From Epinephelus fuscoguttatus (taxonomy: Eukaryota; Chordata; Actinopteri; Perciformes; Serranidae): a stretch of DNA of 64,000 nt. The stretch's first letter is position 1; each line of letters begins with the position of its first letter. The DNA is taken from NCBI RefSeq assembly GCF_011397635.1, contig NC_064754.1, positions 29,802,543 through 29,866,542 of the forward strand, given 5' to 3'. Made by a program: the position numbers and the translations under genes. This document shows positions 1-64,000 of the stretch, in pieces. The notes below the pieces were generated by a model, which saw nothing but the letters and a program-made list of their open reading frames with translations, did no database searches and had not been told where the DNA came from.

Positions 1-2780
1 TCACCCCGATGCCAACTGCGTAATGACATGCCGAGTCATTCTGGTTGAAGATGCACCTTGCCTCGGCGCTGTGGGCAGAGTTGATGTATCCCTCTGTCGT
101 GATGCAGGCAAACACCACCAAGGCAAATATCTACATTGAATCAGAGAGAAGAAGAAGAAGAAGAAGAAGAAGAAGAAGAAGAAGAAGAAGAAGAAGAAGG
201 TGGCCTTCAATGATTTGCAAAGACACAAGAGGAAAGTGTCTGGTTAAAGGAGCATAGCACTGGCTTTTTAAGTTTACCCATTAACTTCACATCGTATACT
301 TTACATTACTGTTGACCACTTTGGCTTTGAGACTGATTTCCTACCTCTCAGGCAGCCATTGGTTTCACTTCAACAGAGCACAGTATGATCATCGACTAGC
401 AGAGAACTTAAAACTCAAACATAGGTCATTCACATTATCATTGTCTTATGAAAATTCAGTTTAGAAAAGGCGTCCTTGGTGGTGCATTCAGAGAAACTCA
501 GACATCTGGTATTTAGGTGTGCTTCTTAAAAGCGCTGCAACCAGGAGCTCTGCAGTCACAAAATCAACCACAGAAGAAAAAGAAGAAGAAGAAAAGCACT
601 GCAGCCTTCATGCAAAGAATATGTGACTTCTGCTTGTCTTTGCATAACAGAGATACTGTAAAGTATGGCTGCAACTAACTGTTACTTTCATTATTTACTT
701 ATCTGCCCAATATTTTCCAGATTAATCGATAGTTCTGTCAATAAAAAGTCAGAAAATATTGAAACATGCTCTGCATAATGTCCCAAAGCCCAAGGTGACA
801 TCCTCAAATGGTATATTTTATCTGACAAAATGGTCCAAAAATCCGGCGCTATTTAGTTCATAATCATATATGACAAACATAAGCATCAAATTCTCCCATT
901 TAAGAATGATGAAACCAGCAAGTGCTTGTTTTTTTGCTTTAAAAAATGATTAAATCAGTTATTCCGCGATCAAAACAGAAGCCATTTTATTTTCAGTTGA
1001 TCAACTACCTGATTACATTAATCGTTGCAGCTCTGCTGTTCAGTAAAATGAGCAAACATCCTCAGGGCGAACATGTGTCTACGGAAGATAACTAAATTTA
1101 TCTGATTAAAATGATATAACATTTCAAGAATGTACTGAAAGACCTGCTGAAACAGTGACATCATTATGTGTCATCATAACGGTCAGTTTTCTTTCTGCTG
1201 ACTCTTAAAATACTCCTGTGCTCATTGTGTGTTTACAAAGTGAAGTGAGCACTAACTGCTCCTTCTGACCGTCCCGTGGTCTGTTGCTGTCTCCTCTGGT
1301 TACCCACCTAACCATGTGACCTACTTCTGAGTGCAGCTGCCTGCCATGTGACTGCGGAGATGCCACCAACTCCACTAACAACACTCATAATGAGATCCGG
1401 GAGGAGGATAGAGAGGGACTGTCTGACGGGTGGGAGAGAGGACGAGGTGAGAGGGCGGGGGAGGGAGACAGAAGACAGAGGAATTAGGGAAGTGAATGTG
1501 GGAAGTTTCAAAACAAAAGTGAGGCAGAGGGATGGTTAGTGGAGCGGAGGGAAGTTTCTGAACATAAATGGACAGATGGAAAGTGTTTGTGTGCTGAGTG
1601 ACAGATGTCAAAGACAAGCCAAAATGTCCCATATGTGCGCACAGTATGTTCTTGTTGCCATTACACAGCAGAAATAACACTGATACCCTCTTTTCGATGA
1701 CTTAATTAAAACACTATGTTTTCCATTATTTTTCTTGAATATGATCGAAATATACGTTTTATATTTAACAGTCAGGGCAGCAACGCCACTGAAGAATATG
1801 AAGTGTTTCTTCTAGAGAGAGTGACGTGCTTTAACACCGTAACAGTTCTGTGTGTAGGATTTAGGAGCATCTATTGGCAGAAATGGTATTTAATGTTTAT
1901 CACTATGTTTTCATGACTTTATAATAACCTGAAGATAAGAACTGTTGTGTTTTCGTTACTTTAGAGTAAGTTGTCTATATCTATGTACGGCCTGGGTCCT
2001 CTTCAGGCCTAACCGTGGAATAATAACTTCCTGGTCTATCACGTGATGCCTTGGGGCCCAAAAAGACCTTTCCCCATAGATTTACATTATAAAAATATGT
2101 CTGTAAATCAGTGGATACGATTTTTTGAGCATCACAACCTCCTTAAAATGACTCATTTCACTATCAGGATTTGATCCAGTCGATCCAATAACATTTCTAA
2201 AGTCTAGAGAAGCAGCACAGTTAAATCATTTCATCCTGATTCAAGTTATAGGAGTGCTAAACCAGAGATTAGCCACTCTGCTCACAAAAGTCCGCGAGTA
2301 CAAGCTCTAGGAGCCTGATCCTGGTAATTTTATACCCAAGAAGCACTACTGAGCAACTTTCATAGGAATAAACGGGGCCCCGCCTCCAACGCTGTACCCA
2401 GATCTCCAGTCTATCATGTTTCTACAGTAGCCCAGAATGGACAAACCAAACACTGGCTCTAGACAGGGCCATTTGCGTTTCTGCGTCAGCCATTGTTATT
2501 CCTCTGAACACTTGGCACACAGAAGTTTCAGTTCTGCAACCTCACTGCTAGATGCCACTGAATCCTACACACTGGATCTTTAAGTGACCAAGGGCCACTG
2601 TGCACAGCCTTTCCTTGTTCCAGGAGCAGGTGTGGTGCATCATGGGACCTGTAGGCAGGGTCACAGAGCTAACAATCCCCTCTTGTGTCATAGGTGAGGC
2701 TCGCTGAAGTAAGATTCACCAGAGATAGATGGTGATCGAGCCAGTGTGAATATGAGATGAGTTGAGCACAGCTGCTCTGA

Positions 2781-2812
<32 letters not shown>

Positions 2813-4113
2813 GGAGATAAGTGGCACACATTCACTAAAAGTAAAAGCAAGGGTCAACAGGGGATAGGTATCACCTTACCTGCCCATCAGCCCCTGTTTA
2901 CCACTGACACACTCATAATCTGACACACAGTTTCCCAAACACATTAACACACAGCAGTTAGTTGCGGCAACCGAGGGCACATTCTGTCCTCATCCACCAC
3001 ACTGAAGAAGCTACATTACCCAGGTGGAGCTGTGTGTTTTTCCATCGCCTACACCCACCCTGCGTGCACATTATAGAGGCCTTACAAACAGTTTACGCCT
3101 CATGGACCTGGTAAAGTAAATCAGATGTAGTCTTGGTAATCCAAGACATGAGTATGCGAGGAGACGAAAGCTGTCACATCCAATAAAACTTCACAAATCA
3201 CCAAGGAGACATTCAAGGACAGATACAACAGTTCAATCCTTAAATCTGTACGCTCACATTCACCCAGGGTTAGATGCCAGTGTGTTTTATTGTCTAACCT
3301 GTCTGGTCGAGATTCATTATGGACTTTCCACATCAGTGTCCCAACCAGAAAAACAAATCTGTGCCATAAGATTTGCCTAGCAACAGGTGATCAGCAGTTT
3401 ATAAAAACTTCCCAGAACTTTCCCAGGTGCATGAAAACCCCTCTTCATGCAAACACACTTAGTGTGTACAACCCCTTTATGATAATGAGTTTTAATATTG
3501 TTGTATTGTGTCCATTTTAATATATAAAATACTGTATTAGAGAGTGATATCTTATAATCTGAGTTAAGAAGTTACAAGCAGTCTTCCTTTAGTGAAATGC
3601 TCTGTGATGACACAGCTCTGGTGTAAAAGAGATCACTGACAGATTAAAATGATCACACACACTATATTTAGTCAGGGTGTTGCTTCCATCTCAGTGAGTC
3701 TAAAAAGTTTTCTGTCTTTTGTCCTCTGACAGCAGCAGTGTTGACCTGTGCTGTCGCCGAGCTGCTGTCATACACCAGCTGCGTGCAACATGACGCCCCG
3801 CAGAGACGCAGCACATAGTAGCCTGTTGTTCAGACCCACACAAACACATATAAAGCCTTAAACCGCTCCTCGGAGGCAGCAGACGGGCCCCGGGCCAGGC
3901 GCACCTGCTCTCACACCATGTTGGATATTACTTCTGGTTCTTTTGAACCTTTGTACATGCGCTGTTAAAACATAAACTCCTCTACACCCACGCTCCACTC
4001 ACCCAGCTCAGTATCCGCACTATGGTCTGCGGCTGCCGGATGAACTTGTTGAAGTCGAAGCCTCCACCTGCCAAAGAAACCCCGTACGCAGTAGCACCGC
4101 CCGTCTCCTCCAT
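1..4113 (-). CDS. syngr2: synaptogyrin-2 (5' part; exon 1 and part of exon 2)
   Basis: Synaptogyrins are four-pass MARVEL-domain proteins of synaptic-like and secretory vesicles. Exon 1 (4113-4003) encodes 37 residues beginning MEETGGATAYGVSLAGGG and containing FDFNKFIRQPQTIVRILSW, the conserved N-terminal synaptogyrin motif just before the first membrane segment; it ends at a gtgagt donor. Exon 2 (130-1) follows a tgtag acceptor in frame and reads IFALVVFACITTEGYINS, then HSAEARCIFNQNDSACHY: membrane segment 1 and the start of the first lumenal loop. The gene runs off the left edge. The ATG is chosen because it opens the family motif and a short GC-rich leader precedes it. The 3.9-kb intron 1 (131-4002) contains a GAA tract and two DNA-transposon relics. 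Paralogue choice (2 rather than 1 or 3) rests mainly on its TMC8 and TMC6 neighbours. Confidence 0.88.
147..199. repeat. (GAA)n microsatellite in syngr2 intron 1
   Basis: About 17 GAA/AAG triplets lie 17 bases upstream of the exon 2 acceptor on the coding (minus) strand, where they read TTC and so supply the polypyrimidine tract. Length variation here could affect recognition of exon 2. Confidence 0.9.
665..1036. mobile_element. short inverted-repeat DNA element (GCTGCAAC ends)
   Basis: The ends read ggctgcaactaac and, inverted, agctgcaacgattaat. The interior is AT-rich with no ORF and has the layout of a widespread non-autonomous fish DNA transposon. A related fragment sits near 31405-31560. 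Superfamily is not assigned. Confidence 0.55.
1845..2584. mobile_element. TIR element, 'TGTGTAGGATTTAG' family, copy 1
   Basis: The left end tgtgtaggatttagg is mirrored by aatcctacacactgga at the right end. The interior shares long stretches with a second copy at about 28749-30095, for example the segments around 'cagaatggac' and 'actggctctaga'. Non-autonomous; no transposase ORF seen. Confidence 0.6.
2779..2808. repeat. (GT)n microsatellite
   Basis: Uninterrupted GT dinucleotide tract in syngr2 intron 1. Confidence 0.9.
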
Positions 4114-4260
4114 GTCTCTGCCGTTCAGCTGATCCTCCGGAGCTCTCCTCTAAGGTTTCCACCGACCTGACAGGACAGCATAAACTAAAAGTACAGCCAC
4201 CTCCTGTTGTGCGCCACCCAGAGGAGCTGCGCACGCGGCTGCGCGTTAGAGGAGGCGGAG
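4114..4260 (-). promoter_or_regulatory. probable syngr2 promoter and 5' leader
   Basis: A GC- and CpG-richer stretch directly upstream of the syngr2 ATG, including ggaggcggag (GC-box-like) and gcacgcggctgcgcg. No TATA box is evident. Inferred from position and composition only. Confidence 0.4.
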
Positions 4261-4286
4261 TTGACCGGTTAGGGACTGTTCCTTAC

Positions 4287-4287
<1 letters not shown>

Positions 4288-4342
<55 letters not shown>
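4288..4342. repeat. (GT)n microsatellite
   Basis: About 27 GT units just upstream of the syngr2 leader. Confidence 0.9.
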
Positions 4343-4345
<3 letters not shown>

Positions 4346-4369
4346 AATTACATAATTTATCATAACCAG

Positions 4370-5260
4370 AAACTGTAAATTACCTTGGATTCTCAAATTT
4401 CCTACGGTTCTTGGACACATCATGTGCAACAAATGCCTCTGTCAGGGAAAAAACATACCCAAATATTTTATTAAAGTCACTTCCTCTTACACAACCAGAG
4501 TGTTTTTTTTTTTACTTTCACCTTTAATCTACATGACGCAGATAGTGTATGACATTTCTATACATTTCTTTAAAAACAGAAATTATCTTGGATTTTCTAC
4601 TTCCCAAATGTCATGAACACATCAAGCAACAAATGTTTCTGTCAGGAAAAAAAAACATAACCAAATATTTAATTATTATTATTGTTACTTTATTCTATGC
4701 TTCAAAATAAACCGTTTACACAAATTAACCAGCATAGACAGGAGTGGAACAACTGAGGCTTTTTTTACTTTCACCTTCAACTTTTAAAAAAAAAATAAAA
4801 TAAAAATGTCTGTAAATTTCTATAAAAACAGAAATTATCTTGAATTTTAAATTTTTCAGTGGTCTTTCTTGGACACATCATATGCAACAAATGTCAGGAA
4901 AAAAAAAACGCAACCAAATATTTCATTAAAATCACTTTATTCTATGTCTCATTTGCACAAATCAACCAGCAAACACAACAAGAGTGAAAACTGAGGCTTT
5001 TTAAAAACTTTTATGTTCAACTTTTACATAAAAAATGTCATACACCAGCTGCGTGCAACATGATGTAGATAGTGTATGACATTTTTTATACATTTCTTTT
5101 ATTAAAAACAGAAATTATCTTGGATTTTCAAATTTCCCACAGTCGTTGGACACATCATGTGCAACAAATGCTACTGTCAGAAAAACAAAAACAAAAACTC
5201 ATTCAAGAAATATCTCATTAAAATCACTTTATTCTACATCTCACTTAAAAGTTGGCCAAA
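4370..5260. repeat. four diverged tandem repeats in the syngr2 to Ig gene B spacer
   Basis: A unit containing acagaaattatcttggattt, then gacacatcatgtgcaacaaatg and ctgtcaggaaaaaa, recurs near 4370, 4575, 4830 and 5106, giving a period of roughly 200-275 bp with indels. No ORF. A 24-bp piece (tacaccagctgcgtgcaaca plus tgat/tgac) inside the last inter-repeat segment, near 5040, also occurs near 3772 in syngr2 intron 1, so the array may include copied syngr2 intron sequence. Outside this array the 4114-5706 spacer holds nothing else I can name. Confidence 0.6.
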
Positions 5261-5639
5261 AATGAACTTTGCACAAACTAACCAGCATACACAACATTAG
5301 CTACTTCAGGATTACATTATCAGCTTTTAATGTTTAATTTTCAAACATCAAGGTGTACGATTTAAAAATCTAATAACTAATTCATGGTGGAGGGAGGGTC
5401 ATGCATTTTCCGCTGGTCACTCAGGGAGGCTCAGGGAAAAATACCTGTTGCTCCGGGAATTTTTAAAAAATCAGTCACACCCGAGCCACCCTGCTCCTCT
5501 GACAAGTAAAGAACAGTCCCTTAGGAGCCAGGATCATGTGACTGTTAACATTATTTTACCACCACAAACACTGCTGACATAGATAACCCAGTTCATCACA
5601 CTGAAAAGACGTGACAGCACAGAGCATCGTGAGCAGATG

Positions 5640-5645
5640 TTTATT
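5640..5645 (-). terminator. polyadenylation signal of Ig gene B
   Basis: AATAAA on the minus strand, 62 bases beyond the stop codon of Ig gene B. Confidence 0.55.
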
Positions 5646-5706
5646 TAACTACAACAGCCTGTGTTTACAGCAGTTTGACCCCTCAGGGTCCCTCAACTGG
5701 TTTGTC

Positions 5707-8700
5707 CTACAAGGTCTTCTTCTCTTCTTCAATTTGGGGCCATTCATCTGCAGAGGCCTCAGAAGCCTGAGGAGAGGACAGACAGATAAATAGTGGAGTT
5801 TGACTGCTTTGTGTAAATTTCATCCTACCAACTGGGGTACATGCAGACCCCAGGGGTATACGTTTTGTCGTATCCCATAGGTGTGTCATTTTATCATTGC
5901 AGTTTGACACTTTGTCAGTCAGTTTCTTCATAATGGCTTCATGTAATTGTTTTCTGTTTCTATTTTAATTAGTGCTTTGTACACATACACAGAAGTACAC
6001 ATACACATAACAGGATTTAACAAACCAGCCCCTACTCTCACCTGATCAAATTCACCCTCTCTGGCTGCCACCACAACATCAGCATCTTCACTGTAGTCTG
6101 ACAAATCCTGTAAGGAGAGAGAGCTCTCATCATTAATTATTTATCCTAATGGAGATGATCATGAAACTGGATCATGTGAGTGAAGTGAAAAGCTTTTGAA
6201 AGACGGAGATACAAAAATATTGACTCACCAGCTCTCCCTCATACGCAGCCAACATTTTCTCCATCTCCAAGCTCCTGAGAAAAAATAAGTTGTCACATAT
6301 AAAGAGACAGTGCACTCAAATCAAAAATACATATTTTTACTTTTCAGTGTAGTGCTATTAATCAGTCTAGATTGTATTCAATGTTGGTGATATCGGCCGT
6401 AGAGATGTCTGCCTTCTCTCAAATATAATGAAACTAGATAACACTCGGCTTGTGGTGCTCATACCCTCCAAAAATATATTTGAAAAACTCAACAGCAATG
6501 TCTCTTTAGCAATCCACAGATCTTGTTGTGAACACTTTCATGTAGGAACTATTTTCTTTTTACAGAAATACACTTGCCAACCACACCACCGCACAGAAGG
6601 AAGTGGGCATCTACTGCTGGCTCGCCTAGCACCACTGAGATAGCTAGCATACAGCTCAGCCGAGGAGGACGCCATTAATGTTTACATCTGACGCCGTCAT
6701 GAGCACAAGCCTCTCACCTATGAGTAGATAAATGCTTCCTTCTGCATAATGATATAGCTGGCAGGTTTAGTTTGGCAGAAAGAAAACACACCAAATCAAC
6801 CTATACTGATAAATAGCACCATAGGTAAGAGGAAAACTATTTTTGATTTTGGGGTGAACTGTCCCTTGTAAACACCCTTTTATTCCAATAGCATACATGA
6901 ATGTATTATAGGTCTAACTACACATGGTGGTGTCGCAGTCACTGAGGTGATGGTCATTGACTGTGGTGTTTCTGGAAATATGAAGTTTTAAACAACCTGA
7001 GGAGGAGTGAACCTTCCACAGTTACACCTAAATATAACATGATGACTTCTTTAAAGACTGATTCAGAGGGTTTTTTTTTGACTTATCGTATTTAAATTTG
7101 ACTTCTTCTGGCAAAGCTTTATACCATTTTGATAAAGCAAGAATTAAAACCCAGGGCATTTCACATGACATCATCCTGTAACAAGACAATGTGAATGTGA
7201 GAAAAATAATGAGAGAATGAGAGCAATGGGAGAATTACTGACCATTCCAGACATTCAACATACAAGCTATAAACTTACCTAGCAGCATCAAGGATGTTTA
7301 TGATGTTATGCACTTATGACACTGTGACTGTAAGCTGCACAAAACATTGTACACAACATTCACCACATAACCACATCCCCAGTTCAACCCCAGCCACATG
7401 TCTTTCTCTTCTCTCCCCATGTTTACTGTCAGTCTACAAGTTGTCAAACTGTTTAAAAGAGGGAAAAATCTCCCCAAAATGTACCTTATACCTCAAAATG
7501 TCCCCTAAGCCCACAGTTGATTTTGTGAGTCTTGATTGTGAACAAGAGGCCATATCTGGAGCTTAAACAAAGCTCCTGTTGCAAGGTGTGTAGCGTGTTC
7601 ACTTACAGCATCATTGCTACATAAATTAATATGTGACCATGAACAAACAAGACCATTGATGGACCTAATTTTATATTATTTGTTGATGTTTTGGATGCTG
7701 GCATGAAAGCTACTGTAGTGGATTTATGGCACACAGCAGGAAAACAGAAAGTAGTATTTCACATACAGCAGCACCAGCCATTGCTTCTTTTTATCTGTAG
7801 ATGGTGAAGGAGCTCCCAACATGTTAATCATTCTTGGTAAATTATAAAAGAAAACCTTACTGAGGATCAAGTGGCTCAGTTCTCTTTGCAAGAGGAAGTA
7901 ACAGTGTCATGTGAAGTGTGGTCATTTTTTTGTGTCAGACTGAAACAGAAAAATAACTTACAGAGACTTGTCTCCGTACACCCTTCGCCCTGAAACAACA
8001 GTAAAAAAAAAAAAAAAAAAAAAAAGACATTAATTCACAGTATCAATGATGAGGAAGCCACACCAGATAAAAACAGAACACTGAAACTCACTGAACATCA
8101 CTCCAACCAAACAACAGACGGAGACCAGGAGAATCAGGGCTATGAAACATCCAAAGACAGCGGCCACCACCAGGGTAGGGAGGCGATTCAGCACTGGAGG
8201 AGCAGGAAGATAAAGAAGAGATAAAACCAAGGATGTTTTACTGAAAGGCAAAGGCACAGGTTTCATTTCAACATTGTGGAGGGACATATGAAACGGGCTG
8301 TTTGGGGTCCTCCCCCAGGAATTTTTAGAGGGCAAACACTTAGGACCAATGCCAACACACCCCTTGCCCTAAGGCCTTAGCCCTTACCCGTCCGTATTGC
8401 GCGTTCACCTCTAGGGGTAGCGTGTCCCTGTTCTTGTTGGGTTAGAGGGGTAAGGGAAAGTGTTGGGGCTACATGGCCCTTCAAACTGAGGTTTTTCAGA
8501 GGCACAAACCGAGTGTTATGAGAAAGCATTGTCAAGATGGCTGCACAAACAACAAAAGAAACCCACAAATCTATTTCCTTCTTTAATAAAGATAAAAAAA
8601 ATTACGATAACCATTGTGCAATCTTTGTTTAATGTTGTTTCAATGTATTATGATCCTTTTCTATATGGCAAGCAAAAAAAAAAATCACTAGTATGCCGTT

Positions 8701-11700
8701 GTCACGTTAGCTAATTAGCTAGGATTGGACAGTCCCGCATTCTAACACATTTCCATGTCGCCCACTTCTCCTTGTGACTTGGTTCCAAGGGCCAGGTGGC
8801 ATTCAAAAATTAGGGAGATAATGTCATACGGCTGTAATTTCCTGAATTCTGGTGAATTTTTTTTGCGTGACTTTGTACATTTACTGCATCAATTAATGGT
8901 GGAAATGTCTTTAGTTTCCTCTGCTACTTTCATGTTTTGAATATGCGGGGATAAATGCACATGTTCCAAGTATCGAGGAGAACGTGTCCCCTCTGTCGCA
9001 CCCCCGCCCCAATAATAAGTGGCATGACTAATTCATATATTAATGGTCATTTATGGGTGAAGCATTCCCTAAATCAATCAATCATCTGTACCGTCTTTAT
9101 CCAAGTACCGCCTCTTGCTGCTTATGGCGGTGGTGTTGTCAAAGCTGTCTGACACTTCACAGTGGTACGTTCCGGAGCTGTTCCCCCCTACAGACAGCAG
9201 GAGTACAGACTGCTTTGGGGGCTGGTTGACCACATAGTAGAAGTTTCCTCGGTCATGTAGGAGGGTTGTGTTGATGAACCATTGGTATCGTGGAAAAGAT
9301 CCCTTCGCCGCCTTGCAGTAGAACCTCAGCCTGGTCACAGCGTAGTTTTCTCCAGTGTCATAGTCGTAATGCATCTTCACAGGCCCACCAACCGGGACTG
9401 TTGGAGACATTGTGGATCAAAAACAGACATCATGGACAAACATTAAAATAAGGTAGTCTGTCAAACAATTCACATACCAACTTCAAGGGGAATCCATTCG
9501 CTGTATTGGGTCCGGTCTCCATTGTTTGCCTGGCACTGCAGCCATCCCAAGTGCCTGTCCAAGACCACTGGAACCTCAAATGCAGCATTTGTCTCTTCAA
9601 CTGTCATACTGGCAACCAATTCTGTTCTGTTGTATAGTGAAAATGTGATAGGCAGAGACCCTTTGGTTGACTGACAGGTGACTATGGCAGAATATTGGGA
9701 ATCTTCCTTTGACACGGTGAAGGAGATGTCAGGGACTGACACCATGTCTGAGGGAGTAAGATAAAGCAGAATGTTACTTTGCTCAAAGACACCATGTCAT
9801 GGCTGTAAAATCTGAACCTGTTAGTGTATTCACTACAGCTAACCTTTGACTGTGATTAAAACTTCAGAGCTGTTTGTGGTGAAGAATTGGGTGTTGTTGA
9901 AGTTGTTGGTGGCGACACACTTGTAGGAGCCACTGTCTTTGGAAGTAGTCCTGAGGGTGACACGTAATGGTTTCGGTAACTTTTCTTTTATATGTTCAGT
10001 TGAAAATGAACATGCTCAGTGGCCTCCATGATAAAGGAGTTCCTTCTTAGACAGTGTTGAACACGTTTGTTGAGGAAAATGACTCACAGAACACAGGAAC
10101 TTGCTTAATCAAGAGATGCAACAAGGCTTTTTAGCAACTACTTTGGTTTTTGGTCACAACAGTTTCTAATGCAGAACTCTGATTTTTCACACAAACATCG
10201 GGTTTACAATTCTCTTGGTCTTACGTAACATGCAACAACACGTTTTTAGATTTCTGTTTGTCTACAGATTAAGCAACAAGAAACATCACGTTACAGTGCA
10301 AATAGACAACTTTTTTTTTAAACTTAGAATCATGAATTAAACGCTGATTGCACCATGTAATGGCTATAGGATAACGACACCATCTCTATTTAGATTGGTT
10401 CCCTGTAAGCCTCACTCACACAATGTAATTCTGTCTGCCATCAGGTGCGATCTCCTGCAAACATTAAGGCTAAATTTAAGTCACAAAGGCAGTGCATCAA
10501 ATGATGTGCAGAAAAGGAGGAGGATCGCATTTTTGTTTCCCCAGTAGCTATTGGCTGGTATCCCCAGTTACCACAGAATATCAGTGTAAGTCCTTAACAG
10601 TTACTCTCCCCAGTAGAGGAAACGGCAAATGGAAGAACAACCAAAGTAAGGCGATATTTATACTTCTACATTGAGTCGACGGCATTGCTACGACATCCTT
10701 CATCCTTCTGGGATTTATACTAAGGGATTTATCCTGGCTTCATATGAGCAGAGGAAATCTCTGCTCATCACTAGGCTAATTTATACAATATAAGATGCCA
10801 TAGGCTTGTGCTAATAACGTTAGCATGCTGTATTTGTTTGGAAAACTTGTTCAGTAAAAGACAGTTGTTTTGTCGGTGAACCTTGTGAGTTGCAATGGAG
10901 CCCAATTATGTGCTGTTACCTTTGCTAAATGTTGCTGTTGTCCCTGGCTTTAGAGGAATGCTATGCTAATTTATACACTGTAAAATGCCATAGGCATCTG
11001 TGTCCAGATAAAGAACGCCGTGAGTTGTAGTGAAGCCAATTTGTGTACTTGCGCTTGAAATTGTTTCTATTAAGCCATGTTTAATGTGTGTTTTGAATCA
11101 ACTAAACTTCACAGCACTTCACAGAAACCTCTGCTGCTGACTGGAGGTTTAACTGCTGAGTGACACAGACACACTACTGCACAAGTATAAATGCTCACAA
11201 TGGCGTAGGCAATGTGCATAGGCTACGGCGTAGGGTCTGCTGCACAAGTATAGATCCTGTTTAACTATGGAAACTTGAACTTGAACAGGTGACCCTCCAG
11301 TTCCCAACCCAAGTCCCTATGGACTGAGCTACTGCCATTACATACCCACATTGTTATTCTTGCCTGCCAACCCAGGGGCGGAAATCCCAGGGGGGACGGG
11401 GGGACATGACTCCCCCTTCAGTAAAGCTGTCCCCCCCTAGAATCATTTGAGACACAATTAATAATTTTTGAACAATGCAGTAGTATTTATTGAAAGCACA
11501 ATGTAAGCGGTGCTCATTATAAAAGCGCAATAATGTGCTATTTAAATCTTAAAAGATTTAGTCTCCCCCTCCCATTCCTAGTAGTGGTATATCCCACACT
11601 CTTTCCAACGGGCGGGCTGCTTGGCAGCAGTAGCAGCGTGTGGCTGGAACCGCTGCCCACATCGCGCATTGCAGGGTAAGATGTTCACTCACACAGACAC

Positions 11701-12905
11701 AGTTTAACTTACACAAGTTACAACACATCCCATTTACTGTGACAACAAGCCCCAGGCCCAGGCTGATAATATAAACTGTCTGCAACATTTCTCCTGCATT
11801 GTTCAAAAGCCTACTCAATTAGGAGTGCTGCTAAGCTAAAAGCTAATGATTAAGCTGAGAGTTTAGTGATAGTCAGAGAGGACAGGAGAGAAAGAAGAGG
11901 GAGAGGACAGGACAAGAGCAGTCAGTGGCGGAGCAATGGGTACCTGTCTGTAGGCTCTCCACCTGTCAGTGAGACAAACATGAAAGACATGCAGACGAGG
12001 AGCAGTCATTACGCGCGACTATTACGCACAGTTGTGGCGGAGCGGCTCGTATGGGTACCTGTCTGTAGGCTCTCCACCTGTCAGTGAGACAAACATGAAA
12101 GACGTGCAGTCTAACCGAGAGGAGCGGTCATTATGCGCAACTGTTACGCACGGTTGTGAGGTGCGCAACGCAGATCTCACAGCACACTGTTTATAAACCA
12201 GTTTACCAGTTTAATTGCAGGAAATGTTTAGTTTTAGTTTAGTTAGTATAGACATTCACTCTGCCTGTTGGAGAGATAGAGAGAAGATTAAAGCGTCAAA
12301 TTGCGGTAAAAGATGCTGCATAAAAGACAGGCTACAACTTTTTTTCCTTGTCCCCCCCGGAATTTTTCTCTAAAATTTTACTGTTTATTGTCCCCCCAAC
12401 TATGAAATGGGATTTTCGCCCCTATGCCAACCACCCAGAATCACCACTGCAACCACCTAACAGCAACACTCCACCATCAGCCCCTTAGGAAACACCCTCT
12501 ATGGCCCTAGTTTTATGTCTGCATCACACACGGTACAAAATGGTTAACAATTACCAAATAAATCATTCATCTGCTCACAACACCATATCAACCACATGGT
12601 AATGCAGAAGCGGCTGTCCAGAGACTGACCTGTAGATCCAGAGACTGTCATCTGCAAAATGGTGGAGAGGAGACTGAGAGATAGGCCGACCATTCAGCAG
12701 CCACTTGTAGGAAACGTGAGTTCCAGCGGTAATATTACAGCGTAGCTTCAGTGTCTTCCCCTCAAAAAACTTCACTGGACCTGAAAGGATGTCGATCTTT
12801 GCACCTTTCACTGGTTCTGCAAGACAGACACAGCAACAATAAACTGTTACTGCAGAACTATATCACATAAGACTGTATTATATCATACACCAGGTTGGAG
12901 TTATA

Positions 12906-12957
<52 letters not shown>

Positions 12958-13112
12958 TGTGAATATTAAAGTGTATGTATAGGTGTGTGTGTATGAGTAT
13001 GTATACACACATAGGAGAAAGCCTCTCTATGAGCTGATGGATATTTTTTGTTTGTTTTTTATTGTCATGGTATGCTGTTGCATAGGCATAGTGGGGTGGT
13101 GTATGTGTGTGT

Positions 13113-13148
<36 letters not shown>

Positions 13149-14275
13149 GTGTGTGTAAGAAAATAAAAGACATTTACACAATAAATTGATGCGGAAAAGG
13201 CGCAAATTGCAGGAAAATGAATTGCATGCAGGAAATTATACATTTGATGTTCAAAATTTTCTAAACCTTTTCTCCCTAAACCCTCATTTCATATGTTGAG
13301 TGCAGATGCATGTGTTAAATTATCACAGTGCAGATGTAATATTCTAGGAACCCTTTCTTTTGTCCTTCCCTGTATCAAACCAGGTAAAAGTCTCACTGGG
13401 ATTAATAAGTTTTTTAAGAAAGACTTAGCCCAGATGCAGTTCACAGTAAAAGCAATGAAACAATTATAAAAGTAACATGCCCAAGCTAAGAAAAATGTTA
13501 TCTTAGACTTGATGAACACATGCTCTTTGAGTTTTGTTTTATAATTGTGTCGAGCTTTTACAAACATAAATGCACATACTGGTACAAGGAAGCCATAAAA
13601 AAGAGACTCACCAATAACCTTCAGATAGTGTGTGTAGCTGACAATGGGCTCTATGTCAGAGTTGTTCTGAGCCTTGGCCACACACTCCAGATTGCCCTCA
13701 TGGTAAGGTTTGACTAAGATGGGGATGACTGCAGTCTCCCAATCCATGGAGGAGTATTCGCCCAGCAACTTGTCATGGTTATCCTCCCTAGAAACGGTTG
13801 ATACTTAGAGGGATTTTCTAGAATTACTCTGTTAATACACTGATTAGATTTAATCTGAACAAATACTCACTTATATAACTGGAACAGGACAGTGTCATTC
13901 CATGGGTAGGTATCCAGTGCACACTCAAAATCTACAACGCTTTTCACCAATGCCTCTGAAGGGCCAATAAGTACTGGACGCACCAGAGTTACCTGACCTA
14001 TCAATACAATAAAATAGAATAAAACAAAACTGCACAAACACTCAACAGAAAGAATCAGGAGCTACAAAATGATACTAATTGACTAGACATGCACTAACAC
14101 ACACTCAAACAACAACTGACTTACTGCTCTCCTTGAGACAGTAGCACAACCCTGTAGAGAGTGAGAAGATATCAAATCAATTACAAGAGTTTCAAATTGT
14201 GAAATCTAAGTGTGCTGCAGTGCATTTAATGTTGAGCATCTTACCCAGTGTGACCACAAAGAAGGAAGGAAACAT
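5707..14275 (-). CDS. Ig gene B: four-Ig-domain FCRL/PECAM-like type I membrane receptor, at the IL-40 syntenic position
   Basis: Exons: 14275-14245, 14151-14125, 13997-13871, 13787-13612, 12816-12630, 9950-9844, 9747-9478, 9397-9092, 8193-8092, 7989-7962, 6274-6229, 6107-6042, 5766-5707. All have GT-AG borders and the frame closes on TAG, giving 510 aa. Residues 1-19 are a signal peptide split by a 27-bp mini-exon. Ig1 is 20-120 (FEC...LEC), Ig2 121-218 (LRC...YKC), Ig3 219-308 (VTCQSTKGSLPITFSL...LQCQANN), Ig4 309-410 (FYC...YHC), and the membrane helix about 418-440. The 66-residue tail is acidic, with three tyrosines (449, 465, 474) that do not fit the ITIM consensus. Ig1 and Ig2 are each split by a phase-2 intron, unlike paralogue A. 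Ligand and function are unknown; FcR-like or adhesion roles are family inference. Intron 5 (12629-9951) holds a hAT element and a smaller inverted-repeat element; intron 10 holds a MITE. Confidence 0.82.
6301..6868. mobile_element. TIR MITE in Ig gene B intron
   Basis: Left end cagtgcactcaaatcaaaaata and the inverted right end cagttcaccccaaaatcaaaaa, each continuing into a ctgatttat/ctattaatcag segment, form inverted repeats of about 60 bp. No ORF of note. It lies between cytoplasmic-tail exons 6274-6229 and 7989-7962. Confidence 0.65.
8004..8024. repeat. poly(A) tract at an exon acceptor
   Basis: A run of about 20 A on the plus strand is a T run on the coding strand, directly upstream of the acceptor of the 7989-7962 exon of Ig gene B. 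It serves as polypyrimidine tract. The rest of intron 8194-9091 shows nothing recognisable. Confidence 0.7.
10650..11256. mobile_element. TIR element with internal duplication in Ig gene B intron 5
   Basis: The left end atttatacttctacattgag...cggcattgctacg is mirrored by the inverted right end atctatacttgtgcagcagac...acgccgtagcc. Inside, a segment of about 190 bp (gctaatttatac...atgccataggc) is present twice, near 10778 and 10968. Non-autonomous. Confidence 0.55.
11365..12432. mobile_element. non-autonomous hAT-type transposon with 8-bp target-site duplication
   Basis: The element spans 11373-12424 (1,052 bp). Its ends are caggggcggaaatccc and, inverted, taggggcgaaaatccc. The flanks 11365-11372 and 12425-12432 are identical (tgccaacc), an 8-bp duplication as hAT transposases make. 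No transposase ORF is present. Internally, a unit of about 115 bp starting tacctgtctgtaggctctcc is tandemly duplicated at 11941 and 12056. The insertion lies in the intron separating the two halves of the Ig2 domain of Ig gene B and accounts for about 40% of that intron. Confidence 0.85.
12908..12950. repeat. (GT)n microsatellite
   Basis: GT tract in Ig gene B intron 4, close to the Ig2 exon acceptor; a second tract lies at 13100-13156. Confidence 0.9.
13100..13156. repeat. (GT)n microsatellite, imperfect
   Basis: GT tract with GTAT and GC interruptions in Ig gene B intron 4. Confidence 0.9.
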
Positions 14276-15782
14276 TCTTGAAGAAAAATTGCCTAATACT
14301 ACTGTATACGTCAAATGCGATTACGCTACACTGTGTTATGGTGGAGTTTTAACAGTGGTTAGTGGCACTGTGGGTGAAAAAAATTCACACGCACTTAGAA
14401 ACATGTGCAGATAGCTGATAGCGATACACCTCCCTGCGGTACCCGTCATCGTAACGACTTAAGATGTCAAGTCAAGTCATTTACTCACTGGTGTTATACA
14501 TAGTCTGTGTGTGTTGCAAACAAAATTATATAAACTATAAAACTATTAAATTAATTGAATAATTTCTTAATTTGCACTGGGGCCCATCATATTAGTGTGC
14601 ACTGGGGCCTGTTGTAACTACCTTACACCACTCTGCAGGGGTGCAGGGGACACGTCCTCCTCAATATTTAGAACATGTGCATTTGTCCCCAAAAAATAAA
14701 AACATTAAAGTGGCAGAGGATTTTAAAGAACTGCTAGAACGTGAATCATAGATGGAACAATGCCTCCAGTAATGTGGGTGGTGCCAATATCCAACCTCAA
14801 ATGCAGTGGTTGGCATCTGCCATTAATTTAAGAGAAGCTGAAACAACTATGCAGGATTAAAGGAAAGGCGTACTATGGCAATTCCACCTTAAGCTGGTGC
14901 ATAAAAATTCATCAGACCGCAGGAAATAAAGTGTGTGATGCTCAGACTTTAATCAATATGTATGAAAATGTGAATTTCAAAGCAACGTAAGTCAGGAATC
15001 ATAGAGCTCCCCAGGAATGAGTCCTAAAACCCGGTAATGAGTTAGTATTTTAGCACACATTTTAGCACTTTCTTTGCCTCAGAGTCAGTGGGCTTTTTAA
15101 GTGGGTTTTTGGTTAGATGCCTGAAATAAGGTCTGTAATTAACACAAGCTGAAGAGACTTCTACATTTTGTTCTATGACATAAAGTATGCCAGTAAATAC
15201 CTTGCTTGTAAATTTTGAAGCTTTTAAGTGCCTTACAGAAGGTGGTTGCTAACAAGTGGCTAAATGAGACAACAGAGAGTCATCATGCTTTTGTCAACAC
15301 GGCTTCACAGTCTTGTTATGGTGGCAATGTTAAGTCATGCAACTGTGGTGTTAAATGTTTGTTTGCCACAGAGCTTATTTTTTGCAATAGTACAAAATCG
15401 AATGGAAAAATTCCAATGGATTTTTGATGAGGGAACCAAGCCGATGCTAGCTTTTACATCAGCCTACAGAAAAACGTCATCCCTGGGGCACTCTATTGTG
15501 AAGAGGTGAAGGTGTAATCAAGCATAATTTCTTTGAGTGGTTTGACTGAAAAAAAAGACAACAAAACATCCCTTAGAATTTAATTTATTTAATTTAATTT
15601 TTATTTGCAAACACATGACAATATACAGTAATTTTGCTTGAAATAAAATCTGTTACTATTTTTAATTGAATGTTCCACCAGTTTCTTAAAAGCAATTTGG
15701 CAGCTCAGGAAAATTCCTAATTTCCATACCTGCAGAACAATAAAATATGACTGCAGATTAAAAATAAAATAATGAACAACTT
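14276..15782. other. spacer between Ig genes A and B
   Basis: This 1.5 kb must contain the Ig gene B promoter and leader at the left side and the Ig gene A 3' untranslated region at the right. AATAAA signals on the minus strand occur at 15605-15600 and 15589-15584, about 180 bases after the Ig gene A stop. No other gene, RNA or clear repeat is visible. Confidence 0.5.
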
Positions 15783-18700
15783 TCATGAAGAGATGATCGA
15801 TTTGACAGGAGATGCAGGTTCTTCCTGTGTCACACTGTGATCTCTACGATCTAAAAGAGAGAGAGAGCAGTCATTTTATTTCAGTGCACACAGAGATCGT
15901 TAATAAAGGTCAAATCTGATATGTATTTGTTTGTCCATTCTTTAACAGTTGCTTTTGTCTTATATGGATGTAAAGTTTCTGAACAGGTAACACTTTGATT
16001 TACATGTCCGCAACTTCCTTATAATTTCTTAGAAGATGGAAGAAACATTGTAATTTGGTACAGTTATAGAGAAAAATGTCTTAATATACTCACCTGTGTT
16101 GAGCTTATTAGCAGTTTTTTTTTTAATTTCCAGAGGAATTTCCTGAAAAGCCATACATTTTTAATTGTATGCTTGTCTGTGAACAAATTTCACAATTTTG
16201 CATATTGTGCAGGCCTGTGGTGCACTGACTTAAAAACTCTTTAAGTTACAATTGAAAGTACTGTATTTCCTTAATAGTTTCCTGATTATTTTGTCAAAAG
16301 ATTCCTGATGACAATTATTCGAATTTGTACTAATAGAGAAAATAGCCCCAGTGTTGAATTAATTTTCCATTGATTAATTCCAATTAATTGCTATTTTATC
16401 CTTGAGAGTCTTTTGGCAAAAATGTCAAATATATGAAATGTGTGTCCTGGTGAGCGTACAATTCAAACTATATATGTAAAATAAGGTTTCCAATAATGAA
16501 TGAATAATTCAATAATATTTGCTTTGGTTTAAATGGAGCTGTACCTTCAAGGAAATTCCTATTTTCTCTATAATTAGTACCATGCTGTGTAGTTCTGTCC
16601 AGAAAACATCATAGCAAATGGGATATTGTTATTGTTGTAAAATAAAGCACTACTGTGTCCATTCTTTATATAATTACTACCCAGTTATAAAGTATTTTCA
16701 GAAACTTTACAGTTACATATCACTTCCTTTCTATAGAAAAGTGTTACAGGACAGTATGACACTGATTCAAAATCATTGTGTTTACATGAGTGTTGTGCTC
16801 TGTTTGGTGGTTTTCAAGCCTGTGTACCTCATTCTGAACATCGAAGTCTATAGACGAAGTATCTTCCTCTTTGCTTCCTGACTGGGACCTGGGTGCAGAC
16901 TGAGGAAGTGCGCCAGAACTGGGAATGGAAGGCACAAACACTTAAATAGACTGATTTTAGCTACAAAAAAAAAGGAAAAAAGTCCATAAAGATAAAACAT
17001 ACTTTGTTGTGACAATGTGGGCATGAGCTGTGAAAAAAATGAGAAATGGAGACATCAGAATAGTTCATACAAACTCGGCTACGCATTTAAAGTCAGCTGA
17101 TTTGTCCCTCACACATTAACAAACACACACCTTGCTTGTGTTCAAACATCTTGTACACGCAGCCTACACCCACTGCCAACATCAGAAGAAGGAAGCAGCA
17201 GAACACTATGGTAATGACCTCTGTGGTGTTCATGGAAACCTCTGTGGTGTTCATGGAAACCTCTGTGGAAGAGAAGGGACACGTCCAGTGAAGTATTACA
17301 TACTGTAGAGGCAGCACGTAAGGCATCTAAATATACAGTATGTGCTTTTACTTGGTAGTGTTTCAGTGGCAGATGTTGCTCGAGGCATGGAGCAAAGGAT
17401 CCTGTCTGATCACGAGTAACAAGTGTGTTGGGGTACAGTGAAGAGCACAGAGACAACACAAGATAAGACATGATAAGACAAGAAAAGACAAGACAAGAGG
17501 AAAGTTATAAAAAGGCACATGACAAATGTTAAGTTGAGTCCGTATTCAAAAGAGTTACACAATAAGATTGAGAGCACTTCCATATCTGTACGGTAAATAT
17601 GTGGATGGCAGCTGATTAGCTTAGCTTAGCATGAACACTGGAACGTGAAAACAGCCAGCCTGGCTCTCTCCAAAGGTAAAAGCACCTCTAAAGATAACTA
17701 GTTAATACATTATATATTGTTTGTTTAACCTATACAAAAAAATGGAAGTGTAAAAGTGAAAATTTGGCATCTTACAGAGGGTTACATGCCAGACTACTTC
17801 TCAACCCAGAGCCTTAACTGGGGACTGCCCATTGTTCAGACAACCCAAAATTCTGAAGCCCCTTTAGTCTGAAAAATGTCCCACTCGACCAAAAGCCCAT
17901 TTCTCCAACAGCCCATTATCCCAAAGATCTATGCTTATTGCTCTGAAGTCCAGACTCTCCGAAAATCCACATTGACTGGAGTTAAATGACCAAACCGCCA
18001 GAACAAATGTTTGCATTTCACGTTTCTGTAAACCACAGATTTGTTACTTTTGTACATTATTTTGTAGCTGACACGTTGAACATTAATGTTTCTCAACAAC
18101 ACTGTGATGAATGTGTGGTTAGGTTTAAGAAGAAAAACTACTACTACTACATTTTGGCCTAAAACATCCGCGTTTGGTGGCAAAAAAAAAGGAGGAACAA
18201 GAGAAGGAGGGGCATGCCATCAAAAAATAGCGATCACCCCACTGTGACAGCAAAACTCGATTGAATGAACATGTTTATTAGTAAGCTTTAGAGGTGTTAT
18301 TCTGTGACCTTTGGAGGCGGGCTAGCTGTTTCCCCCATTTGCAGTCTTTATGCTAAGCTAAGTTAACTGGCATCTGGCGGTATCTTATTTACTGTACAGA
18401 CATGAGCATGATATCAATCTTATCACCTTAGCAAGTCTGGGTAAGCAAACAAATAAGCACATTTCCCAGAAATGTTAAACTACTCCTTCAAGATTACTTT
18501 AATTGGACACCTAGTTTTAATGTTTTCACCTGTCGCTTGGACCCGCACAGCTGCACTCTCCACCCAGGGCCCGGAGTCATCATAGCTGTCCCTGGCCCTG
18601 CAGCGGTAATGCCCAGACTCCTCTGGACCAAGCGTGGCTAGAACAAGGGTTTGTCTATGTGTAGATAGAGCATAGTGAGACAAGACAGACTGAATATAGG

Positions 18701-20988
18701 AGTCCATATATGTCTCAGGGGGAAGGACAGAGTCATTCAAGAGCCAGGAGACGTAAGGGAAGGTTCCTCTGCTGACTTGACAGCTCAACCTGGCAGCAGC
18801 CAGTTTGGAGTCAGCGCTGTAGAGATATTCAACCTCCACTTTGGCATCACCTCCGACTGGGACTGGGCAAACGGAGGGGAAGAGAAGGAAAGAAAGATCA
18901 ACAAAGAGTGGAAGGAAAGGAAGGCAGTCACAGAGAGACTTATTTCTTTCACATTTCTGTGTAGCTCATACCCACTTCCAGAGTCACAGGATCACTCATC
19001 AACTTCTGCACTTCAGTATTCACCCGACATTGAGCCATGCCCATGTCCTGCCCGGGCACCATGGTGACAGGGAACCAGGCAGCGAGGGATTCAGTAGCTG
19101 TGACAGATCCCACCTCTTCGTCATCTATTAAAAGAGAGATGTTGACTGGAAGACTTCCTCTTGTTGACCAGCAGGTCACATTTGCACTGTGACTGGCTCC
19201 CTCTTTCAAGATTGAGAAAGAGATTCTTGGCTTGGAAACGTAGACTGGTGGAGGAATAAAGAGGGGGGAAGATGGGAAGATACATGTGAAACAAATCTAA
19301 CCAACATTTCAGACAGGTGTTTTTTTGTTGATACACACCTTTGACTGTCACCTGGAACTCGAAGCTGCTGGAAAACCTCCTGATGTCCTGCACCGTGGAC
19401 CAAGCCATGCAATAATACCATCCCGCATGTTCTGGAGTCACATTCTCCATCACTAGCTTGTTACCAGTGAGGTGAAGAAGGGGAGAGGTTGAAGACGTCA
19501 CTTCCCTCCTGTTGAAAAACCAGGTGTAGGAAAGGTGGGACCCCTTTGAGACACTGCAGCTCAGTACGATGTGTGACCCCTCATATACCACGGGGGGGAA
19601 GGGTTCAGAAGTCACTCTGGTGTTCGATGCTGGAGCTAGAGGTTAGGAATGATAGATGGTTGGGGAGGAGAGAAAAAAGTCAGATTTGGGATTTTTGTCG
19701 TCCAGTAAAGTAACCGTGATATTAAAAGTTCTATGCAGACTTTTCAGTCATCTAAGCCCCTAAACCATTTTTAAAATTATGTTTAGGGAAAACATTATGG
19801 TTTGGGTTAAAATTAAATGATTTCTGACAGAAAGCCCTGAAGACAAACTTATCCCATGTGCCGAAATACCTGTAAAACTAATGACATTCCCATCAGCCTC
19901 AGCTGTCAGCCTACTTTGTGTTTTATGCTGTTTGACCCTTCGCTAAGTTCTGTCCTTGTACGAAGACTGACCAATCATAACGTAGCATCTGGCCGGCTCA
20001 GACCAGGGTCCGACAACAACACAGCTGTGCTCCATTGACTCTAATGCAGTGGTTTCAGACTTCCTTCATTTATAGGCTGGTTTTGTGGATTTGGAGCTAA
20101 ATGTTGTGCCTGGGGCACAGTGAATTGTGCCTATAGTTAAGCTTTAGCTCCTGTTTTTGTGCCTGAATAAGCTTTTTTGTTTTCCAGTGCAGTTAGTTAC
20201 AGTGAGGGCTCCATGCTCGCTCCGACAGATTGACGGACCAACACAAAGAGTCAGATGCTTCACATGGTAACTTTAAAGCTCTAACAGGATGAATGCTTTT
20301 TCTCTCTCTGCGTATCTTTTACTCACTGACTACACTCAGCTTGATGCTGTTGCTGACTCCTGTGCTTTCTCCTGCCGTGGCTTTACAGTGGTACGACCCC
20401 TCTGATGTTGCAGCAACTTTCAGGAAGAACGAAGCACGTTGGTCTTCTTGGAGATCAGCGGCTGTGTCAATCACAACATCACCATCGTCCAGCTCCAGCA
20501 GCAGCTCGTAAGTGACTGGCAGAGAGGAGTGAGTTGCATTACACCGAAAAGCCACCCTCGAGCCAAGGTAGGCCATGTCAGGACCAGTAAGCACTGGGCG
20601 AAGAGAGATCGATCCACCTGAAGAAAGACATGAAACACTGGATGGAGCCCTGAAATTTACCCATAACACCTTTTTAATAGAATATGAGCAGATACAGCTA
20701 CCGAAGCATTTTATTTCAGGTTATGAGATCAAAGAATAATATCTGAAAAGTTCTGAACCACTGAGAACAAACTTTAGATGTCACAGCCAGCTGAGCTCCA
20801 TATCTCACATAAGCACCTCTGCAACAAACTTACTTATCTTGCTGAAGAAACTTGCCAGAGCTGAAAAAAACACACGTTACAGTAAGAATATTAAACCAAT
20901 AAATTATTAATACATGCAGCCATTTTAAAGCGATGTTGACTAACTCACCCAAAATTGGCAGCAAATTATGGGTCCGTAGATTCTTCAT
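15783..20988 (-). CDS. Ig gene A: four-Ig-domain FCRL/PECAM-like type I membrane receptor, tandem paralogue of gene B
   Basis: Exons: 20988-20949, 20860-20834, 20617-20327, 19635-19339, 19244-18972, 18862-18530, 17262-17131, 17027-17003, 16918-16828, 16142-16094, 15850-15783. The frame closes on TGA, giving 541 aa. The signal peptide (1-22, ending LALASFFSKI) is split by a 27-bp mini-exon exactly as in gene B. Ig1 is 23-119 (FRC...YHC), Ig2 120-218 (LSC...YYC), Ig3 219-309 (VTCWSTRGSLPVNISL...AQC), Ig4 310-420 (LSC...YRC), each in one phase 1-1 exon. The stalk carries EVSMNTT twice (a perfect 21-bp duplication). The membrane helix is about 437-457. The 84-residue tail has no tyrosine beyond Y457 at the membrane; SIDFDVQNE has Phe where a phosphotyrosine motif might sit. 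Its ATG is only 671 bp below the tmc8 stop, same strand. A MITE fills most of intron 6. Confidence 0.84.
17224..17265. repeat. 21-bp direct duplication inside the Ig gene A stalk exon
   Basis: The 21-base unit gaggtttccatgaacaccaca (coding strand) occurs twice head to tail, encoding EVSMNTT twice just outside the membrane and adding a second N-glycosylation sequon (NTT). Confidence 0.85.
17555..18492. mobile_element. long-TIR MITE in Ig gene A intron 6
   Basis: The left arm (ctgtacggtaaatatg...ttagcttagcatgaacactgg...ccaaaggtaaaagcacctctaaag) is the inverse of the right arm (cctttggaggcgggctagctg...cttatttactgtacagac...aaactactccttcaa). The arms are about 200 bp. No ORF. A related end fragment (tttaaaggaatattacaacatttt) lies near 23712-23790 in a tmc8 intron. 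Confidence 0.7.
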
Positions 20989-21658
20989 AACAGTGCTCCG
21001 TATTTATCTTGGACATTGTTTTTCTAGCTCGGTTCAGTGTGTGCACGTTTGTGTGTGTGTGTGCGCGTGCGCGCGTGTGCTGTTATGTGCATGCGTTTGT
21101 GTGTGTAAAAGCTAGGGGTGTTTCACGTGTGTTGCAAGTAGATAACATATAAGGCTGCGTGTTTGGTTTCATTTTAAGTAACACAAATAAAGCTAAAGGG
21201 TTTACTGAGCGGGATATTTGAAAAAAAAAAAAACACTCACTTTATTTAACACAGGTAAATTGACATTTGGAAACACAACCAAATACTACAACCACCACAT
21301 AAATGATGATAAAAATTACACTTATAAGCATAAATTCTTAATTTACAGACAACTAAAAACACAATGTCCCTGTCAAGCTTCACAAACTTACAAAGACAAT
21401 AAAAAAAGAACAAAATTTTCAATGCCATAAAAAATGACTGCAAACTGACAATTAAGGTTAAAATAACACCTTTGCAGAAAGAGGCCATAACTGCATTTCA
21501 TTTCTTTGTACATCATGTAACTGGAACAGAAAAAGTTCATTACTACTTTGACTTTTTATTTTCAGCCACCCCAGTCATTCCCAGCTGCCGTCAGCCAAAG
21601 CTAGGCTTTATTTTCAAGTGTCTGTGGATGAACGGGCCTGACAGCTTGAGGACTCTAA
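20989..21658 (-). other. compact tmc8 3'UTR / Ig gene A promoter spacer
   Basis: tmc8 and Ig gene A are on the same strand with only 670 bp between stop and start. AATAAA signals on the minus strand at 21612-21607, 21560-21555 and 21246-21241 could end tmc8 transcripts. The Ig gene A promoter must then lie within about 250 bp upstream of its ATG, where I see GT/GC alternation (21040-21080) but no TATA box. Read-through from tmc8 into Ig gene A is possible. Confidence 0.45.
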
Positions 21659-24600
21659 TCAGTTTGCATCCGTGGAGGGGTGGTCTTTCCAGTGGTGGAG
21701 GGGGGCGTCTTCTTTGATGGGTGCAGAACGCACTCTGAGGGGGTTTCTCTGACGTCTGAGCATCGTGGCGTGCTGTTTCACCAGGAAACGCTTATCTGAG
21801 CTGCTCTGTGAGGAAACCACATACAAATCTATAGACACAACATGCACACAGATACACTAGAGAAGCATAATAATAACAGGCACAGTAGTTGATGATTCAC
21901 TTGCAACAACCAAATCAACTATTTTCTTATCTTTTGTCTGTGACTAATTTGTAAATATGTAAATGTTTGATGACATGTGACTTACCATAACCAGCATGTC
22001 TTTGAGTCTCTCGATGGCCTTCTGATTGGCTCGTCCCCGTGACACATATGAGGTTAAGATTATACTGAGGAAACAGAAGCAAGACCAGCAGATCAGATGA
22101 AAGTACTGTGTGTCTATTTTAAAACAGCTTGTATCCACTGATGATTATTACTTTTACACAACATGTATGCCGCTGTACACACAGTGCTTCTAGTTCTCTT
22201 ACACAAAGGTTGAAACAGTCTTAAAGCAGATTATACCTGTTTTCCTTCAAGCAGCAAAAACTCATCACAAAGCAAATACAGAGCCAGTGTTTGCCTAAAC
22301 CTGTTGCATACTTACATCTCAGCCAGTATGAGCGGCAGGGCAAAGGCCTCAGAGGCCAGGTAGCGGAGAGTGGTCTGTGCGGCGCCTGGCAGACTGTTCA
22401 TACACACTCCTGTCACGTTAAACAGAGTTTCTCCATTTCCAAAAGGACCACAGGAGGAACTGGAGAAGAAGGTGGAGAAACAAATTGAAGAAATGAGCAA
22501 CAGAGAAAAGTTAAATATAAATGGGATCTTCGAGTGGTAAAAGAGCAAATAGATTTTTTATATTAACAGTTTAACAACTACAGAAACAAGAAACAGCATT
22601 TAAAATTACACCTAGACAGTATGTTCACTGTACATTAGTCAAAATAACAAAAACAGTACATGTTTTTGTTCAGTGCAGCTTCTTGCTGGTAGAGGTTGAA
22701 GCCCAGTGCGGCTGCAGCCATGAAGAGGCCAAGCAGCAACATGAAGTGGAATAAAACGGATGAGCTGGAGGCACGAAACATCCTCTGCTCTGCCACACAG
22801 CACCGCAGGACTGTGAACTGAAGACAGTGTTGGAGAGAGATAGACATTGTTAGAAAATGTTCAAATACAGGTGATGGTTACTGCAGCATCATGGTCACAA
22901 CTCTGTCATTGCAGAACCATGTACCATAGACTGGGTCAAGAGGGAAACAAGGAGAAACAGAACAAAACAAAATTTGATGAAAAAAAAAAGAAAGAAGCTA
23001 TTTAATGGTGCTATATACAACATTAAGAGTCTGGGCTGGGATTGCCTTCACATGGCTCTCAGCTCTGATGACCTCACAAGCACACATGGAGGTGGTTGAG
23101 ATGAAACTGCAGCAGCTAGCTTTGCTAACAGGCTAACAGCGCTAACAACAACGACACTGCTGACAGAGCCAATAGAGGTAAAGCAGGTTATCGGGATGAC
23201 CTGAGGGGGAACCAGAGAGTGGTGGAGCAGGGGTAAAAGGTAGGGTCAATAGTTTCAATCTGGCCCCCTGTTAGGAAGATAAGGAGCTCCCAGACCTCAT
23301 TGTTTTCCTAATTTGCAGACATTCTCGGGCGCTTTTCTTCTTCGAGTTAGCTGCTAACTGCTATCAGTTGCTTTAAATCTTCCAGCGGTGGGTGGCATAC
23401 ATAACATGTTGTCAAAATATCATAGCCATCCTGCCGGCTGTCCCTTTAACTCAAAGGTTGTTTCTACGCTGTTACTACTTCTGATGCCAGCTTAAAGGTG
23501 AGACAACTCTGTTCTCGCATTCCATGATTGTACCTTTTATACAGAACAGCGAGGCGTCATATCGGTGTGAAATTCCCACCCTGAAGTGTATATGTTCGTA
23601 TGTATGCCAGTATGACATTACCTCACTATATCTTTACATAGCATATACTGTAGTTGTTTGCTGCTACATTAATGTTCAAAATCTCATATATAGAACATCA
23701 ATGTAGATTATTTAAAGGAATATTACAACATTTTGAGAGACTTTCTTAGTTGTTTTCTTGTCTGGAGTTAGGTGAGAGAAATCTTCTCTTCTAAATGTTT
23801 TTTCCTTAAAAAAAAGTGGAATTTGTTAATATAATTTGCACAAAATAATATAATTTTTCTAAACAAATAACATCCAGTGAAGAAGTTTACTTATTTCTAT
23901 GTCCTTCACCATCAGGTACTGTTATTATTTTAATATTGCTGCTTTGGTACTTCCAAATTACTAATTTCCATTTGTTTATTTCATATCTGAATACCTTGAT
24001 CAGATTGGTTATTGTGACATCCATGCCAGTACAGGATGCTGAATGGGATGTAAACATTGAGAGATACAAAGAGGGAGGTACAGACAGCTGAAATAGATGG
24101 ACCATAACTCTCATGTCCCAGACAACCTTTTTGATGTAGAAGGTGGCCATCAGTGTGACAGTTCCTATCAGAGGCAGCAGAGGGCAGTAGTAGACTCCCA
24201 CCCAGGACACTGTTTGACCATACACCAGATCCAACACATTGAAAGGGATCAGGAAGCGCTGTTTCCCTGACAACCGGGCCAGCAACGATAAAGGATACTT
24301 CTCCTGCACCAGCCTGTCAGACAGAGGAAAGATAGTTTGGGCAGAGAATTAATGACACTTGACTACATAGTTTAACTGAGCTTTAATCTTTCTACAGATT
24401 AGCCAAACTGCTGGGGAATGTACCCAAGAACGACATCAAACGCACTGATCTTTCCATTCAAACCCCAAGGCTGACTAAGAAAGAAAAAGACTGTAGATCT
24501 CAAACAAACCCACTTCCTGGGGTAGTTCATGAGAAAGGCGTTGCAGAAAGTTGCGAGGAAGTTGAAGATACACAGCTTGTACATCTCTCGACCAATCCTG

Positions 24601-24815
24601 TTCTCCCTGCAATGGGAAGGATTCTGTAAAGAAACACACAAATGATAAGGGAGTTAATGACAAACTTAATGACACATATGAGTCTTGAAATATGAACCTC
24701 ACTCTCAACTCACCTGCTGACGTTCTGTTGTTGTGAAGAGGAAAAATAAGTAGATCGCCAGTGAGGCCAGCTTCAAGAAGATGCTCCTGAAGTAAAGAGA
24801 AGTGAACTGACAAAG

Positions 24816-24881
<66 letters not shown>

Positions 24882-27800
24882 GGTTATCCTGGGTTTGTGT
24901 CCCTGTGCACCTTACCTCACAAGTGTTGCATTGACCTGCATGGTGAAAGAGTAGTCTTCAAAAGATGAGATCTTATGGAAGATGTGGGGGAGGACAAGGT
25001 TGACAAAGGTGATGGTGATGGGAGGGAGGTACTGGAGCACCAGACTGACCAACCAGTAACCATTCTAAGAGACACAGTCCAGGGTGTCAGATGTGAACAT
25101 CTATTCAACCAAATCCAAGACACACCATCCAGCATCAAAGTCTCACCTTGTAATCTGATGTTTTGGTGGCGAAGTAGATGAGGTAGAAGGCTCCACCCAG
25201 CAGAGACAGAACGAGCAGGTTGAGGACAAACCTGAGCAGGTAGAGACGCACCCTCTGTCTGAGCGTCCTCTGAGACTCACGCAGGGAGAAATTCTGCTCC
25301 TCCAGGAACAGCTGAGGATGGAGAGAAAGAAATACAGGAAAACCTCTCTATTTAATCTAAAACATTAGAACTGCAGTATACATACATACATACATACATA
25401 CATACATACACATGAATCATACAGTGTATCTACGATCTATATATTTTACACTCTATAAAAACCCATAAAACTAGAAAGTAGTAGAACATGGTTTCCAAAC
25501 TTTTTCCCTAAACACAGGGGCTCAGAGAAAATGCAAGGAGCAGTACTTTAATCTCTCTTTATGGGGAGTTTTGAACATTTATATATCTCCTCTGAGCTGG
25601 TTCTACAAAGAGGTTAGAAACACGTGCACACTTTTAACCACTGATGTCTAAAATTGAATCCAGGCATCTGGGCACACTAAATTTCCTCATCTGCCTGAAG
25701 CAGTGTTGCCTCTTGTAGCCTTCTTTCATGAAGGAGGTAGACACTACCTTTTTTCTGACATTTAAAACCCTGTGTCAGCATATATGATATATGTATGTGC
25801 ATGGATGTGAGTGTAGGTAAGGGACATCTGTTTTAGAAGCAGGGTGGGGAAATATTTTTGGCAACCATCCACAGATACCAATGCTAATGCAACAAGTTTG
25901 CATGGTGGTGCAACAAGAGTGTTCTGGTTTCTAACCGCTGGGAGCTGGGGCCCTTCTGAATGGAAGTTTGCATGTTCTTCCTGTGTCTGCATGGCTTTTC
26001 TCTAGGTTCTCCGGCTTCCCCCCACAGTCCAAAGACATGTTGGTTAGGTTAAGTGTTGACTTTAATTTGCTCGTAGGTGTGAATGTGATAGTCTGGTGAT
26101 CTGCTCAGGGTGTACCCAGCCTCTTGCCCAGTGTCAGCTGGGATTGGCTTCAGCATCCCCTCCAAAAACAACCTGGATAGTTAAGTGGAGAAACATAGCC
26201 AATGCAGATTTCTCCTCACTAGGCATGGGACAATATGAAAACTCCATGTAATGATTACCATGACAATTCACAACTCAAGATATTATCTCAATAATCGATG
26301 TTCATCATGCTTAAAACTCTCAAAATAATGAAAAACATACTGGAATTACTTAACCCTACACTTTGTTGAGACACAAATATTTGTTGTGCATCACAGACAA
26401 ACATCTTTTTAGTAAAAAATCAAACAACCTTAAAAGCCAGGCCTTTCATTCATTCATCTTCTAACCGCTTCATCCTCTTGAGGGTCGCAGGGGGGCTGGA
26501 GCCTATCCCAGCTGACATCGGGCGAGAGGCAGGGTACACCCTGGACAGGTCGCCAGACTATCGCAGGGCTGACACATAGAGACAAACAACCATTCACACT
26601 CACATTCACACCCATGGACAATTTAGAGTTATCAATTAACCTAGTCCCCAATCTGCATGTCTTTGGACTGTGGGAGGAAGCCGGAGTGCCCGGAGAGAAC
26701 CCACGCTGACACGGGGAGAACATGCAAACTCCGCATAGAGGAACTCCCACACCCGGGATCGAACCGGCAACCCTCTTGCTGTGAGGCGACAGTGCTAACC
26801 ACCACACCTCTGTGCCGCCCAGCCAGGCCTTTCAACTATTTGAAATGACATCATATCTTTCCATATAAAATATGCTATTGATTGTGTTTTTTGAGGTTGG
26901 TGTGTATGCAGCCTATTTTTTACAGAGTCTCTTTTATTGTTGGTTGCCCTGCAGTCTCTGGGTGCTGCTGGATATTCATGATTGCCCTGATAATGGAAAT
27001 TTACCACCATCAATATATTTGGGGCGGCAGTAGCTCAGTCCATTGGGACTGGAGGTTGGGAACCAGAGGGTTGCTGGTAAAAGTCCCTGTCTGTACCAAA
27101 TATGGAGTGTGGACTGGTAGTTGGAGAGGTGCCAGTTTGCCTCTTGGGCACTGTCAAGGTGCCTGTCCATGGGCAGCCCTCTTGCTGTGACATATCTCCA
27201 TTTAATGCATGTATAGGTCCTGTTTGTGCGTGTGTGTGTATTTCAGGCCTGTGTGTGTATGTATATGACAACAGAGTGAAAAAATTGAATTTCCCCTTGG
27301 GATCAATAAAGTATATCTTCTTCTTTTGAGTTTTTTTGTGTGTTCTAATCTGCAATAATATTGTATATCCCTACTCCTTACAGGTCACGAGGGGTCACAG
27401 AATAGTTTGATTATGTGAAAATAATGTGAACAATATGCTACAGCCTTGGGTTAAGTCACCCTGTTAAACCCAACATTACACACATTATGGGAAACAGAAA
27501 AAGTGGTTGCAGTAGGTTGGACAGATTTACTGTTTACAATCAATTTTCCCAGCATTTGCTCAGTGACCACAGTAGATTAGAGGAATGTTGTGATACCTAC
27601 AGGTGTCATGTCTGCGTCCACTCACCTTGAGATCGTTTCTGATGAAGCTGTGTTTGAGAGTAGCAGCAGCAGGGTCCTGGATGGTGAAGTCCCAACCACA
27701 GAAGATTTTATAGCTCACGTTCATACTGTAACGCTTCCCGAGCATCCAGGTGTGCTTGTAGCCAACCGTCGTCCTGTCAGAGAAGTTTACAGATTTAATA

Positions 27801-30800
27801 CAGAAGCTGTCTTTAAGGTGTAAGAAAAATAGCTTTTGGAGCTTTTTGTTGTTTAGCAACTTAACTGACCGACGGACCACCATGATGAGACTGATGAAGA
27901 GGATGATGAGGACTCCAGCGAGGTACAGCAGAGGCGTATTCAGGCACATCAAATTCAGGGAACCACGAGTATAAAAACCATAGAAGACTGGGGAACGATC
28001 CAGGTAGCCCTGCAGACAGGAGAGAGAATTTAAATTATATGAAACACATAAGAAAACATACAGTGCACAAGCACAAATAAACAAGCCCATACCGATCCCA
28101 GGAAGAAATCCAAAACAGAGTCATTGCCTCCAAACTTCAAAGGTTCTGTAAAACCACAGAGAACAAACACAACAATTTTTTTGACATTGTGTTGTGGATA
28201 ATTTACTGTAATCTGTCATTACAGCTGACTCACCACTGCTGTTGCTCCGGCCATAAAATGCCGTAGGCCCCAGAATAAAACCCGAGATGAGAGCACAGTG
28301 AAGAAAGTTCAGGTAAACCAGATATCTGAGGAACACAAAGTACGACTTCACACCAACTCCAAACCTGCCTGGAACAGATCAGTGAGGGTGAAATCATTTA
28401 GTCATGGTAATACAATATACTAGAAGCCAACAGGTGCAAAACAAGTCATGATGTACATCTTTCTTACCTTCGATGGCACGGAGTTTTTGCTGCCATGGCA
28501 ACAGGCCTGATAGAAATCCTCTCATCTGCGCCCAAACCCTCTTTCTGTTGATGCTCTGGCTCCGCCTCCAGGACTCCCAAAAACCAATACTGCTGATTTG
28601 CATCTTCCTCCTGTCCCTAATTAACAGTGTGAATGTGATAATTCATTAATTAATTTTTCTCTTGTATTGTTAAACCCTGAGCCTAAGCATAAAAAATATC
28701 ATAAACACAAAACATAAAGGTGAGGCAACAAATATTTAACCTCCTTACTTTAAAGGTCCAATATGTAGGATTTAGGATATATTGGCAGAATTGGAATATA
28801 AAGTCATAAGTATTTTTTCTTTAGTGTATCACCTGAAAATAATAATTGTTGTGATTTTATTGCCTTAGAATGAGCTGTTTATATCTACATAGGGAGCAGA
28901 TCCTGGTCTGTGGAGATTGCCACGTTGCATCGCTGTGTTTTCTAAGTAGCTCAGAACAGACGAGTCAAATACTGGCTCTAGAAAGGACCATTAACATTTT
29001 TGTAGTGTCGACTGTCAACCACCTTGACGAGAGCGTCAGAAAAACATTGACTTTTTAAGTGAAACTGTTTTATTCATTTACCAAATTTACCAGTTTAAAT
29101 CACCAGCTCCATTTGTTTTAGAGAAGAAGAGGCCTCTGCCAATAATTCGGCTTCTGTTAAAACAACCCAGTCTCAGTCTGAGGTTATTGAAATCTGGCGC
29201 TTGGGCAGTGACTTGAAGTCTCAGACACTGAGGAAAAAAGCCGTCCTTTAACGTTGGCAATGGTTGCTGTTATAGTTAAACACATGAGGGGGAAATGTGG
29301 TGGGACAAGAACAAAAGTAAAGCAGCGAAAGTCCACAAAGGGTGGATGAGAGGGTTGTTGGATAGGTCCATCAAACACTGACTTTCACCTGGGAGAGCGG
29401 TGAATGTGTCCTGTAAGATTATAAAGCTAAACCCTGTTCTTTTTCCCAAACCTAACCACGTGTTTTTGTTGCCTAAACCCAACCATGTGCATTAGTTGTT
29501 GGAGTAGAAAAAAACATCAATTCATGATGTTGTACTGACATGTTTTTATTTTGAAAGAGACTGTATGTAAACGGTAAATTTCCTGTGAAAACGGAAGCAT
29601 ATTTTGAAAGAAGACAATGCATGCAACAGGCAGACCTTGACATGGTGTCCCAGAATGGCAACAACCAACTCACCCAGGGCACCTTGAAAGTGGAAAGTCT
29701 ATTACTGTAGTCGATATGTAACGAGGTCAGAGTGAGAATGTGTTGGTTAAAAAACCTCCTGAGCATCTGGCTCTTTAATTGTCAGAGAAAAGGTGAGCAC
29801 ACATTAGCAGGTCCTGGGCTAACCGCCTGTCTGCTATGTGCCGAACAGCGAAGGAGAAACACTGATTTGCAAGGTGAAACTGCTTTATTCAGTGTTTTTA
29901 CTGGTTTTAATCACCTAGTCAGTTTGTATTGGAGAGGAAGAGACCTTTGTGAATAAGTTGGATCCCAGTGAAAACCTCCTGAACAATGAACACTGAAGGA
30001 ATTCCAACAGGGAGAAGTTTCAGCAGGTTGAAATCCACAATCCTCATTGCTAGATGCCACTAATTCCCCCTAAATCTTACCCACTGTTACTTTAAAGATG
30101 AACATTAAGCTTTTAAAAAGGCAGACTAACACCTCCTTCCCTCAATCCATCAGTTTACTAATCACAGGGAGTACTCTCATAGTGATGTAATCAAGGTTAT
30201 CTCAGATTACCTTCAGGACAGACTTTGACAGAGTGACCGTGTTACAAACTCAAGGTGTGAAAAGTGTGGATGTTTAGCAGGCAGGGAGGGTGCTGCTACT
30301 GAGCTTCATTATGGGAATTGCCCATAAACATCCCAAACAAAGAAAATAAGAGGAAAATAAGAAAATACAGGCAGAGGGGAGAGTCTGTGCAGATAAATAA
30401 ACTGCCACACACTTCTAGTGGGTCAAGTTAATATTGAAATTACTTCTGTATGAGTCTGTACATCATTTCTAGGAAAATCCTACATAGTACATCTTAAAAG
30501 AAAAATGAAATAAAATCTGTCTCTTTATGAAATCGGTTGATTTCCCCTTTAACTCACCTGCCTGATACAGAACACTATCGAGGATGACTTTTTTTTTTTT
30601 TTTTTTTTATATCTATTTCAGACAAACTCTGTAAGCCTCTGTAAGGCTCCCAGGATGATTAACAGAGAAAGCCTTTTATCTAATCTTTGCTCTTCGAGTG
30701 TGAATTACTGGATATTCACATCCCCAGGCCCTCAAGAAATATTCAAAAACCACTAGAGGGGAAGATTAGTTTTTAGTTGAACTGGCCAACACTCATAGAT

Positions 30801-32217
30801 TATACAAGTAAATATGGTGTTGCAAGTATACCAAGCTTCATTTTATGGTTTCACAAGTCCTAAAAGATTGGGGAACAGGTGGGACTCAGGTATAAAAAAA
30901 ACCTTATGTTTAATTAAAGGATCCTACATGTTGTGCCAGATTCGGTGACAGCATGGACCTTTTCCACTAGAACATTAAAATAAGGTGTAGAATGAAAATA
31001 ATGACAATAAGTAGATTTGAGGAGTGTGGGATAGGCTCTCCCACCTGGCGTCTCTCTTCCCTTGAATACACATGACCAGGTTCCTGAGTGGCTGTGTAGA
31101 TGCCTTGTCTCTGGACAGGTGGCCATGGCTGATCCTCTCCCCTGCTTCTGGGCCGCCCTGGTAGGCCTCGCATGTCTCCCATGAACCCTGTCTGTCCTGC
31201 TCTGGCCTGCTGGCCTGGATGCTGGGCAGCTGATCAAATATCTCTGTCTGGTAGTACTCACAGGAGTCCGACGACACGGTGGACTGAGTGCTCTCATCTG
31301 TAGTGAGAATGGAACATGAATGTAGATTGCAGTGCATGGTTACTTAGTTCGTTTATGCCACAGGTTGTGTGTTGGGTAAAATTTTGCTTTAAGTAACCTG
31401 CAGATTCTTGTCTTGATTAATCGATCAATTGTTTTGTCTATGAAAAGGGAGGAAGTAGTGGAAAAGGCTCAAGGTTACATCCTCAAATGTCTTGTTTTGT
31501 CTGACCCACTGTAGGAAACCCAAAGACCATTCAGTTTACAGTGATATAAAAGAGACATATCTTCACATATGGGAATTCAAACTAGCAATGTTTGGCATTT
31601 ATGTGGACGGAGAACCATATGCATATTTATATGCAGTGTTGGAGAGTAGTTAACTACACATTGTTCAATACTAGTTTAACTACAAATTGCAGTAGTTGGA
31701 TGGCAGTCTAACAAATCTCAGTGGCTTTTTTAGTGGTTAAGTACATTGGGTCATGTAGTTTATGTAGTTAATTACAAACTGCATATTCATAATATTCTCA
31801 TCACATTTTTTGCCATACAGTATGGCATATGTCAATCTGTCATTTATTTGTCAGTAGTGTCTTGTAAGCCAATGCTGGTTAGGTACATGTGAATAAAAGT
31901 GTTTAAATTCATTGATCATGCATCATGTAACACCTTAATGTGTCAAAAAGATGTCTGAGCCAAATTAAAGTTCACCCTTCTTTAGATATTTATATGAGTT
32001 AGACCTGAGCAGGGCAAACTTGTTGACATTCAGCCCTGTTGCTTTGGCATTAAAATCATATGTTTCAAATGCAGACACAGCGCTAAACAAGCAAGAGTCG
32101 TCTCTCTCTCCCTCTCACATACAGATGACAAATGCACAGGCACATTTATATAATTTTATGTAATTTTCCGTTACCTGACAGGAGTCTCATGAAGTTGACA
32201 TTATTGTGCTCCTCCAT
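21659..32217 (-). CDS. tmc8: transmembrane channel-like protein 8 (EVER2-like)
   Basis: TMC8 is a multi-pass endomembrane (mainly ER) protein. In human, EVER1/EVER2 with CIB1 and ZnT-1 act in lymphocyte and keratinocyte zinc signalling and restriction of beta-papillomaviruses. Exons: 32217-32175, 31297-31045, 28610-28468, 28368-28234, 28145-28093, 28009-27870, 27773-27626, 25311-25147, 25064-24916, 24786-24714, 24623-24514, 24313-24127, 22817-22660, 22459-22316, 22064-21986, 21805-21659; 708 aa (human about 726). Landmarks are FGVGVKSYFVFLRYLVYLN (first helix), KIFCGWDFTI, REMYKLCIFNFL, NVLDLVYGQTVSWVGVYYCP with FYIKK, and FRASSSSVLFHFMLLLGL, each matching human TMC8 as I recall it. The family signature CWET/CWEN reads CREN at 439-442. 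The start exon (MEEHNNVNFMRLL) is chosen because its phase joins the next exon. Intron 7 carries one SINE, a possible second one and older copies. TMC8 rather than TMC6 rests on both sequence and synteny. Confidence 0.93.
22900..23790. other. tmc8 intron 12 interior: repeat relics
   Basis: This 1.3-kb intron (22818-24126) contains gctagctttgctaacaggctaac-type sequence and, near 23712, an end fragment (tttaaaggaatattacaacattttgag) of the MITE family found at 17555-18492. No coding potential seen. Confidence 0.4.
24817..24877. repeat. (GT)n microsatellite in tmc8 intron 9
   Basis: About 30 GT units occupy half of a 129-bp intron between exons 25064-24916 and 24786-24714; on the coding strand they read as AC repeats. 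Confidence 0.9.
25379..25411. repeat. (CATA)n microsatellite
   Basis: Eight tetranucleotide units in tmc8 intron 7. Confidence 0.9.
25940..26180 (+). mobile_element. diverged copy of the SINE / L2-tail family
   Basis: Contains gtttgcatgttcttcctgtg, cagtccaaagacatg, gtaggtgtgaatgtga and gtgtcagctgggattggctt, matching in order the body of the SINE at 26449-26820 but on the opposite strand and much more diverged. No target-site duplication recognised. Confidence 0.6.
26435..26834 (-). mobile_element. tRNA-headed SINE with L2-like TGAA tail, 14-bp target-site duplication
   Basis: The insertion (26449-26820, minus strand) begins ggcggcacagaggtgtggtggttagcac with a pol III box-B-like ggttcgatcccggg, continues with the cagtccaaagacatgc body, and ends in TGAA repeats (ttcattcattcatc on the plus strand). 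It is flanked by a perfect 14-bp repeat, agccaggcctttca, at 26435-26448 and 26821-26834. It sits in tmc8 intron 7 in sense orientation. A second copy lies at 33779-34145. Confidence 0.8.
27021..27327 (+). mobile_element. second tRNA-derived SINE family
   Basis: Starts ggggcggcagtagctcagtcc (box A-like), followed by gttgggaaccagagggttgctgg and a degraded box B. The 3' end is gaatttccccttgggatcaataaagtatatct, a tail common to a fish SINE/LINE pair. A GT-rich segment lies before the tail. Located in tmc8 intron 7, antisense to the gene. Confidence 0.65.
28749..30095. mobile_element. TIR element, 'TGTGTAGGATTTAG' family, copy 2 (expanded)
   Basis: Left end tttaaaggtccaatatgtaggatttagg; inverted right end tttaaagtaacagtgggtaagatttagg. 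It shares the interior with copy 1 (1845-2584). A segment of about 80 bp (tttattca...ccagtttaaatcacc...agagaagaagaggcctctg) recurs at 29060-29140 and 29879-29955, suggesting an internal duplication or a nested second copy. Located in tmc8 intron 2. Confidence 0.6.
30588..30609. repeat. poly(T) tract
   Basis: About 20 consecutive T in tmc8 intron 2; the rest of 30100-31040 shows nothing recognisable. Confidence 0.85.
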
Positions 32218-32470
32218 TTTTTCTCCCTGCACTTCCTCTTTAATTACAAATGCTCAAACACCTCCTCGCGTCATATAAAACATCAACTATCACAACTATC
32301 GTCTCCACCAAAAGCTGCAACTTAAGGTTCTGAAAAAGGTCACTTCCGCAATCTGCATCAAACTGTCCTGCTTTTAACCCTACATCAACGTCCCACTGAG
32401 GTGAAGGACCCCTGAGCGGCTGATCTGGAGTTTGTGCCGCTGGTGCTGCTCAGTTTCTGTCAGGTGGAGC
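32218..32470 (-). promoter_or_regulatory. probable tmc8 promoter / 5' leader
   Basis: Sequence upstream of the tmc8 start codon. It contains cacttcctcttt and gtcacttccgc (ETS-type GGAA cores on the coding strand), which would fit lymphoid expression, but no TATA box is visible. Assigned by position; low certainty. Confidence 0.3.
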
Positions 32471-33471
32471 AGACGTCAGACTGACTGTGACTGAATTTGA
32501 CAGCTCACAGGAAATCACATGACAGGATACAGAAACAGACATTGCATTGGGTGCTGAAAATACCTCAGATCATTTCACAACATCCCAAGAAATGCCCACA
32601 CATACAAACTAGACTGAAAACAAGTGAGAATATGTTAAAGGTCAGAATTAAATGAGAGCGGTGGATTTGTTTCTTACTATTTAAGTACAATTGAATAACT
32701 TAAAATGCAAAAGTCAACTGTAAATTTGATAATTAAATATTATTTGTCACCATTATCAAGTATCAGCTTAATGTGTATAAAGCAATATCACAGCCAAAAG
32801 TCAATTTGCCTTTGAACTAAGTCAAATAGGCAGGTAAGTAGCCTAATCATTATCTTCCCTTTTTACTGGATCCATGTAAACTATTATGTGCTTGACATTA
32901 GTTAGACCTGACATGATTCACACTAGTCAGTGTGTCATCATTTGGAAACCAACACTTCAATGTACATGAGATGATGTAGCACAAAGGCTCTTTCCACCCA
33001 CTTGCTACACCACAAAGACGTCTGAGGCTTCCAGTCAGTACCATTTACAAAGAAACATCAGCATCATTTCTTAGGAGCTTTTTTCAGCATACTTAGTTTC
33101 AATTCTACTGAGACTTTCAAATCTATGCTGTTCACTTTCTGTGTTTGGATCAGAAAAACATCTTATGCTATCATTACCCAGAACATATAGACACATCAGG
33201 TTTTACTTTATGTCCCTTTACAAGTGAAACATGAAAATAAATAAATAAGTAAATAAAAAAAGTAATATAACAAGTAATAAGTAAATAACAGATGAGTTAT
33301 AGATGGGTATAGGCCTGTTTCACCAAAAATAGCTCTACTCCAGTGACCCAGTGACAGTGTGACAGTGAGACATCATCACACACAGTACCAGGACCCTGAA
33401 ACTGAAACAGTTAAATTAATCATTTTCCATTTCATGTCAGATACTGTAAGCTTTTAGTCAAGTTTGGAAAG

Positions 33472-33473
<2 letters not shown>

Positions 33474-33552
<79 letters not shown>
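33474..33552. repeat. (AT)n microsatellite
   Basis: About 39 TA units without interruption. Confidence 0.95.
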
Positions 33553-33553
<1 letters not shown>

Positions 33554-33766
33554 CTCCAGCTGCAACATTAAAGGAATGTACTCCTACATCCTAATCAATG
33601 ATTATAATATAATATAATATGATTAAATGAATAATTGAAATGAGCCATTCTGCAACGTGCCTACTTTCAGAGTATTTTGATTCTAATACTTTTGTAGTTT
33701 GTGTACGAGTTTGACTACAGACTTTCGCCTGTAACAGAGTATTCATTACCCTGCAGTATTGCTACT

Positions 33767-34157
33767 TAAGTGAAAGATTCATTCATTCATTCATCTTCTA
33801 ACCCCTTCATCCTCTTGAGGGTCGTGGGGGGACTGGAGCCTATCCCAGATGACATTGGGCGAGAGGCAGGGTACACCCTGGACAGGTCGCCAGAGTATCA
33901 CAGGGCTGACACATAGAGACAGACAACCATTCACACTCACATTCACACCTATGGGCAATTTAGAGTTATCAATTAGCCTAGTCTGCATGTCTTTGGACTG
34001 TGGGAGGAAGCCGGAGTGCCCGGAGAGAACCCATGCTGGGAGAACATGCAAGCTCCGCACAGTGGGGCTCCCACACCCGGGATCGAACCGGCAACTCTCT
34101 TGCTGTGAGGCGACAGTGCTAACCACCACATCACCGTGCCGCCCCTAAGTGAAAGAT
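33767..34157 (-). mobile_element. tRNA-headed SINE with L2-like tail, copy 2, 12-bp target-site duplication
   Basis: The insertion (33779-34145, minus strand) has the same head (ggcggcacggtgatgtggtg, box B ggttcgatcccggg) and TGAA-repeat tail as the copy at 26449-26820. It is flanked by taagtgaaagat at 33767-33778 and 34146-34157. The two copies differ at scattered positions only, so both look fairly young. Confidence 0.82.
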
Positions 34158-34589
34158 CTGAATACTTATTCCACCACTGGTTACTTTTAATTTTCCACTA
34201 AAAGAGCTCTCCTCTATGTGTTTGTGTACCTGTCTCTCTGTGGTCTGCCAGGTGCACCTGACAGCTGCTGACACACAAACTCAGAAACATGTCAGTGTGT
34301 ACGTGTCTAAATCTTAAATGCAGACATGACAGGGGCAGAATCTCCATTTTAAAGAACATCTACACAGTATCAGTGTTTTCCATCTATCACATGCTACTAC
34401 AGTCTTTATTAATAATACTACTGTTGCTACTTTTGTGATTGTGACTGTCAAATACATAGCCTATCGTAATGTACTGTGATATTATACACACATACTGCTC
34501 AGTAATGGTAGCACATGTAATACACAGCATGACTTCATACAAATTAAACCCCTTACCACTTTTCTGACTATTCCTACTACTTCACCTCC

Positions 34590-34958
34590 ATCTTAGACAT
34601 TAAAGCAAGCATTTCAGTGTAGCGTCAGCTTTTCAAGCAGCCTTGAAATATTCAGCAGTCTTGGTCTCATTCAACTATTCATTGACATTCATACACATTA
34701 AAACCAGCATTGCAGTGTAGTGTCAGATTTTCAAGTACCTTGAAATATTCAACAGTATTGGTACCATTCTATGTTTCAATAATATTCAGAGTAATTAAGC
34801 TCATTCCCAGCTTTCTGTCTATTCCTACCTTCTTACACATTACAGCCAGCACTGCAGTGTAGCGTAAGCTTTTCATAACACCTTCAAATATTCCTCATCA
34901 TTCATACATGCATTGCATTATTCAACGCTTCAAGCGAGCATTACAGTGTAGCGTAAGC
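34590..34958. repeat. diverged minisatellite, four units
   Basis: The unit ccagcattgcagtgtagcgt followed by aagcttttcaa...ccttgaaatattca recurs at about 34610, 34705, 34850 and 34940, with spacing of about 90-145 bp. The last unit is interrupted by a hAT-type element and resumes at 35270 (cttaagctattcagctttcg). Confidence 0.65.
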
Positions 34959-35277
34959 CAGGGGTGTCCAAACGTTTTTGAATGGGGGCCAGATAAAACA
35001 ACGTGAAAACACCTGGGGGCCAACTGATTCTTGCATCAAAAGTTGTTTTTTTTGTTTGTTTTTTTAAAGTGAGATAAATGCAACCATTTTCATCTTTTAC
35101 TGAGCTATTACTACTTGATGCCTGTCTACAACGTAGTGTATGATAGTCCTGACATTGTGAGGTGAAGGGTAAAAATGCCAAGTGATCTTGCTCGATTAAC
35201 CATTATTGTGTAAAGGACCACATATGTTATGATTAAAATTGGCCCTGGGCCAGACTTTGGACATGCCTGGCTTAAGC
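34951..35277. mobile_element. Charlie-like non-autonomous hAT element
   Basis: The element 34959-35269 (311 bp) has ends caggggtgtccaaac and, inverted, caggcatgtccaaag, the typical hAT/Charlie terminal pattern. The flanks gcgtaagc (34951-34958) and gcttaagc (35270-35277) match at 7 of 8 positions. Confidence 0.75.
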
Positions 35278-35699
35278 TATTCAGCTTTCGCATTCACACT
35301 CGCAATTTCTTCAGAAATTGCATTCTCTAGTTTGCACTTGTGCTTCTCTTACTTTGGCAAAATGTTGCTGTGGTTAACCCATTTAGTTGTAGCTTTTTAC
35401 TTGGCGATGGGTTAAAGGTAATTTGTAAGATGAGGCAGGCCACTTAGCAAACAATGTGTTGTTGTTTTTTTTTTTGTTTTTTTTTAGAAACAGTCTAGGT
35501 GTGGTCAGGTGAGTCAGGAGGAAAGGCCGGAGGACACTTTGTAGCCACGCAATAGTGGTAGGTGGTAGAAGCTCTACTGTTTGTATTACCTATTTTGGCT
35601 TTACCATATATACTTATCAGATGTGCTAAGGAATGACTCCACTTCTAGTTAACCATTTGTAGGTCGTCTGACGTGGAACTCAATTAATTAAAACACTGT

Positions 35700-36110
35700 C
35701 CGCCTCGATAGATTCAAGTTAGACTGTCTTTGTGTACTTGGGCATTGTTTCAGCAGACAAACACCGGCGAGGGATTTCAAGTCTGAATAGGACTGAACCA
35801 AGTCTGGCAAATTTGAGGGGGGATGTTCACGTTACCTCGTCATCACAAGCCGGTGACTGTGTTGAATTTATGGGTGTATTGGGGACTAAGACAGAGTTTG
35901 ACGCAGTAACTATACATTTAGCTCTCGGTTTTAAAGTTCCTAGTTGAAAAAGTTGATACCTCACATCCCTCCGCGAAAATGGTTTCTCCCCGGCTGTCCG
36001 GTTGCGCGTGTGGACTATTTTGACTGACATACTGGCGAGCAGAGACTCAAACGGGTTTGTCGAGTTACTGAACGGGTGAGTGAACAACTTTGGCCAGACT
36101 TTGTCAAAGT
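35700..36110 (+). promoter_or_regulatory. candidate tmc6 promoter and non-coding first exon
   Basis: A CpG-richer block (for example ccctccgcgaaaatgg, cccggctgtccggttgcgcg) ends in a strong donor, aacgg|gtgagt, at 36076. With the acceptor at 40692-40693 this would form a 4.6-kb intron in the tmc6 5' untranslated region. Inference; no transcript evidence. Confidence 0.35.
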
Positions 36111-39100
36111 TTTAAGCTGTTATTTCGCTTCATGTAGCTACTTCTGAATTTAAACCGAAGATTTGTCGTCACCTCAGATCTAAACTTAAGTCAGCTTAAT
36201 GAAACTCATTGACAGGTTGACAAGCTCGCAGCCAACCGTTGGTCGTCACTAGTCAACATTTAAGCTAGTCGACAACAGACAACAACACAAAAGGAGTTTA
36301 TATAAGGGACAAACTTTGTAACTTTGCCCTGTGTCGCTTTGAGATGTGAGCTTGTTCAGCAGAAAAGCCCGCTGAAGTAATTACAGATTCCCAGTCTCGG
36401 GTGAATGAGCTTTTCTCGTCTATTGAGCAACAGCAGGGCAGCTTGTTGTGGTACATCTCTTTTTCTTGTGCTTCCTCATGTGTAGAAACTTGAGGAATAT
36501 GAGCATCGATAGTTTTTTGCCACATTTGTCTTATAACACAGGGGTTTCCAGTGTCTGTCATGTTGCCAACTTCGAACCTATAATTTTGTGTCTTTTTTTA
36601 CTGAATGAAGGCGGAGAGACATGCAGTATTATAGGTCCCAGAGTGCAACAGCTGTGTAGTTGTGTATGTACATGCACGACTGACTGTGCAAAGTCCTACT
36701 AATTGCATGCACATTTTTCTCCTTTTCTCTGCCTTCATTTTCCTTTAGCATGGGTGGATTATGAGACAATGGGCCCCTGGGCACAGACATGCAGAAGACC
36801 CCACCAGCCATTTTACATAGAGGCAAGACATAGTGCGATTACATGGACATGAATAACCTGTACATGAGGTTATTTTGATTATGATCATATTTAGGATATG
36901 GTGTTTCCATGAGCACAGAAATATTGGGTTATTCATATTCCTTGTAAACATTGTGGTTTCTTTCACAGTACTTCAGCTAGCGTATTCTCATAAACTGAAT
37001 ATGGTGCTTACATGCTCAAACACAGAAACAGGATGGTCCAAAAACCTGATCATACATGGGCTATCCATGTCCATATAAACACATTCACTGACATAATAGT
37101 TGTTAAGCCTCTTTGTAGTGCTATTTTGCATCTTTTTGTGGTTGTCACGGATCTTCCTGTTGATCTTGATGTTTGCTTTGGGTCGCTCTGTGGTAATTTT
37201 GTGACTCTTTGTGGTTGTTTCATGTTTCTCTGAGGTAATTTTGAATCTCCGCCTGGCCGGTACTTGTCTTTATGAGTGATATTTTGCAGGTAAAGACCAG
37301 AGGGCCCCTGACACTTCTGGGCTTGTGCCCAGTAGGCCAGTTCAGTAATCTATCCATGCCTGTTAGTAGCTTGTTAATATTCTGTGTCTATGCTTTTTGT
37401 GTGTTTTCCTTTATAATATCTTCTTTGCTCCATAAATAATTTATAACTTTTGCTTATTTTGTGCTAAAATACAGAAATACAGGTCCGCTTCTTTTAATCA
37501 CTCTATTCTCTCCATACCCCCTTTTTCCAGAGGGAGAATGTGATGCCTAACGGTTAACATGAGGGTATTGAAATACGAGTAATTCTGCTGCCATGTTTAC
37601 TGTAGGTCTGTGCCTCCCTGCTCTCTCTGTTGTTTTTTTTCCTCAGCACTCTGGGAACTGATTTCTGTGCAGTTGCTGAACGCTTTCAGAGTGGACAGAT
37701 TCATTTACACCTTCCCTTCACTTTACCCCTATACCTCACCCTCGTATCTGCTGATAAGTGCCCTCTGTTTTATCCACTGGAAAATGTCTACAAATTTAAG
37801 TGATGTCCTGCTGTGTGGACAGGCATGCATTCCCTGTGTCTAGATTATACTGCTCATTAGTGCACTTCCACTGTACTTATTTCCTTGTTTGAGGGAGCAG
37901 TGTTCTCTAATTAATGTGTAACCCAACTTAAACTCACATTGAACCCATCTGTGCTCTGATATCCCCTTCTTTTTTTTCCCCAGCATATTTTATTTGGCAA
38001 TAGTGTAGCTCAACTCTGACCCCCTGTCAGGATGGGTTTGGTGTTACTCCCACCCCATAATATCCTGCCCTGGCTGTACAGTCTCAGAGCACTTCTTTAA
38101 TATCAGTTTTCATATCTACAGACATTCAAATAAAGCAAAGAGTCACTACAAGGCTAAACACACAATGTTGGAGAGTGACCAGCCACCCGAGAAATTCAGT
38201 GATGCGTAAAGCAATTGTTTGTTTCTGCAGAGTTGAAACAGAATTTAAATCATACAAAAAGAGATAGGCAACAAAAAAATATATGGAATAGTAAACGGAC
38301 CATTAAGGAAAGTGTAACATGATCGTGGAAGCTCCAGGTAATGAAAACCGTATGTTTGAGAGAAAAGGGGGGAAAAGCAGATGCGTGCAGTAGATTGTTG
38401 CAACAGGGCCCGAAAAGTACCGACACAAAGGAAGGATTAACATTGATGGTGGTAGAGGGACATTTTTGAACCATGCAGTCATTTAGTGTGTTGGCTGATA
38501 TTCAGAGCTGCGCCCTGCTTTATGTATGCTGCTGATATCATATTCACTGAAGACCAGAACCAGAAAGATATCACCTCCACCCAGAGCAAGTCTGGGTCAC
38601 ATACTCACGCATTCATGTGTGCATAATGATCGGAATATGCTCATGTTGTATGTTGTCATTTTCACATGACGCAGGGCACTCTCATTAAAAAAACGCCACC
38701 AACTACTTGTACCTGTGATGTGGTGGATACTTCTATCTTAAGTTCTTTGCAGTGAGTATGAGTGCATGGTGTGTGTGGTGTTGGTGGAGGAGCCTGGGAA
38801 CTGAACTCCAAGCTTGTAGTGGTTAAGCTAAAGTTGACTTTAAGGGGAATTTTGCTGTTCTGACTTACCCATAATGAGACAACCTCTTGTATGCCTCTGT
38901 TTGCAGTCTGAGGGTATGTCGAATGGTGAGCTTTAGCCCAATTAGTTTGTGGGATGTCTGAAGTATATGAGTAGCAGTTAGCACATAGATGTATGGGAAA
39001 TGCTCCTTTGCACTACAGAGTGTTACACCCACAGCAAACCCTCCTCCCTCTGATCATTTCACAGGAACACACAAAGGCATGTCACTATTATGCACTACTG

Positions 39101-40693
39101 CTGCTCTCTGCTGTGGGTACTGTAAACAGGAAGTAGATCTGACGCTAGATGTAACCTTAACTATTTTTTCTTGTTTGAACTTTGAACTGAAATTAGTAGT
39201 TGGCCCAGATGTTCATCTTTGGAGAGAAGCTGCTCCCATGGACATCCAATAACTGACATAAATAAACCAGGCAAAGCTAACTTTTCAGCATGCTCTCAAA
39301 CAGCTGCTGGATCATGATTCAATATTGTCATTAACTGTCTCTCCAAATAATTGATTATGATATATCTGGATACTGCTTTAAGTCAAGCAGGAAACAAAGT
39401 AAATCATCAATAATGTTATTTTCTGGAAAGTTAATGAATAACCTGATAATGAATAAAACAAATAAAGAATAATGGCTGTTTTTTGGCGAATGCAGTTACT
39501 CAAATACCTGAAAAATATCTTTCTTTGGGCATGTTATTGCAAAAATTTATTATTTTCACACAAAGTCCTGCTCATTGATCTGTGTCATGGCCTATAGTGG
39601 CCTCATAAATCCAAGATATTAAAGAGAGAGCCACCAGCATTGTATCAACAGTATTGCAAAGCCTCAAATGCTCCAAAAAATTGTCATCTCAAGATATATT
39701 CAGTCAATTGCTCATCCGAAAAAGGAAATTTAAAAAGGTAATCCATTGGTTTAGAGTCATCTCCCTCTAACTGTGAGATATGTGGATATATTTTCAGATC
39801 AGCTGTTTTTTTTATGGCCTTTTATGATGTCCAAAGAGCAGTCGTTAAGCTGAATTTATAGTTGCCGATTGTGTTTTATTTATCCCCAGTCTCAGTGGAT
39901 AAATAAAACAGAGTTTTTATTAGTCACTAATCCTTGGATCCATTTTTGTTGAATCCCAAACTTCACTGATGTTTGTTTTTTATGACTCCTGTGATCAAGG
40001 TTTATGACATCACCAGGACATGTCCTCTCCAGGTCTTTGATGAATGTTTATATGCAGTTGTTGCACATTACTGAGGACAGATTTCCTGACTGAAGCGAGG
40101 GCCTTTAAATGCACACTAACACAGAGGAACCAGCATGCTTCCTCCAAACCCACCATATGACATACTCTGACTGTGAACTCTGACAATGCATCATTCTGTC
40201 CCCGGTCATGAATATTCATCTCACTGGTGACACTGCACCATCTGACTCTGATCACAGTTCTTATCACAAGCAGTAGCCACAATGGAGCTTTCATGAGTCT
40301 GGACAAAATGACCAAATCTCTTAAATCCATGAGTCATTGTCATTCTCAAACTGATGGACAGCAGGCAACAATGGGTTCATGGGATCTTTAAGAAAGCAAT
40401 GTTTGAAAAAATTGTAGTATAGACCCTGTTGACACTTTTATCCTGATCCAAATACAGATAACATTTAATACAAAGTGTAAATGAGACCTGAGGGGAGAAG
40501 TGGCACAGGCGGTTGTCATATGTACAGTCAACATTTGTTTCATCACTGCACAGGTTAAAATGTGTGCAAGGCAAGCAGTAACATGACAAGAGCGTTCAGA
40601 TTCCAAAGACATCTGCTGGCATTTTTTCCGTACCTGTAATTCACTCACTTCCCATTGCCCCGCCTCCCCCCTCCTTTTCCCCTCCTCTCCCAG

Positions 40694-43600
40694 GTAGACG
40701 TATAAGCACCATGGTGGGAGTGGAGTGCAGGTCTGAGCAGGTGAGGGTGTGATCCCTCTGCGATTGGTCGACAAAGAGACCGACGGCCGGACAGAGCTAG
40801 ACCGTCAGAGAAGAAGAATGGCTCGAAATGTTAACTTTGACCTGAACCACCCACTCATGGAGGCTGGACTGGAGTAAGTGCTTTCTCAGTTCTTCTATTT
40901 GTCTTTCTTTTTCAAGCTGTCAGCTTACCGAGTGCTATTTTACATGAAAGCTGTGAGGGGGAGAGTAAAACAAGGAACCAAGATGACAGGATTAGCTGTG
41001 TTCTGATGCCTTGTTACAGTTAACAGGAAGGCAGGCCATTGTGCACAGTGTCCCAGGGCTTTCATTTATGTTTTTCTAAATCATGTGACCAACTTCTAAT
41101 CTACAGTTCATTGTCTTCACAAAAAAGACTCATATTTATTTGGTTGAAAGCATGTTTGAATATGTGTGTGTGTTTGCATACAGTCTATCTCTGTGAGAGT
41201 TTCCATATGAAAACACTACAGGCCTGTTTGGCTACTGTGTGGTTCTTTATCTGTGTCAGACTACCAAGTCAAAGGGAACTGGACCTGCTGTATTTTCTTG
41301 TTTGTTTCCCTCTTGCTTTACGACCAAAACAGTCAGTCCAGTTGGCTTTGACTCACAGTACATCTAGATAGCGCAGGGAGATGGTCACACAGAAGGCAAT
41401 CTCAGCTGTTCAGCCCACAAATGAATGAGAACGACCTCACAGACTCCTCCCGGCTGTTTGTTTGCAGTTTCCCCCCATGAGACTACTGGTGACCGAGTCA
41501 GAAGGTCATTGTATTTTAATCTGCAGTGTCAGCAGTGGCCAACAGTCCTTAAAGCACTCTGTCATCTAAGCTGTGTTTCTGAGCCTGTATGTTTGTATCT
41601 GTTCTCATGTCCATATGTCTCTCTGTCAGGAGCCCGATAGATGAGGAAGGTGTTCATGACTCATTCAGCCAGCTGATAGCAGAGCAGAGTCAGAATGGAG
41701 GACTGTCTGACGCCTTCGAGCTACAGCAGCTGCAGGGACAACTGGACGATGAGGATCGAGGTACTTGGAGAGCTCATAGATGCATGTCAGCATGACAATG
41801 ACTTTGTACATGAGCTTGGTATTATGTGAATATAACACTGATATTGTGAAATTAGGCTAGATATCTGGAGTTTGGTTATAGTGATATTGTGACATGGCTT
41901 CAATGGTACCCTTTACAAAAATAGCTTTGTCATATTTGCTGAAAGTGTCACTATATCCACGCTGTAGTACGTGAGACAGGTAACCTTTGAAAAAATCATG
42001 TTCCTCCTCCTCCTTCTCCTCTTCGTGCTTCTGATGGCATTTCCTAGAATCCCCTGCACTCGAATGAAAGCAACCAATCAGAGCCGAGGAGTCTCTAACA
42101 CAACTGTCAATTATGCTGATGAACTGTGATTAAACTGTCAAACTAGGCAACACTGATCAAATATGAATCAAGATTCTGTTACTGCACTGCTAATTTCTCA
42201 GCTCAGTTGTTTTTTAGGAACACATTTAAGTCTGTTGTTGAGCTGTAAAATGAGATCATGACACGTCACCATGTTGAAAGCAGTTGAGCCAAAATTAAGC
42301 ATCGCCCATCGACCAGACCTAACTTTCTCATTTTACAGCTATATAGTGCACTATATACATATAGACTTAATTTTAGGGTTTAGGTTAGTGTGAAGTTGGG
42401 GTGATACAGTACATGTAATATTTGTTTAAGTATTAAGTATTTCACTGCTGAAACGGTGGTCTTTCTATAAAACTGGGCTGTTTCGGCAGTCGAAAGACAC
42501 AAATACTTTTGTAATTGGTGCCACATGACAAGAGAAAACAAAGGAAAAGGGCTGTGGCATTTGCTCAAGAGATAGAAAACCTACAACTACCAGAATGCAC
42601 CACATCAATAAACACTCTCAGTGGTGTCTGGCGTAATGCAAGCTTGGCTGTTTTTACACAGGAAACAATATGGCAGCCAGTGGGTAACAATGATCTTGTA
42701 TTACAGTTAAACAGTACGCTAAAATATGTTTCTGAAAACATTTGAGGTGAGAAATAGGCAATGCAGTAACAGAATCTGGTTTCATATTTGATCAGTGCTG
42801 CGTAGCTTGATAGTTTGTTTGCAATTCACATGTCGTGATGGACATGATTGACAGCTGTTAGACTTCTCGATTCTGATTGGTCGTTTTCCTCCAGCTGCTG
42901 TAGACTCTAGCAAATGCCATCAGAAGCACTGTGAGGAGGAGGAACATAATTTATTTCACATACTGTCTCATGTACTATTGTGTGGATGTAGGGACAGTTT
43001 CAGCAAATTTTTATTGACCAATAAAATAACCAACCGTAGCTTTAAAGCTACAGATAATTAATTGCTACACTGTATGAACTTCTTTAACTTGGTTGAATAA
43101 CCATTGAATACGTCTTTGTAATTTTTTTGTTTTGTCATCATGTCCATATTACAACCGTCACTTCTTCTGTTTATCTGCAAAATTCTCACATAATAGATAT
43201 TAAGGTTAAAATTTCACCATATTTAATTGTGCCAGCAGCAGCAGTACTTTTAATTTGTTTTTTCCTTTTATTTCCACAGACAGTGTTGGCTACCTGTCCA
43301 GCCCTGGACATGAGTTTAAAGGAAGGAGGAACGTGCAAAGGGACATGGAATTGGAGGATGGTGAAAGACCGGTAGACCCCCTCATAGGTGAACGCTGGTC
43401 CTCTGCAACCATGAAGATCCTGTCCTCCATGCCCAGTCGCACGATCGGTGAGTCCTGTAGAAGCCCAGTGAAAATAATGAAACAAGTGATAAAAGGATTT
43501 GTTTGCATGATTTAATTGGAGCGTGAACTGTTCTGGCGTTACAGGCCATAAGGATGAAAGCTGCTAATTGACAAAAACAAAGTAGTCATAATTTGTGGTC

Positions 43601-46600
43601 ACAATATTCCTCTCAGATAACTGCTTGACTCAGTAGCAGGGGCACAGCCTTGAGTGTGCTGTAGGACCGAACAGTTTTGTTATTGTAATATTTTAACACC
43701 ACTTAAAATCTTAAACTCCTCTGCTGGTTGAGAGAACATTTACCTCCCTTGATATGTTGAAATCCATACAACGCCCAGTAAAAATGTGTAGCTGTCTAGA
43801 ACAAGGCTCTTAAGTGTACTTCTCAAATATGTACATTTGGGTGTCACAAAGTTTCACCACACAGGAAACACTCTATGCACACTGGCATTTGCTCTTGTGC
43901 CTTACTGTGTCATACCATCAAAGTAAGGTACTGTGTTTGCATGCTGCACATGATTAGCTTCAGTATGAAAGGCAAAAACAGCCTGTTTCAGCTGAGCAGA
44001 GTTTCATGGGGAAGCAGTTTTTTCTGCCACCTTCCTGTCAGCCCTTGTGGGAGGTCAGGTGCCTCAGCTTGGTGTTGAAGATGACTCGATAGCTGTTGTC
44101 TGATTTCTTAAGCTGTGCCGCTGCCACATGATATATTTGCGGGTTTGACATTGGAGTAGGAGATAACTGTTCATCTTGTAGTACTTGCCCTCTAAAAGGA
44201 GCCACACAAAGTCATTTAAATCTAAATGTTATACTCTCCTTTAGAAACGATGATTCTTTTACGCGATATCTCTGTTGTTTAATTCTTTAAAAGGCTATTT
44301 CTAACATTTATTAACCTATTTGAAGTTAGGTGGAATTACAAGCCTATGCCAAAGAACTATACATTAGGCTTGGCATGCCCCTGTTGCGTGGGGGTCAATG
44401 AAACGCAACATCCCTGGTTTGAGTCTAGGCAGAGACCTTTGTTGCATTTCTTTTTTTATGGAAAGTATAGATGACAAATCCTGAAGCCATTGTCAAATTC
44501 AGTGTTGGTGCAGCAGCTTTAAGCCAGTAAATGCTGCTTAGCCCATCTTTAAACAGTCTGATCCTCTTTCTCTGTCAGGTCGCAACAGGGGAGCCATCAT
44601 CTCTCAGTACTACAACAGGACCATGCAGCTTAGGAGGCGCAGGCAAAGCAGACCCGCCATTCGAGATTTCTCTCGCTCTGCCAGACCGAGCATACGAGGC
44701 TACGGCATTGAGGCAGACACTACGGACGCAGAGGGCGCAGAGGGTGAGGAGAATGATATGCACTGATAAGACACTTGGATAAAAACTCATCTGTGTTTGA
44801 CAAGTTTTTAACATAAGTGCCACTGCCTCTGTGTGTGTTACAGTGACTAAGAGGGAACGTTTGGTGAACAACCTGCAGAACCTGTCAGCAAGCGACAGGG
44901 TCAGGATGCTCAGAGCGATGCCTCTCAGTGTGGCAGAGAAGAATGAACTCAGGTAGATGTAGTCTTTGTTTTTATTATTCATTTCCAGACTCAGTGTGTT
45001 TCTTACATATCAGTCTGAATCTCTCTCTTTGTCTCTCTGTCTGTAGGAGGCTAGCTTTACAAAAGGAGAAACGCATACTGTCTGGCAAACAGATCCCCTG
45101 TTGCAGTCGACTCAAATATTACATCATAATTGTGAGTCACTTACACCACTTGAAACATCTATGTTTTACTTCCTGTATTTTCCTTCCCATGAGAAGATGC
45201 TGATGCCTCTGACGGTATCTAGATACTGTACTTGTCTCTCTAGTTATTCCTTTTATTATCAGCCTCATCTCAAGGTCCATTTTGTAGCTCCTCTGCAACT
45301 TTTCACTTGTGTCATACAATCTTCATCAGCAGATTGAATATTTCCATTTTTTCAGAGCACCTAAAAGGCTGAGATTGAACATTGAAAGTCTTGAGAGGTT
45401 GAAGTACGCTACTAAATATTATGGATGTTGTCCTGGTATTGAGTTGCAGTCCATTTTGCACACTCCACACCATGAAAAACACAACACACGCAGTGGTTCA
45501 ACAGTATTAATGTCAGTTCTTGCTAACAACAGTTAAGAAAATTAGATCTAACTTAGGTGTAGAGTGTAGATGTTGTGATGTTGCTTACAGTCTGCAAGTA
45601 AAGGAACAAAGATGCTGGTTGCTTTTTACAGTGTGTTGTTGGAGATTTCTACGGTGTTTTAGTGAGCTTTAGTAATTTTGGCACTGCGGTACCCTGGACC
45701 ATGAATGGAATAGATATATCCTTAGCCTGTCTAACATTAGCAGGGTAAAAGCAGTAGTGTATTAAGTGTAAGGTCAGTGTAACTCACAGTACAGAGTCAT
45801 GTGCCCCATGTGACTTGAGTTATGCCTGATTGGAGTGACTGAGTGACAGGTAGTTGGCTTTGTTGTTTGTACACAGTGGGAACATTGAGACAGTTTCTGT
45901 TTGTGTTCCTTCTTTATATTAGATCATCACGTCATCTGTCTAGACATAATGACCCCATGACTGTTTCTGCTCCAACACATTGTCGATTAACTGTATACTT
46001 AAGGTGTGCTGGGAGTTTTTGTAAAGATGTGTAAATTATTATATCAGTTATTTCAATAACAAACGGGAGGCACGGAAGACATTTTTTCACTACAACTGAA
46101 ATCGGGTGTCAAGCATTTCATGTAGGTGTTTTTATCAAGGCAGTGTAATCGGTCTGTTACCCAAGCATTTATGGCTGTGAGGGTGAGTCACAGATTTCAG
46201 ATCCACCAAAGCAAAACGACAAATGTGTGTACGCTTTGTCTGGAAATGTACTGCTGCATTGTGAGTCATTTTTAGTGGAGCATGGATACGTTTCAGTGTC
46301 ACTATTTATTTTTTCTTAATAACACATAATGCAGTATGAAAATGAGGGGTTGTTGATGTAGAGATTACAGTGATTTTCTCTCCCCCTCTTCTCCCACACT
46401 TTCTCTCCCCAGGGTATAAGACAGAGTTGGTACAGCTGGCTGTCCTTCCTTCACTCCCTCCAGCTGTGGCAAGTTGCGCTCAAGAGAGTGGGCGGGCGTT
46501 TCGGCAGTGGTGTCCTCTCATACTTCCTGTTCCTTAAGACCCTACTCTTCTTCAACCTCTTCCTGTTCCTGGTGACTGGTGCCTTCTTGGTGCTGCCTCA

Positions 46601-47995
46601 GGCGGTGCACCCTCCAGTGCTGTCTGCAGGGAGAAGCTCCTTCACTGGACTGGAGCTCCTCACTGGAGCGGTGAGCTGTGTGCTGTGGTGTCATATTATT
46701 GTGACACCTCTCACATCCTATGACACCTTAGTTGGAAAAAAAAAAAGCCATTCACCACATCCTTTATGTGTTCAGAAGCTTTAAAACTGTATGATAACAA
46801 AGCCATTTTTAAAGAGCTGGAAATAAAGTGCTCCTCCACTACAACAGCTTATAGTTTTGCTCATTGTTATGTCACTTGAATGTTTGAGGTTCGCTGAATT
46901 TTGACACTAGATGTTTTCACATTCATTGCTGAGGGGAAGTTTCTCTGTGATCACCTTAAATCTCAGTTTAAGCTGTGTATGCACAAACAGGATTTTGTGA
47001 CATCACAACTAGTCTGGAAACCAATTATGGTTAAATATGCAATAAGTGTGATGTGGAAATCTGAAACCCGTAGTGCACTCTCACAGATAATGGACCTTTT
47101 AGTGAAGTAGGAGTCAACTTGTGCCCTGCAGTCAAACTTCTTATACTAAAAATTATCGCTTGACAATGTTTAAATATTCTATTGATATTGTAATATGAGA
47201 CTAGATATTGTTTTAGATTCTGGATAGCATATTGTAAGTGTCCTTTCCTGGCTTTAACAGATGCAATACAGTGAAGTGATGTAATTTTCTAAACTTGCCT
47301 GATTAGGTATTTGGTTAAAAGTATTGTGATATTGGATTTTGTCCGCATCATCCAACCCTACTGAAAATATATGTATAATCACAGAGTCTGGATTTTTTTT
47401 TAAATTTTTTGAAAAAATACTTTTAACCCAAACCAAATATTTAAAAAAGCTACTTTAAGGCAACTTTAAGTTTTTGCTTAAATGTCTCTCTGTCTCCTTT
47501 TTTCTCAGGGCTATTTCTCAGACACAGTGATGTACTATGGATACTACTCCAACTATACACTGGGTGGAAGCTGCAGGGATACTGATGACAGGCAGAATGC
47601 CTCTTTGCCCAAAGGAGCCAGCCTGGACTGTGTGTTGTATAACATGCCGCTTGCATACTTCTTCACCATAGGAGTGGCTTTCTTCATCACATGTATCATT
47701 CTTGTATACAGGTACATTGATTTTGTATGCTTTTTGTTAGTTAAAAATGCACATCTAAACACAAACTGTACTAAAATAACTCATAATAAGTGTAATAATA
47801 TTTCATGGAGCATGTTAATGTGCAATTTCCCAACAGCATGTCAAAGTCGTTTGGTCAGAGCTTCCGAATCGACAAATCTCACAGTATCTTGGCCATGAAG
47901 GTCTTCTGCTCCTGGGACTTCAAGGTCATTAAGAAAACTTCTGTCAGACTCATGTCTGAGAATATCTGCACCCAGCTCAAGGTACATGTAAACAC

Positions 47996-48026
<31 letters not shown>

Positions 48027-51000
48027 TCCTTCCTCTCTTTACCTCCTCCTCTGTCACATAATTGGCAGACAGGAATGTGATGATCTAATACATTCTTTAC
48101 CTTCTCTCGCAATATTCCTCATCTGTCACTCACTCTCTGTCCTGCCTCCACCCTCCACAGGAGCTGCTAGCAGAGGTGAATCATAAACATGTCAAGAAAA
48201 CATTGTGTCAGAAGTTTGGGAGACTGATGGTTCATGGTCTGGCATGGGCTATCTGCATAGCAAGCACCACTGCCTGTGTGTTCGGTATTTACTACTTCTC
48301 TGAATACATGCATCAGGTGAGGCGCGTGGTTTCTTAAGGATCTGAATTTTAATTAATGAATACTCAGGCTTTATTTGTTTTTCTTTGTTACACAGTCTTT
48401 GGTCTTTATGTTTATTAAATTAGCCATTCATACATACAGTATGCCTCTTCTGGCCACCATTCTTTCTGTAAGACTGTCATCCAAGCAAATCAACAATGTT
48501 TCTGTATGTCAAACAAACTGCTGATCAGCTGCATGGTTGCTTTATATAAACATCTCTGTTTCTACTGTCTTGGGTTTAAACCCCTACATTTAAACTTGCT
48601 GGTGCCCCCTAGTGGTAGTACAAAAAAAGACATGCTGGCTCACAGCTGTGCTGCTAGTTGTCAACAAAACAGTTGGTGAAACAGGCTTTTATGACAGCTG
48701 GAAGATGACAGAACAACCAACAGTAAAATTAAAGAGCTCATCTACCTCCTTGTTCTCCCCCTCCCCCCCAACAGAACCTCCAAGCAAGTTCTCGCAGAGT
48801 CATCAAAAACCCACTGTCGCATGAAGCCAGCCTGCTGGCCCTCCCAGTGGTGGTCTCCCTCATCAACCTGCTGCTGCCCGGCCTGTTCAACCTCGCAGCC
48901 TGGATGGAGGACTATGACTCACCTTCTGTGCGCACATATGCCGCCATCAGCAGGTATGAGCAGAACTGCATGATGCAAGTTCAGAGTAAAAGAAAATGCA
49001 GAACTGATGGTTTGGGTTGGTAACATGTTTGCTGTCTGCGTTTCTAGAAACTTGATGTTAAAAGTAAGCGTTCTTGGAGTCCTGTGCTACCACTGGCTGG
49101 GTCGAGTGGCTGCTGACCCTAAAAGTATTAAACTGAAGGTAACACAACACTTTTTTTATCACAACTGTATAAAGGAGTATTAGTAATCTTGATTATTTAA
49201 GTTTGTGTTGCTCAGAGATTTTTCTTTAATGGCTGACTCTGCTCTGTTTTTACCAAACATTGTCTCCAGTGCTGGGAGAGTTTTGTTGGCCAGGAGCTTT
49301 ATCGTTTCCTGCTTATGGACTTCATATTCACTCTATTGGACACCTTGTTTGGAGAGTTTCTTTGGAGGTTATATTCGCTTTCGTTTTATAGCAGAGCTTG
49401 AATTAACTTTTACAATTCGGTCTCACTTAAAACACAAGAGCTCATAAACTCACTTCCTCCTGTTGTCTGCAGGTTGTTCTCTGAGAAGGTGCTGAAGAGA
49501 AGGAGGAAACCAGTGTTTGATATCGCCAGGAACGTCCTTGAGCTCATCTATGGACAGACATTGGCCTGGTACCAACTCACTGTTAAGATGTACACACAGT
49601 TATGTTCAGTGAGGTCAAATAGTTTCTGTGTGATGACGATGAACTTTGTGTTTATCAGGATGGGTGTCCTCTTCACTCCTCTGCTGCCTGCAGTGCAGAT
49701 TCTCAAACTCCTGCTGCTCTTCTACATTAAAAAGGTACTTCAATGGAAACACTGAAATTGAAATGCTTAAGATAATGGCTTAACTAAAATAATACTACTA
49801 ATAATAAGATGTTCGGACAGTCAGTTTTATAAGAATAAATCCTTTAATTTCCCCTGTTCTTTTTGAGTATTGTAGTTTAAATTAGCCTCTGTAGTGGTGT
49901 GCCTTCAGAAACTCCCAGCATATTAGACAGCTTCAGAGTCTTGTCACCTTTTGACCCTGGATCTGTTTATGTCCCTGCAGACTGTCTGTAAACGTATGTG
50001 TTGTATACATTGTACAATATGTATATTCTGATTTTACGTAACAACAGCTGTCATGTCTGCTAAATTCTTTCTGATTTTGCCATTTTTACTTTATTTCTTG
50101 AGCATGACAATTAATCAGTGACCTTGGAAACGTAGGATCGCAGCCAGATCAGAATGTCAGTGGACCCCTAATTTAGTCAGAGGTTGTGACCCTTGACCTT
50201 GGACTGTGTTTTCTCTCCACACAGAGCAGCGTGATGATGAACTGTCAGGCACCCAGAAGGCCATACCGAGTCAGCCAGATGACCACCATCTTCATCACTC
50301 TCCTCTGCTTCCCCTCTTTCCTTGGTGCCTCTGTGTGTGTCACATACACCATGTGGAGGTACACACACACACACACACACACACACAAAGAAACATTTTT
50401 GTGCTGTTGACTCTTCCCAATCAAAAATGATCGCTTTCTCATTGAAATTTGGAAACTGTAAGGATACACACGGATGTCCAAATTAATAAGACCAAATAGT
50501 TTACCAATGTAAATGTTAAGGATACACATGGAGGTTTCCAGCTATGTTTAAAAAAAGATTGTGCTCAAATCATCATTCATTTTTAGAGATTGTTTGTAGT
50601 CATTTTAACCCATTTTCATATCTGTTTAACAAGTGAGAGTTAACTGGTAACATAGCAGAGGTGTTGTTGCTATGGATTCAGAAGGGTATACAAAAGCACA
50701 CACATCCATGCACGATGACCACCAGGTGAAAAACAGATTTTGCACTCGAGACTATTCTTCCATGAACACATATGTAATCAAATTACCACTTAGGTGACAT
50801 TTCAGGCTTCACGCTCTTCATCACAAGCTATGTCTGAGCTGTCCTGTTATTTGATTTTACTACACACCTGCCAACCACGGCCATGACGAAATTCACCTCA
50901 GAGAAAGGTCAAAGAAACAAAGAGTCCTGACCAACACACTGTCTCAACATCTGTCCTCTCAACATCCTGTCCTCAGCATCACGCCCTCTCCATCTTGTGG

Positions 51001-52076
51001 TCCGTTCCAAGAGCTCAAAAAGATGTCCCAGGCGGGGAAGCGGTGGGTGGAAGAACTGGAAAAAGATAATCCCAACTTGTCCGTGCTGGCCAGGGCTCAC
51101 TCCTACCTGGTGGAAAACCCTTTCTTCTTGTTTGTGGGAGCAGGCATCTTCCTGTGAGTACCAAAGTTATTATAAGTTAACTAAAACTAAACTAAAACCA
51201 GTCGGCATGACTGAAAGTGTTGCTTGTATTGTATCTATTCTGTCAACTACCCCTGTTATAATTTTAAAAAAAAGAAAAAACTAATACTGAAACTAATAAA
51301 AACTACACTAAAACTAAACATTTTTAAAAGATGAAGACTAAACTGAGTCGAGCAAACACACTGGAAATTAACTGCAACTAAACTGATTTTTTTTAAAGAT
51401 TAAAAACAAAATTAAATTGAAAAACTAATGAAAAATACAAAACTATAATACCTCTAACACACCACACACACATAAACAGCTGCAGCAGGGTGGTCCAGTG
51501 TTGAGATAGATTAAAGAGTCAGGATGCACTGTATCTCATAAAGCATTAACCTACCGTACTGAATTATTAATAAGATCAGTGTTATCTAGTCAAGTGTTGG
51601 TCGTATTGATCTGATGCACTCTGTCATTTCTTTCCATCAGGATTATCATCTACTTTCACAGTCAGGTGGTCGACGGGCAAAGGAAGATCATCACTTTACT
51701 ACAAGAGCAGATAGAAAATGTAAGACATGGCCGACATATACATATATACCGCTCTACTTCTCTGTGTAACTGTAAAGAAAAAAAATATGGTAAAGCTGAA
51801 AATGAAAAGAATGTTTTCCTGTGTTAATATTTCTTGCCTTTTGATGAATCTGGTTCACCTTCTTCTCTGCTCAGGAGGGAGAAGATAAGAAGTTTGTAAT
51901 CACTCGCCTGCAGTCTATCCACGAGCGAAAACGAACCCCCGCTCGAAGACTCACCAGTCAGGTCGGTCTTTGCTGCTCCGGTGCTTTGCAGTGGCCGTTT
52001 TGTCTAAAGGTTTAACAGTCTCTTTAACCTGGCCTCTTCTTACCTCTGTTTTTTACCCTAGGACTCCAGCTGTTGA
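40694..52076 (+). CDS. tmc6: transmembrane channel-like protein 6 (EVER1-like)
   Basis: Multi-pass TMC protein, partner of TMC8 in the EVER complex. Coding starts at 40818. Exons: 40694-40873, 41630-41760, 43280-43447, 44579-44743, 44844-44952, 45047-45131, 46413-46670, 47509-47711, 47837-47981, 48161-48316, 48775-48953, 49048-49138, 49270-49367, 49473-49568, 49659-49734, 50225-50358, 50977-51153, 51641-51719, 51875-51961, 52062-52076. All phases agree and the frame ends DSSC*, giving 835 aa (human 805). Landmarks are EVHDSF-like [86 protein letters not shown] at 583 (TMC signature), [20 protein letters not shown], and [13 protein letters not shown]. The ATG begins [20 protein letters not shown] 14-codon upstream ORF (40711-40752) lies in the leader. 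Introns 2 and 7 hold transposon relics; 43448-44578 and 45132-46412 show nothing else. Confidence 0.94.
40711..40752 (+). promoter_or_regulatory. upstream ORF in the tmc6 leader
   Basis: ATG followed by 12 codons and TGA, ending 65 bases before the tmc6 start. It lies between the acceptor at 40693 and the coding start, so it should be in the mature leader if the exon model is right. It could reduce translation of tmc6. Confidence 0.4.
41915..43046. mobile_element. foldback (long inverted repeat) element in tmc6 intron 2
   Basis: The left arm 41915-42260 (tttgctgaaagtgtcactat...cgtgagacaggtaac...cttctgatggcatt...ccaatcagagccgag...ctgatcaaatatgaatc) is inverted in the right arm 42700-43046 (gatttcat...tgattggtcg...aatgccatcagaagc...ctgtctcatgtac...agggacagtttcagcaaa). 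The arms are about 300 bp around a 450-bp centre. No transposase ORF. Confidence 0.75.
47160..47362. mobile_element. fragment of a TIR element in tmc6 intron 7
   Basis: The right end, inverted, reads gtagggttggatgatgcgga, followed by caatatcacaatac, resembling the terminal sequence of a common fish MITE. The left part (gatattgtaatatgagactagatattg) resembles sequence near 41815-41885 in tmc6 intron 2. Boundaries are unclear. Confidence 0.4.
47990..48026. repeat. (AC)n microsatellite
   Basis: AC tract directly after the donor of tmc6 exon 47837-47981. Confidence 0.9.
48601..48618. promoter_or_regulatory. candidate CTCF site
   Basis: ggtgccccctagtggtag matches the core CTCF consensus (CCASYAGRKGGC on the minus strand, reading ccactagggggca). 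It lies in tmc6 intron 10. Single motif match; occupancy unknown. Confidence 0.4.
50359..50387. repeat. (AC)n microsatellite
   Basis: AC tract beginning at the donor of tmc6 exon 50225-50358 (gtacacacac...). Confidence 0.9.
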
Positions 52077-53509
52077 GATCCAACGCCTGCTCAGTTCTCT
52101 GAGCACTGAGGTCTGGAGAAATCCTAAACCAGGGTGAACATAACTGGAATAATCACAGGGAAGGACAACTGTATATATGACCAGATTCAAATGTGTTAGA
52201 CATTTTAAATTTGGCCAGGATTTTAATAACGGAGCATTTGTAGAGAGGCAAAACAAACCAAGTGGAAATATCAGGTAACACAAAGCTGTCTGCTTTACTC
52301 AGCGCTGCTTATGGACGAAATGCCTGAAGTCAAAAGGTACAAACAGACCATACGATCTGAGAAATGTAAAAGCTGATGTTAATCAGCTCACATAGATTTC
52401 AGTCATCTCTTGTAAAAGCACTTTCATATCAACTGTGAACAAATAGTTTTTATTATGTCTGGTGCAAAAACTGTTAATAGTCTACAATGTTTTTTTTTTT
52501 TAATATTTAAATTTTTTTTTAAATAATTTTATCAGGATGTTTGTTGTAGGTGAACTTTGGATGTTGTGGGTGTGAGTATGATGATGCTGGGAATGACTCC
52601 ATTTTGTTTTCTGAGTCGCTCCTTTTAGGGTGATAACTGCCACTGTATTGTCAAAGTGTAGTGATTAAATTATGTTTTTATCATATCATCATGTATTTTG
52701 TTTTTATTAGTGCTTTTAGTACAGCTTGTAAACAACTCAACAGCCTGAAAAAAAATGCGGATATAATATGTACTATTGGCATTTATAGTTAGTTATACTA
52801 TAGCAAGTATTTTTGACAGACATGCAAATGAACAAGTTAACTGTATCTGACTATTTTCAGTAGAAAAATAAATATAGAAGCACTTTAAAGTACCCTGAAG
52901 AACAAAGAAATAACTCAATCTTTGTACCTTTATTAGTAAATATTACCCATTAAATTATTATTTTTACAAAATGAGAAAAAGCAGCATATTTGGTGGAGGG
53001 TAGAAACAGCAGCACCATAGATAGATATCTGAACGTGATAGCTGGAGTCGACAGAAGAGAGCACCAAGTCCCTACAAAACAACCTGGGAGGTGTTACGAA
53101 TGCAGCGCTTTCCCATCAAAAGTATTTTAGACAACCACCATGACAGTCCCATACATATGGCATGGTACATATTTACTGTATAATATACACACACTGTACC
53201 CAGCTTTCATTGTGTTTGTGTACACGTCACAACAATATCATGTCTACAGTATATATATCTGTCTATATGTTAAAACAAGTGATCCCATATGTTGTGTTTA
53301 AACAGTTCCAACATTCTGGTTTGATTGTATTTGACTCAAAGAGTTTTTGAGTTGCAGTTTTTCTGCTGTTTATGGAAGACAACATTCGGACAGTTTTCTC
53401 ATTCGAGTCCTGTTTTCGTGTCCCTGTTGTCCTCCCTTGATGTTCTCATCTCTGCAGAATGCCTTCCTGATGCTACACTAACATTACTGCACCTGTAAGG
53501 TGAAGCAAC
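52077..53509. other. convergent 3' untranslated regions of tmc6 and notum
   Basis: tmc6 (plus) has ATTAAA at 52664-52669 and AATAAA at 52867-52872. notum (minus) has AATAAA at 52934-52929, about 575 bases past its stop. If the distal signals are used, the two transcripts end within about 100 bp of each other or overlap slightly. A T-rich run lies at 52490-52530. No other feature is seen. Confidence 0.5.
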
Positions 53510-56500
53510 TCAACTCCCGTTATTGAGCATGCCCAGTAGCTTCCTGGGGTCCATCCCCTGCTGCTGTGCCATCTTCTGCACATCGAAGCCCATGTGCTTC
53601 AGGAACTGGATCACACTCATCTCCTGTCCCGTCAGCTGGTCGCGAATGGTCGGGCAGGAGGGGTTACAGTGCGGCCACGGGCAGCTGTCAATCAGATGTA
53701 GAGGGCAGCCCCTCATGGGCGGGGTCTTGTGCTTTTGTTGGTTGTGGTTGCTGCTGTTGGTGTGGTTGTTGTCCTGGAGGCTGCGGTCCCAGCAGTGGAG
53801 GGCTCTGGGCAGGGAGGTGCCTTTCACCTGAATGTCCATCCAGTAGCTGCAGGGACAGGAAGTCACAGTGAACTTTGACAATGAGCACTTTCATGAAGCT
53901 TAATTTAAAATGTATATGACTGAATTCAGTCATATGATGACAAATACTGGAGCTGCACAAGATATTCATTTTTAATTGTGAAAATCTACACGTGAGTGAG
54001 GTTTATTGGACTAGTTTCATGTTATTCAGTCATGTTTAATCTGCTTCCTGTTTTATTTTGTGGATTCTCTCTCGTGTTGTGTCTGGTTTTACTTCCTGCA
54101 TATTTTCTGTCACACCTGTTTCGTTAGTCCTTCCCTGTTCCCAGAGTCATCCCTTTATTCCTGTTCTGTATTAGTCTTGTTTGCTCCACCCTAGTGTTCC
54201 CCTCCACATCCTTGTCGTTAGCCAGTTTACCCATGTCCTCTTACTCCAGCTGTGTCTCGTTCTTGTGATTAGTTTTCTGTGTATATATACCTGTGTGTTT
54301 CCCTTTGTTCTTTGTCAGTTCGTCCTGCGGTCATTCCTGCTTGCATTCCCATGTTCTTGGTGTCATTCCCTGCTCCCTTTCCTGCCTGGTATCTTGTGTT
54401 TGGATTTTTTACCTTAGTTCAACATATTTTTCCTGGCTGGTTTTCACTGTAGTTTTGGTTCTGCTTTTATTTGTACTTGTAGGTACCTGCCTGTTGCGGG
54501 TGTTTTTTATCGACTGAATTAAAGCTCGCTTTTTGTTAAACCTTAAACCCACCTGCTGTTCTGTACTGAACTGATTCATGACAGAGAGATGACGAGGCAC
54601 CCACACAGTCACTGTGCAAATCTCAGTCAAGACCTGAGAATTATCTGAGTAATATCGCAAGTATGACTGTCAGCGCGATGTTCAGCAGTGTTATTGCATA
54701 TTACATATTTTCCTCATGTCGTGCTGCCCTGATACATACCATAATATACTATGCTATCTATGCCCTTAATTCCTCTGGGTTGTATTTAGAGACTGATCGA
54801 TTGATATTGTAGAAAGAGATAAACTGGCTGATGTTGATTTACATCTATAAAATTTTGAGATTGATCCTTGAGATTTGTTTTTATCGAATTGTTACCAATG
54901 TATGTTCTGGGCTGTGCATGAACACCAGGGTCCAGTTGCACAAAACACCACAAGTTAAGATTTTCCTTAAAGTCCTTGTTAAGGTTTCCTCATAATCTTA
55001 CTATATAATGACAAAAACTCTGTCTGTGGGTGTGTCTGTGTGTCTGTTCCACGTGTTTCTCCTCACTGACTTGGTCAATCCATGTGAAATTTGGCACAGT
55101 GGTAGAGGGTCATGGGAGGATGTGAATGAAGCAATATTACATCAATTGGCCAAAGGGGGGCGCTATAGCAACCGATTGAAATTGCAAACTTTGAATGGAC
55201 ATATCTCATGCCCCGTATGTTGTAGAGACATTTGCACAGAGATGCCTCTCCTAATGAGGAACAAATTTGCCTCAAGGACCCATAACTTCTGGTTATATAG
55301 ATTTTCCGCCATTTTGAATTTTTTGAAAAACACTTAAAATCGATCTCTTCTCTCTCAAAGCAAGGTAAAAAGAATTAAGGTACCGCTGACTTTATCTTAA
55401 CTGCAACAGGATCGAGTTTATGGTGATAGATGAAAAAAACTAACAAACCCTTAGAAGAGTGTTCTTCGACCAGGAGAAACCAATGGACGTGCTTTTCATT
55501 TTACACTTTAGCTTTGACTGAATTCATTTTCATAGTAGTTTCTTCCTACAATCATTTTTAGTTTTCTGGTAATTGGAGATCAAATTTATTTTGTAGTTTG
55601 TGTTTTCTATGATTATATTCCTCCAGAAGTATAATCTTTATCGTTTCCTCTTCTGACCATGTGGTTTTCTTGTCTTCTTTGCCTCTGCCATTTTTTTCAA
55701 ACCAAATTTGTGAGATGACAACAGGTATCACAAGCGTGAGTCCAAGCAAACAAACAATTTCCATGGAAACTTTTACCGCTGTAAAATCTCTTTCTTCGCA
55801 GTAAATGAGTTGATGTTTTTCCCTAACTAAGGAAGCCCTTTAAGGGATTCTGTGCAACTGTGTAAGTCCTTCAGCTAAGGAGATAATAAGCCTTTTGTAT
55901 CATGCTTAAGGAGAAAACTTAAGGTGTTTTGTGCAGCTGCAGAGTGTGTGTATTAGATTAGAATCGCTAACAAATAAAAAACTGTTTTATTTGTAATATT
56001 GATTTTATAGGATGTTTTCATCACTGTGGTGAACAACCTTGTTGGGTGTTTAATTCTGCCAAAGCAGACTTTTTTATCTGTTATTTTTTTTTATATTTTA
56101 TATGAATATTTAACGGTAATTGTAAAGAGAATGTAGAGCGAAGGTTGAAGTCACTGATAGTAGATGAAGTCTAATACAGTGGGACTACATGAGACTGTAC
56201 ACACTCGTGAAGTGATCTTACACGTGGAGCACTGAGTCACCAGCAGAGTGTTTGAGTCAAATGGTGTGTTAAAAAGTTTTATGTACTTACGTTCTTGTGA
56301 TGAGTTCATGTGACAGACAGGCCGGAGCAAACATCGCCCTGTCGTACAAACATAGAATCACACAGTCAACAAGACGGTCTTATTTCACAGTATCTTGTGT
56401 TTATGTGTGAGTGTGTTTGTCAGTCTTACGGTACGTCATGTAGCGTGTTCCTCAGCTCCTGTCCCAGGTTCTGTATGTACCTCCACTGGCCCTCGTGGAC

Positions 56501-59500
56501 GGGCTGCCCCGTCAGGTGGATGTTGTCAACTGTCAGCTGAGCCTCGTCAAACAGCCACTGCACCACAAACACCGGGCCTGTACAGGAGAGAGGACGCACT
56601 GCAGGTCAGACTTTAACTGACCCACCAGCCTCTGTCTTAATCATCTGCGTCAGCCTTGTGGAGAAGCTTAGGGTGTTGTGTCACTCACTTTTTAACGTCG
56701 GGAAGACTTTATATCCAAAGAAACAGTTCCACTCCTCTCCCACATGAGCCTGTCTGCAGCCCTCTGGCACCACACCGCCCCAGTACCTGTAAAGTATCAC
56801 CACTTTACAAAGTCTGTACAGCTTATGAACCTTCCTCCTTAACTTCTTAACACTCCCTTATCAATCCATCCTCCTGCCTGTTAACACCATCCATCAGCTC
56901 TCCATCTGTCCTACCTGATGCCTTTTTTTATGGCCTCAATGGGGGCACAGCTGATGGTGTCCAGGCAGTCGGTGAATTTGTACTGTTTGTTGTCCAGGAA
57001 CCATCCAGAGTCAGCCAGGCCCCTGACCTGCACCCCTCGATGGCCCTGTGACGCCAGCTGCTCTGCAACGTTGTCCACATTCAGCAGGACGCCTGTGCCA
57101 CCCGCACTGGTGACAGGAAGAGTGGGATCAGAGGGTGCAACTGAGCGATGACTTTGGTGAAACACACACACACAAACACGTGCTGAACTGACCTGCTTCC
57201 TGCCAGAAGCAAAACCTTGGCATTTTCCAGTCCTTTTGTCAGCAGCTCGTTCACCACCTCCTTTATGATCAGAGAGCCCATAAACGCATAATCACCTGAG
57301 AACAAAGATGGTTTTTATTTATTAACACGAAGCCACGCGACATACTTCTCACTCTGACAACACAGCTGCTGAAAACTTTGGGTAAGAGAGGGTAGATTAC
57401 AATTTTAATGTTTAAAGTTTATTAATTTAAAAATCGTATATTTAAACAAGTATCAGCAACAACAATGTATCTTAGGTATTTATTACATTTTTTACGTGCT
57501 CAGTTTACAGCGTGATTAAAGGAATACTTCACCCACAAAAGGACCATTTGTTAATCAGTTACTCACCCTGTGTTACATTTTGGTTTTTTTTGCATGCCTC
57601 CACAGTGAACGAAGAATCAAAATACAGAAAACTGAAGTAAAGAGGTTTTGTGTTTAACAACAGCAAAACTATATAAAAAATCAGTTTACAAACTCTCACA
57701 CAACTCATGCAGTATAATCTAAGTCTCATTTATCTAGTCGTATAATCAGTACTTCCCAAACACATGCATTGTCAATACAACATTACTATTTAAAACACTT
57801 CTGCATACAAGCAGAGCCTGGGCAAGTGTGTGCGTTTGAACTCTGCCCCAGGGTTGGGTCGGGGGGGGGCTCTTCTGTGTGGAGTTTGCATGTTCTCTTC
57901 ATGTCAGCATGGGTTTTCTCCAGGTACTCCAGCTTCCTCCCACAGTCCAAAGACATGCAGGTTAATTGGTGGCTCTAAATTGTCCGTAGGTGTGAATGTG
58001 AGTGTGAATGGTTGTCTGTCTCTATGTGTCAGCCCTGTGACAGTCTGGCTACCTGTCCGTGGTGTACCCTGCCTCTCGCCCAATGTCAGCTGGGATAGGC
58101 TCCGGACAAATGAGATTTGGGTTATACTGCATGAGTTGTGTGAGAGCTTGTAAAATGATGTTTTGATATAGTTTTGCTGTTAAACGCAGACCCCATTTAA
58201 TTCATCAAGAATTTTCTCCATTTTTGACTCTTAATTCATCACAGAGACATGCAAGATAAACAAAGTTTTCTTCCTGCATAACATGGGATGAGTAATTGAT
58301 ATAAATGGTAATTTTGTAGGTGAAGTGTTCCTTCAAGACAAATGATGTTATCGAAAGTCCAAATGTCACCTGACTGACTAGAGTAAATTACACTCAACTT
58401 TAAATTAGCAACACCCAGCCAGTTTTTGTTTGAAGCTATGGTATTATGAATTAATGATTGATCTCAATTTAATAGAAAAATAGCTTGCATGTCGTGTTAT
58501 TGATAATCCTGCCGAGTGTCTGACATGAACACAATATAATGAGTTTTTTTTTTAATCAGTCAGACGTGGTCAAAGTTGTAAAGTTAAGTTCCGTAAATAG
58601 TATATTAATAACTATTTCTTTCTCTCTCAGCCAGATCTACAAGCTCACAATGTGAGTCATCTGCTTTATTGTGTCTTACTGTTCTCTGTCTTCGGTGTGG
58701 CTCCGCTCCACACGTCACTTGAGCAGTACGGGATGAAACTACAGGACACAGAGAGAGAGAGCAGCGCAGACAATTATTTGGAATGACATTTAAAATGGAA
58801 GCAGCTTTCATTCGAAACGGTCTGCTGATAGCTGACAGATAAGACAGTTGCACAAATAAAAGCCAACCCGGCTGCGTGATGGTAGACTGAACACAAACAC
58901 GGACAGGGAGCTGTTGCAGGATGTCAGTGTGTATCTTTCATTATCTAACAATAACAAGTAGCTGCTGGAACAGAACAGGAGCAGACTGTGCGTGCTGTCA
59001 GGTACTGCTGATCTTCTTTATGTATGAAAGGAAAATAATGACAGCGTCAATAACGCTACAGGGAAAAATACTGCTCAATAAGTCTTACATGTATTTGATG
59101 TAAGTGTAAGTAGCAATACCATTATGGAAATTTGAATATACACCATTAAAGGGATAGTTTGGATTTTTTGGAGTGGGGTTGTTTGAGGTAGTCAGTGTGT
59201 CACCTACAGTAAACAGGGGTCAGCATGACCTTAGTTTGGAGAAGCAGGTAAAAGTACCACCACAAAAGCTGAGCTATGTACTGCTGTGGATGGGATCAGC
59301 AGCAAAATGTATTTTGGCCACATGATTAAAATAATATCAGTTTGAGTGTACACTACATTTAGAATAGTTTTACTGCTTTACCTTAGCCTGGAAATCCAGA
59401 CCCAAATCTAGAAAGATTTAGGGTCTGGCCATGAGTAATGAAAATGAGGGGTAGCACCTAGCATGCATTTGTAAATATCACTGCACGCAATTGGATACGA

Positions 59501-61360
59501 CCAATCAGAACAATACACGAGGTGACGTATACGCTTAGCTACCAGTGGAGCTAACTGGTAGATTAGACTCTTGCCATATCTGGTCGGCAAAACAGCAAAA
59601 ACGTCCTTCTTGCAAAGGAAAGACTCGAGCGCCGTCTTCTGTTCCTCTTTTAGAGAAAAAGCCAAGTCTAACTCGTCCATTGTAGCGGCCAAAGCTGTTT
59701 CAAACAGCTGGTGTTCATCCGTAGCCATCTTGCAATGTTTACTGACCGATTCCGGACTTCAACGTCACAGCGCTGTCATCATCTGTTTAGCTCGCCTCTA
59801 GCCCACCTATATCAGATACACCGATGTGATTGGTGTAGCTCGGTTTCATGGGCATAGATAATGAGCATAATTACTGATTGCCAGAGTGACTCGCTGAGCA
59901 AATTCAAATTGTGAGAGAACTCTGGATTTCCAGGGTAGCTTTACCTTGTTGTCAGACAGCAATTTCCAGTGGGGAACTGAAGCTGTTATCTATGCTCACA
60001 GAAAACTGGAGCTGCTGGTCTACCGCTGCCTCGATTGGTTAGTTTGTTTGTGTTATTGTGTGACTTTGGTGAATTCAAACCAACACTTTGAAATACCACA
60101 GTCACACAATAATACAAACATACTAACTGACTGAGGCAGTGGTAGACCAGCAGCTTCCTGTGTTCAGTGAGGTAATTTTTTATCAAAGGAGTCGGTTGGC
60201 TTTGAAGACAGTATAGGTGGATATTATGGCTTCAGTTCCCCATCAGAAAAAGCTGTCTGACAGCAAGGTAAAGCAGTGAAAATATTCAAAATATAGCATA
60301 CAATTAAACTGATTTAGATATATTTTTAGGTGGCTAAAATCCGTTTTGCTGCTGCCCCTGTTCGCAGCAGTGCATTGCCTAGCTTCCATGGCAGTACTCC
60401 TGCTGCTTCTCCAAACTGGGGGCATGCCAACTGCCATCTACTGTAGGTAACACACTGACTATGGACAAGTATGTCATACAACCCCGCTTCAAAAGATCTG
60501 AACTATCCCTTTAAAGACCTGAGAGACACAAACAACTTCAGTAAATGCAAATAAGTAGCGCTTTCTATAAGAAATAGGTCTGTTCAGAGCGCTAAATTAT
60601 TGACACATCCTCGTGCCAGTATTTCACTTTTATCCACAGAAACCACAGAGTTCACAAATAGGAAATAAAACACCATAAAGCACCAGTATATTAAAATGTA
60701 GAATTAATATGTTGACACAAACACGTATACTGTGAGGAGAAGGAAATATGGGAGTTCTTACACCATGTTGGCGTTCCACCAGTGAGGGTTTTCTTCCGGC
60801 TGAGGAGACATTATTCCTGTTCCTGTGAAATAAAGAAGGTGAGATCCAACACGTGCTGCACATTCAGGACAAATCATAGAGCCAGGAAGCTTCAGTAAAG
60901 GTAAAAGAAGCCAAAATCTTTCAGGCTACTTGTTAAAATTCACAAACCTTGATGTATAGCTGTGTGTTTTGATGTATGCTGAGGCGTGTGTTTACTGTGT
61001 CTGTGTGTGTGTGTTTTCCCTGTGGTCAATAAGTCATTAGCTTTCCCTGCTTTGGTCAGCAATTACATGAAGGCATTGAAGAGCTCTGTGGCTGCTGCAC
61101 TGGCCACCAGTGTAAAGTGTACACAGAGAGGGTGGTGGGGAGAGCGTCATAAACAAACAAGGAGTCCCCTGATGGCTGGAGGGAAAGAACCAGAGTTTGA
61201 CTTTTAAAGATTAATGCAAACTCAGCTAAAGAGGAAACACAAACACGTCTATGAATCTCCTTCATTCAGGGGAAGTTTTTTTCCAACTGGGGTGAGCAAA
61301 AGCTCCATGCGACTGTGCAGAGAGTTTGCAGAAGCTGCACAAACCAGATTAACACTTCCA

Positions 61361-61419
<59 letters not shown>

Positions 61420-63547
61420 TTGTGCATAAGATACAGAGTGCATCGATTGTGCTGCACACAATGCAGGAAATAACTTGCGTGTCTTGTTACCTGTTCTGGT
61501 TTGTGGCCACTTGGTGGAGCTCATCAGTCTCCTCATCGTCTCGTACCTGCTGTCACAGGTCTGCTTGTTGAAACAGTACCATCCACCTGAACAACACACG
61601 CGCACACACACAAGCTTGTTAACAGGTTAGACAGAGTTGCATTTCACTGCTCTGATCTGTGTTAGGTTCATCCTCACCTTCTAAGAACAGCAGCCACCTT
61701 TTGCTGCCTTTGGACTCCTTGATGTAGTACCTGCGTGAGAAAGCCAAAACAAATCACCGTGAATGTGTTGCACATGCACACACACACAGATGCATACATA
61801 CACAACACAGGCTCTACGGTGGGGACACTTCCTTTGATCCCGACTTGAAAGATTTGGCTCCCACGGCACTGCTAACACTCTCTGCAGGAGTCTGTTTAGT
61901 GGCTTTAACAGCTCAAAAAGGTTATTTATGAAAATATAAAACATGACCAGAGGAAACTCGTTGAGCTGTTGGCAGCACACACACTCAGAGAGAGCTGACA
62001 GCTTGGGTGGCACATGGAAAGGTCACTTATTCACACAGTCACAGTCACAGTGTTTAAAATTTATTGGTGACTTCACCCTGCTCCAAGCTTACCAATAATG
62101 CCTGGCTTTTCCAAAAAGGTGGAATAGCTCAAAACAATTATAAAGTGCTCAGAACTTGTTTTTTAAAGTACTGTTAGTTATATTTGTCGCCACTACCCTG
62201 TTAGCTGCACCGCCTCACCTGTCAATGCAGCCCAAGTCATGAGATAGTATCCATGCATGCACATATGATCCTTTGAGTCCGAAATATCAAAAGTGCTGAG
62301 ATTTATTCCACAGAGGTGCAATGAAACTCCCTGCCACTTCTCAGATCTTTCACATCTGAATCCCTTACTCACAACAGAAATAGTACTGCAGTGCCTCTGA
62401 CAGTAGGATGATTGGCACAACACTTGGGGCTCTCAGGAACATGATCCCCTAACTTTTTTTTGTTTGTGCAAATCTGACTAAACCTGGGATCTTGCAGTGA
62501 TCTGCGGCGCACGGCAGTCGAGGCATGTGACTTGTTTATGTTAGGGTAGTCACCTTTCACTTGGACAGTAGCTGCTGAGAATGACAGCCTATAAATGGTG
62601 GTTTAGGCTCTAATCAGTCAAAGCTGCAGTTTAACTGTGTAACCCTGTGACACCCGGTGCACATGTTCTATATAGTGAGGAGAGCATGTCCCCTGCAACC
62701 CTCCACCCCCTGAAATCTAAACCTATGTAAGTCCATGATGCTTCTGTTTCTTCCACTGTAAAACAATCTGACACTATTGCAAAAACTATCATTGTCCAGT
62801 TTTATACTGTAAATATCAGACTCACCAACTTTGATCCATCAGAGTAAAATAAAGTCTGCACGAATAGAAAGTTTGCCACTCTGTCGGGTGCGCGCATGGG
62901 TACTCTTTCTCTCGTGTATAGTTATCAGCGGCAGCGCGCACTGCCTTCTCTCTGATCTGGTCCTTTGATCCATTTTGGTCACATCGGGAGTGACAGGGGA
63001 CTGAAGGACAGCAAACTAAACCACTACAGTAGCACATATTGGATGCTGGGTGAAGCAAAGCGCAAATCAGCCTCTGCGCCTTCATGGTTTAACCAAAAAA
63101 TATCCACATACCAAACGACGACAGGTATTTTAAGTGATAGTGACAAATGCAGTTCAGCACACTGACTTACCCTGCTGCTGACCCGTCATTGCAAGTCACA
63201 GATACATTGTTCAAAAAGTGCAGCTTCATGTCTTGATCCAGCTTCTGCGCAGAGCACGGGTACAGAGACTGCGCCAAGTTCTTTATCTGTACCATGAAGT
63301 TGTCCATGTTGCCCTCCACGGCTGTAAAGTCTAACGGAAAGCTCTCTGTTCCTTCCACACGCTCCCTCTGTGCCGGAGTTTGCTGCTGTTGTTGTTGTTG
63401 TTGCTGCTGCACCCGCCGACTTTGCGCCCGACCGCCGTGTACTCTCCGCGCCTCCACCGGTGCGCTCATGTGGATGAAGAGGAGCAGCAGGCAGGAGCGC
63501 ACCGCGGACACACCGGACCAGCTTCTCACCACACCACGGCTCTGCAT
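53510..63547 (-). CDS. notum: Notum, palmitoleoyl-protein carboxylesterase
   Basis: Secreted alpha/beta-hydrolase that removes the palmitoleate from Wnt and so silences it, a feedback inhibitor in Wnt/beta-catenin signalling. Exons: 63547-63171, 61730-61678, 61586-61491, 60822-60762, 58738-58680, 57295-57193, 57106-56915, 56786-56689, 56577-56430, 56338-56291, 53846-53510; 523 aa (human 496). After a signal peptide (around [16 protein letters not shown]) come a ten-glutamine run and the conserved [17 protein letters not shown]. The oxyanion segment is LLFLEGGWYCF. The nucleophile is Ser250 in GSSAGG (split by an intron), the acid Asp357 in WLFDEAQL, the base His406 in CLSHE. These correspond to human Ser232, Asp340 and His389, so the enzyme should be active. 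The C terminus ends LLGMLNNGS, as in human. Fish have several notum paralogues; which one this is cannot be told here. The 58679-57296 and 60761-58739 introns are mostly transposon. Confidence 0.95.
53990..54585 (+). mobile_element. possible solo LTR-like relic in notum intron
   Basis: A T/C-rich stretch with tatatacctgtg (TATA-like) and a downstream attaaag (polyadenylation-like), followed by cacctgctgttctg. This layout resembles a fish LTR, but neither a clear target duplication nor internal coding parts are present, so assignment is tentative. If real it is an old fossil without coding capacity. Confidence 0.25.
54928..55942. mobile_element. TIR DNA transposon in notum intron 10, interrupted by a second repeat
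   Basis: The left end ccagttgcacaaaacaccacaagttaag matches the inverted right end gcagctgcacaaaacaccttaag. At about 54999-55340 it contains a different common fish repeat (tactatataatgacaaaaactctgtctg...ggcacagtggtagagggtcatggga...ggcgctatagcaacc). The minus-strand reading frame 55764-55558 has no recognised homology. Confidence 0.65.
54999..55340 (+). mobile_element. nested interspersed repeat (ACTATATAATGACAAAAACTCTG family)
   Basis: Known to me as a very abundant fish repeat with the order tatataatg, ccatgtgaaatttggcacag, ggcgctatagcaaccgattg, cccataacttc. Possibly the 5' part of a Helitron-like element, but the ends here are not diagnostic. Inserted in the TIR element at 54928-55942. Confidence 0.45.
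57517..58336. mobile_element. TIR MITE in notum intron 5 with a nested SINE-family fragment
   Basis: Left end taaaggaatacttcacccacaaa; inverted right end tgaaggaacacttcacctacaaa. Further in, tttaacaacagcaaaactatat is mirrored by atatagttttgctgttaaac, so the arms are several hundred bp. Its centre is occupied by a plus-strand fragment of the SINE family (57835-58105). Confidence 0.7.
57835..58105 (+). mobile_element. SINE/L2-tail family fragment, plus strand, nested
   Basis: Contains gtggagtttgcatgttctc, cccacagtccaaagacatgc, gtaggtgtgaatgtgagtgt and gtcagctgggataggctccg in the same order as the copies at 26449-26820 and 33779-34145. The tRNA-like head and TGAA tail are missing or degraded. 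Confidence 0.7.
59144..60517. mobile_element. foldback element in notum intron 4, interrupted
   Basis: Outer ends are ttaaagggatagtttggat and, inverted, tttaaagggatagttcagat. The arms run inward for about 400 bp each and meet near 60087: gaaaactggagctgctggtctaccgctgcctcgattgg on the left mirrors ctgaggcagtggtagaccagcagcttcctgtg on the right. The left arm is interrupted by another TIR element (59384-59937). No transposase. Confidence 0.8.
59375..59946 (-). mobile_element. TIR element carrying a RecQ-like helicase fragment, nested in the foldback element
   Basis: The element 59384-59937 (554 bp) has ends tagcctggaaatccaga and, inverted, taccctggaaatccagag. It is flanked by gctttacct at 59375-59383 and 59938-59946 (8-9 bp target duplication). 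The minus strand from 59728 reads [20 protein letters not shown] then [35 protein letters not shown]: the RecQ motif 0 / Walker A region of an SF2 helicase. The usual Gly in PTG.GKS is Arg, and the frame runs into unrelated sequence after about 70 residues. The fragment cannot be a working helicase. Confidence 0.7.
61362..61420. repeat. (GT)n microsatellite
   Basis: GT tract with GTTT interruptions in notum intron 3, about 70 bases downstream (coding strand) of exon 61586-61491. Confidence 0.9.
63390..63410. repeat. CAA/CAG repeat encoding polyglutamine in notum exon 1
   Basis: Ten glutamine codons (mixed CAG and CAA) between the signal peptide and the catalytic domain, in the poorly conserved linker that is proline-rich in human NOTUM. 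CAA interruptions would limit instability. Confidence 0.85.
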
Positions 63548-64000
63548 GTCTAACTGTTACTGGAATACGTCTCTTAAATATGTGCAGGGGACTTCACAAA
63601 AAAACACAACATATCCTAAGAGTCGTTGGAAAAGTCAAAAGTTCTTTGAAAACGCGCGGACACTTCTGGGACGTTTTCGCTCTTTAAAGGTGCGCAGAAT
63701 GAACGCAGGTTATGGGTCTCCATGGTGTCTTGAGAGATAGAGAGCTGGTTTAAAATTCACACCAAATGCACGTGCAGCCCCCTTATCATTTTAATCCTAA
63801 AGTCGCGAGGAGCCAGTAAAAGCGTCATTACGCGCGTGGAAGTCCCTGAATTCAGCCGCTCAGCACAGTTACACTGTCGACCTGTTGACTCTTGGTTCAG
63901 GTCCTCGTGAGCTGCGGACGAAGTGGAATTTTATTTGAAGTCGCCCCCCCTCGCCCCCCTTCCTCCTGCTCCCTGCCCCGTGCTTCTCACTCCCGCGGGC
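63548..64000 (-). promoter_or_regulatory. notum 5' flank
   Basis: The region becomes CpG- and GC-rich toward the right edge. It contains ttctttgaaaac at 63642-63653, whose ctttgaa core (63644-63650) fits the TCF/LEF consensus, about 100 bp above the start codon. This agrees with NOTUM being a Wnt/beta-catenin target. No TATA box recognised; the true start site is unknown. Confidence 0.4.

Follow-up and report, generated by a model that had tools for sequence, protein, structure and literature searches.

IL-40 (C17orf99) is described as "found exclusively in mammalian genomes", with no high homology to other proteins and no identified receptor (PMC12967690), and two further accounts place it among the few "orphan" cytokines, with mammal-only expression (PMC8566875, PMC10923619). 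The locus analyzed here, contained in a window of 64,000 nucleotides from the grouper Epinephelus fuscoguttatus, raises the question of whether IL-40 has relatives outside mammals. A record-level literature search, whose coverage did not include the original 2017 IL-40 report, listed no record connecting IL-40 with receptors of fish or with FCRL or PECAM1. If a non-mammalian relative does occupy the IL-40 locus, IL-40 would gain a family and candidate partners to test, its purely secreted nature would be called into question, and the teleost genes labeled "FCRL5" could receive a better name.

Genomic context of the receptor genes

Gene models and tblastn gave the order TMC8, gene A, gene B, SYNGR2, all on the minus strand, with genes A and B head to tail. 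The segment 5707-20988 extends from the stop codon of gene B to the ATG of gene A, and TMC8 ends ~670 bp upstream of that ATG. The flanking genes are as follows.

1..4140, minus strand: 5' part of SYNGR2, running past the low end of the window; exon at 130..2, first exon at ~4140-3990 (by eye)
21660..28369, minus strand: TMC8, located by tblastn with the TMC8 part of Tupaia P0242; 3' end by eye

The SYNGR2 exon at 130..2 was matched by tblastn with the SYNGR2 part of camel P0236 (E 5e-11), and the TMC8 pieces cover 28369..22698, with a stop near 21660 (by eye). A further TMC gene lies on the plus strand (ORFs 46374-51284, one tblastn match at 49267-49734). Placental gene models in which TMC8 is fused to IL-40 (Tupaia P0242, Scotinomys P0243) or IL-40 to SYNGR2 (camel P0236) have the same order and strand as the grouper. 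Genes A and B are thus located, like placental IL-40, between TMC8 and SYNGR2 and on their strand. An earlier note had placed two Ig receptor genes at the IL-40 position beside TMC8, which the gene models and tblastn-placed flanks confirm; its claim of an IL-40-like interval, order and strand is borne out by the fused placental models.

Structure and duplication of genes A and B

Both genes encode type I membrane proteins with a signal peptide, four Ig domains (Ig1-Ig4), a transmembrane segment and a cytoplasmic tail, which in gene B is acidic and carries three tyrosines. A search of the last 90 residues of either protein for the ITIM pattern [SIVLT]xYxx[LIV] found none. All introns are GT-AG, and those of gene A are in phase 1 across the whole ectodomain. 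Features were placed from the gene models unless noted.

15783..20988, minus strand: gene A, 11-exon model, 541 aa
20949..20988, minus strand: gene A exon 1, encoding the first part of the signal peptide
20834..20860, minus strand: gene A exon 2, a mini exon of 27 bp
20327..20617, minus strand: gene A Ig1 exon; PF17736 30.1 bits
19339..19635, minus strand: gene A Ig2 exon; left out of the IL-40 profile alignment
18972..19244, minus strand: gene A Ig3 exon; paired with IL-40 D2 in the profile-profile comparison; PF17736 14.4 bits, below the cut-off
18530..18862, minus strand: gene A Ig4 exon; beyond the IL-40 profile alignment
17131..17262, minus strand: gene A stalk and transmembrane exon (gene model and P0001 AlphaFold2 model)
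15783..17027, minus strand: gene A cytoplasmic exons (17027-17003, 16918-16828, 16142-16094, 15850-15783)
5707..14275, minus strand: gene B, 13-exon model with open frame, 510 aa
14245..14275, minus strand: gene B exon 1, encoding the first part of the signal peptide; the alignment with P0079 starts at residue 1 of gene B
14125..14151, minus strand: gene B exon 2, a mini exon of 27 bp that completes the signal peptide
13612..13997, minus strand: gene B Ig1, two exons (13997-13871, 13787-13612)
9844..12816, minus strand: gene B Ig2, interrupted by a 2.7-kb intron (12816-12630, 9950-9844)
9478..9747, minus strand: gene B Ig3; PF17736 37.1 bits (cut-off 26)
9092..9397, minus strand: gene B Ig4
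8092..8193, minus strand: gene B transmembrane exon
5707..7989, minus strand: gene B cytoplasmic exons (7989-7962, 6274-6229, 6107-6042, 5766-5707)

The closest database match of gene A is P0001, an "FCRL5" model of E. fuscoguttatus itself (97% identity, 100% query cover). There were 162 homologues at E<=1e-3; among the 120 listed, the 114 with names are all from teleosts and six are nameless (by eye). Gene B aligned with parts of P0079, P0003 and P0025 at 69-71% identity over nearly its full length. In the AlphaFold2 model of P0001, which is a relative and not the window protein, the beta strands fit four Ig domains, although the fourth is modeled less confidently, and residues 444-474 form a helix. 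The larger tree paired A1 with B1, A2 with B2, A3 with B3 and A4 with B4 on starred branches. Genes A and B are tandem duplicates, and their products belong to the FcR/FCRL/PECAM1 superfamily as type I membrane receptors with four Ig domains.

The two motifs quoted earlier for gene B Ig3, "CQSTKGSLPITFSL" and "LQCQANNGDRTQYS", are present in the translated gene model, and the IL-40 strings given alongside them were found in the database human isoform P0124. The gene A signal peptide does end in LALASFFSK, as had been read, but other teleosts (P0029, P0079, consensus) do not keep its "FSK", and for this reason the likeness to the IL-40 signal peptide was rejected as evidence.

Relationship of IL-40 domains to fish Ig domains

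Outside IL-40 itself, the best match of the HMM of the first IL-40 domain (D1) was fish gene A Ig1, with a median of 25.4 bits over 112 sequences, against best scores of 14.9 for the nine domains of FCRL5 and 13.9 for the six of PECAM1; fish Ig2 and Ig4 scored ~0. With the HMM of the second domain (D2), gene B Ig3 (median 38.4, 5 sequences) was the top receptor domain among those tested, behind a frog protein (Discoglossus pictus P0244) and ahead of FCRL5 (best 31.8) and PECAM1 (best 26.5). When whole IL-40 was aligned with gene A profile to profile, D1 fell on Ig1 and D2 on Ig3, Ig2 being passed over (probability 97.4), and D1 alone was also placed on Ig1 (97.2). PECAM1 and FCRL5 entered the comparisons as single sequences. 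The motif P-[IV]-T-[YF]-x-[LFI] occurs in 97/106 D1 and 90/113 D2 domains of IL-40, in 75/112 gene A Ig1, all five gene B Ig3 and 10/113 gene A Ig3 domains, in the single frog domain, in one of six PECAM1 domains and in none of the nine of FCRL5.

Long branches dominated a wide tree that took in every PECAM1 and FCRL5 domain. A focused tree was therefore computed, omitting Ig2 and Ig4 of both fish genes, B Ig1, PECAM1 D1-D3 and D6, and FCRL5 D1-D3. It grouped D1 with A1 (91/63) and D2 with A3 and B3 (94/81), the grouping being unstarred. Twelve resampled quick trees, which retained PECAM1 D6 but otherwise omitted the same domains and drew only on rows of 80 or more residues, recovered the D1+A1 clade in 9/12 and the D2+A3+B3 clade in 8/12; the omission of rows favors the IL-40/fish reading in both analyses. 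D2 fell with FCRL5 and PECAM1 D6 in two of the resamples and with the frog protein in two others. AU tests rejected none of the rival groupings (D2+FCRL5, p 0.15; D1+FCRL5, 0.31; D1+D2, 0.35), and the larger tree joined D1 to PECAM1 D2 (94/82, a long-branch join) and gave D2 no resolved placement. The domain tree proposed by the earlier note yields the expected groups in its focused form; the AU tests leave the rivals standing, and the wide tree does not favor these groups.

Searches with whole proteins and in reverse were less tidy. The whole-protein IL-40 HMM scored FCRL5 (136) and PECAM1 (72) above gene A (P0001, 43) and gene B (40); its D2 part matched both Ig1 (17.1 bits) and Ig3 (20.8) of P0001, in burbot D2 fell on Ig1 and D1 on Ig2, and D1 was set on Ig1 only in a salmonid. 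The D1-only profile gave FCRL5 27.3 in total against PDB, near the fish A1 median, and the fish A1 HMM scored FCRL5 D5 (36.3) above the IL-40 D1 median (33.7). D1 matched best to gene A and D2 to gene B, neither fish gene alone giving both. The Pfam family PF17736 ("C17orf99"; cut-off 26) was rejected as an IL-40-specific test: besides gene B Ig3 and gene A Ig1, though not gene A Ig3, it matches PECAM1 (71.5 bits) and three FCRL5 domains (80.3), in keeping with the earlier caution that the motif is partly common to FCRL domains. Fold comparison was uninformative for family assignment, and the absence of FCRL5 among the matches listed there does not count against FCRL5.

The frog protein P0244 resembles IL-40 in having a D2-like Ig domain, with PF17736 (49.3 bits) as its sole Pfam family match, followed, as judged by eye, by a transmembrane-like segment and a short, basic tail; it differs in having a single Ig domain and a long, Thr/Pro-rich N-terminal part. 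It may weaken the "mammal-only" description of IL-40, though the focused tree joins it to PECAM1 D5 (94/82).

Alternative origins

Members of the FcR/FCRL/PECAM1 superfamily could have entered the TMC8-SYNGR2 interval separately in teleosts and in mammals, their likeness being superfamily-wide only. The breadth of PF17736 fits such independent insertion, as do the IL-40+FCRL5 groupings left standing by the AU tests, the two resamples with D2 beside FCRL5 and PECAM1 D6, and the position of FCRL5 as top solved-structure sequence match of both IL-40 and gene A (234 bits with the gene A profile against PDB), by which the gene A Ig domains are FcR-like. Fast diversification of such families, described in a study of FcR-like genes (PMC2413239), points the same way. 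Separate entry would nevertheless require both lines to have arrived by chance at one short interval, one strand and one superfamily, and it does not account for the Ig1/Ig3 preference; moreover, D2 formed a clade with FCRL5 domains alone in 0/12 resampled trees; we consider it unlikely. The database labels would instead make genes A and B plain teleost FCRL5 orthologues. Many named homologues among the matches listed are indeed called "Fc receptor-like protein 5", FCRL5 leads the solved-structure sequence matches, and FCRL genes, like the fish genes, have Ig exons in phase 1 and a signal peptide split between exons. Other labels (brother of CDO, pregnancy-specific glycoprotein, neogenin, hemicentin) differ, as automatic naming would give, and FCRL5 has nine Ig domains, another locus and ITIM/ITAM tails, against four Ig domains and no ITIM here. 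The synteny reported for mammalian and Xenopus FcR-like genes is with SLAMF8, IGSF9, DUSP23 and TAGLN2 (PMC2413239), whereas genes A and B are flanked by TMC8 and SYNGR2. We regard simple FCRL5 orthology as very improbable.

The locus might also hold a paralogue of PECAM1, a second and shortened gene of that type which shared an ancestral chromosome with it. PECAM1 D5 resembles both IL-40 D2 and gene B Ig3 (26.5 and 22.4 bits with the respective HMMs), PECAM1 matches PF17736 and has a small second exon as well, and the frog protein groups with its D5; in human, the PECAM1 and IL-40 genes are both found on 17q. Yet with the IL-40 D1 and D2 HMMs the PECAM1 domains score lower than the corresponding fish domains, A Ig1 and B Ig3, and the six Ig domains and ITIM tail of PECAM1 stand against four Ig domains without an ITIM in genes A and B. 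We find this origin hardly credible.

Proposed origin of IL-40 and its probable membrane anchor

IL-40 is probably a cut-down descendant of a four-Ig receptor at the TMC8-SYNGR2 locus, sharing an ancestor with teleost genes A and B. The earlier note had proposed such a shortened descendant; locus and Ig1/Ig3 preference speak for it, while the unrejected FCRL5 groupings and untidy HMM placement speak against. Support is moderate because of those groupings, the less clean whole-protein HMM and the sharing of PF17736 with PECAM1 and FCRL5, and our confidence is held down further by the resamples with FCRL5 and PECAM1 D6 and by the frog protein beside PECAM1 D5.

IL-40 has two Ig domains and no long cytoplasmic tail and is described as secreted, whereas genes A and B have four Ig domains each. 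Under the shortening scheme, the ancestor was most likely a single receptor gene between TMC8 and SYNGR2, which would have duplicated into genes A and B in the teleost line. In the mammalian line, loss of the phase-1 Ig2 and Ig4 exons and of the long tail would have left signal peptide, Ig1, Ig3 and a short membrane anchor, i.e., IL-40, and the anchor may later have been dropped in some isoforms. The fish proteins may act as leukocyte-type surface receptors whose N-terminal Ig domains bind a protein partner, with signaling that would be weak or would pass through partners, the tail having no ITIM. IL-40 would then retain the binding half as a short membrane-bound or shed ligand. We lean slightly toward the fuller form of this hypothesis: rather than an orphan cytokine confined to mammals, IL-40 would be what mammals retain of an ancient FcR/PECAM1-type membrane receptor that bony vertebrates carried at the TMC8-SYNGR2 locus. 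It would have arisen when the Ig2 and Ig4 exons were lost and would still be membrane-anchored in most placentals, and its receptor would be the molecule that bound the Ig1/Ig3 face of the ancestral protein.

The description of IL-40 as secreted fits the primate form that ends in the canonical C-terminus. In 78 of the 98 listed two-domain sequences, however, D2 is followed by at least 18 uncharged residues in a row, and in 69 of these 78 the run has 12 or fewer residues behind it. This stretch is most likely a membrane anchor; the model of mouse IL-40 has a helix at 227-251, at low pLDDT.

Genomic Context and Structure of the Receptor Genes

The earlier note had described two tandem four-Ig membrane receptor genes, A and B, between TMC8 and SYNGR2, in the position that IL-40 (C17orf99) takes in human 17q25, and this observation was borne out in full. 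The locus is composed of the following features:

130..2, minus strand, SYNGR2 exon, flanking the A/B pair
14275-5707, minus strand, gene B, 13 exons, 510 aa (splice-site modelling)
20988-15783, minus strand, gene A, 11 exons, 541 aa (splice-site modelling)
28369..22698, minus strand, TMC8, flanking the A/B pair on the same strand
further up the window, plus strand, second TMC gene

Mammalian gene order was taken from database gene models, among which fused models give the placental order TMC8 > IL-40 > SYNGR2 on one strand: TMC8 and IL-40 run together in P0242 (Tupaia; also checked with Pfam) and P0243 (Scotinomys), and IL-40 and SYNGR2 in the camel model P0236. Beyond the second TMC gene, exons resembling NOTUM by eye occupy 53510-63556 (minus strand), and synteny there presumably differs from that of human 17q25. 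The window also carries a 202-nt direct repeat (94% identical; 26445-26646 and 33782-33983), which is a dispersed repeat; a similar-looking ORF was seen by eye on the opposite strand at 57794-58153. The ORF at 59408-59758 (minus strand), which by eye resembles a RecQ-like helicase start, is probably a mobile-element fragment.

All introns of genes A and B are GT-AG, both reading frames are open, and a 27-bp mini exon interrupts the signal peptide of each. After the four Ig domains, both have a transmembrane exon, and the tail is spread over several small exons. In gene A each Ig domain is a single exon with phase-1 introns at its borders; in gene B, Ig1 is split by an 83-bp intron (13870-13788) and Ig2 by a 2.7-kb intron (12629-9951). 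In the AlphaFold2 model of P0001, a close relative of gene A (mean pLDDT 75.8), the strands agree with four Ig domains and residues 444-474 form a helix; confidence drops in the fourth domain and in the tail. Neither tail contains an ITIM; that of gene B has three tyrosines in acidic surroundings. The fish proteins would be leukocyte-type surface receptors or adhesion molecules. The superfamily, type I layout and ITIM-free tails are observed; immune expression, and the binding of ligands through the N-terminal Ig domains, would be expected by analogy with the family.

Relatives and Tandem Duplication

The best database match of gene A was 'Fc receptor-like protein 5 isoform X2' of Epinephelus fuscoguttatus (97% identity, 100% coverage). 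Scoring of 7994 candidates yielded 162 homologues at E<=1e-3; among the 120 listed, all 114 named ones were teleosts by eye, comprising salmonids, burbot and many percomorphs. Labels attached to these relatives include FCRL5, brother of CDO, neogenin, hemicentin and pregnancy-specific glycoprotein. One motif search located gene B behind gene A in 4 of the 120 (P0003, P0025, P0066, P0079), so the A-B tandem is present in at least four further percomorphs. These four database models (800-932 aa) merge the tandem into one protein.

Genes A and B share 29% identity. In a wide tree (76 rows, 105 columns) their domains paired one to one (A1+B1, A2+B2, A3+B3, A4+B4) on starred branches, a pattern indicating whole-gene tandem duplication, and by this pairing the two are whole-gene tandem duplicates.

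Correspondence of IL-40 and Fish Domains

HMMs were built from the two IL-40 Ig domains, D1 (106 sequences) and D2 (113 sequences). The D1 HMM scored highest on fish A Ig1 (median 25.4 bits, range 11.3-37.4, n=112) and on P0244, a protein of the frog Discoglossus pictus (24.9), followed by IL-40 D2 (18.9), the best FCRL5 (14.9, n=9) score, gene B Ig3 (14.0, n=5), the best PECAM1 (13.9, n=6) score and fish A Ig3 (4.3); fish Ig2, Ig4 and B1 scored about 0. The D2 HMM preferred the frog protein (43.3) and gene B Ig3 (38.4, 31.1-39.9, n=5), ahead of the best FCRL5 (31.8) and PECAM1 (26.5) scores, IL-40 D1 (25.7), fish A Ig1 (22.2) and fish A Ig3 (18.2). When whole IL-40 (33 sequences) and whole gene A (34 sequences) were aligned profile to profile, D1 fell on Ig1 and D2 on Ig3, with Ig2 skipped (probability 97.4; E 1.4e-11 for this single pair), and the D1 profile alone aligned to gene A Ig1 (probability 97.2). 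The motif P-[IV]-T-[YF]-x-[LFI] occurs in IL-40 D1 (97/106) and D2 (90/113), fish A1 (75/112), A3 (10/113) and B3 (5/5), the frog protein (1/1), PECAM1 (1/6) and FCRL5 (0/9), and nowhere in the Ig2, Ig4 and B1 sets, counts that carry little weight because the motif was spotted post hoc. The likeness of signal peptides proposed in the earlier note is not conserved across teleosts.

Distribution of IL-40 and the Frog Protein

According to passages in PMC12967690, PMC8566875 and PMC10923619, IL-40 occurs in mammals alone and has no close homologues. With human IL-40 as query, 122 matches were obtained up to E 10, of which 120 were listed; all 100 named ones were placental mammals. A second search, set up to let in longer proteins, returned 20 matches among 426 candidates, including 18 named placental sequences and the frog P0244 (E 1.9e-3). 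Since both searches rely on shared five-letter words, little can be read into the lack of marsupial, sauropsid and other fish sequences.

P0244 contains a single, IL-40-D2-like Ig domain (PF17736, 49.3 bits), with no further Pfam family at E<=1, after which a TM-like stretch and then a basic tail can be seen by eye; its N-terminal part is Thr/Pro-rich. Besides its D2 score, the protein reached 30.9 with the gene B Ig3 HMM and 22.7 with that of gene A Ig3. Its best solved match was FCRL5 (87 bits across several domains), and in single-sequence comparison PECAM1 D5 (34.9) scored above the median of IL-40 D2 (31.5) and below its maximum (42.2).

Common Ancestry or Independent Arrival

The main rival to descent from one ancestral receptor is the independent arrival of an Ig gene at this locus. 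Several results count against such descent. The Pfam 'C17orf99' domain PF17736 also matches human PECAM1 (71.5 over three stretches) and three FCRL5 domains (80.3); it is, judging from these matches, a superfamily profile, and was ruled out as an IL-40-specific sign. In total score the whole-IL-40 HMM ranked FCRL5 (136) and PECAM1 (72) above gene A (43, P0001) and gene B (40); by best single domain the order was frog (45.3), gene B (37.3), PECAM1 (30.6), burbot A (30.1), FCRL5 (29.8) and P0001 (20.8). Its local matches were untidy in domain order: the D2 part fell on both Ig1 (17.1) and Ig3 (20.8) of P0001, in burbot Ig1 was matched by D2 and Ig2 by D1, and D1 matched Ig1 only in a salmonid. 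Against PDB, the D1-only profile found FCRL5 (27.3 in total), contactin 4 (19.8) and PECAM1 D2 (17.6), and the fish A1 HMM ranked three FCRL5 domains, D5 (36.3), D7 (35.0) and D4 (34.9), ahead of the median for IL-40 D1 (33.7). In the wide tree, D1 joined the long PECAM1 D2 branch (94/82), and D2 was placed with no group.

A focused tree with long rows omitted (46 rows, 96 columns) recovered the groupings D1+A1 (91/63) and D2+A3+B3 (94/81), both unstarred, and the program warned of long A1 and D1 branches; P0244 joined PECAM1 D5 (94/82). AU tests rejected none of D1+D2 (p 0.35), D2+FCRL5 (0.15), D1+FCRL5 (0.31), A1+FCRL5 (0.35), D2+frog (0.14) and D2+A3+B3+frog (0.31). Across 12 random row draws with quick trees, D1+A1 appeared in 9 and D2+A3+B3 in 8; two draws put D2 with FCRL5+PECAM1 D6 and two put it with the frog, and neither D2 alone with FCRL5 nor D1+D2 appeared. 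The colinear reading (D1/Ig1, D2/Ig3) is thus preferred, short of proof by sequence alone, and synteny carries much of the weight. According to passages in PMC2413239, the FcR-like genes of Xenopus and mammals share syntenic neighbours, among them SLAMF8, IGSF9 and DUSP23, a point against taking the TMC8-linked fish genes for FCRL orthologues. Among the papers listed in our literature search, none connects IL-40 with these fish genes. On balance, the interpretation of IL-40 as a shortened descendant of such a receptor is the best available reading and fairly probable; independent arrival appears unlikely.

Implications for IL-40 and Its C-Terminus

If IL-40 is such a descendant, two domains would remain in it, while Ig2, Ig4 and the tail would have gone, each loss being a phase-1 step that would preserve the frame in the layout of fish gene A; a receptor ectodomain would have turned ligand. 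Isoform differences among protein sequences (P0121 vs P0124, P0241, P0242) suggest an IL-40 exon order of two-part signal peptide, D1, D2 and anchor.

IL-40 is termed secreted in passages of PMC8566875 (2021) and PMC13282775, as it was in the earlier note. This description suits the primate sequences P0121-P0123, which, like 17 others of the 98 listed two-domain sequences, are missing the segment after D2, but 78 of the 98 keep an uncharged run of >=18 residues there, which in 69 of the 78 finishes <=12 residues from the end. By another measure, a 19-residue window above Kyte-Doolittle 1.6 follows D2 in 67 of these 98 and in 72 of all 120 listed sequences, one of the 72 (P0236) counting through SYNGR2's own segment. 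The segment is alignable among rodents, bats, carnivores, armadillo, tenrec and others, and may be a TM segment, a GPI signal or a relic alike. A hydrophobic segment with a mostly very short tail, as seen across the IL-40 set (P0121-P0240), is at odds with a plain secreted cytokine. The C-terminus of P0121-P0123 matches the canonical form; in the human isoform P0124 the hydrophobic segment is weaker (1.42), and the mouse IL-40 model shows a helix at 227-251 (block pLDDT 48-67).
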